Shown: in pieces, positions 1 through 64,000 of the stretch
Position numbering within the stretch: the stretch's first letter is position 1
How the letters are laid out: each line of letters begins with the position of its first letter
Source of the DNA: Muricea muricata
Lineage: Eukaryota; Cnidaria; Anthozoa; Malacalcyonacea; Plexauridae
DNA: 64,000 nucleotides
Direction: 5' to 3'
Assembly (NCBI GenBank): GCA_963855995.1
Contig: OY979720.1
Location: 17,940,139 to 18,004,138 of the forward strand
Notes under the pieces: generated by a model
What the model was told of the DNA's origin: nothing
Databases searched by the model: none
The model's input: only the letters and a program-made list of their open reading frames with translations
Position numbers and translations under genes: made by a program

Positions 1-1033
1 CTTGTCATTTGATCCAGATGATCTACCCCTGACATATATTGGTTAGTTGCAAATGTAAACTGGCTTCATTACTTTCTTCTTTTTTCCGTGGCCTTCTTTT
101 TTTCATTCTTTTAATTTCTACAATTGAGGCACCATGTTTAGTAAGTGCTGAGAGCAAGAACAGGCTTTTTGTCCATCCAGCAAATGGTCATAACCTTTCC
201 ATTGTCCTTGGCCAGTGCATCACCTTTCCTAAGTTTATTTTCCTTATTGCCTGCATTGCGAATGTCCTTGCACTCCCACTGTTTTTTCTTAGTGTCCTAA
301 CTGTGTAATACAAAATAAAACAAATTTCGAAAATAGACATCTTGTATTCCTGATATTCAAGAAAAAAAACAAGAAAACGACGGAGCTGGTGCGAACTTTG
401 TCAGTAATCAAAGATTCCGACAGTTCCACACTATTATAAAAGTTATCCACACAGAGTGAATGACAGACATGTATAACCAAGCAGGCAGCGAACAGTTTGT
501 TCCAAGCTCAGACTCTCTGTGGCATGAACATCATGACCATAACAGTAACCAATATCAGAATCGCACAATATATAGCATTTTATCCCATATTTGATAGGCT
601 ATTTTTTACTGTATACTTTAAATATGATAACCTACCCATCCACTTGAGAATGTGTTGCCCAGGATTGTACATGTCTTTTCATAATTTTCTCAGAAAATCG
701 TACAGTGGACGAATTTTGTAAAGCTTATCAGTGCATTTTCAGGCTTAGCATTGTTATCAACACAGTGAAAAGCGAATTTGGAACATCTTCTGACTGAAAA
801 ATGTTGGGAAAGTCACATTCGTTGTCCAATATGAAGCAATGTTACCTTTCTTGTTGATCAATCCTGTCAAGATCGTCAAACCAAGCCTGGCCAATTATTT
901 CATTTGCATTTACTGGGTGCCAAGCGCTAGCTCTCCTGAATGTTTTGACATAGTTCCTGCATTTAAAAATACTGCTCAGCATAAAAACCCACCCACCGAC
1001 CCTAGAAACGTCAATCCATGGCAAGAAAAACAA
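1..1033 (-). pseudogene. Decayed piggyBac-type (DDE_Tnp_1_7) transposase, cut by the window edge
   Basis: Conceptual translation of the minus strand, hopping between frames, gives a series of piggyBac transposase landmarks in the right order. At about 1033-840 is a candidate N-terminal part, less certain, with a WHPVNANEI stretch. Then come KLYKIRPLYDFL (about 700), GRLSYLKY (about 640), VDNFYNSVELSESL with DKVRTS (about 450-400), WMDKKPVLALST (about 190-150), HGASIVEIKR (about 140) and YMSGVDHLDQM at the left window edge. In live members these surround the DDD catalytic residues of the RNase H-like fold. Several in-frame stops and at least two frameshifts separate the blocks, so this is a dead copy; the C-terminal part runs off the window. 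No TTAA-flanked terminal repeats were found for it here. Other TTAA-duplicating elements occur at 18261-20565 and 26679-27195, but I cannot show they are related. Confidence 0.72.
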
Positions 1034-1568
1034 GAGTAACTAGTTGAATTTTTATGTAAATTGATCATCTTTTACCGTCTGGCAAAACGAGGAAGTTTGT
1101 TTGTTTTGCATATTTCCTTCATTACGAAAAATACTGTGCAGGTTTGTGTTGTGCATTTAAGTTTGAAGTGCAGATTACAAATAGAATTTTATATTGTACG
1201 AAAGATTTTTACATTGTGCTTTTATGCTTTTATATGAATATTTAAAACTGTCGAGCAGCCTTAGGCAAATGTCAAAGGCAAACGTCATCCCTTATTTTTA
1301 AGTGATCAACATCGATATTCAGCCGACAAATGAATCAAGTATTTTTCGAAAGTAGAAAAAACACAGTGAAAAAACACCCAGAGTACATAACACAAAGCAA
1401 CAGAATATACTAAAATAACAATCTTAAGTGATCATTAGTGATTACTGTTCCAGAAAACTAATCACAAAACGTGTAAACCATTAAGTACACGTAAGCGTAT
1501 TTCCCAATTAATTTATGATAACAAGAAGTTCCTTAAGTTTATAATTATTGTTTGTGCATCTTTGGAAC
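1034..1568. other. Intergenic spacer, nothing recognised
   Basis: About 535 bases of AT-rich DNA between the transposase remnant and the 3' end of the lectin gene. No coding signature, RNA gene or repeat structure was recognised. Confidence 0.5.
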
Positions 1569-2639
1569 TTACTGACTAGGACTTATTTTCACCTCCGTCT
1601 TTTTCAAAACATTATATCCTTGCCAACCCATCCATACCATTCCGGTATAACTATTTTGACCTGCTCCAAGATACAGACCATTGAGGTTGGCATTATAGCA
1701 ATCCTTGTGCCACCAACCTCCTTTCCAGAGCCCAGCACAATGGCGATTATAAACATCATTATCGCTATCCTTGGTAGAGAACTTCATTAGATTGTGGAAG
1801 CTAAAAGAATCTCCTGCATTGCCTTTTAGAGTAAAACAGAAAAAACGACATCTGAATACTAATTTAACAGATTTTCATGTAAACGATGAAAAATATTTCA
1901 TGATCCAAAAGCGTAATCTGTGAACTGTGCACGCTGATGGATTATTACTTACTTTCACCTCTAAACAATGAATGATATTTTTGATACACGATCGAGGGCA
2001 CATAGGAAACTTACGGCGGCAAATTTACTTGCTACAAAGGTAACTCCCTGAGTATCAGGACTAAATAAACAATAATCCATCATCCCTTGCGCGCTCATAG
2101 TTCACAGTTTACGCTTTTGAAAAGACAACTTTAATCAGTGAAACAGCTGTATGCTAGTATACGAAATGTTATCGTTTGAAAGGCAATAATAATATAAAGC
2201 TACCTGAGTATCCGCTAATATTCAATCTGTATTTGTCAGATCCATCAGCAACACCGAACGATTCATATTTTGCGTAACGTTCAGCACCATTAAAATCCAT
2301 TAAATCAACTCTTAAAGTATTTTGACCAGATTTTGATAGACGATGTATCTTGTCCAATCCCAACCAGAATTCACCATTCAGATCACCAAAACCTTTCTTA
2401 TAGTCAGACCATCCACGGTAAAAATCTTCGCTTCCATCTTGTCTTTTTTGAATGACTGTCCACCCGCCTCTGTTTGTCGTCATATCGCATCTAACTTTGA
2501 ACCGTCCCAGATCATCAGGATGAATAATGTATACACCATCTTGTCTCAGTCCAGATTTGTAGAGAACATCACAACCAGTAGCTGTCGTAAACAAATGTAG
2601 CAGGGAGAAAACAAGAATGACTTTTAGACGTTTCAGCAT
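1569..2639 (-). CDS. Secreted fibrinogen-related domain (FReD) lectin, two exons
   Basis: Exons 2639-2204 and 1822-1569 are joined by a GT/AG intron (TCAG|gtagc, ctaaaag|GC; phase 1) and give 229 residues. Residues 1-22 (MLKRLKVILVFSLLHLFTTA) form a signal peptide. The rest is a single fibrinogen C-terminal domain starting at CDVLYKSG. Family hallmarks: GVYIIHP, CDMTTNRGGWTVIQ, DFYRGWSDYKKGFG and GEFWLGLDKIH in exon 1. Exon 2 has the calcium-loop DSDND, the second disulfide pair in HCAGLWKGGWWHKDC, and NLNGLY. Proteins of this ficolin/tachylectin/angiopoietin-type group are usually extracellular and often bind acetylated sugars in innate recognition; the ligand here is inference. The start was chosen for the signal peptide; an upstream in-frame ATG at 2831 adds an implausible extension. 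There is no collagen or coiled-coil region, so it is a minimal FReD. The intron holds a MITE. Confidence 0.9.
1905..2121. repeat. MITE family A copy in the FReD intron
   Basis: Imperfect terminal inverted repeats: the left end reads CCAAAAGCGTAATCTGTGAA and the right end is its diverged reverse complement (GTTTACGCTTTTG). Internal blocks CATAGGAAACTTACGGCGGC and CATCATCCCTTGC recur at 55298-55416, inside an SMC3 intron, so this is a dispersed non-autonomous element. It has no coding capacity. Confidence 0.7.
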
Positions 2640-5600
2640 TGGAAAGCGACAACGGAACGGCGGGTGGAGTGGGGTGAGGTGGGCGGGTGGGAGGATTGCA
2701 TTCCAAAAGAGGGAAATTATGCCTCCAAGGTAAACAAAAACTGGAAACTTCCGAAGAAATATTGCTGCACAAGAAAGAGCTTTAAAACGGAAGTTAGTAA
2801 ATAACGCGCAGTAAATAACGTGAGTACGCAATATATAATGCTTTATCCTTTCCTCAGCACAAATAAGTTAAAACTGATTAGGCAGTCTTGTGGCCATTCC
2901 TACGTCTCTAAATTATATAATAAAGTTGGTTCATACTTGGCATGATACCAAAGCATGCAATGAGGGTAGGTCAAAGGATCATGTGTCAATCGCTCAATGA
3001 AAACATATGGCTTTCCTCTTACATTTTCTATTTCTTGCTTTATACACCACACTCCTGATACAAAAAATTCTAAAGGGTTGGGCTTTACTTTTTGAGCATT
3101 TTTTTAGAAAAAAATGCGAGTTGGCCTTGAATAGGGACTAGGGAGGACCTCTTTCCAAATAGCACCTTTTACAGTAGCGCTGTAGCATGTTATCATGTTA
3201 ACTTCATAGGATTTTAACTATATATTCATGTCCTATATACACCGATATATAATATGCATCTCGTTCTTGTTTTCTATATATAATATTTGTTGCTGTATCC
3301 AGGACATGGACATACAAAGATCATCAAAGGCAAAAACACACGAAAATCATAGGTTTATTAAAAGCTAACTTAAAGTTTTTGGCGAAAAATGTCTCAGAAC
3401 AAGTCCGTTTGGAATTTCGTCGAAAATGGCTTGAAAAGCAAAGACTAACCGTCTTAGGTTTTTGATCAACTCTAAATTTCTGACCAAAATACCTATTAGT
3501 CAGGCTTTATCTTTTTCACTATTTTTGGCAAAACCCCCTAAGGTCTTTACTTCTTGCGTAATTTAAAACCAAAAGAGCTACGGGTTAGTCTTTGGAACGT
3601 CACTCCTCCCAGAAAATGAGTTGTGTTGAACTGGGCCCACAGGCAATACCAGCGGTTGCGCTTCAGTTGAATAACGTACGTACGACAGCAATGAACTCTT
3701 AAAATCTAAAAGTCTAGGACAGAAATGATCTCCAAAAGAATTTTAGGCTAGAGTGAAACTTTAACTATCACCACTTTAAAACGAAGCTGACAATTCACAA
3801 TTTCAGTGGCTGACTTTGTTTTCTTCACAAGTTCTGAATTAATTATACGAGACTTTTTATTAAATAAGCTTCTTTTCATATCTTGTCAAATTACATGTCA
3901 GCTGGCTCTGTTGTTTACGTTTGTTTAAGGTCTAGCTCTTGTTGACTCTCATTTTGAGTTTGTTTGAAAAATGGCAATGGGTGTCTCAGATTGTATATCT
4001 TGAGCATACTTGTTTAAAGGTTGCGAAATTCATTAGTTAATTTCGATAATTTAAGTGTGGGCGATTTGATCGGTTAACGCTCACTGCTGACTCGTCCGTA
4101 AGAGGCTTAAAAACATGACAATCGGGATAAATGTTGCGACAAACAGTGACATTGCACAATTTGCAACATTTTAAAAAGTCAAATTTCAACAGCAAATTAA
4201 AGTCAAAAAAGTCAAAACTAAAACAGACATAGCTGCAGATATTTACTATAACTTGTTCTTATTGTTTTTCCTTATTCAGTATCGATTTATAATGCTTTGA
4301 AATGTCGGTCGGGAGAATGCGGAAATACGTATAACAGCGCCAATTAAAAATTACGAGAAAAACAACACACGTACATTTGGCGCGTCTCAGTTTACTTTGA
4401 GTATAATATATGGGGACATTGAAACAGAGCAGTCCAATTGGCGTTTGCAAGGATGGCTGACGTCTTGAATTCAGTTCCCTCGTTGCCCACACATCCAAGT
4501 TCACGTACGTTGCTTATGCTGTCTTCAGAGTTGAGCTTTAATTCCTCCCACAAGTAAAGTCAAGTTAACTGTGTGTGGGTTGGTAAAAAACAGTTTAGAT
4601 TAACGTGGCTACTTAGTTCAAGCAATTGTTGTAAAGATGGAGCTTTTTAGGTCAAGTATGTACTTAGGTCTTAGGAAAGATGCCTAATCTAAAACAGCGC
4701 TGTGTCGTGGAAATGTTAATTTATTTTATTTAATTTATTTAATTAATGGAAATCGCAACCGATAGCTTACAACATTATTGCATAAGTCACTATATATAAA
4801 CAATTTTACAAATGTTATACATGTGGCTCAGTACCTGGAAACATGTGTCGGTACATTTCGCAATTTTATCTCTATGGTATATGTATGTCCGCACACTGCG
4901 TGACGCGTGTGTGTATTTCGTGTGACGTGTAGCTAAAATTAAAAAACGGAAGGTTTTCGCAATTTCGCCCATATGTACGCGGAAGATTTTATACGATAAC
5001 TGATAAAAACTACGCAACTTTGAATAAACAACTCACTAAAATAAACTTGCCAACGAAGGGAATAAACCACTGTCAGGCGTTCAGCTAGTTCGGTAAACGC
5101 ATTGAAGTGAATGGAAAGATAAATCAACTCTAAGGCCACATTGTTCGAAATTACATGGATGATCGCTAACTTTAACTCGGTTAATTGAAGCTTAGTCTAG
5201 TGCTTGAATTTCTCTATTACAACATGTCCATTTCTTCTAAAAATTTGGAAGAAAACTATAAAACTGCTCGAAGCAAGATTTCTGAAGAAATATTTCCAAA
5301 ACAAGCTTCTGAAAAGTTCCTTTTAACTTGTAGCTACGTTGTGTCCTACGCCCATAGCTTCTGAAAAGCCGCTTAGCATGATGGTTGTGGATATTTACGA
5401 TGAAAGACATTAAACTTCAATTTTAGACATAACCAAATAAGCTTGTATTCAAGGCAAAAGTCTATTTATTTTTATCAATGAACTGCTTTGTAGGGAGACG
5501 AACATCTTGCCAAAAGTTATTCAGGAAATACGTGTAAGGACTTGACAATCGAAACAACCGTGAGCATGAGCACGGCTTATACGTGCGTCAAAGAGTTTTA

Positions 5601-8600
5601 TAAGATTAATTGCCATTTGTCCAAACCCCAAGCTAGTACTCGTATTCGGCCAAAAGACTGTACATGTTATATGCTGGTCGGTTGTCAGTTCGTACTGTCG
5701 AAATGTTATTTCATCTTCAGTATATACCTCATATGCCGTAGTTTATGCAAATTCTTAAAAAAATACATGAAAGTAGTACCACCTATGTTCTGCTATGATA
5801 CATTAGCGGACTTTAATTATTAGCAGTAAAAGTATGTATTTTGTATTGCTCTGTGGTTTGTATCGATTAAGTTCGTGTACTTTCATCGCGTAACTATTTG
5901 TTGTTTTCAGCGTGTACTATGATACTACGTTTGTGATATAATGTTGATTAAATTTATTGTTATTGTTGTTAACCGCGCTATAGAGAATAATAGAAACAGA
6001 CTGGGAGTAAAACTGAATTTGACTACTAAATTGCTTCAAAATGGCGGCAAATTTACCGTTTATTTTATTCTAGCGTTCACTGAATTGCCGCGCTGGGCTA
6101 AGCCAATATTATAAATTGTTGATTTATACACAATTAACAAAAGTCAAAGAACGGGGAAATTAATTGTTTCAATAATTGAAGTCAGGAAGGAAATGAGCGC
6201 TTGTTACGAACGTATTAAAAGCCAATATTATTATACAATTGAAGAGCTTTTGAAGTGAATGCAGGGGTGTAACCACGCCATTCAGGTTGAAGATGTAGGA
6301 CGTATCAAAATAGGCTGCTTTCCAGTTTGCATTACAAGTACATGCATAAACTTCCGTTAGTAATTCCTATTAAGCTAACTCGCGGAGGATGCGAGAGTCT
6401 CTCCATCAAAACATTATTTTACTTTAAATGTTTTCATTCAAGTGGATTTAGAAATTACGGGCAAGAAATCACGAGTCTACCAACGTCAGCATTGCCGATG
6501 TTGTGGGAAGCAAAAGCTCAAAAGAGAATAGTAATGACGTCGTTCAGAATTCCTGTTGAACTTTAAATATTTATTTCTTTTCTTAAAGATAATTTATTCT
6601 ATTGTACTTTATTGCATTAGCTGAATGCCAGACGCGTGGAAGGCAACAAAGGAAGGATATATGTATATATATAAGGATATATCTTAACTGCATGTTCAAC
6701 ACTTATGGCATATGGTCTTTTTATAGCAAGGATCATATCTTTGCATATTTTATCCCTGCGTAGCAAATTACTAATATTCGCAGACCAGACTCCCCCCCTT
6801 TTTTCGCAACATGGTTCTACAGAGCATTTCCCACAGAAAATTTGAGTAAATTTTCAGTTATATTGGAATTAAACTTTCAGGTGTTCAAAAGCGATCTTCT
6901 GTGTATACGGTTGTCAATGCAATCCTTACTTGTCTTTAATACTTTAAGCACTGAGGCATTCACTGTTTTTTATTGAGTATAAGTATGGGTGTGGCTGGGA
7001 TAGTTATCCATCATTTTTTTAAGCAATATGGCGTGGTATATAGAGGACAATTGAAAGAAACATCTTCAGTTGGGAAGGAGATGTGTTAATAAGGGCATTT
7101 TATTCCCTTTTGAAATTAATTTTAAAAAAGATAATCACTGCTGAAATCTTTAAAACTAAAAGACAGCTTCATAAAGGATATAGACTTATAGTGACATACT
7201 GTTTCAGATTTCTTCTTTATGCCTTAATGTTATAAAATGAAAGATCGATTAGCAAATAGACCTGGCTACACCTTTTTTGTGCATCTTTGAATTTGTGCAA
7301 TTCGTTTTCAATTCTGTTATGGTATGTGCTATATACGTTACAATAATTTATTCACTGCACAAAGATACAACTTATTGTAATATAATGCCCTTGCAGGAGA
7401 ACCATAAGGTTAACCCTATTCAGAGAAATGCCTCTTCCCTATGTACACAAAATCTTCGAGAATATTTGTAAATCAATCAGTACGTGTCAAGTCAATCAAG
7501 AGGACGTGTCCATATCAGATGTTCTTTGAATGTATATTTATAATTTAAAAAGTGACAAGCGCTGATAAACCATTCCACAAATTTATCAGTAATTCTAACA
7601 AAAAGAATGTTAATACCAAATTACTCCAAATAATTTCGAATATAATGTATATTTATGATTACATCGCCTTTTGGAATAGTTTAAATTTAAAAAAAAACTT
7701 CATTAAGAAATACCACTAAAAATTAAGACCAAACACTCTCCGCCAGTGTCCGGATTATCGCATTCTATAGTGATGTTTGCTTAATATTCCCTAGCACACC
7801 TTTGGCTCATAATGACCATTTAGTGAAAAATCTTCAACTTTAGTAGTACACGCCAATTACGGACAAAATTGTGGCTATCAATCTCGTGAAACCTTAACCG
7901 TATAATAGCGTTTCCAAAATAATGAAAATTAAGCCGCTCATCGACAGTGTTTAAGCCTTCTGAAGACCTCTGGCTACAGCGTGTCTGGCAATTTCTGTGC
8001 ATCTGCGGTCACAATTGGACTTTTGCTAGATCTACATTCATACTTATATGTACAAAAAATACCGATCTAGAGGAACAAAACACTCGTTTTTGGAAGCACA
8101 AGTAAAAAACGTTTGATCTGATATGCAGTTAAGTACGCTGATTATAGGTAGAAAGCGGCTGAACGAATGTCTTTCTATATATGGTCGCTTCAGACAGTCA
8201 TTGCATGACTCACGTTCAATAATGAAGAACAGATGAGGGTCACTCATAGGCTAATCTCCGCCCACCCTTGCTGTTTGCATTCCCTGCTGGAGGAAAATAA
8301 AAATAGCCAAGTAGGAGTATTTGGAGAAATTCCACGACTGTTTGGGCCCACCGTTGTTACGAGAAGGGGAAAACCAACATTAATAATGAAAGGTGCTTCA
8401 TTTTTATAACCAATACAGAAACGGAAACTCCAAAAAACAGTAAAAATGTGCACTGATAAAATTTAAAATATGTAGTGATAAATTTGGATGAACTTAGTAT
8501 TTAAAATGCTATATGACTAAATTAAGTTCTTTGTAGGTTAGCATGGTGAATAACAGTCCAAGTTTAATTTGGTGGAAATAAGCACTGGCTAAATTTATTA

Positions 8601-9706
8601 TTGCAAACGTTTTTTATGAACTTTAAGGTCTTCGTGAACTAAATTATTGGCGTGCAAGCTGCACTGGGTATTGTTGCTCTTAGTTAAGTTAGTAACTTTC
8701 CCACGAAGGGCCTGCGAAACGCCGATTCCCAATCAAAGAACCTATACCTTTCGTGTACTATTGACTGAGTGTCTACCTACCCTGGCAACGTTAATTGGAG
8801 ACATGTTTTGGATGATATATATGCACATGCAATTCCCTGTCGTTATGTAGATTTAAAAATGTATCTGTCATCTTTCTTCATATGTAGTTAACACTGACGA
8901 GTGGGCGTTTGTACACATCAAGTCTCCCTCAACACGAAAAAAAGTCATTTCAAATATAAGTAAATTTAGAAAGCATAATTTGTCGCTCGGAAAGACATGC
9001 AGGCATATGATTTCGCTCATGCTCGCTAGTTGAAATTTTGCTGTTTGCTGTAAAAGCACTAGGCTGACTAGCTCAGATCGACGACCGTGAATGAACAACT
9101 CGTTTAGAAATGCATCTATTTCTTAAAACTGAAGTGGATGGCGTATAGCTGATATCTGAAACACCTGCACGTCACCGTATCGAAGATTTATGAAAGCAAT
9201 TGTATGAGTCCATGTCTGAAAAAGTGAAAGTGCGGGAAACTCAGAATGTGTCCAGGCAAAAGAGAAGCTAGTCAATGACGAAAGATGTCAACGTCTAGAG
9301 AAGTGGGCTTAGATTAGCTAGACTATTACAGCACATACAATTATTTACTTATGTTTCTATAATAAATTAATTTTCATATAGCCCGACGCAACTACAAAAC
9401 CACTTAACTGTACCAACTGCCTCGCAAAGCAGGTAATATATAATTACTACTTTTGATTGGAAAAAAATTGCCAAGGCATAGTTTTTGGCTTAAAGCCTAC
9501 CGTGTGTTTAGAAGTGCATCAAGTGAGGGAAACCAAGCAACAACAAAACCCAGATATTGAGCCATACGTTAATTACAAAACATATTGTCTTTCATATCAA
9601 CTCCCACGCAAAATTGGGACTGGCTCTTTTGGCAAGGCGTGGGTGTGAGTTTGCGTCATTGCAACACAAGTATATACGTGTTTGGTCGCAGCCTATACTC
9701 CATACA
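2640..9706. other. 7-kb AT-rich region without a recognised gene
   Basis: Open frames here are at most about 90 codons, on both strands, and none shows a domain signature, a plausible splice chain or a codon pattern that stands out. Poly-A/T tracts and AT-rich low complexity are scattered through it. Just upstream of the FReD start (about 2650-2700) there is a short G-rich stretch on the plus strand. Unrecognised exons of a fast-evolving gene cannot be excluded. Confidence 0.45.
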
Positions 9707-9715
9707 TATATAAAA
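9707..9715 (+). promoter_or_regulatory. Candidate TATA box of the C1-domain gene
   Basis: TATATAAAA lies 102 bases before the proposed start codon at 9817, a sensible distance for a TATA element plus a short 5' UTR. The surrounding DNA is AT-rich, so a chance match is possible. Confidence 0.35.
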
Positions 9716-9816
9716 CACTCGCAGAAAACACACTTTCAAACTCAGTCTTCGCTGGAACGAAGCCCAACTGAACAGAACCATATTTTTGTATATTTCAAGC
9801 ACTTTTGTATGAAAAG

Positions 9817-12800
9817 ATGGCAAATTGTTTGTGTTTTAACAACCGCAGTTCTTCGTCGGATTTGAACTCGTCTGGCACACGTCAGCTGTGCGGTCGAATG
9901 GCTTTCAGATCAAGCCGAAGAACATCGCTGGATATCTGTGGCCATGGATTTAAGATTAAGACATTCATCCAGCCAAGATTCTGCTCGCAGTGTCATGCGT
10001 TTATTTGGTAAGTTCGACAAATTTGAAAATGATTTACGGGTGCTGAACTGGATGTCTTTGTAATATCGTTTACAGTGTATATTAAATAGCTTTTAATTTC
10101 ACGTATTTTCAACAAAGCATCGAAGGCATGTGGTGAACTGAGAACTACTGATTTCAATAAAGAAAACGGCGAAAGCCAAAATGCGATGCAGAATGACAGT
10201 TGCTTAACTATAGTACAGCATTTTCAAAACATTGCTTCCTGATATTGGGTAGGTTGGCTTGCCTGATCTACAAGCGTTATTTCAAAGCAAAATGTACAGC
10301 GTAAAATCAATGTAAATTTCTGTTCTTAATATTTCACTCTTTCAAGTAAAATTTCTTTAATCGCTGCAAAAGATGAACACGATTGATTTCCAAATTGAAA
10401 GCAATCTTTTCATTCGATCCCAAATATCCTAATATCACTAGAATAAAATGTTATCATTTGCCAACAAATCAATTCAAGGAAAAGGAACATCGCTAGAATA
10501 TCTGGAGCACTCTTTTTAATGATATTGAACGATATATTAATTCCTGCTCGTTGCATTGATCAACTTACCTACAAAACCCAAAGTTTCATATTCTTTCCTT
10601 TTCGAAATTTACTAAATTACTATCAATGTGCTCGCAGTACACATGCTTCATGATAGAGTCTTGAGGAGACCGATAAAGGTCGTTTCTGTCTGGCAGAATA
10701 GTTTGATCATGCATGCATTTGACTGTATATATTAATCAGTTGGCATGCTTTCGTATTTCAAGCAATCTTTTGCGTACAGGTATACAATGACTACTACGTA
10801 TGGAAACATGAAGAATTTGTAACAGAATTTAGGATTTTTGTAAGAGATGTTGTACCCAAAAAGCCAAAAAGCCATGCAACAGTTCATATCAGTATAATTA
10901 TCAGAAAGATTTAAAATATTTTGAGTTGTTGCTGAAAGGATTTCAAATGTTTATGGAACATCCACATTGCGACATGACTCACTTTTGAACAGGAAATTAA
11001 AATGCATGTTAAGGCTAACGATAAAGAAACTGTGGCAAATCTGATATGTGTTAATGACGCACGATCATACTTAAGCGTTATTTAACAAAAAGATAAAGCC
11101 TGATACAGAACAATGCCAATGGGTACTATTTTATTTTAAGCAGGTATGCACAGTGAAGTAGATAAAAATAAAGGGAATATAAAAAAATAGAGTCGTTTAA
11201 CATACTCATGAGACTGTACAAAATGAAGAACTTGCCAATCAACTTCCTCATCCAGTCACTAAGATAGAATCTACGGTGTTTGCCATACGTATTTAAATTT
11301 TTCTTGTCACATTAATTTTTCAAACGCCCAATAGACAATAATATCAATCTTTCCAAATTTGTTTTGCAATTTGCAACCACTCCTACAATCCAGAGATACC
11401 CTAGCGTTATCTATCAAGGAATCGAGGCCAGATCTAATGAACTAAAAAACATGGAAAACGTATTTATTGATCAGATTATAAATCTATATTAAGCGCACTG
11501 AAATATCTCTTACACAGAAACATCTGGCATGTGTGTGTGTGTGTGTGTTTTTCTGACAATGCCTCACAATGTCCCACTTTAAATTGCGGTCGTGACTTAT
11601 AAACTGAACAAACCTCCAGGGTAAGACATATTAATGTCAGACATATTAACGTTTTTATATGTGCATCTAACTTTACTTCTATATGATTGAAGATCGGCTC
11701 TTTACCGATATCCTTTTGATAAAATTAATAAAGTTAACTTTCATTCTATTAACATCGTTTCCTGAATATTAAACCCCTACAGACACAGATGCAAGTGCAT
11801 TAATCGCACCGAAATCGCACGAAACTTTTAATATTAATACACACTATACCCCTAGATCTAGTTCGAGCGATACATAATGATTTGTATTCCTACGAAGTGA
11901 AAGTTTAAAAAAATTTCCCTTTTGGGTGGGACTGTTTCTGGTGGGTGGGATTTGGGCGGAAAGAGCAAAAAAAAAATCTCCTGAAAGACGACACAAGACA
12001 TGAGTTTGTGCATGTATGTTGCTCGTAATATGTGATCAATAAGAACGTTGTTGACGAGTTTAAAAACTAATGAAAATACAGGTGCGTCTCTAAATGGAAA
12101 ACTATTAGAACTATCTAACATTTATAAACAACGGTATACCACGTGGGCACTAGTGAGATTGGAATCGTCAACATTCCTCTGGCCAGAAATAAGAGTAAAA
12201 TATGCATCATCTAAATAGAGTTTGTAGTTCACTTTTGTCCATGGTCTTTATCAGGTTACGTGTGGGAAGACGTTACTGGAATGAAATTATGAAATGTATG
12301 AATAAACAATAAACGTGCGCACATTCTGAAGGGGCCATATACATGCACAAATTAAAGTCTTATGACTCCCAACCCAAATTCAAGTGTTTGTCACTGATTT
12401 TTAACGGAACAGGCCCTCCGGATTATGTATTTATGATCATCTTACTTCGTTAGAAAGCATGTAAACATCACATGCACAATGCATGCACATCTCAGGAATT
12501 CTTAACAGAGTGGGTGGACAAGGAAAAATGGTGTTTGTGATCGTTAACTCCATTCAAACGCTCGTATCTAAGGGAAATATCGTTTCTGTGGTTTTAGGTC
12601 ATCAAACAGCTTTTATCATACATAACAATTCCTTTTTTCATTGATTTCCGACTGTCTGGGGGGAGAATTAGGCACTTTACGCCAACGACTTCGACTCTAA
12701 CAACAAGGCATCCATTTAGGAAATTTACGAGCGCATGGCCACGAGTATATACAACGCCAACGTAATGATGGCGGAAAAAACTCGTTAAAATGATAAAATA

Positions 12801-15464
12801 TTGTGTCCTTTTTACCATAGTAGCAAGAGAAACACTTCTTTGTTGTTGTGAACGACAGCGAGGCCAATATTTAAAAACAGCTCTTCGATGGTGTTGAGAG
12901 CACAATATCGAAATATTAAAAGCCCTGGGTAACTTGGTCTGTGTTATTTACCGAAGCTGCAGTCTAAATGAACTCGCAAGCTTAGTTATTTTCATATTCC
13001 TCTTGATTCGACCGAAGAAAAGCCGACTTAATTAAAGCTTCCTCTGTATTTTTCAACAGGCTATTTTGTTTCGAAAAATACACGAAATCATTCTGAAATT
13101 AATATTCTATACCCTAATCTGTCACACAAAATAATTACTGACCGCGCAGGGAGTCTAATAGAATATTCCTAATTGTTTCTTTTCCTATGCTGCGTTGCTG
13201 TATTGTTTTTGTTTGAGAGAAATGTGATCGGGGCACAAGCTGTTTGCGTCTGTAGTTAACCAATGAAAACATCGAAAGTTGGCAAATAGATTTGTTGATA
13301 GAAAACCAGCCGCAGACCTCTAACACCCGTACAATAACACTTAACTGCAGTGTTGTAGTTATGGGGGGGGGGGCGAGCAGGGGCGACCGCCCCCCCCCAA
13401 TTGTGTTCAAGATTATTCGAAAGTCTAAATCCGTGTGGAAGTTGGGGGGCGGACCCCTAGAACGCCTTCGCCGCTCGCTACTTGTCCCCCTCAAAACAAT
13501 GACCCTGGCTACGCCACTGCTTAACTGATAAACCCAGAGAGTTTACTGGAACGCTGGATAAACGCCAAACAGTCTGAAAAGATCGAAGCTACAATATCTA
13601 AGTAAGATAGGGAAAAGTTTCTTGTACGTTTGCATGGTAAATACAATATACTTGTTAAGTTTTGTGGAAACACAATAATAAATTTACGTGGTGTTTCCAC
13701 AAAGCTTAACAAGTATAAGATAAAGTTTTGGCTGTACTTCGCGCCTTTTTAACATACAAAACTTACTATAGTAGATTTGTTCTCTTTCAGCAAAACAACT
13801 AGATTGTCTCAAATCGTATTGTTTTAATTTATTCATAGGGGTTTTGCAAGGCAAGGTTACCAATGTGAAGGTAAAATATAACGTTACATTCTTGTAACAT
13901 ATGTTTTATTCAAAACCAGTTATGATGTATATATGTCTGAGGATGATTGAGAACAAAGCTTCGCCCCAACCATAGATATTAGAAAGGAGAATGGATTGGC
14001 GACGCTATTCAATACTATACACGATCTTCGGTTCAGTTATTTTGAATAAACCGGAAACAAACATTGCACAACTCGCTATGGTAATTATGCGCATGAACGA
14101 AATTGAGTTCATGAGCATAATTACCATACAAGTTGGGCAGTGTTTGCTTCCGGTGTGCTCAACTGAGGATAAAATATAGATAACAAAAGTGTTTCCAATC
14201 CATCCCTTTTTCTAATATCTATGCCCCAACACATCGTAGCCTTAAACTCCTGTCTGACGAAGATGCCACGTCACAACTCTTAGTTTGCGAATTTTTGTCA
14301 GCCCCCTCAAATCAAGATTTTTTCACCCACTCTATGCTTGAGGTTACTTTGTTTACGCCTCCGCTGTGTCTGTGCACTATTTGGAGGATGGCGTTTATTC
14401 AAATAATGACTGGTATTTCTTTCAGGATGTGACCTTGTTATTCACAAGAGATGTTTCAATAAAACACTGCCGGTTTGCAAGAAAGCTGAAGATGTAAGTA
14501 TCCAATGATGGAAATTCTAGATCAAGAATTAATCCGGCCAGTTCTCTCATATATGATAAGCTCATGTTATCCCACGACCCATGTTGTTTATTAATAACTA
14601 GTCACTACACATTTCCAGATGCAAGTATAATTTTACCCCTTTAGGCAATAACCTTCAAGGCATGAAAAGTGGAACTAGCGAAAAATTTTAAGTGAATCGC
14701 GGGCGACAGTTTTGCTATCGTCCTCGATTTCTCAGCCATCATCGACTCGTGTAAATTTGAGGGAACAAGTCTAGTGTCTACATGTTACACGTCTAAGCCC
14801 TACAGTGTATACACTGTCTATGCTGATCTGCCGATGGACTGAACAGCACTTAACCAATGAATATAGAAGTAATCCTCCCACACTGGCGAGACAGTTTCCC
14901 ATATCAGCGGCTCTTAAATATATCTCACTATCCCTCATGCTCTTATGTCGCAGACGATAACGAGTATTTACATGTATTTTTGGCCAGCTGCAAGGTCTAG
15001 TTGCATTGTCAAGCCAAGGAAGTTATTACAAATTGCAGACAGTCCTGTAGTATTCGATCTTTATCACCTATACGCCTATGTTTGGAGAACAAATTTCAAT
15101 CCAATCGATTGCCAAAATGGCGAAAACTTGCCATAACAAACCTACTGGCCCACCTCCAGAAAAGATTTTGACTAGAGTTTTTTCCGTGCACATATTAAAC
15201 GTTTTTCGAAACAGTTAATGTATACGTGATTTTATGTTAAGCAAAGTAAAACAAACAGGCAGCCAGTGAATCTACAGAGTACAGAATGCGTGCTAAATTG
15301 CGTATTCTATCTTTACCATCAACCTAAGTCTTAATCTTGCTTGTTTGCAGACATTTCCAAGACTAACTTGGGAGCAAGTTATGTATATTTGGAATTATTC
15401 AAATCTGTTTCTCGGGGATGCATCTCGCAACCTTAAAGTTGAAGCTGTTCCACTCACAAGTTGA
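9817..15464 (+). CDS. Small C1-domain (phorbol-ester/DAG-type zinc finger) protein, four exons
   Basis: Exons 9817-10007, 13839-13870, 14426-14493 and 15351-15464 all have GT/AG borders and compatible phases and give 134 residues. The C1 domain is assembled only after splicing and matches H-X12-C-X2-C-X13-C-X2-C-X4-H-X2-C-X7-C exactly. Exon 1 supplies HGFKIKTFIQPRFCSQC, exon 2 GFARQGYQCE, and exon 3 GCDLVIHKRC through PVC. The QG pair in the second loop is typical of ligand-binding (PKC-like) C1 domains, so membrane diacylglycerol binding is plausible but inferred. The N-terminus (MANCLCFNN..) has cysteines and a basic RSSRRTS stretch before the domain. Exon 4 encodes 37 residues, TFPRLTWEQVMYIW.., of no known type, then a stop. 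The Kozak context AAAAGATGG is good. It could be a stand-alone C1 protein or the N-terminal part of a larger kinase whose other exons I did not find. The last exon is the least certain. Confidence 0.75.
10008..13344. other. First intron of the C1 gene
   Basis: Most of a 3.8-kb intron. It contains a short (TG)n run at about 11530-11549 and otherwise AT-rich DNA without recognised genes. The repeats at its 3' end are listed separately. Confidence 0.55.
13345..13522. repeat. MITE with G/C tracts and GCAGTG..CACTGC ends
   Basis: Degenerate terminal inverted repeats (GCAGTGTTGTAGTTAT on the left; GGCTACGCCACTGC on the right) enclose runs of G and of C (about 13364-13371 and 13390-13398). The ends and base composition resemble non-autonomous hAT-like repeats. 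It lies in intron 1 of the C1 gene. Confidence 0.5.
13621..13727. repeat. Foldback MITE family B, copy 1
   Basis: A palindrome centred near 13682 has arms containing TTTTGTGGAAACAC and GTGTTTCCACAAA, with a TTTACGTGGTG block. The same sequence occurs at 54240-54482 and 63188-63310, and the flanking TTGCATGGTRAATA motif is also shared, so the true element is longer than the perfect palindrome. Confidence 0.7.
13971..14223. repeat. Long-palindrome MITE in C1-gene intron 2
   Basis: The ends CATAGATATTAGAAAGG and its reverse complement near 14206-14223 are inverted repeats. A second, nested palindrome (14051-14153) has arms beginning CCGGAAACAAACATTGC and contains TATGGTAATTATGC. Almost the whole element could fold on itself. 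No coding capacity. Confidence 0.7.
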
Positions 15465-15656
15465 AAACCAAAGCAAGAGGGCGAAGAGACAATATCTCCT
15501 GAATTTATCTGCGTGAGCCGGTTCAGTATTACTAAAATCGAACATCTCCTAAAAGCCTTAATCTATGGGGCAACTGTATAAAACTTGAACGTGAGCTGTT
15601 GTAGATAGAAAGTTTAAATAGAAAGTAGAGTTGAATATTGAATGTACATAGAAATA

Positions 15657-15999
15657 CACGCGTAAAAATTACGAGTTGTTGAAAACAGGATTGAACAATG
15701 TTGTGCTGCCTACATTGTTCATTAGAGAGGTTAAGATTTGACTTTCTCTACCGCTACCTTTTTTCCGATTTTAAACAATTTAATCTGGTTCGACACATCT
15801 GATTGGCTGAAAGATAGATCAAGGTAGCGGTATTGGAAGCCAAATCTGAACCCACATTGCTAAACAAGTTGTTGAGCCTGAATCCAGCCCGCAATCGTGT
15901 GTATCAATGCTGAACAACATTGTTGACAACATTGAACAATATGGGCAGCACAACATTCGTTAATCCTGTTTTCAACAACTCGTGATTTTTTGCCGTGTG
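15657..15999. repeat. MITE with about 65-bp inverted repeats downstream of the C1 gene
   Basis: The outer arms share ACGAGTTGTTGAAAACAGG and ATGTTGTGCTGCC in inverted orientation. Inner arms share CTACCGCTACCTT and AAGGTAGCGGTA. The structure is a nested foldback of about 340 bp beginning 190 bases after the C1 stop codon. Confidence 0.7.
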
Positions 16000-16698
16000 C
16001 AGTAATATTTGTATTACATTGTACAGCGGTGGGTGGGGTACAATTTTCATGCTTGATACTTTATGTTAATATAAAGTAAGTAGATTTAGAGGGTGTGCAA
16101 TGGTACTCATTCCTGGTTTTAAGACTGTGATTATTTCTAAGTCACGTTTCTCCAAGATATATTTAACAACCTTTTTGGAATAGATGCAAAACGAAAAATT
16201 ATTTAAAGTGAATTTAAGCTCATTAGTTATTAACAATCTGAAATCATGAATGTTTTACATAAAAGGATCAAGCTTTTGGTCTGATAAACAACTTATTTTT
16301 AACAATTGCAGTATTAAAACAGGCATTAAGTCCCATTGCATGAATATGCTAAATATTGTAAAACTTCAATTTTTGTTACTAATTTTATTTAAAAAAGCAC
16401 ACACATATTTGTGTGTTATGTAAAATGGCTGGACCATCTTGTAAAAATGTTGTGTTCTACTGTAAGCATTCATTGCCTGATGTATATTTATTAAACGTAA
16501 AATTTTCTTTGTGAATATAATGATAGCCGAGAGAAAAACGTCAAAACGATAACTGAGTTTCATCAAGTTACATCAAAGAAAGCCGAAAACTGACAATATT
16601 TGCTATTTTGCCAGAGCTGTAACTTACGCCAAAGAATAGAAATTACCAGAAGGTTAACTCTTGGCAAACCTTTACATATCGAGCTAAGCAGGTGTACA
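16000..16698. other. Intergenic spacer, nothing recognised
   Basis: About 700 bases of AT-rich sequence between two repeats. No exon, RNA gene or inverted repeat was recognised. Confidence 0.5.
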
Positions 16699-16898
16699 GT
16701 GGCGGTGCCAGGCTAAACTGCATGGGGGGGGGCATTTGGAGGGCAAAAGATTTTTTTCGGGGGGGGCATTTGGAGGGCAAAAGATTTTTTCGGGGGGGGG
16801 GGGGGCAAGAGCGAAATTGTGAAAGACTGTAACGATCTTGAACGGGGGCAAGAAACAAATTGGGGGCATTTGCCCCCCCCCCCCCCGGTGCCGCCACT
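16699..16898. repeat. hAT-like MITE with CAGTGGCGGTGCC ends
   Basis: Terminal inverted repeats CAGTGGCGGTGCC and GGTGCCGCCACTG enclose G-rich and C-rich tracts and a roughly 40-bp internal tandem duplication (GCATTTGGAGGGCAAAAG twice). The flanks (..AGGTGTA and GAAGTGTA..) hint at an imperfect 8-bp target duplication, as hAT elements make. It abuts the left edge of the first segmental duplicate. Confidence 0.6.
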
Positions 16899-17778
16899 GG
16901 AAGTGTAGTGCAGTTTAGAAAAATAGGTGATGTTATTTTTCAACAAGAAAGATACTTCGAAATAGATTCTAAGTTCTCTCTAATCCTAATCGTAATTCTA
17001 ACCATAGCAACAGGAAACGACTACCTGCCCAAACTCTTAAAATCAAAAATTGTCAAAACGATGCGACGTCAGTGTGGTGGATGGAAAACAAAAATTCACT
17101 TGTTTAGTGCACTGGAACGAGCGCGCCAAACTGCGTCAAGCGTGAACAGTGGTTTACATAGAGTGAACACTCTGGTAATTTTCTAATTAAGCGTTCATTG
17201 GGGTAGAGGTTGTTTATTCATGTATTCGTGTTCTGCACGACGAATCTCTTTTAAAATCGAGACGACTTCATAATTAAATACACCCCTACCCCACCACCAC
17301 CACCAACTGAAGGCTCTACAAAATATAAGCATTAAAGAATTTACTCCTGCGCAAAGATTTAAAAAGAAATACTATAACATCAAGTCCACAACATGTTAAA
17401 TAATTTAGAAATGACTACTCACTCTCAGTTTTAAGGGTTTTTAAGACTCGAGTCTGCCATATTGTGGCCTAAAACACTGAATAGGTGCTTGTGCAAGAAT
17501 TAGTTAAGTATGGACGCGCTTGGTTTGTGCGCGATGATAAAAGTCGCTGTTGTATTAGGCAATCAGTTCACCAAGTCGATTTGCAAGTTTTAATTTTTGT
17601 GTTTTGCTGTTTTTTGTGTTTATTTACCACAAATATCGATAGTTTGAGTCACTTTGAGACATTAAAAACGCGTATTATGTTGTATCATATAATATGAGCG
17701 AGATTAAATGCAATTTAGGTCAGGTTTTTTTCTGGAACCAGTCCCCTAAAGCGCGCGCAAATTTTAAAGGACAGTATC

Positions 17779-18087
17779 CAATCTCGTACCCAGAGCAATG
17801 CCTGTTCGCGGGTTAGGCTGGCATTGGCTCTGGGGAAACGGAATGAACTGCGTATGATTTCATACGCGCTCACTTAATGCGCATGCTCTCCACTAATAGG
17901 CTGTGCTTTATTTCCAGCAAAATAATCATAAGTACAACAGTTGAGCCCGAATAAATAAAGCATAGCCTATTAGTGGAGAGCATGCGCATTAAGTGAGCGC
18001 GTATGAAATCATACGCAGTTCATTCCGTTTCCCCAGAGCCAATGCCAGCCTAACCCGCGAACAGGCATTGCTCTGGGTACGAGATTG
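17779..18087. mobile_element. MULE-like MITE, 309 bp, with 9-bp target duplication
   Basis: A near-perfect long palindrome has ends CAATCTCGTACCC and GGGTACGAGATTG. It is flanked by GACAGTATC at 17770-17778 and 18088-18096. The empty site in the second duplicate (about 38816-38824) has a single GACAGTATC, which proves the insertion and fixes the borders. A relative at 50543-50856 also has a 9-bp duplication. Nine-base duplications are typical of Mutator-like elements. Confidence 0.87.
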
Positions 18088-18260
18088 GACAGTATCCGGC
18101 TGGCAGCCGAGCAATCGTAGACAAAATTTGCGGCTGCCAGCCGACGCCGAACATGCTAATCGGGTGATATATCAGTGCAGGTGCAGGCCAGTGTTGCAGG
18201 CAAGATAAATATTAATTAACATAGTTTTGTGTCGCGCAAAATTTATGTCAAATTTCTTAA

Positions 18261-20565
18261 AGGTAGGTTACAGTCGCTTCTGCGCATGTGCGATAGGTTT
18301 GTTATGAGGAGCCTCCTCATAACAAGTTTCCAGTCCCATGGCGTAAATGAAAACACGCGCGGCCGTCTGAATCATTCTCTGTTGTATTGCAAGGAGCGAT
18401 GGCGCATCAAGTCCTGGCATAAAAATTGTTGCTTTGAGAGTTTCAAGATCAAACAATTAATATTAGATTCTGAAAACGCGGCAAATCGCGTCGCCTAAAG
18501 GTTTAGTTATTCGCGTTCGGTAGCTTTTGCTTCAGATGCTGTGGGTTTCGTTCGAGACTTCGAATCGCACAACAGAATATTCACGTTTCACGACATGCTC
18601 ACAGTCACCGGCTCTGTCATGCAGAGTGGTAAGAAATATATTGTATTACTTTTACATAATAAGGAAATGTTAAGCTAGTTACGCTAACTGAGTTCTACTG
18701 ATAATATTCAGGATGAATTTAGAAGTTGACAAGTATGTTTAAAACATGAAAGAGTGTAGAGAGGAACCTTACATGCAATCACAATTTTGGCAGAGAACCA
18801 ATTTTATCAAAAGAAAATCATGATACTGTAGTCTGTTTATCACTCCATGAGTATATTGTGGATATGATCTATAACATAACTAGCAATACATAGAGGATAT
18901 TATTTACGAGTGGTGAAAACACGTTCAGGTTGGAACAAGCGAACAGAGAACATATAAATCCTAGGGGAAAACACACGCGTTTTTCAAGCGTTGCATACTT
19001 TTCACGTCTTCACTAGTGAAAATATGAGAGATACGAGTGTTTTAGTTTACGGTGAAACGCCCATAAAGCCATAACCATATAATAAATGAGCTTATTCGAT
19101 GGCTTACACAGATAATGAGTGCAGGCTTCAACCGCTTGTACAAGGTGTGAAATGAATTATACATTTTATATACGCCCTGTAGAATATTCAATTAAATTGT
19201 CGTATTCTCGATTCCATTAACTCTATAGTATAGTAACTTTTACAATCCGTTTCCCAAACAAATTCAAAGTAATGAGTGAATTCAAAGCCGCGAAGCGAGA
19301 TGCGGAAATTGCGAGTTTGAATATCCGGTATTAAAATTGTCGGTGTAGGCGTTGATGTCTCTGGAAGTGTTAATTTTGTGTTTCAAGCATAATAGCCTGG
19401 AACACATTTCAAACTGTTATACTGTATACAGTTTTTTACTACATATTATAATCCCAGACTCAATATAATGCAATATAAGCACAATATGCATGTGCTCTCG
19501 TCGTGATATTATATCGTATAAACATGATATAATGCTCTCGTCCAGGTGCACGCCATAGGCATAGGCATAGATGTGATTTTGGTTGCTTGATCGAGAATTT
19601 AGCCTGATGTTTGACGTACAGTAATTGTCGCTCATTTACTCTTCTGCTGAATCACAACAAAATACGCGTGTGCGAACTGCCCAATTATGTAAAAATCCTG
19701 GCAAAATTTTCATGTATTTGCACCTGGATAATTTTATCATTTTACTTATTCTGAAATTTACATGTAGTAGTTTCATACATTGAAATATAACACAAGTGTT
19801 ATCTAATATCATCGTACTAATCGTAGACCTTCTATACATGCTATGAACGTTTATATACACATACACAGGCTACAGTTCAAAATGCTTATCCATCCCATTT
19901 TGTAAACTATTTGTTTGTAAAGTATGAGTTTTTGCTTTCATCACTGTGCTTTCAATTTCATTACTGTGTCTGTGTTTTCACTAAAAACACATTCGCTGCC
20001 AGTTAATGTACCCTTATCATGATATATAAGTCTGGAATCGAGAATACGACAATTTAATTGCATATTCTACAGGGCGCATATAAAATGTATAATTTATTTC
20101 ACACCATGTACACTCGTAAATAATATCTTCGCGCCATGCACGGTGTAATATCCTCTATGTATTGCTAGCTATGTTATAGATCATATCCACGATATACTCA
20201 TTGAGTGATATACAGACTAGCCTGTGAGCATGTCGTGACTCGTGAATATTCTGTAGTGAGATTCGAAGTCTCGAACGAAAACCACAGCATCTGAAGCAAA
20301 AGCTACCGAACGCGAATAATTAAACCTTTAGGCGACGCGATTTGCCGCGTTTTCAGAATCTAATATCAATTGTTTGATCTTGAAACTCTCAAAGCAACAA
20401 TTTTTATGCCAGGACTTGATGCGCCATCGCTCCTTGCAATACAACAGAGAATGATTCAGACGGCCGCGCGTGTTTCCATTTACGCCATGGGACTGGAAAC
20501 TTGTTATGAGGAGGCTCCTCATAACAAACCTTTCGCACATGCGCAGAAGCGACTGTAACCTACCT
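18261..20565. mobile_element. 2.3-kb non-autonomous TTAA element with very long inverted arms
   Basis: The ends AGGTAGGTTACAGTCGCTTC and its reverse complement are flanked by TTAA at 18257-18260 and 20566-20569. The other duplicate has the empty site CTTAAATATAC. The arms stay recognisably inverted for most of the element (left arm to about 19215, right arm from about 20020), with indels. No transposase frame: the inverted open frames of 60-90 codons are simply the two arms read outward. The TTAA target suggests piggyBac or Kolobok-type mobilisation. It sits about 45 bases upstream of the NAGK-copy start codon, splitting its presumed promoter. Confidence 0.85.
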
Positions 20566-20610
20566 TTAAATATACATCTCTAGACCAGTGTCCTGAACAC
20601 ACTAAGGAGT

Positions 20611-22125
20611 ATGGCAGCTGGTGATATAAAATACTTTGGAGGAATTGCAGGGTTTGTCAATGTAACATGTATAATTTGTCATAGAAACATGCAATAATAT
20701 GTACATTTCTTGGAAATTGGGATTGAACAGCATCATACCAATATAAGGGTTAATAATATCTGGCACGTATTTGTGGCTTATGTTTTGTTATGTCACCCTT
20801 ATTTTTTTACTTTTCACCATTGACAGTGGTGATTCCTGTTCAAATATGGTTCTTCTCGACTGCGATGGTAAAGTGGTTGGCAGAAGTGAAGGACTGGGCA
20901 CAAATCACTGGGTTTGTAGAACTTAAACTTGGCTCATTTAGCCACATTGCACTCTAACATTAATCCAGCCAATATTATTTTATGATGCTGCAGGATTTTG
21001 CTTGGGAAGGGCAGAAGTCTGTGCAGTACCAAACTGGTTTAGAAACCTACTGCAAAAATGACATTTTCAGCTCAATCTCCACATAAAGTTCCTGAAAAAA
21101 GATCAACCAATCAAATTTTTCGTTCTTATACGAACAACATTTGATTGGTTGTTCTTCTTTCGGAAATTTCATATATAGAACAGGCTATAGAACAGGATCT
21201 TTCCATCATGGTTTTCATACCTTTTCCATCCATCAAGTTGCTTTTAATTTTCTTTTATGTAGCTGATAGGGGTTGATGAGTGTGCAAAGCGGGTGAATGA
21301 AATGGTCGTCAAAGCCAAAGAGATGGTGGGCATACCCGCAGATACTCCATTGTTTTCATTGGTAATAGGTTGTCTTAAAGACAATTTATAATAAAGTGTT
21401 TATGAAACGAAATTTGTTTCAGCATTTTGTTGGTTGTATTGCGAAGATGAGATAAAATAACAATGTAACTTCTTTGGTAGAATTTTTCCATTCCTTGTCA
21501 AGATATTCAACTCTATAGCACAACCACTGATGTCATTATTGTACAATGTCTATTAGACCTGCTTATTTTGCAGCAAGTAACTAAAACTACACTTGCATCT
21601 GTGTAGGCCATGTTTAACATCCAGACGTGGGTATTTGAGTGATAAATCTTGAGTTCTTTTAAATTAATAAAGCTTTTTTTGAAAAGTAGTTATGCACAAT
21701 GATGTCACTGGTTGTAATTTTCATATCAATTAAAATTGAATATCTTGAAAAGTAAGGCAGTCACAAAAATGCTACGTATCAAATTTGTTTTACTGTGATT
21801 TTTACTCATCTTTTCAATGCAAAAAAAAACTGTGGGAGAAAATTTTGTTTCATAAACACTTTAAAATTGGGTGGAAATGCACCTAATTTTTGATTTTATG
21901 TTGAATAGTTAAAAAATCCAATTAATAGATGACATAGATATTCAGGTATTATTGGGCATGACATCTGACCATTTCAAAAACAGGGCCTAAGTCTGAGTGG
22001 TGGTGAAGAAGCTGAATTCAAACAAGTAATGAAAAATACAATGAAAACAAGATATCCAAACTGCAGTAAATCATATGATATTCGTACAGACACGTTTGGC
22101 TCAATAGCAACTGCAGCAGAATCAG
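20611..22125 (+). pseudogene. Truncated NAGK duplicate (exons 1-4 only)
   Basis: Exons 20611-20651, 20827-20911, 21263-21361 and 21984-22125 correspond one to one with exons 1-4 of the complete gene at 39026, with all splice sites and the frame intact (about 122 codons). Exons 5-10, which encode the second half of the kinase including the SGTGSN and GGWGHM motifs, are absent. The glycine-rich nucleotide loop near the N-terminus is altered: GGIEGGGS in the full copy is GGIAGGDS here (E13A, G16D). Other changes are A-to-V, K-to-E and C-to-R. A 2.3-kb TTAA element lies directly upstream. It cannot encode an active kinase. It could still be transcribed, and its open exon-4 donor (phase 1) could splice onward (see the findings). 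Confidence 0.85.
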
Positions 22126-22344
22126 GTAACTTCAGTAAAGTTGCATAGCATGAATAAAGTTTCAAATTAAAAAAAAAGAACAAGACGCCTGCTAAGGCGT
22201 TCACTCCGCCTGCCAAACGAAAATGGGCACAAGTCCAGGCAGGGCTGTAACTAGTGCGTTCATTGGGGGTGGGGTATATTCACTTATTTCTGTTCTGCCC
22301 AACTAATTCCTTTTTAAATCAGTTATTATTAGGGTACCTTCCAA

Positions 22345-23665
22345 GGCATTTAAAACAGACAGACAGACAGGCAGACAGGCAGACAGACAGACAGACAGAC
22401 ACTTTATTTATTTATACACGCTGACCCCGTCAGTCGAAGCTGATTTCCACGAAGGGCGTGTTAGGAAAATTTTACATATGAAGGAAAATGAAAAAATATA
22501 TACATATAAGAAACTACAGTATTTACAATTTGAACATAACATGATTAAGGTGTTGTCTGAAGTTAATACGTAGTACATAGTAATTAGCTTATTTACATCA
22601 AAATATATATATATACACACACATTACATAATTTTACCACTATATTTCAATGCAAGTAGCGATTTTACGTTGGAATAAAGTTAGTGATGTACTTTCCCTA
22701 ATTTCTTTGGGAATAGAGTTTCATGTTGTTGCCCCATCACACATGAAACTCTTTTTCATGCTGTTAGTACGTGGTTTTGGCAAATAAAGACTACTTGAAA
22801 CATCCTGAAGGTTATAGCGTGTTACCTCATCTTTATATGTGAAAAGATTGCCAAGTGAAGTTGAACCCATTTTATTTAAAACTTTATACATCATTTTGGC
22901 TTTTGTCTTTTTCCTATCAGCCTTAAGTGGTTCCCAGCCCAGTTCATGCAAAGCAATTGTATGATCTACATCATTGCTTAGATTCGTTATGATTCTAGCA
23001 ACTCTATTGTGTAGTTTTTGCAGGCGTTTGGATTGTGTTTCACCAAATAGATCCCATACTTCACAACAATATTTGAAATATGGGTATATAAGTGCATTAA
23101 ATACCGAGAAAAAAGTGTGTTTGTCGGCACATTCCTTTAACCGCCTAGGAGCAGAAATTCAAGCTCTTACTTTTTTGCAAATATTATTTGTGTTGTTATT
23201 CCAAGTTAAATGTTCGTCTATTACCACTCCGAGACTTTTGCGCACGTGAATTTGTTTAATGGCTTTGTTGTAAATTTTAATATTCTGAAATACTTGTTAT
23301 CATAGGTTTCGAGTCAATTAGAATAAATCCAGTCTTAGCCACATTCAAGCTAAGTTTATTGGCCATCAACCATTTTCTAAGGTTTTCCAAATCAGAGTTT
23401 ACTGCAGTTTCAACTTCCTTTACGCACTGCCCTGAAGCTGTTAGATTAGTATCGTCAGCGAACATCCGAGGTTTTGTTTCGCTTAAGCATTGAGGCAAAT
23501 TATTTGTATATAGTAGAAAGAGTAGTGGTCCTAAGATAGAGCCTTGGGGTACTCCACATTTTATAGATTTCTCTGATGAAATTAAATTTTTAACTTGGCA
23601 TTTTTGGTTTCGATTTGTTAGGTAAGATCTAACTAAGTAAAGCTAAAGCTTCCCCTTTCATTCCA
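22345..23665 (-). mobile_element. Non-LTR retrotransposon remnant, 3' part (RT C-terminus and tail)
   Basis: The minus strand encodes a reverse-transcriptase stretch: RSYLTNRNQKCQVKN, then GVPQGSILGPLLFLLYTNNL, the FADDTNL catalytic box and MANKLSLNVAKT. Downstream is the conserved C-terminal region LGWEPLKADR..YNLQDVSSSLYLPKPRTN. There are frameshifts and stops, for example a TGA replacing the usual Trp after the last block, so it is dead. The 3' end is a (GACA/GGCA)n run at about 22352-22402, read as TGTC repeats at the end of the element. Clade is probably CR1/Jockey-like. It is interrupted by the BEN-carrying element and resumes at 27741. Confidence 0.85.
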
Positions 23666-23979
23666 TCCCCGGCGAAAATTTGTTCATGAAGTCATGAACT
23701 TTCATGAACAAGTTTTCATGAACCGTTCATAAAGCTCTTCATGGGCTGTTCATGAAATTTTGATGAATCAAAATTGAGTTCATGAACTTTGTGTTCATAA
23801 ACATATTAATTCATGAATGTTCATATCGATTATTTCATGAACAAATTATTCATTAAAATTTCATTAGTATTGGTTGATGACAACCATGAAATATTCATGA
23901 TTTTTCAAAAAACATAATAATTCATGAATGTTCATATTGATTACTTCATGAACAAATTATTCATGAAAATTCTTACGTA

Positions 23980-24400
23980 GTTGGAAAGACCAGGCTTTTA
24001 GCTTTTAATTGCCATCGTTTTTATAAAATTTGAAGAAAAATCAAGCAAATACAAATGCGATAAAAATTGCAGGTCGAAATCGCATTTTTTCACCGTTGGG
24101 AGTTTATTGAAAATCTGTTGAAATTTAATTCCACTAGGGAATTAAATTACAAAATTAATTGACCAATTTTAGCTTAGGTAGTAAACTTCTGGCATTTTAT
24201 TAGTGATGTTAATTGTTTCTCGTGACAGATAAATGATTAATGAAATTTTCTTTTCTTATTCGCTGCCCTAATAATGCTCAGAGGTGGAAATATGCGATTT
24301 CGACCGGCTATTTTCATTTGATTCGTATTTGCCCAATCTTTCTTCAAATTTCACAAAAATGATGGCAATCGAAAGCTAAAAGCCTGGTCTTTCCGCCTGC
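23980..24400. repeat. Internal foldback inside the BEN-carrying element
   Basis: GAAAGACCAGGCTTTTAGCT near the left end returns inverted near 24375-24394, and the intervening sequence is also partly inverted (TCGAAATCGCAT and ATGCGATTTCGA). The arms are diverged by several percent. Confidence 0.65.
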
Positions 24401-24481
24401 GAAAGAATGATTTCTGTAGATTGTATAATGAACGCGCTAGAGCACTGCAAAGTTCGATTACCTTTTTTTTGATACACCCTG

Positions 24482-24740
<259 letters not shown>

Positions 24741-24774
24741 TATATATATATATAGTATATATATATATATACAG

Positions 24775-24811
<37 letters not shown>

Positions 24812-24874
24812 ATATAATATTTTTATTACATGACATCAAGTGCAAGCAGCATCATATTATTCTATTTGTTGCAG

Positions 24875-25852
24875 CTACCGAGCCTGGGAGTCCTAAAAGC
24901 TCAGATCATAATCAGCATGCACCTAACACTCAGCCAGAAGAAAATAATAAAAGAAAAACGGATGAATCACATGAACATTCTCTCCCGCCAAAAAAGAAAA
25001 AGGCAATTACACCTCATGATGATGTCACGGTAGTTGATGTTGAGTCTGCAATTGGACCAAGTAAGCATGAAGGTAAGAAATTGAAACTAACAATTACATA
25101 ACAGCGAATAAATATATCAAAATCTCGTACGTTGCAATTCACTCAGTATAACCATTAATACACTAAATTACAGAAATAGAAAATTTATCTGATGCAAGTA
25201 TCTCTCCTTTGATGAAAATTCGACCAACAGAATCAAGCAACCGGTATGTGGTAATTCATTCATAAATGACTACATCACTGTAAAATGTATATGTATATGT
25301 ATATGTATACGTATATGTGTATGATTTTTGACAGTAAATATAATTAAAATACATCTATATATTTTCAGAAAAGTTTTCGAGATTCAAAAATTAACAGAGG
25401 AGGTAGAACAACTGGAAGCAGAAGTTTCAAAAATAAAAAAAAGGTTGAGACTGCTTGAAAACAGCTTTAACGGAAACAAAGTTAATCAAGCTTCATCCGT
25501 GGCTGCTGAAAAAGAAAAACAGCCGAAGGGAGAAAGTTATAATGGCTACACGATAAGTGAACTTAAATCATCTATTAGACCAACCGATCCCCTTGCAAAA
25601 GTTGTGGCCAGTATCTTCAAAAAGCTATTCACAACTGATGAGATTATAAACTGTTCCATAACTGGAAAAAAAAGTATTAAAAGTGGAGACGAAGGGCCGC
25701 GTCCTGCATTGGACCAGAACAGGTTTAATGTCTTTATGGATATAATTTTATCAAGTTGTACAGAGGCCACTAGAAAGGAAATTGTGGAAAAAGTGCAAAA
25801 TGTGATGAAAACAACCCGCAAAAAGCACAAAAAAGGGGCTGAAAGTTTTTAA
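24875..25852 (+). CDS. BEN-domain protein, 3' three exons (5' exon not found)
   Basis: Exons 24875-25072, 25174-25243 and 25369-25852 have GT/AG borders and consistent phases (1, 1, 2) and give about 249 residues. The order is a charged linker with a PPKKKKA nuclear-localisation-like patch, then a short coiled coil (about 30 residues from KVFEIQKLTEEVEQLEAEV). The BEN domain covers the last 100 residues: DPLAKVVASIFKKLFTTDEI, the SITGKKSIKSG signature, then RPALDQNRFNVFMDIILSSC. BEN domains bind DNA in chromatin proteins and occur in some viruses and mobile elements. The first exon here starts in phase 1 with no ATG in the same frame except through the microsatellite, so the true start is unknown. 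The gene lies wholly inside the element at 23667-27739. The intact frame suggests it is, or recently was, functional. Confidence 0.8.
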
Positions 25853-26678
25853 AAAATCTGGTTTCACATGAATAGAACATTGATTTCCGGCAGCTTTTTG
25901 TTTGGATTATGTTCGCGTATTTAGGTTCTGATCAATTGTAAACTTCAGTTGCCTGTTAATTGTATGTGTAGATGCTGAATGACATTAGGCGTAAACTGTT
26001 TCTATACATTATTATGTTTGGACCCGGGCATGAATATTTTAAAAGGATTAATTCTCAGCATTTGCTCCAATGGCAATGTTACAAAAATAAATTTTCAAAA
26101 TAAATTTTTCTGGAATTTGTTCGCATGCAAGTATTCCTCGTTTTTTTCATAGCTCAACAGCGCATTAGCGTATTATTCATTTATAATTTATAGATACCTG
26201 TAGCTAACCATGAATATTGCTAATGAAAAATTCATAACGCTTTCATCAGAATTTCATGAATATTGTTCTTGAAATGTTCATGAACAGTTTCATGAGAATT
26301 TCATGATAAAAACTGTGAAAGCATGGCCTATCGATCGCCCTCCTACTCGTCGGAACGTCGCGCTTGTTCCGACGGCCGAGTATAGGTGCGACGCTTGAGC
26401 GCCATCCATTTTCAGGGCTAGTTGATTCGAATTTCATGAATATTGCTTAAATGTTCCTCAAATATTCATGAACAGTTTCATGCGAATTTCATGAATAGTG
26501 CCTTAAATGTTCCTCAAATATTCATGAACAGTTTCATGAGAATTTCATGAATAGTGCCTTAAATGTTCCTCAAATATTCATGAACAGTTTCATGAGACTT
26601 TCATGAATATTGTTCCTTAAATATTCCTCAAATATTCATGAACAGTTTCATGAGACTTTCATGAATATTGTTCCTTAA

Positions 26679-27195
26679 AGGGAAATGGCAACAAAAAATT
26701 TTATTTTCTCATTTGAAAGAGACTCTGAAATAATATACAGAAGTCTATTACAAAATTTTTATATCTGTTTTACTTCGGGAGATATTCTCACCTAAATAAT
26801 CGAACTGTCCGCCATCTTGGATTAATTTTTAACCTCATTAACAATATTTTAGTGACGTCACAACAGGGATAAGCGATTCCAAGCTTCTCCTAAATACCTA
26901 CCACCAATAGAATATTTTTGAAACCTTTTCAGTCCGTGCTGAAATCCAAAACACTTACTATGTGTGTGGTTATTAGAGAAAATTAATCATTGTGTCCTAA
27001 GAAAAAAAATTGCGTGACCCAAGTTGTGACGTATCATGCATATCTACAAATATCCAAGATGGCGGACAACTAAAGATTTCAAGTCAAAATATCTCACCAA
27101 ATAAGGCAAATATGAAAATTCTGTAATTGACTTCTATACATTGTTTTGGAGTCTCTTTCAAATAAGACGATAAAAATTTTTGTTGCCATTTCCCT
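26679..27195. mobile_element. TTAA MITE, 517 bp, nested in the BEN-carrying element
   Basis: The ends AGGGAAATGGCAACAAAAAA and its near reverse complement are flanked by TTAA at 26675-26678 and 27196-27199. The arms continue with TTTGAAAGAGACTC and, further in, CCAAGATGGCGGAC. No coding capacity. It is younger than its host element. Confidence 0.83.
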
Positions 27196-27740
27196 TTAAA
27201 TGTTTCTCAAATATTCATGAACAGTTTCATGAGAATTTCATGAATATTGCTGATTATTACGTAGTTCGTATGTACGCGAGTCCTCTCGTTTTAGGAATAA
27301 GTTCATTCAACTTATTTTTCGGTATGAATTCATTATGAATATAAACTGTGAAAGCATGGCCTATCGATCCCTTAGTCTTTAAAGTTCTCATTTGAAAATT
27401 TTTTACTACCACCAAGATCTGCACCAGCGGCCGTTTCACCCTGGCTCGCGCCAAAGGCTGTGTCACGACCGCCGCGCCCTCCTACTCGTCGGAACGTCGC
27501 ACTTGTTCCGACGGCCGAGTATAGGAGCGACGCTTGAGCGCCATCCATTTTCAGGGCTAGTTGATTCGAATTTCATGAACATTGCTTAAATATTCCTCAA
27601 ATATTCATGAACAGTTTCATGAGAATTTCATGAATATTGTTCCTTAAATGTTCCTCAAATATTCATGAGAATTTCATGAATATTGTTCATGCGATATTCC
27701 TCAATATTCATGAACAGTTTCATCAAATTTTCGCCGGGGA

Positions 27741-27975
27741 TAGCACTCTAACTTTCTTAGAACAATTTTATGATCAACTGTGTCAAATGCCTTTTTGAGA
27801 TCAATTAGAACAACCATATTAAATAATTTCCTGTCTATATCGACATACCAGTCATTAGTACAATCCAACAATGCTGTAGTTGTGGAATGGAATTTGCGAA
27901 AACCAAACTGACAATCATTCAGATAGAATTCTAGCCTCATTAGGTATTCGTATAATTGATCATTACTTTAATTTC
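27741..27975 (-). mobile_element. Non-LTR retrotransposon remnant, 5' part (RT palm start)
   Basis: The minus strand encodes CQFGFRKFHSTTTALLDCTN and VVLIDLKKAFDTVDHKIVLR, the start of the reverse-transcriptase palm with the first catalytic Asp. It joins in sense to the piece at 22345-23665 across the inserted BEN element. The element is 5'-truncated at about 27975, where the second segmental duplicate begins. Confidence 0.87.
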
Positions 27976-28171
27976 AAATAATTTTCAACAAGAAAGATAC
28001 TTCGAAATAGATTCTAAGTTCTCTCTAATCCTAATCGTAATTCTAACCATAGCAACAGGAAACGACTACCTGCCCAAATTCTTAAAATTAAAAATTGTCA
28101 AAACGATGCGACGTCAGTGTGGTGTATGGAAAGCCATAGCTGTCTTAAGTGATAAAACGTCATTTCATTAG

Positions 28172-28735
28172 GTGCTTTATACATTATATACGGTGCTTTA
28201 AACATGACATGCGGTGCTTTGAGTATTATATGCGGTGCTTTAAACATTATATGCGGTGCTTTGAGCATTATATGCGGTGCTTTAAGCATTATATGCGGTG
28301 CTTTAAACATTATATGCGGTGCTTTAAACATTATATGCGGTGCTTTAAACATTATATGCGGTGCTTTAAACATTATATGCGGTGCTTTAAACATTATATG
28401 CGGTGCTTCGAGCATTATATGCGGTGCTTTAAACATTATATGCGGTGCTTTGAGTATTATATGCGGTGCTTTAAACATTATATGCGGTGCTTCGAGCATT
28501 ATATGCGGTGCTTCGAACATTATATGCGGTGCTTCGAACATTATATGCGGTGCTTTGAACATTATATGCTGTGCTTTGAGCATTATACGCAGTGCTTTCA
28601 TCATTATACGCAGTTATTTCATCATTATACGCGGCGCTTTCATCATTATATGCGGTGCTTTCATCATTATACGCGGTGATTTCACCTTTGTACGCGGTGC
28701 TTTGAACATTATACGCGGTGGTTCCAGCGTCATTA
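28172..28735 (+). repeat. 21-bp minisatellite in the left arm
   Basis: About 27 tandem copies of the unit GGTGCTTTAAACATTATATGC. Variants become more common toward the inner side (TTTCATCATTATACGC). Because 21 is divisible by three, the array gives long open frames on both strands (for example repeated CGALNII), which I do not consider genes. Confidence 0.93.
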
Positions 28736-29045
28736 TACTCAGTGAGCCAGTACCTTTGGTCAGCGTTGTGGAATCTTACACGATTCTGCTATACGTCATG
28801 TCATCAAGAATATCTAAACACTCATCGAATATTCATAGGGCGATCACGTGTCATTTCCTGCTTCGAAATTTACAAGTTGAGCGCAGTTATAAAACGGTAA
28901 AATATATAAGACTTTTCTGGCGTTTTAAATCGAAAGTAAACCCAGGGGGTTTGAAATATGGAACAAATACTGCAATCTTTAAATTTGGGGACTTTGCGTG
29001 GCCGATTTGAAGCACAGCGAATAGAACCGCAGGCAGTTTTAAATT

Positions 29046-32000
29046 TAATGCAAAATTTTGAAAAATTTTGGGAAAAAATTTTGAAAAAAAATTTGGGAAA
29101 AAAATTTGAAAAAAAATTCGGGAAAAAATTTTGGCAAAAAATTCTGAAAAAAATTTGGGAAAAAAATTTTGAAAAAAAAATTTGGGAAAAAATTCTGAAA
29201 AAAATTTGGGAAATCATGAACAAAAAAATTTGGGAAAAAACCTTGAAAAAAAATGTGGGAAAAAACCCCAAAAAAAAAATTTGGGAAAAAATTCTGAAAA
29301 AAAAATTGACAAAAATATTGGGGAAAATTTTGAACAAAAAATTTGGGAAAAAATTTTGAAAAAAGTTTGGGAAAAAAATTTGAAAAAAAATTCGGGAAAA
29401 AATTTTGACAAAAAATTTGGGAAATTCATGAATATTTCATGAATAATTCATGATAATTCATGAAAAATATTGGGGAAAATTTTGAATAAAAAATTTGGGA
29501 AAAAATTTTGAAAAAAGTTTGGGAAAAAAATTTAAAAAAAATTCGGGAAAAAACTTTGACAAAAAATTCTGAAAAAAATTTTGGAAAAAATCTTGAAAAA
29601 AAATTCTGGAAAGAATTTTGAAAAAAATTTTGGGAAATTCATGAATAATTCATGATAATTCATGAAAAATATTGGGGAAAACTTTGAACAAAAAAATTTG
29701 GGAAAAAATTTTGAAAAAAAATGTGGGAAAAAATTCTAAAAAAACAATTTGGGAAAAAATTCTGAAAAAAAAATTGACAAAAATATTGGGGAAAATTTTG
29801 AACAAAAAATTTGGGAAAAAATTTTGAAAAACGTTTGGGAAAAAAATTTGAAAAAAAATTCGGGAAAAAATTTTGACAAAAAATTCTGAAAAAAATTTGG
29901 GAAAAAATCTTGAAAAAAAATTCTGGAAAAAATTTTGAAAAAAAATTTGGGAAATTCATGAATAATTCATGAATATTTCATGAATAATTCATGAATATTC
30001 ATGAATAATTCATGATAATTCATGAATAATATTGGGGAAAATTTTGAATAAAAAATTTGGGAAAAAATTTTGAAAAAAGTTTGGGAAAAAAATTTGAAAA
30101 AAATTCGGCAAAAAATTTTGACAAAAAACTTTGACAAAAAATTCTGAAAAAAATTTGGGAAAAAATCTTGAAAAAAAATTCTGGAAAGAATTTTGAAAAA
30201 CAATTTGGGAAATTCATGAATAATTCATGAATAATCATGAATAATTCATGAAAATCATGAATAATTCATGAAAATCATGAATAATTCATGATCATGAATA
30301 ATTCATGATTTTTCAGGAAAAAATCTTGAAAAAAATTAGGAAAAAGTTTTGACAAAATTTTTTTTCCCAATTTCTTTTTCAAAATTTTTTCCTGAATTTT
30401 TTTTCAAGATTTTTTCCTGGAAAATTCATGAATTATTCATGAATCATTCATGAATTATTCATGAATTATTCATATTCATGAATTATTCATGATTTCCCAA
30501 ATTTTTTTCAGAATTTTTTCCCAAATTTTTTTTTCAAAATTTTTTTCCCAAATTTTTTTTTAAAATTTCCCAAAAAAATTTGGGAAAAAATTCTGAAAAA
30601 AAAATTGACAAAAATATTGGGGAAAATTTTGAACAAAAAATTTGGGAAAAAATTTTGAAAAAAGTTTGGGAAAAAAATTTGAAAAAAAATTCGGGAAAAG
30701 ATTTTGACAAAAAATTTGGGAAATTCATGAATATTTCATGAATAATTCATGATAATTCATGAAAAATATTGGGGAAAATTTTGAATAAAAAATTTGGGAA
30801 AAAATTTTGAAAAAAGTTTGGGAAAAAAATTTAAAAAAAATTCGGGAAAAAACTTTGACAAAAATTCTGAAAAAAATTTTGGAAAAAATCTTGAAAAAAA
30901 ATTCTGGAAAGAATTTTGAAAAAAATTTTTGGAAATTCATGAATAATTCATGAATATTCATGAATAATTCATGATAATTCATGAAAAATATTGGGGAAAA
31001 CTTTGAACAAAAAAATTTGGGAAAAAATTTTGAAAAAAGTTTGGGAAAAAAATTTGAAAAAAAATTCGGGAAAAGATTTTGACAAAAAATTTGGGAAATT
31101 CATGAATATTTCATGAATAATTCATGATAATTCATGAAAAATATTGGGGAAAATTTTGAATAAAAAATTTGGGAAAAAATTTTGAAAAAAGTTTGGGAAA
31201 AAAATTTAAAAAAAATTCGGGAAAAAACTTTGACAAAAATTCTGAAAAAAATTTTGGAAAAAATCTTGAAAAAAAATTCTGGAAAGAATTTTGAAAAAAA
31301 TTTTTGGAAATTCATGAATAATTCATGAATATTCATGAATAATTCATGATAATTCATGAAAAATATTGGGGAAAACTTTGAACAAAAAAATTTGGGAAAA
31401 AATTTTGAAAAAAAATGTGGGAAAAAATTCTAAAAAAACAATTTGGGAAAAAATTCTGAAAAAAAAATTGACAAAAATATTGGGGAAAATTTTGAACAAA
31501 AAATTTGGGAAAAAATTTTGAAAAACGTTTGGGAAAAAAATTTGAAAAAAAATTCGGGAAAAAATTTTGACAAAAAATTCTGAAAAAAATTTGGGAAAAA
31601 ATCTTGAAAAAAAATTCTGGAAAAAATTTTGAAAAAAAATTTGGGAAATTCATGAATAATTCATGAATATTTCATGAATAATTCATGAATATTTCATGAA
31701 TAATTCATGATAATTCATGAAAAATATTGGGGAAAATTTTGAATAAAAAATTTGGGAAAAAATTTTGAAAAAAGTTTGGGAAAAAAATTTGAAAAAAATT
31801 CGGCAAAAAATTTTGACAAAAAACTTTGACAAAAAATTCTGAAAAAAATTTGGGAAAAAATCTTGAAAAAAAATTCTGGAAAGAATTTTGAAAAACAATT
31901 TGGGAAATTCATGAATAATTCATGAATAATCATGAATAATTCATGAAAATCATGAATAATTCATGAAAATCATGAATAATTCATGATCATGAATAATTCA

Positions 32001-35000
32001 TGAATTTTTCAGGAAAAAATCTTGAAAAAAATTAGGAAAAATTTTGACAAAATTTTTTTTCCCAATTTCTTTTTCAAAATTTTTTCCTGAATTTTTTTTC
32101 AAGATTTTTTCCTGGAAAATTCATGAATTATTCATGAATCATTCATGAATTATTCATGAATTTCATGAATTATTCATATTCATGAATTATTCATGATTTC
32201 CCAAATTTTTTTCCGAATTTTTTCCCAAATTTTTTTTTCAAAATTTTTTTCCCAAATTTTTTTTAAAATTTCCCAAAAAAATTTGGGAAAAAATTTTGGG
32301 AAAAAATTTCGAAAAAAAATTTGGAAAAAGAATGCTAAAAAAATTTGGGAAAAAATTTTGAAAAAAGTTTGGGAAAAAAAATTTGAAAAAAAAATTCGGG
32401 AAAAAATTTTGACAAAAAATTCTGAAAAAAATTTGGGAAAAAATCTTGAAAAAAAATTCTGGAAAGAATTTTGAAAAAAATTTTGGGAAATTCATGAATA
32501 ATTCATGAATATTCATGAATAATTCATGATAATTCATGAAAAATATTGGGGAAAACTTTGAACAAAAAAATTTGGGAAAAAATTTTGAAAAAAAATGTGG
32601 GAAAAAATTCTAAAAAAACAATTTGGGAAAAAATTCTGAAAAAAAAATTGACAAAAATATTGGGGAAAATTTTGAACAAAAAATTTGGGAAAAAATTTTG
32701 AAAAACGTTTGGGAAAAAAATTTGAAAAAAAATTCGGGAAAAAATTTTGACAAAAAATTCTGAAAAAAATTTGGGAAAAAATCTTGAAAAAAAATTCTGG
32801 AAAAAATTTTGAAAAAAAATTTGGGAAATTCATGAATAATTCATGAATATTTCATGAATAATTCATGAATATTCATGAATAATTCATGATAATTCATGAA
32901 AAATATTGGGGAAAATTTTGAATAAAAAATTTGGGAAAAAATTTTGAAAAAAGTTTGGGAAAAAAATTTGAAAAAAATTCGGCAAAAAATTTTGACAAAA
33001 AACTTTGACAAAAAATTCTGAAAAAAATTTGGGAAAAAATCTTGAAAAAAAATTCTGGAAAGAATTTTGAAAAACAATTTGGGAAATTCATGAATAATTC
33101 ATGAATAATCATGAATAATTCATGAAATCATGAATAATTCATGAAAATCATGAATAATTCATGATCATGAATAATTCATGAATTTTTCAGGAAAAAATCT
33201 TGAAAAAAATTAGGAAAAAGTTTTGACAAAATTTTTTTTCCCAATTTCTTTTTCAAAATTTTTTCCTGAATTTTTTTTCAAGATTTTTTCCTGGAAAATT
33301 CATGAATTATTCATGAATATTCATGAATAATTCATGATAATTCATGAAAAATATTGGGGAAAACTTTGAACAAAAAAATTTGGGAAAAAATTTTGAAAAA
33401 AAATGTGGGAAAAAATTCTAAAAAAACAATTTGGGAAAAAATTCTGAAAAAAAATTGACAAAAATATTGGGGAAAATTTTGAACAAAAAATTTGGGAAAA
33501 AATTTTGAAAAACGTTTGGGAAAAAAATTTGAAAAAAAATTCGGGAAAAAATTTTGACAAAAAATTCTGAAAAAAATTTGGGAAAAAATCTTGAAAAAAA
33601 ATTCTGGAAAAAATTTTGAAAAAAAATTTGGGAAATTCATGAATAATTCATGAATATTTCATGAATAATTCATGAATATTTCATGAATAATTCATGATAA
33701 TTCATGAAAAATATTGGGGAAAATTTTGAATAAAAAATTTGGGAAAAAATTTTGAAAAAAGTTTGGGAAAAAAATTTGAAAAAAATTCGGCAAAAAATTT
33801 TGACAAAAAACTTTGACAAAAAATTCTGAAAAAAATTTGGGAAAAAATCTTGAAAAAAAATTCTGGAAAGAATTTTGAAAAACAATTTGGGAAATTCATG
33901 AATAATTCATGAATAATCATGAATAATTCATGAAAATCATGAATAATTCATGAAAATCATGAATAATTCATGATCATGAATAATTCATGAATTTTTCAGG
34001 AAAAAATCTTGAAAAAAATTAGGAAAAATTTTGACAAAATTTTTTTTCCCAATTTCTTTTTCAAAATTTTTTCCTGAATTTTTTTCAAGATTTTTTCCTG
34101 GAAAATTCATGAATTATTCATGAATCATTCATGAATTATTCATGAATTTCATGAATTATTCATATTCATGAATTATTCATGATTTCCCAAATTTTTTTCA
34201 GATTTTTTTCCCAAATTTTTTTTTCAAAATTTTTTTCCCAAATTTTTTTTAAAATTTCCCAAAAAAATTTGGGAAAAAATTTTGGGAAAAAATTTCGAAA
34301 AAAAATTTGGAAAAAAATTCTGAAAAAAAAATTTGGAAAAAGAATGCTAAAAAAATTTGGGAAAAAATTTTGAAAAAAAGTTTGGGAAAAAAAATTTGAA
34401 AAAAAAATTCGGGAAAAAATTTTGACAAAAAATTCTGAAAAAAATTTGGGAAAAAATCTTGAAAAAAAATTCTGGAAAGAATTTTGAAAAAAATTTTGGG
34501 AAATTCATGAATAATTCATGAATATTCATGAATAATTCATGATAATTCATGAAAAATATTGGGGAAAACTTTGAACAAAAAAATTTGGGAAAAATTTTGA
34601 AAAAAAATGTGGGAAAAAATTCTAAAAAAACAATTTGGGAAAAAATTCTGAAAAAAAAATTGACAAAAATATTGGGGAAAATTTTGAACAAAAAATTTGG
34701 GAAAAAATTTTGAAAAACGTTTGGGAAAAAAATTTGAAAAAAAATTCGGGAAAAAATTTTGACAAAAAATTCTGAAAAAAATTTGGGAAAAAATCTTGAA
34801 AAAAAATTCTGGAAAAAATTTTGAAAAAAAATTTGGGAAATTCATGAATAATTCATGAATATTTCATGAATAATTCATGAATATTTCATGAAAAATTCAT
34901 GATAATTCATGAAAAATATTGGGGAAAATTTTGAATAAAAAATTTGGGAAAAAATTTTGAAAAAAATTTGGGAAAAAAATTTGAAAAAAATTCGGCAAAA

Positions 35001-37332
35001 AATTTTGACAAAAAACTTTGACAAAAAATTCTGAAAAAAATTTGGGAAAAAATCTTGAAAAAAAATTCTGGAAAGAATTTTGAAAAACAATTTGGGAAAT
35101 TCATGAATAATTCATGAAATCATGAATAATTCATGAAAATCATGAATAATTCATGAAAATCATGAATAATTCATGATCATGAATAATTCATGATTTTTCA
35201 GGAAAAAATCTTGAAAAAAATTAGGAAAAAGTTTTGACAAAATTTTTTTTCCCAATTTCTTTTTCAAAATTTTTTCCTGAATTTTTTTTCAAGATTTTTT
35301 CCTGGAAAATTCATGAATTATTTATGAATCATTCATGAATTATTCATGAATTTCATGAATTATTCATATTCATGAATTATTCATGATTTCCCAAATTTTT
35401 TTCAGAATTTTTTCCCAAATTTTTTTTTCAAAATTTTTTTCCCAAATTTTTTTTAAAATTTCCCAAAAAAATTTGGGAAAAAATTCTGAAAAAAAAATTG
35501 ACAAAAATATTGGGGAAAATTTTGAACAAAAAATTTGGGAAAAAATTTTGAAAAAAGTTTGGGAAAAAAATTTGAAAAAAAATTCGGGAAAAGATTTTGA
35601 CAAAAAATTTGGGAAATTCATGAATATTTCATGAATAATTCATGATAATTCATGAAAAATATTGGGGAAAATTTTGAATAAAAAATTTGGGAAAAAATTT
35701 TGAAAAAAGTTTGGGAAAAAAATTTAAAAAAAATTCGGGAAAAAATTTTGACAAAAAATTCTGAAAAAAATTTGGGAAAAAATCTTGAAAAAAAATTCTG
35801 GAAAGAATTTTGAAAAAAATTTTTGGAAATTCATGAATAATTCATGAATATTCATGAATAATTCATGATAATTCATGAAAAATATTGGGGAAAACTTTGA
35901 ACAAAAAAATTTGGGAAAAAATTTTGAAAAAAAATGTGGGAAAAAATTCTAAAAAAACAATTTGGGAAAAAATTCTGAAAAAAAAATTGACAAAAATATT
36001 GGGGAAAATTTTGAACAAAAAATTTGGGAAAAAATTTTGAAAAACGTTTGGGAAAAAAATTTGAAAAAAAATTCGGGAAAAAATTTTGACAAAAAATTCT
36101 GAAAAAAATTTGGGAAAAAATCTTGAAAAAAAATTCTGGAAAAAATTTTGAAAAAAAATTTGGGAAATTCATGAATAATTCATGAATATTTCATGAATAA
36201 TTCATGAATATTTCATGAATAATTCATGATAATTCATGAAAAATATTGGGGAAAATTTTGAATAAAAAATTTGGGAAAAAATTTTGAAAAAAGTTTGGGA
36301 AAAAATTTGAAAAAAATTCGGCAAAAAATTTTGACAAAAAACTTTGACAAAAAATTCTGAAAAAAATTTGGGAAAAAATCTTGAAAAAAAATTCTGGAAA
36401 GAATTTTGAAAAACAATTTGGGAAATTCATGAATAATTCATGAATAATCATGAATAATTCATGAAAATCATGAATAATTCATGAAAATCATGAATAATTC
36501 ATGATCATGAATAATTCATGAATTTTTCAGGAAAAAATCTTGAAAAAAATTAGGAAAAAGTTTTGACAAAATTTTTTTTCCCAATTTCTTTTTCAAAATT
36601 TTTTCCTGAATTTTTTTTCAAGATTTTTTCCTGGAAAATTCATGAATTATTCATGAATCATTCATGAATCATTCATATTCATGAATTATTCATGATTTCC
36701 CAAATTTTTTTCAGAATTTTTTCCCAAATTTTTTTTTCAAAATTTTTTTCCCAAATTTTTTTTAAAATTTCCCAAAAAAATTTGGGAAAAAATTTTGGGA
36801 AAAAATTTCGAAAAAAAATTTGGAAAAAAATTCTGAAAAAAAAATTTGGAAAAAGAATTCTAAAAAAATTTGGGGAAAAATTTTGAAAAAAAGTTTGGGA
36901 AAAAAAATTTGAAAAAAAAATTTGGGAAAAAATTCTGAAAAAAAATTTGGGAAAAAAATTTGAAAAAAAACTAGGAAAAAGTTTTGACAAAAAAATTTTT
37001 TCCCAATTTCTTTTTCAAAATTTTTTCCGGAATTTTTTTCAAGATTTTTTCCTGAAAAATTCATGAATTATTCATGAATATTCATGAATTATTCATGATT
37101 TCCCAATTTTTTTTTCAAAATTTTTTCCAGAATTTTTTTGCAAGATTTTTTCCCAAATTTTTTTTTCAGAATTTTTTGTCAAAGTTTTTTGTCAAAAGTT
37201 TTTCCAGAATTTTTTTTCAAATTTTTTTCCCTAACTTTTTTCAAAATTTTTTCCCAAATTTTTTTTCAAAATTTTTTCCCGAATTTTTTTCAAATTTTTT
37301 TTCCCAAATTTTTTTTCAATTTTTTTCCCATT
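29046..37332. repeat. Higher-order AT-rich satellite core of the foldback element
   Basis: Monomers of about 20-24 bp of the type TTTGGGAAAAAATTTTGAAA form blocks separated by clusters of TTCATGAA and AATAATTCATGA. Blocks recur with a spacing of roughly 0.8-1.7 kb; ATTGGGGAAAACTTTGAAC starts near 29668, 31366, 32548, 33354, 34558 and 35884. Block orientation flips repeatedly, for example at about 30350, 32050, 33230, 34040, 35240 and 36570, so the core itself contains many inverted repeats. G and A dominate one strand of each block and C is rare. A-tracts are spaced about 11-13 bp. Confidence 0.93.
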
Positions 37333-37649
37333 AAATTTAAAACTGCCTGCGGTTCTATTCGCTGTGCTTCAAATCGGCCACGCAAAGTCCCCAAATTTAA
37401 AGATTGCAGTATTTGTTCCATATTTCAAACCCCCTGGGTTTACTTTCGATTTAAAACGCCAGAAAAGTCTTATATATTTTACCGTTTTATAACTGCGCTC
37501 AACTTGTAAATTTCGAAGCAGGAAATGACACGTGATCGCCCTATGAATATTCGATGAGTGTTTAGATATTCTTGATGACATGACGTATAGCAGAATCGTG
37601 TAAGATTCCACAACGCTGACCAAAGGTACTGGCTCACTGAGTATAATGA

Positions 37650-38092
37650 CGCTGGAACCACCGCGTATAATGTTCAAAGCACCGCGTACAAAGGTGAAAT
37701 CACCGCGTATAATGATGAAAGCACCGCATATAATGATGAAAGCGCCGCGTATAATGATGAAATAACTGCGTATAATGATGAAAGCACTGCGTATAATGCT
37801 CAAAGCACAGCATATAATGTTCAAAGCACCGCATATAATGTTCGAAGCACCGCATATAATGTTCGAAGCACCGCATATAATGCTCGAAGCACCGCATATA
37901 ATGTTTAAAGCACCGCATATAATGTTTAAAGCACCGCATATAATGTTTAAAGCACCGCATATAATGTTTAAAGCACCGCATATAATGCTCAAAGTACCGC
38001 ATATAATGTTTAAAGCACCGCATATAATACTCAAAGCACCGCATGTCATGTTTAAAGCACCGTATATAATGTATAAAGCACCTAATGAAATG
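37650..38092 (-). repeat. 21-bp minisatellite in the right arm
   Basis: Mirror image of the left-arm array with the same unit on the opposite strand (GCATATAATGTTTAAAGCACC), but about six copies shorter. The difference in copy number is the main asymmetry between otherwise near-identical arms. Confidence 0.92.
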
Positions 38093-39025
38093 ACGTTTTA
38101 TCACTTAAGACAGCTATGGCTTTCCATAGTGGTGGATGGAAAACAAAAATTCACTTGTTTAGTGCACTGGAACGAGCGCGCCAAACTGCATCAAGCGTCA
38201 ACAGTGGTTTACATAGAGTGAACACTCTGGTAATTTTCCAATTAAGCGTTCATTGGGGTAGAGGTTGTTTATTAATGTATTCGTGTTCTGCACGACGAAT
38301 CTCTTTTAAAATCGAGACGACTTCATAATTAAATACACCTCTACCCCACCACCACCACCAACTGAAGGCTCTACAAAATATAAGCATTAAAGAATTTACT
38401 CCTGCGCAAAGATTTAAAAAAAAATACTATATCATCAAGTCCACAACATGTTAAATAATTTAGAAATGACTACTCACCCTCAGTTTTAAGGGTTTTTAAG
38501 GCTTGAGTCTGCCATATTGTGGTCTAAAACACTGAATAGGTGCTTGTGCAAGAATTAGTTAAGTATGGACGCGCTTGGTTTGTGCGCGATGATAAAAGTC
38601 GCCTGTTGTATTAGGCAATCAGTTCACCAAGTCGATTTGCAAATTTTAATTTTTGTCTTTTGCTGTTTTTTGTGTTTATTTACCTCAAATATCGACAGTT
38701 TGAGACATTACAAACGCGTATTAAGTTGTATCATATAATATGAGCGGGATTAAATGCAATTTAGGTCGTTTTTTTCTAGAACCAGTCCCCTAACGCGCGC
38801 ACAAATTTTAAAGAGACAGTATCCGGCTGGCAGCCGAGCAATCGTAGACAAAATTTGCGGCTGCCAGTCGACGTCGAACATGCTAATCGGGTGATATATC
38901 AGTGCAGGTGCAGGCCAGTGTTGCAGGCAAGATAAATATTAATTAAAATTTTGTGTCGCGCAAAATTTATGTCAAATTTCTTAAATATACATCTCTAGAC
39001 CAGTGTCCTGAACACACTAAGGAGT

Positions 39026-42000
39026 ATGGCAGCTGGTGATATAAAATATTTTGGAGGAATTGAAGGGTTTGTCAATGTAACATCTGTAATTTGTAATAGA
39101 AACATGTAATAATATGTACATTTCTTGGAATTTGGGATTGAACAGCACCATACCAATATAAGGGTTAATAGTATCTGGCACACATTTGTGGCTTATGTTT
39201 TGTTATATGTCACCCTTATTTTTACCATTCACAATTGACAGTGGTGGTTCCTGTTCAAATATGGTTCTTCTCGACTGCGATGGTAAAGTGGTTGGCAGAA
39301 GTGAAGGACTGGGCACAAATCACTGGGTTTGTAGAACTTAAACTTGTACAGGGCGAAAAAACGAATTTGCATCAAATTTGCCTGGTGCAAATATGCTGCA
39401 AATATGAAATTTACAAAGCTTTGCAACCAGTGCAAGGGTGGCAATGGCCGAATTTGCACAAAAACGGGCAAATTCGGCGATTGCCACCTTTGCACTGGTT
39501 GCAAAGCTTTGCAAATTTCATATTTGCAACATATTTGCACCAGGCAAATTTGGGGCGAATTCAATTTTTCATCCAGTGTTGGCTCATTTAGCCACATTGC
39601 ACTCTAACATTAATCCAGCCAATATTATTTTATGATGCTGGAGGATCTTGGGAAGGGCAGAAATCTGTGCAGCACCAAACTGGTTTAGAAAACCTGCTGC
39701 AAAAATGACATTTTCAGCTCAATTTCCACATAAAGTTCCTGAAAAAAGATCAACCAATCAAATTTGTCGTTCTTATAGGAACAACACATTTGATTGGTTG
39801 TTCTTCTTTTGGAAATTTCATATGAAAATTGTGCTCAATTTTTTGGCTCTAGAACAGGATCTTTCCATCATGGTTTTCATACCTTTTCCATCCATCAAGT
39901 TGCTTTTAATTTTCTTTTATGTAGCTGATAGGGGTTGATGAGTGTGCAAAGCGGGTGAATGAAATGGTCGTCAAAGCCAAAGAGATGGCAGGCATACCTG
40001 CAGATACTCCATTGTTTTCATTGGTAATAGGTTGTCTTAAAGACAATTTATAATAAAGTGTTTATGAAATGAAATTTGTTTCAGCATTTTGTTGGTTGAA
40101 TTGGGAAGATGAGATAAAATAACAATGTAACTTCTTTGGTAGAATTTTTGTCCATTCCTTGTCAAGATATTCAACTCTATAGCACAACCACTGATGTCAT
40201 TATTGTACAATGAATGTCTATTAGACCTGCTTATTTTGCAGCATGTAATTATGAAAAGTAACTAAAACTACACTCGCACATGTGTAGGCCATGTTTAACG
40301 TACAGACCTGGGTATTTGAGTGATAAATCTTGAGTTCTTTTTAAATTAATAAAGCTTTTTTTGAAAAGTAGTTATGCACAATGATGTCACTGGTTGTAAT
40401 TTTCATATCAATTAAAATTGAATATCTTGAAAAGTAAGGCAGTTACAAAAATGCTACGTATCAAATTTGTTATACTGTGATTTTTACTCATCTTTTCAAT
40501 GCAATAAAAAACTGTGGGAGAAAATTTTGTTTCATAAACACTTTAAAATTGGGTGGAAATGCACCTAATTTTTGATTTTACGTTGAATAGTAAAAAAATC
40601 CAATTAATAAATGACATAGATATTCAGGTATTATTGGGCATGACATCTGACCATTTCAAAAACAGGGCCTAAGTCTGAGTGGTGGTGAAAAAGCTGAATT
40701 CAAACAAGTAATGAAAAATACAATGAAAACAAGATACCCAAACTGCAGTAAATCATATGATATTTGTACAGACACGTTTGGCTCAATAGCAACTGCAGCA
40801 GAATCAGGTAACTTCAGTAAAGTTGCATGGCATGAATAAAGTTTCAAATTAAAAAAAGAATTAGAGGCACAGTTCATTACCTACGTTTGCTCACGTTTTG
40901 CAGTTCGGTTGCTTTCATTCACAATTAAATAAAGATTGTCTGAATAAATAGAAACAGCTGTCATTAGTGCGGTCATGAAAATGAAGGTGGACACAAAGTA
41001 GTTTAAAAATTTGGATATTCAGACTACGTGCACCCTAGGTCGTTTCCGAGCGTTTTCATTGCAACCGAAATAAAAATTCTCAGTGTTTAGTTTTTGTCCG
41101 GAGACAAGGTTTATGCTGCTTTTTATTAAATTGTGTCAACAAGTTGGAAGTCTTTTGATCTTTCAAACCTTGACGTAGGTAGAGAAACGCATGTATTGCA
41201 TCACGGTCACAGATTAAGTATATACATAATCTGTGTCACGGTTGAACGTGTATTTTCTGGTATTTTCACAGGGGGTATAGTATTGATATCAGGCACTGGT
41301 TCAAACTGTCAGTTAGTCAATCCAAATGGTGACGTACATGGATGTGGCGGATGGGGACACATGCTAGGAGATGAGGGATCAGGTGGGTTAGTTGTGGTTC
41401 CACTATGGGTTCAACTGTTAGGTTTTTATATGTAGGATTCAAAAAACAGCTGCAACACTTTGTCGAAAATATATGCGTAAATTTTAATACGCATTTTACG
41501 TTAACAGTTACTACACAGCGATTATGACAACTCTTATTGGTAATTAGTTTACACTCGACCATTGACTATTACAAATCCAGAGTTTTGATTGGCTTCTCAA
41601 CCATGGACTAATTCGTAATTCCATGGTTGAGAAAAACAAGAAAACAAAATACAGTTTAGAGTGTATACTAAAACAATTAGACAACTCCGCCTCGTTGTCT
41701 ATGAGCGAATAGTCAACACAGGCCTCGCCTTCGTTGACTATTCGCTCAGGAGGCCTGTGTTGACTATTCGCTCAGACAACTCGATCTCGTTGCCTAATTG
41801 TTAAATGGTCCACGGTAGTAGTTGCGTCTCACCGTCACTCCAACCTCTCTGACATAGTTCTCCCGTGTTCATACCTTCTTATGCAAACATGCTAGTAGCG
41901 CTCTAGGGAGAAAGAGGACCTTTTTGAATGACTGTACGCACTTTATGCTAATGCCTAGGTTACTGGATGACTCATATGGCTCTAAAATTGGTCTACGATC

Positions 42001-43305
42001 ATGTGGATGGCTTGGTAGCAGCTCCCTATGATGTTACTTACGTCAAGGAGGCCATGTACAAGTATTTTCAAGTACGAAAACTGCAATTTCAATTGGATTT
42101 TCCAGTGGCTCATCTAGGCGATTGTATTTTCATTGTATTTTTGTAGATGGAAAAACAATATGATTTATTGGATCATCTGTATAAAGATTTTAACAAAGGA
42201 AACGTCGCTCGTTTCACGTCGGTTTTAGCAGAAGGTATGCAGATATACCTCGAACAATATCATGATGTTCTTACCACATTGTGTATCTATAACCGAACAG
42301 ACAATGGCAAAATGTAATCTATTTGTTTTATGTAATAAAAATGTAAAATTTTTTTACCAAAATAAGCTTTGTAGTGCGACGAAAAGACTTAGCACGCGAT
42401 TGGCTGTCGATAATTCTAAAATTGCTGTGATTGGCAACTAACACTGTTTTTTCTAGGAGCTTCAAAGGATGGAGACGCTCTGTGTAAATATGTATTCAAA
42501 GAAGCTGGTGTGCGACTGGGACATCATATAAATGCTTTGGAAGGAAAGGTTGACGAGGTAGAAAAATTCACATCCATCAAAGTCAAAATATGTGTTTGTG
42601 AAAAAGTATTACATTTTTCAAAATGAGGCCTAAGATATTTCTATATCAAGACATTCGATTGATTCATCCTTGCAACAAAACAGTGTTTTCACACAATTTT
42701 TATTGATTCCAACACACTGCATTGTAAAGTTTACAAAATATTAAAAAAGAACATCGAAATGAGTGGTGCGATTTTTGCTTTGAGCTGTTTAACGTGAAAG
42801 CATTAACTCGAACAGATTTTTCTTTAAATTTAGCAACTGGCAAAATCTGAAGACGGTTTGAAAGTACTTTGTGTTGGTTCAGTGTTTAAAAGTTGGGAAC
42901 TATTACGTGAAGGTATTAAAACACTCAACGTGCATGCTTGTACTCATTTAGAGTTAATAGGATGTACGCAATCATGTATTTTATCATACACTGAGTTGCT
43001 TGTCTTGATCTAATTAATATCAATTAAGCACTCGTTTTAATCTGGCCTCAGAAGCCTCTTTTCGATTATTCCTGACCAAAACACAGGCTAAGATCACGCC
43101 ATTTTTTATCATAGGCTTTGTAGAAGGACTGAAACGGGGACACGACAATCGTCCACCATGTTACAAGTCATTAGTTCTACTTCGACCCATAGTACAGAGT
43201 AGCCTTGGGGCCGCCATTTTAGGAGCGAAATCAGTGAACGAGAAGTTTCCCGTGGACTACCGTAAAAACACACAAAGCTTCTTCACATTTACACCAGGCA
43301 GTTAA
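39026..43305 (+). CDS. NAGK: N-acetyl-D-glucosamine kinase, complete, ten exons
   Basis: Exons are 39026-39066, 39242-39326, 39925-40023, 40666-40807, 41272-41382, 41959-42071, 42147-42234, 42457-42557, 42834-42912 and 43115-43305. All have GT/AG borders and matching phases; the product is 349 residues (human enzyme 344). It phosphorylates free GlcNAc to GlcNAc-6-phosphate in the cytosol for salvage into UDP-GlcNAc. Motifs of the ASKHA sugar-kinase fold: GGIEGGGS nucleotide loop (residues 10-17), GLGTNHW sugar contact, GLSLSGG, the [10 protein letters not shown] segment holding the catalytic Asp, [28 protein letters not shown], and [12 protein letters not shown] near the C-terminus. It is transcribed toward the DUF229 gene. 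A 10-kb foldback element sits about 0.9 kb upstream of the ATG. The 5' part is duplicated at 20611-22125. Confidence 0.95.
39347..39578. repeat. 232-bp palindromic MITE in NAGK intron 2
   Basis: The arms share AAATTTGC, TGCAAATATG, CTTTGCAACCAGTGCAA and GGGCAAATTCGGC in inverted orientation. It is absent from the first duplicate, where intron 2 reads straight through AAACTTGGCTC. A 3-bp TTG duplication flanks it (39344-39346 and 39579-39581), consistent with a Harbinger-type MITE, but the outer ends are diverged. Confidence 0.75.
41598..41790. repeat. Two hairpins in NAGK intron 5
   Basis: CTCAACCATGG..CCATGGTTGAG forms a first palindrome (about 41598-41632). GAGCGAATAGTCAACACAGG and its inverted copy form a second (about 41703-41777). 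Flanking repeated CAACTC..CTCGTTG motifs suggest one degenerate foldback MITE. Confidence 0.55.
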
Positions 43306-43903
43306 TGAATGGAATGAATGACGAATGCTTAATCTTTAACAAGACAGAACAGCAGAGGAATTTTTCTGAATAATTGACTATTTTATCTATAAAAATATAT
43401 CATTTAATTTCCAATAGTAATTTTAATTTTAAATTTTAATAACTACAATTTTACGTGTCTCGATTACTTGCAAGTGACTGCGAAACATCAACATGTTTAA
43501 TTTTGGTTCTCGAAACAAAATGATCAACATGTTTTGATTCGTTATTGAGATATTGACGGCTCTGCATTGCCACGTGACGCTCTACTGGCTATAATGCTCT
43601 TTTTGATCAAATAAGCCGCATTAAGCCTGCTTTCCACAGCAACTGATCGTAACGAAACGTAGAACAAATGATATGAACACAATGAAATACGATACGTTTC
43701 GCCACGATGCGATTGAAGTAGAAAACGGACTTTAACAACGCAACAAATTTTATCCTTGGCATATATCATCCTACAGATTAATATGAATTTAGTTTTTTTT
43801 ACATCTGATGGTGGTTCTGAAACGGTTAGCACAGCCAACGCCGTCCAACAACGCTCAGCTTCAATAACCAAATGCTTTTCTTAGACTTAGCAGCTTCCCT
43901 TTG
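43306..43903. other. Convergent intergenic region between NAGK and the DUF229 gene
   Basis: About 600 bases shared by two facing 3' ends. A 109-codon open frame on the minus strand has no domain signature and I do not call it. No RNA gene was seen. Confidence 0.5.
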
Positions 43904-46900
43904 TCACTCTCGATTTTTCATCTCCTTGCAAAAGCAGAACTTCCTCAGATACGGTCGCTTCTTGGCTATGCAGTTTGGCTGATCGCCGTACTTGTTAATA
44001 CGACTAATTTCGTTCCCGTAAAAAAACTTTCCATCCAGCAGTTGTACAGTTACCTCGAATAACGCGCCCCCCGGGAGACTTTCGACCAGTAACTGATAAT
44101 TGCATTCATAATCACTTGTGTGATTACGAAACCGGGGGATACGGCCATCAATATCTTCAGATCCTATAAATTTAACCACCTTGGGATCGTTTAAATTTTG
44201 ATAAGCTGACTTAACCTCGCCAAGTCGAAGGGTGGAGCACTTTTTCGCTGCAAACTTGTCACCTTTCAGGATTTTATTAATGTGAACAACTAATCCCTCC
44301 GCAGCCTTTCGAACATGAAGATGGGTTATGGGTATTTTTTGCAGTTGCACACACGGGCAATAATGTTCTGGTATTCCGCACATCGCACAGCTTCTATCTT
44401 CAGGAATGGCTCGAAAAAGACTGCGACCAATTCCTGCTGGTCTGCTTTTGGGATAGTGTAGGATATGGCGCAATGTCGCGTGTATATCAAACGGAGACAG
44501 GAGTCTGTTTGTATTAGCATTCAAATTCTCATGTAGCTGTGGAAACGTCTTTCGGATTCTTTCTGGAAGAGTGATTGATAGAAATGGCAGTCTTTCTTCC
44601 AAGCGACTTTGCGTCGTAACTCTTGCCTCGCCAAATCTCATGCCATGATCACTGAACGTTATAAGTATCGTATCATTGAGATATTCCTTTTCCCGTATGG
44701 ACTTGAAGAATTCCAAAACATACCGCTCGGTCGGTCGCAGCGTATTCATATTACTGTGTGAAATTTCGGCGAGAAAAGATAGACCGATTTTGGGATGATT
44801 TTTGTAAGCTTTCATGAAGCTTTTGACGTAGTTGAAATGAAGTTGTGGCTGGGGCGTTGATTTGATGCAATAGCTGTCAGAGGGGGCAGCTTGCCAGAAA
44901 GGTCGTGTGTAGTGGTCAGCGGGTGGATCGCGGAATCCAAAAAGTCGATAGTTAAAGGCGTTGTAGTATTCGTCATCTTCGCTATATAGCGTGGCGTAAC
45001 CACGCTCGCGAAACTCTCTGAAAATCCAAGGCCAGGAATCTACTGTTGTTGAATTTGGGTAGCCACGTCTTGCTTCAGGAAGGTGCTGTTCTGTTTGACC
45101 TGAGCAGAGAGAAAATGGTCTAAGATTTTTTTGTTTCAAGGATTCGCAATACAAAAAGATTAAAAAATTACTTGAAGGCAAAGGTAACATGCAAGCCTTA
45201 ATTTGATCATGAATGGTATCAGTTTTGTTACTTTGCGCTAACTTTTGGTTGAGAAAATGGTTTGGGTCATGTAGTCTACTACTTATCTATTACTAGTTAA
45301 CCTGGGTTGCTCTTTGATCAACTGCCTCTTGATAAACATACCTGTCAACATGGCGGTCAACTGTGGTGTAGTTCCATCCCCGACAACTGAGTATCCGTTA
45401 AACAAATACGAGTGTAAATCGTCCTTTAGGAACTTGTACACTTTTGGTAATGCTCTCTGCATTTGTGCTGACGAAGTTGAATCAAAACCCACTAACAAAA
45501 TATTCACACCCAGTCCCTTTCCGCGTCTCTTGCGCTGCAAAACCTCTACTTTTGGTATGACCTCTGCATGGTACTCGACAATGTTCTTGCCAGACGGTAA
45601 CACGGTTTTAATTTGAAGAAATTCTTCATTGATTTTAGATGATAATTTTCGTGACGAATTAAAATGTTTCATTGATATCAAATCATACCCCCAGTCATTC
45701 CCTGGCTTCCTTCGTATTGCTTTTACATATACGGATGTGAAATCTGCAACGAAGAAAAACTCTTAGCAAATTAACCTTTGCAACAAGCCTGATGCATATC
45801 ATTTTCAAGAGCACTTAATGTAGGACTGTTTGGCTCGATAGTCTAAATCATGGCTCTTTTTACTTCTTTCAAGTTTGTTTAATGTTTAATGTGGCCATAG
45901 GATCATTTATAGTGCACGTGTAGTATTATCTTATCGTTCGTATGTCCAGAGACATTGTTTTTGTAGATAAAGTGTGGAGTTTATGCAGATGAACTTATTA
46001 TTAGAATTAAATTCAAACAGGGAACATGATTTCTATGTTCAGGCAAACTTTGAAGAGACTCTTATAAGACATTTTATGGTCACACGTTGATCTTTTATCT
46101 AGATGTACTGCTCAAACTAAAGCTGCAAGTAAGAGTTGGTACTATTAAAAACGAGTTCTATCATTCAATAATACTGTAGTAAGAAAGAATAAGGAACACA
46201 CCTGTTCGCAGGAATGATAATATACCATCATGGTAAGTTGTGTAATGTTCTCCTTGACACACAATCACGGTCTCAGTCTTATGCATGTACTTCATGATAT
46301 TTGCATTGAATGGATCAAGGGTAGGTAAATTACACTTGAACTGCGATGAATGTAGGAATTCATCAACAGGTATAGCACACTGCACTTCCTCGAGTGTGTC
46401 CACATTCGAACGTAATTCTGCTCTCACGTAAAATTCTAAGAAAGGGTCGTGCACAATTTCGGCAGTCAAGTTATTTTTGAGAAAAAGTCGGCCCGATTTT
46501 GACTCGAAAACAAACCCCTGGCAGTCTTCGCCGTACGTTCCACACAGCGTTATTGCTTGTTTTGTGTTACGCACACGGAATTCGTGACATCTACCGTCTT
46601 CATCACAAGCCAAATCATTGCCTTTCAAATCAAAATAACCAACCTATCAAAAACAAACCAAAACAACAAATCTCTTCTAAATTTGTCGTTCATGTTGTGT
46701 GTGATTGTAATTTCCTATCCACCATCACACATCCATAATACCTTTTCCTGGTTATACCCAATTGTCCCTCGTAATTTTACACCTTATACATATAACACTA
46801 TTAGCCTAGATTTATATATTCAAATTTTGTATGTAATATTATCACTTTTCTGAAGATGTTTTACGTTTAGACGAAACCCCCACAATAAATATTTTCTATT

Positions 46901-48199
46901 TTAAATCTTGCTTTTATGGCTTTACTCATTGAAGCATTATATTGGGCATTGGTCTTTATTATGAAAACCTAGACAAAGAAGCATACCGTCTGTCACACCT
47001 AATTATATTTTAGGTCAAATTTTGTCCTATTGATTTCTAAGCATTTTTTGCACTTGGCTTATGGCAGAAGTGTACTCGTTCACCTCCTATACTATAAAGA
47101 AGTTGATAGTTACCAAACCTTGATAAATTGAGCACGGGCAACAACTCTCTTTGTGGTAGATTTTTTACTTGATACAGGAGGAAGAGTACTTTCATGTTTT
47201 ATTACATCGATAGCTTTTGGTGAGTCCATTTCAGGCAGAGGATCGAGCGACGGTGCCTTTGGCCCATCCTGAATAAAGCAGAAAAGGTATGATCTTGCTT
47301 GCCCGAACAAAATGATAGCCCGGACGACTTAAATTGAAAAACCCTGAATTTTTGTTTTTAAATTAAAGGACTTTCAGCTTTTGTGCGAAAATTACATCAG
47401 TGTTTAAAGCAATTACTGATTACACGACGAAATACATTTATTGGCTACATTCAATGCAATAATATAGTTTTGTGAGACATTACTACAATAACTATGCTAT
47501 TGGCTACATTCAGTGCAATAATATAGTTTTGTGAGACACTACTACAATAACTATACTACTGGCTACATTCAATGCAATAATATAGTCTTGTGAGACATTA
47601 CTACAACTATACTATACTACCATTTGTAGTAAAATAATGTATTATTGCATCAATAAATTTATCTGTTGTTTCCAGAAAACTAAACTCATATTGCTGCAAG
47701 TTCACCATGCAAAACTTGTTACACTGCGTTTATTTAATTCACTACGTTTGAAAATCGAAATACACCTACCTCTAACACAGGATCTTTGCAGTGAAAATAC
47801 AGCATGGCGCATATCACACATGCAAAAATGCATTTCAATATTTTCTTTCCAAATCTCAGCATCGCACATCTGTTCACGGCACGACGTTTGCCTTTATTTT
47901 TGATCACACTCTAAAAAGAATAAAAATTCAAGAATTTCGTTGCACGTCTATATATATAATTGTAAAATACAACATCAACGTGTATATTTTTGAATATTCA
48001 ATTAACAAAACGGCTTAAATTTCGTCATTAGAGCGATCACGCAGCGCGTGTTTCATGAAATACTAAGTACAACCATGGAAACAAACATGCACAAAGCATT
48101 AAAGATATACACATGTAAATTTATAATACAAATTAAACACAACAACTCTGATATTATTAAAAAACTTACGTTAAAATTTAAATTGTAAATGTCCAGCAT
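43904..48199 (-). CDS. DUF229 / sulfatase-superfamily type II membrane protein, six exons
   Basis: Exons are 48199-48170, 47910-47770, 47268-47119, 46643-46202, 45743-45342 and 45099-43904. All have GT/AG borders, the phases agree, and the product is 786 residues. It has a short cytoplasmic N-terminus with basic residues, one membrane span at about residues 34-49 (ILKCIFACVICAMLYF), then a lumenal or extracellular region. The DUF229 domain belongs to the alkaline-phosphatase/sulfatase fold. It shows NILLVGFDSTSSAQMQRALP (Asp at about 342 and the following Ser/Thr as likely metal ligand and nucleophile), GDGTTPQLTAMLTG, LPEARRGYPNS, LSFLAEISHSN, ILITFSDHGMRFGE (metal-binding Asp-His) and ERLPFLSI. 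The C-terminus is cysteine-rich (CAMCGIPEHYCPC). The substrate is unknown; these proteins are widespread and often expanded in invertebrates. The first 10-codon exon is the least certain; a start at Met27 in exon 2 would also work. Confidence 0.88.
47441..47620. repeat. Three tandem copies of a 60-bp unit in a DUF229-gene intron
   Basis: The unit, beginning GGCTACATTCAATGCAATAA and continuing TATAGTTTTGTGAGACATTA, occurs three times with few differences, between exons 2 and 3 of the DUF229 gene. Confidence 0.88.
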
Positions 48200-49495
48200 T
48201 GCTTATTTAACACTTATGGAGGGCCGTGCTAAGATCTTTTTACCAGTCCCAGGAACAGCCCCAGACAGAAGGTGTATATCGGGACATTTTAGAAGAGGAA
48301 AAATTCTGAACAGAAAGCTAAACAATCATGTTAAATATGAGCTCATGCGTCTACAGTAAGAGCTGCTTTTCTAAATTCTTTCTTGGCAGTCGTATTGGTA
48401 TAAATGTAACGAGTCACGGGTGGAAAATTTGAGCACAATTTTCCACCTCGGGGAAACTTTTGAGCGAGACGTCCACAAACTTTTATATCACATTTATCTC
48501 ACATTATTGATTAACCTCGCTGACATACAAAAACATGCGAATGATTAATGCCATGTTGTAGCTCAGTTCCTCATAACAAATTTAAACCATAGATTAGAAA
48601 AATACATACCTGGATAGATAACATAATTAATCCTCAGTTAACCTGGAATCTTGAGTACAATTCAGACACACTTTGTGGTAAGCATGATAAACTTTTCTTT
48701 ACAGCTGACATTAGAAGCTAATGTGTGTGTGTTAGTACCATTTATACTGATGTACGCGATATTACACGTGGCAAACACGTTATTTTAAGTCGGCATTGTG
48801 TCCAAAGATACCTAGAAAAACTTATTTAGGTTTCAAACAAGGCCCTCCCTGGCAGTAAAACATGAGGGTAATAATTTCATGTTCTCCCATAAATCTTAAT
48901 CCAAGCCCTAACCCAAACCCTAATCCTATCAACCAGCGTTTATTTGTCATGTTTTTGATTAGGTTCAGGGCTTGAATTAAATCTAATTTCGCGTACGGAG
49001 AACACGGAATTATAACCAACACGAGCTCCCCAGAAACCGCTGCCCTTTTGTAAGCTTTTCTCTCGGAAACTTTAGAACCTTAAGTCATTTGGCCTATTGA
49101 AAGTGCGAAAATAATTGGGTTATCATATAATTATTTTGTTAGCATTTAAAAGTGCCGGAAACAATCAACTGGGGGGGGGGGGGGTGGTATGGTCATGATT
49201 GTCGTTTAGGAATAAATAAGGCAGAAATAAAACAAAGTAATAACTTAATATTTTACTTTTAAGATTTTAGTAAACTCCAGAATGTCCAAACGTATGACAT
49301 GGCGGTTATATATACCCCTGATAACTGTTCAACAACTCAATATTTGTCACATTATACCGAGAAACGTCCATAAAGTTACGGAGAACGCAACAGACGACGC
49401 TGGCTGTAAAAACATTTGCCTGAAGTACCAGCAAACGCAACGCAATGTGCGAACAACACAATGTCGCCAGCACCAGGAAACGTACGAGAGAACTC
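48200..49495. other. Intergenic region between SMC3 (3' end) and the DUF229 gene (5' end)
   Basis: Both genes are on the minus strand, so this holds the SMC3 3' flank and the DUF229 promoter. Visible features are a GTGGAAAATTTGAGC/GCACAATTTTCCAC inverted repeat near 48420, a few CCCTAA-like words near 48905 and a G run near 49171-49183. Nothing coding was recognised. Confidence 0.5.
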
Positions 49496-49565
49496 AACCA
49501 ACAGCAGAGAACAGAACACGGCTTCAGAAGCTATGTGAAGCTATGTTCTGTTCTCTGCTGTTGGT
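49496..49565 (-). other. Near-perfect hairpin just after the SMC3 stop codon
   Basis: AACCAACAGCAGAGAACAGA and its reverse complement lie in a 70-base inverted repeat. It begins 7 bases past the SMC3 stop codon, so it would be transcribed in the 3' UTR. The loop region GCTTCAGAAGC/GCTATGTGAAGC is itself partly paired. It could be a small foldback insertion, a 3'-end processing or stability element, or a hairpin RNA. Confidence 0.6.
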
Positions 49566-49572
49566 TGGGCCT

Positions 49573-60180
<10,608 letters not shown>

Positions 60181-60741
60181 CTAAACCGTAATTGTCATGA
60201 ATAAATATTCATTGACATTGTGCTTGCATCAAAGCTACTAATATATACATTTCTCAAATGAATACTTGAGGTCGATTTCACCTCACCCCAAAATATCTAA
60301 ATCTAAAATCAATGTTTAAGATTTAAAGATATCTCGATTCCATGGAAAGTTAAAATTTCAAATCTTCGAAATTAAGAAGATGCTGGTCGCCATTAGCCCT
60401 GAATAACAGTGGAGTTTTTCAGGTAACAGGGGGGGGGGGGGGGGGCGGGAAGTAAATTCAGCCAGAATTTAGATGCCATTAGACCAAATAACTACTGAGC
60501 AAGCAAAACTTTATCGTCATTTAATTAACATTCAAACTAACTATATATATTCAGAACATATATATTATACACCAAATGAATACTGGAAACAACCATCAAT
60601 AACATGCACTGAAGATTGAACACAGAATACTAATAGTAAGTGGTAAAACCAACATAATCCATCACACTGAGTGTATTCGACTGGTAACCTTCATACCAGA
60701 TTCATCTTTAGTTCTCTGTACACGCTACTCGTTGCATGGCA
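60181..60741. other. Gap between SMC3 exon and GPCR, with a poly-G run
   Basis: About 560 bases containing an 18-base G run at about 60429-60446 and otherwise AT-rich DNA. No SMC3 exon was recognised here. Confidence 0.5.
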
Positions 60742-61944
60742 TTAGCTCGTTGTTGCTGTGTGCTGTTGCTGTTGTTGTCGTTGTCTGATTGGATCTTTTC
60801 GGCACGTCATTCGTTGAAATTGACGTTTGAAAGCCTCTCTGTACGTTTGGTCCATACACGTATAAATTAGTGGGTTGCATAAACTGTTCAGCAGAGGCAG
60901 TAACTGCATCACCACAGATAATTTGCCAAGCAACATCATGAGTCTTAAAGATTTGTGCAAAGAAAAATGACTAATCTTATCAAAGAAGACTATAAGTGAA
61001 ATAACTGTTGGAAACCAGCAGAGTATGAATATTCCGACGACAACCAACAACATTCGAACAGTCTTTAGCTCTTGACTTAAAATATTTCTTTGGCGTTGTA
61101 GACTCGAGCAAGTTTCACCCAGTTGGCCACTTCGCAACATTTTGTGTCGTTTATGAGCAGCAGCAAAAATACAAGAGTACATGACCATGATGAATATGGC
61201 GGGGATGAAAAAGACACAGGGAAATAGAGACGTATAGAATCTTCTAGCTTGTTTAAGCTTGACTAGAAGGCAATAGTCCAAACCTAGTAGAATTCCCCTG
61301 GTGCCTGAATCAGCTGTGGAGGCATAGGTGGCGAATGAAATTGATATCAACCAAATGATGAAGATTATTTTCAACGATTTAGAAGTTGTCATTCTGGATT
61401 TATACTGAAGTGGTTTGCAGAGTTTAAGACATCGGTCGAAACTGATGAATGCCAGGGTATAAATAGACGCCGTTAACAGCAAGATGTCCATCCACACGAA
61501 GAAACGACATAAATGAACAGACATGTTGCCTCCAGGCTTATAATCCACACTAGAATAATACACGCTCACTGGTCCTATGAACATTCCTGTAAAAAGATCA
61601 GCGACAGCCAAGCAAGCAATAAAGTATTTATTTGGTTGATGGAGTCTTCTCTCTTTCCAAGTCGTTAGCAAAACCAAAGTATTGCCCAAAGTTATCGGAA
61701 TCGTGATAAAAACATACAATATTTTCATTGCTAATGAGCGTTGATTCATAAATTCACTCAACCTTATGAAGTCCTTGATTGTCCAAGTGGAATTTGTAGA
61801 AATGGTATCGTTTGACGTCATTGCAGAACTTGATCCTGCATAGGAATAAATATGCACATTATATATAGTCATACCCATTTTATTGAAGTACGTATGAAAC
61901 GAAATGTCTTTTATCGAAGTGTAATTTATTTCTTTCAAAAACAA
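60742..61944 (-). CDS. Class A (rhodopsin-like) GPCR, amine-receptor type
   Basis: A single open frame of up to 400 residues with seven membrane spans. Hallmarks (numbering from the first Met): GNTLVLL in TM1 (Asn88), LAVADLFTG in TM2 (Asp116), Cys146 at the top of TM3, and Asp153 exactly 17 residues before Asp170, the position of the amine-binding Asp3.32. The TM3 end reads DRC rather than DRY. TM4 has IIWLIS, TM6 FILCWFP and TM7 NSLCNPLIY. The C-terminal tail ends in a Gln-rich run. This pattern fits the aminergic-like receptor groups that are large in cnidarians; the ligand cannot be deduced. Met42 (61819-61821), followed by NDT and NST glycosylation sites, is a likelier start than Met1, and a TATGCAG before it could be a 3' splice site. 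It lies on the same strand as, and upstream of, the SMC3 exons. Confidence 0.9.
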   Translation of the reverse strand: MFLKEINYTSIKDISFHTYFNKMGMTIYNVHIYSYAGSSSAMTSNDTISTNSTWTIKDFIRLSEFMNQRSLAMKILYVFITIPITLGNTLVLLTTWKERRLHQPNKYFIACLAVADLFTGMFIGPVSVYYSSVDYKPGGNMSVHLCRFFVWMDILLLTASIYTLAFISFDRCLKLCKPLQYKSRMTTSKSLKIIFIIWLISISFATYASTADSGTRGILLGLDYCLLVKLKQARRFYTSLFPCVFFIPAIFIMVMYSCIFAAAHKRHKMLRSGQLGETCSSLQRQRNILSQELKTVRMLLVVVGIFILCWFPTVISLIVFFDKISHFSLHKSLRLMMLLGKLSVVMQLLPLLNSLCNPLIYTCMDQTYREAFKRQFQRMTCRKDPIRQRQQQQQHTATTS

Positions 61945-63187
61945 GATTATAAGGAGACTATGTTATCGTTTAAAAATGTAGTCATGAAGCACGAAACTGT
62001 CCTATAATCTGGAAACGAAATTGCACCTAAATGACTTCATTGTTCATTGACTGAATTTTACTCGAGGGAAAACCAGCGGCGTCATGACGTCATTTTGGTG
62101 TAAATTCGTTCCGGTGAATAGGACAGTTTTTTGCCCCATGGCCTCGTATTAAAACGTTCAGATAGTTCTCTTAGCATCACGTTTTTCAAAAATAAATTAC
62201 ATTGAGATAATCAGCGCACAAAGACTTCTGTGATTCTGCAATAATAGATTTCGTGTCATATGCACTTTAATGAAGTACAAGGAGGTTGTATTCCATGCAC
62301 CAAGGACGCCATGCTCATATTTTGTTCGAATATTTTTCTGTTATATTAGACTGGTGTAAATGCAGATTACAATATTGTCGGGTCTGCAGTGTACAGATAT
62401 AGATTTTTATTAAAATATAAAAAGAATTATAAAATTATAATTGCAGCTCACTATTCATAATTAAAAACACATTACAAATAAAGTTTTCTAGTAACTCTAG
62501 TGTCTTACAGTACCTCTTTATTTCCAGTCAAAATCAAACGTTTATCTTTCGAATCTTGTCATTTCCCAACTGGCGCGTTGCAGTTGCTACTACTGTATCA
62601 GCATCTCCTCCACAATTCAGCCTCCGAAATTTTGTCTTCGCCTGCCAGCTGCATGCAGAATCCACTGGCAGTTTCAAAATTAATAGGCGATTCTCTTGAC
62701 GATTTTGTCGTGTTTTGAACAACGCGTGCAAGAATCAAATAGCTAATGCATAATTAAGTACTTTCTGTCATAACTATTTGTTGATATTGGTGAATGGGAA
62801 AATTATACACTTGCTGTCTGTTATCAGACACTGCACCAACTCAAAAATTATTACAAAAATTGATTTATTCTCTTTTTTGCATATACTGGTCTTTGTATGC
62901 AATTTCACCGTATGTTTCTAATCTTCAATTTGAATATTTTCGGCCAGAAACCCAGGTCATTATCATAAGATGTGTTGTGCACAAATTATTTATTCTTTGC
63001 TATAGTAAATTAAGAAAGTAATTTGGGGGTTTAATTTAGCGTGCAGCTGCCTACTGTCATGGACATAGTTTAATCAAAGAGACTATCTAAAATTCATCTC
63101 GTCCTACAAAACGCCATATGTGGCCAAGGCATTCATAGCTCAATTCTTGCTATTAACAATTCATTCAACAATGTCAAAATTCAGTTC
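61945..63187. other. Upstream region of the GPCR, nothing recognised
   Basis: About 1.2 kb of AT-rich DNA. I looked specifically for SMC3 N-terminal exons (Walker A GRNGSGKS-like, coil start) on the minus strand and did not see them. Open frames of 60-75 codons near 62500-62730 on both strands show no domain. Confidence 0.5.
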
Positions 63188-63310
63188 CTTGTATGCTTGC
63201 ATGGTGAATATCAAATTAAAATATAATTTTGTGAAGACAGCACCTAAGTTTATCATTGCGATAATAAACTTACGTGGTGTTTCGACAAAATTATTTGTTA
63301 ATTGAATGTC
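63188..63310. repeat. Foldback MITE family B, copy 3 (short)
   Basis: The arms TTTTGTGAAGACAGCACCTA and TAAACTTACGTGGTGTTTCG are imperfectly inverted (63227-63290), preceded by the family motif TTGCATGGTGAATATC. This copy lacks most of the centre of the one at 54240. Confidence 0.75.
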
Positions 63311-63908
63311 AAAATTATATGCGGTATGTTTCCAATGTATTTCATTCATATGAGAAGTCCTTCCATTGCAAATGATTTAGTTTAATTCCATGTCTATATC
63401 TACTGTTTTGTGAACAGTTTAAGCAGTTTACATGCGCGTGTTTAATATCACACTGGTTCAGACAAGTAGTTTTCCCTGATATATGGTGATTGCATACAAC
63501 AGAAAACCATAGATAAAATATGTAAATAATTAATATATGGAAAGGTATATTCATAGTTCTGTAACATTAATTGACTACAAGCATCAACGTGATAATTATA
63601 ATCCATAATTCCACTCTACTTTTATCAAACCATTCTAACATAAAATTGTTGTGAAATGATTTTTTGTCGGTATTGCCGAGTCAGAAAAATTATATGCACT
63701 ATATATTTATTGTTTGTTTGTTTCATGCAAATTTCATAAATTTTAGTAAAAGGAGATTTTAATATTGGCTAAGTTTATTATTGGGACAAAATGATTCCAA
63801 AATTGTACGTTTACTTTATGTCTACAAAAATAATGCACTCTTATCTGACATTAAATGTTCCTCGCGCATGCGCTCTATACACATCATCGAACATGTAACT
63901 TCCTAAAT

Positions 63909-63954
63909 ATGCGTTGATCTTGTCTACAGTAATGCGTTGATCTTGTCTACAGTA
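63909..63954 (+). repeat. Two tandem copies of a 23-bp unit
   Basis: ATGCGTTGATCTTGTCTACA (plus GTA) occurs twice with no mismatch. A short local duplication; no further role is evident. Confidence 0.9.
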
Positions 63955-64000
63955 AGGGCAAGGCCAAAAAGTCAGTATACCGATGTCAGTATACTTTTTT

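Follow-up and report, generated by a model that had tools for sequence, protein, structure and literature searches.

A foldback transposon family with a satellite core and IS3EU/GingerRoot-like features in Muricea muricata

Introduction

The TU elements of the sea urchin and the FB elements of Drosophila are composed of outer tandem repeats, an inner unique domain and a variable middle, which is also the layout of the locus described here. Foldback transposons are a known kind of element, as stated in the accessible part of PMC4079207, where TU and FB receive a bare mention. They are often found without a source, Tetris of Drosophila virilis being one case, and palindrome formation has therefore been guessed. 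In the accessible sections of PMC4079207 Tetris is a non-autonomous element whose long inverted arms have outer tandem repeats and an inner domain, whose middle varies and which is linked to satellite DNA, as in our case, but with units of ~220 bp, duplications of 8–10 bp, three structurally complete copies only and a transposase source that is not known. The accessible text on Galileo (PMC3688188) describes long inverted ends with internal tandem repeats that hold multiple transposase binding sites, although Galileo has a THAP-class transposase and belongs to the P-element superfamily. Tm1 of root-knot nematodes, a Mutator/foldback element, shares composite foldback-like ends between transposase-bearing and non-autonomous elements, but has 9-bp duplications and a Mutator-type transposase (accessible part of PMC3169594).

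The description of IS3EU/GingerRoot elements in the accessible sections of PMC10045372 comprises TA..TA ends, usually 6-bp duplications and a DDE integrase-type transposase without the HHCC domain, whose first D lies 100–300 residues from the start; foldback forms, arms of 21-bp tandem repeats, satellite cores or a HECT gene do not appear in these sections. A link between IS3EU-type transposons and satellites is already published: the oyster satellites CgiSat35 and CgiSat47 are similar to IS3EU (PMC8268682), and half of the beetle satellite TCAST10 is similar to IS3EU-1_TC (PMC5844308). In the accessible parts of both sources the link is one of sequence similarity only, whereas here the satellite forms the core of a foldback.

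Layout of the element

We analyzed a window of 64,000 nt from contig OY979720.1 of M. muricata. It contains an inverted-arm foldback block of 10,004 bp (28125–38128) between two directly read GTGGTG target-site duplications (28119–28124 and 38129–38134), and its ends, TATGG...CCATA, are of the TA..TA type. The left arm (28125–29043, plus strand, 919 bp) consists of a terminus starting with TATGGAAAGCCATAGCTGTCTTAAGTG (28125–28170), which is probably the end-recognition sequence of a transposase, an array of 26 units of a 21-bp repeat with 0% indels (28171–28720) and an inner arm (28716–29043). The right arm (37336–38128, minus strand, 793 bp) carries the same inner-arm sequence (37336–37663), 20 units of the repeat (37659–38082) and the terminus (38083–38128). 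When aligned, the arms differ by 2 substitutions and one 126-bp gap, equal to six 21-bp units, while the non-repetitive 328 bp at 28716–29043 show no left/right difference at all. The exact inverted ends and the duplication on both sides, as noticed in an earlier sequence-only reading of this DNA, are thus real.

With long inverted arms, internal tandem repeats and a variable middle the element belongs to the structural class of foldbacks. It is non-autonomous: the space between the inner arms is satellite, and no transposase lies inside. According to the list of open reading frames, rather than a Pfam scan, the 5 overlapping frames of at least 150 aa are all located in the arms (21-bp arrays and inner arm) or run from an arm into the satellite. 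A conserved peptide spanning arm and satellite was dropped as a gene because the frames counted from the start codon vary between 19 and 133 codons and are unlike between satellite-bearing copies. An Rfam scan of the window gave no match, and a 401-nt RNA from the left arm/core junction folded no more stably than shuffled sequences (z = 0.84). The exact 25-base terminus was absent from IMG/VR contigs and a distant-mode search of plasmid records with the arm gave no match, both collections being mainly microbial or viral DNA and hence little informative.

Copies in the genome

In the 453-Mb M. muricata genome we found 232 exact occurrences of the 18-bp terminus, the window copy included. They form 97 inward-facing pairs, and 38 of the 232 ends have no partner. 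An exact 6-bp target duplication was observed in 86 of the 97 pairs and a 7-bp duplication in one more (87/97); nine pairs show no exact duplication, five of these having 6 bp with one mismatch, and one further pair has an uninformative poly-C duplication. Chance can be excluded as the origin of termini and duplications, since up to 2 mismatches yielded 274 termini compared to 0 for the reversed pattern and mismatched partners gave 0 of 9300 six-bp matches. For elements fetched whole, the duplication was exact in 15 of 20 (14 six-bp, 1 seven-bp) and not in the other five. The 27-bp terminus was identical at 30 of 30 ends on C1–C3, these ends having been chosen by their first 25 bp. The identical arm type is present at many sites with different flanks, the 97 pairs representing 93 distinct insertion sites. 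The block in the window belongs to a large family of mobile DNA with many copies; the sequence-only reading had proposed a palindromic satellite-bearing DNA element inserting as a unit, which is supported, and a genome search for copies with their own duplications, a test that the family passes on copy number.

Relatives with a transposase

Elements sharing the terminus encode an integrase-type transposase (PF24764; E 6.9e-79 in L040, 3.9e-79 in L044 and 9.6e-78 in L041). In the L040 protein rve falls just under the cut-off and the HTH matches are under it as well, a Pfam search with an E limit of 0.01 listed no zinc-binding integrase (HHCC) domain, and the catalytic residues, assigned by eye, are D203, D260 and E295. 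The second gene of L040 contains a HECT exon (E 5.2e-7). Arrays of 21-bp units also occur at both ends of L040 and L041 and in an element at 30.7 Mb of C1. The candidates that were scored, 93 of 1221 in one search and 88 of 465 in another, included no intact autonomous element of exactly the window family, and the nearest right gene outside foldbacks was that of L041, 72% alike in arm DNA.

The window family has TA..TA termini and 6-bp duplications, and the same-ended L040 encodes an integrase-type DDE transposase without a zinc-binding domain whose D203 lies inside the 100–300 range. By description, the family thus appears to fit IS3EU/GingerRoot. A foldback of another superfamily, for example a Mutator-like one as Tetris and Tm1, could merely resemble IS3EU, and the majority of foldbacks do seem to be Mutator elements (accessible text of PMC4079207); however, duplications of 6 bp instead of 8–10 bp and an integrase-type rather than a Mutator transposase in the same-ended elements make this improbable. 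In the titles and abstract openings surveyed, mostly from outside subscription journals, we recognized neither an IS3EU-type foldback nor a HECT-bearing IS3EU element.

Insertion as a unit

A segmental duplicate at 16934–22175 is 94–97% identical to 27979–28132 plus 38129–40857 and contains the empty target site, a single GTGGTG at 17074–17079 joined directly to both flanks. The unoccupied target described earlier is therefore genuine, and the 10-kb element inserts as a unit with target-site duplication. Assemblers fail at palindromes and satellites, and a region collapsed or mirrored at such a hard-to-assemble repeat might imitate the block; moreover, 4 of the 97 pairs share the flanks of another pair, which could represent duplicated haplotypes. 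Nevertheless, an assembly artefact is very unlikely given the 2 bases and six repeat units that distinguish one arm from the other, the target duplication at the ends and the recurrence of this design in 97 pairs with mostly different flanks.

Near-perfect arms around a tandem core are also the expected look of an extrachromosomal palindrome, that is, a hairpin or palindromic circle produced by replication error or amplification and integrated once without a transposase, as the sequence-only reading had offered as its second option. As the main account this is refuted by the 6-bp duplications at 86 of 97 sites, with 7 bp at one more, by the terminus that is constant genome-wide and by the transposase in same-ended elements; because such relatives exist the palindrome is superfluous, and we regard it as extremely unlikely. 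Finally, expansion of the satellite in place with inversion by unequal exchange and no insertion, already doubted in the sequence-only reading, has next to no chance for the whole element and is refuted by the clean empty site with its duplication and by the recurrence of these arms at numerous sites whose flanks differ, although core length does differ among copies and local growth could hold for the core after insertion.

Origin of arms and core

We conclude that the window element is very probably a foldback DNA transposon, non-autonomous and from an IS3EU/GingerRoot-like superfamily, and we propose for it a history of four steps. The left inner arm is 72% identical to L041 over 331 bp (E 1.8e-47), and the gene-start peptides of arm and L041 read MEQILQSLNLGTLRGRFEAQRIEPQAVL and MEQILQSINLGTLLGRFQAQGMEPQAVL, respectively. 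Judged by this similarity, the 328-bp segment corresponds to upstream DNA, the ATG (28958; on the right arm 37421, minus strand) and the first 28 codons of the second, right-hand gene of the parental transposon. The arms had been described as identical over about 310 unique bases: the identity holds, but the segment is not anonymous, being the start of a transposon gene. L084 and L085 are palindromes of the window family without satellite that keep up to 329 codons of the right gene. Three of the four arms leave this gene open beyond the breakpoint, whereas one L084 arm closes it after 21 codons. Both junctions could be read in 12 satellite copies, and the 24 junctions share one breakpoint; two junction types occur, and eleven copies combine one of either type, while L046 has two of one type. 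Since the arm corresponds to the start of the second gene and the satellite-free palindromes retain up to 329 codons of it, the satellite foldback would descend from an inverted duplication of the transposon right end.

The core (29044–37335, 8.3 kb, 20–22% G+C) is built of about six head-to-tail partial copies, 89.6–91.5% identical, of a ~1.2–1.5-kb unit that contains A-rich repeats of 12, 25 and 37 bp and TTCATGAA-type blocks. Its satellite character had been recognized correctly, but not the repeatedly flipped blocks: the units are in tandem, and the polarity map places the strand flips within each ~1.5-kb unit. Across the copies analyzed, cores of about 1.1 to 8.3 kb were observed, and the window element ranks among the largest; foldback centres are unstable, and the assembled length of the window core may therefore be wrong. 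A 24-base core marker was found in 11 of the 38 loci L001–L038, with 16 of 16 hits placed inwards of a terminus, within the element, which is no fair test of satellite outside elements because an arm or terminus match was how these loci were selected.

The history would start from an autonomous transposon with long terminal repeats of 21-bp units, a transposase gene on the left and a HECT-domain gene on the right. Inverted duplication of its right end, together with the beginning of the right gene, would then have created a transposase-free palindrome in which both ends were usable, and in one founder the centre would have become a satellite rich in A+T, with the junction behind codon 28. This founder would have spread by transposition with transposases made elsewhere, and unequal exchange or slippage may have altered the core length from about 1.1 to 8.3 kb. 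We infer this order of steps, and likewise mobilization at the present day and the transposase behind it. As a fragment of the source gene, satellite-free palindromes and satellite-filled copies with shared junctions occur in one genome, the sequences themselves suggest a likely order of events.

Unlike in Tetris, a single genome here contains the source gene, the form without satellite and the transposase elements with the same ends, and the satellite occupies the middle, not the arms. The sequence-only reading did not recognize foldbacks of this size and organization; foldbacks as such are a known kind (accessible text of PMC4079207), but this family is new among them in its superfamily, its preserved intermediate and its satellite core. 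It would be an example of a satellite that grows within a transposon and is dispersed by it, and this non-autonomous family has a chromosomal distribution sharply unlike that of the scored transposase genes. By analogy with the Galileo repeats, which hold multiple transposase binding sites, the 21-bp units, each of about two helical turns, may be a putative binding-site array. More tentatively, and with somewhat less than even confidence, all this may be combined into an integrase-type foldback family whose steps (two-gene element, inverted right end, satellite foldback) are kept in one genome, whose 21-bp arrays are helically phased for transposase binding and whose palindrome seeds and disperses satellite, preferentially in distal parts of small chromosomes.

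In 11 elements, left and right arms differ within an element by a mean of 3.1 of 323 columns and between elements by a mean of 3.8; the two values are close, with no strong sign of element-specific gene conversion, and the window element with its identical arms may simply be young.

Structure and insertion of the foldback element

Our analysis confirms the element at 28125–38128, and a non-autonomous foldback transposon accounts for it. The left arm is 919 bp long and the right arm 793 bp. Both consist of a 46-bp terminus starting TATGGAAAGCCATAGCTGTCTTAAGTG, a tandem array of 21-bp units (26 in the left arm, 20 in the right) and a non-repetitive inner arm of 328 bp (28716–29043 on the left), and they enclose an 8.3-kb centre of A+T-rich satellite (29044–37335). 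Aligned against each other, the arms differ only by two substitutions and by six 21-bp units that the right arm lacks, which bears out the exact inverted ends described in the sequence-only reading; the identical unique stretch, put there at about 310 bases, covers all 328 bp of the inner arm. The two arms resemble each other far more closely than the two segmental duplicates do. GTGGTG adjoins the element on either side, and the other segmental duplicate (94–97% identical) carries a single GTGGTG (17074–17079) and no insert, just as had been noted. Because of this duplication and the empty site, the element most likely inserted as one unit, as had been proposed, and later than the segmental duplication.

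The element belongs to a multicopy family

A search for further copies with the arm and terminus had been suggested, and we carried it out on the 453-Mb genome (74 contigs; the window lies on C5). At most two mismatches allowed, 274 termini were found, compared to none for a reversed-pattern control; the exact 18-mer terminus is present in 63 + 41 + 58 + 70 = 232 copies. Pairing inward-facing ends less than 25 kb apart gave 97 pairs and left 38 exact ends without a partner. The element is thus multicopy, and 86 of the 97 pairs show an exact 6-bp target duplication, while mismatched partners gave 0 of 9300. One further pair has a 7-bp duplication, one is uninformative due to a poly-C flank, and nine have no exact duplication, five of these being one mismatch off. 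Paired elements are 308–18,226 bp long, with the window copy ranking sixth from the top, and 35 of the best 40 genomic matches to the inner arm fall within the 97 pairs. The flank GAAACTCGAGGAC precedes the terminus at four places on C1 and C2 of the assembly (G000), with one-base variants at two more, as if a family end were embedded in another repeat.

Transposase-bearing relatives

We fetched 20 elements whole from the first listed places on C1–C5, which is not a random sample. These comprise 13 satellite foldbacks, a rearranged copy poor in satellite (L051), a foldback of a different subfamily without satellite (L042), a 372-bp element (L045) and four of a transposase-bearing type (L040, L041, L043 and L044). 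The transposase frame is open in L040 (452 aa) and L044 (428 aa), shortened in L041 (366 aa) and broken in L043. Pfam PF24764 is matched by the first three at E about 1e-78; in the L043 piece searched the match is limited to the first 18 positions (E 4e-4). The L040 protein also gave helix-turn-helix-like matches below cut-off and a candidate triad assigned by eye (D203, D260, E295). A second gene, the right gene, lies on the opposite strand (L040 3075–5758, minus strand) and is also found in L041 and L044. Its start holds a SAM-like stretch in three of four pieces scanned (E 0.007 to 8e-5), exceeding the cut-off in L044 only. One exon of the L040 gene matches a HECT ubiquitin ligase (E 5.2e-7), three other pieces of this region had no match, and our literature searches found no report of HECT in the IS3EU/GingerRoot superfamily.

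IS3EU elements are described as having TA..TA ends and usually 6-bp duplications, and a transposase without an HHCC domain whose first catalytic D lies 100–300 residues from the start (PMC10045372). These four traits are all found in our family. As this assignment is judged against a published description, and our analysis yielded no link by name between PF24764 and IS3EU, we keep the label 'IS3EU/GingerRoot-like'.

Origin of the arms and of the satellite core

Over 331 bp, the 328-bp inner arm shares 72% identity with the right inner end of L041 (E 1.8e-47), and it holds the start of the right gene (window copy, MEQILQSLNLGTLRGRFEAQRIEPQAVL; L041, MEQILQSINLGTLLGRFQAQGMEPQAVL). Since this start is present in both arms, both are, by their sequence, copies of one end of the parental transposon, the right end. 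Searching with the protein of the right gene turned up satellite-free foldbacks. L084 on C12 (3205 bp, CTCAAA on either side) has arms 94–98% alike and an inner part 95–97.5% identical to the inner arm of the window; read from the start codon, its right-gene frame runs for 329 codons in one arm and closes after 21 in the other. The corresponding frames of L085 (C5) are 261 and 329 codons long, and we found no right terminus for it within the stretch fetched.

In the satellite copies the right gene breaks off at a common point, GCAGTTTTA, and satellite follows. We considered 14 satellite foldbacks (the window copy and the 13 fetched, leaving out L051) and could read both junctions in 12. All 12 share the breakpoint. 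There are two junction types, and every copy except L046 has one of each. L050 shows the same breakpoint on its single readable arm; we did not find the exact motif in L057, yet its one readable frame ends EPQAVLNLM like the others. The common breakpoint and junction types point to descent of the satellite foldbacks from a single founder. We envisage that inverted duplication of the transposon right end would have produced a palindrome, and that satellite would later have joined at the right-gene breakpoint in one founder. Given the different subfamily of L042, foldback formation may have happened repeatedly. L042 (C1:51279038) and a copy at C1:87728120 are 1.6–1.7-kb elements with flanks in common and no target duplication.

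The window core contains about six head-to-tail matches (89.6–91.5%) to the 1.5-kb core of the satellite foldback L049, and cores of other copies range from about 1.1 kb (L046) up to 4–5 kb; unequal exchange or slippage could have enlarged the window core. Directly left of the element, 26209–27732 is repeat-rich, with 46–58-bp units rich in TTCATGAA; this motif occurs 131 times in the core, 18 times in 26000–27980 and 13 times elsewhere in the window. Satellites resembling IS3EU have been published (PMC8268682; PMC5844308), and foldbacks with tandem-repeat arms are a known kind. An IS3EU-type foldback with source gene, satellite-free form and internally grown satellite was not found in our literature searches.

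A possible role of the arm repeats

Among 30 ends on C1–C3, selected on their first 25 bp, the terminal 27 bp are constant in all 30, whatever the subfamily, and eight different continuations follow. The 21-bp period is kept in the three elements checked besides the window copy (L040, L041 and L082), with differing unit sequences. The long ends of Galileo contain tandem repeats with many transposase binding sites (PMC3688188). By analogy with this model, the 21-bp units, spaced by two helical turns, could form a phased transposase-binding array.

Chromosomal distribution

The thirteen small chromosomes (C4–C16) hold 193 of the 232 ends, with 57% of the genome in three large contigs, and 114 of these 193 are found in the outer tenths compared to 38.6 expected. 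Counted as distinct pairs (n = 93), 82 are on small chromosomes, 47 of them in the outer tenths. Scoring 93 of 1221 transposase candidates gave 99 rows, some being pieces of one gene: nine are on small chromosomes, all interior (0.44–0.66 of length), two fall on small scaffolds and all others on C1–C3. The scored transposase matches and the family ends are distributed differently, but the contrast is not clean because right-gene fragments outside foldbacks also occur near small-chromosome ends (5 of 10 rows at most 2.5% from an end, from three locations on C9, C12 and C14); as these rows were picked by score, they do not serve as a true control. Subtelomeric duplication may add to the end counts, as is suspected from the flank CATTAAGCGCGCA at five ends.

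Other insertions and genes in the window

A 2.3-kb insertion at 18257–20569, with inverted ends of about 348 bp at a TTAA site, is missing from the second duplicate and reads as another DNA transposon visible against its empty site. Also missing there is a palindromic MITE-like insertion of about 330 bp (17769–18097), with an apparent duplication of about 10 bp around GACAGTATCC. Conversely, a palindromic insertion of about 215 bp (39350–39580) in the second duplicate is missing from the first. Genes were observed for a fibrinogen-C domain (2169–2831), a BEN domain (25328–25852), a DUF229 protein (43904–45190) and a rhodopsin-type receptor (60742–61944).
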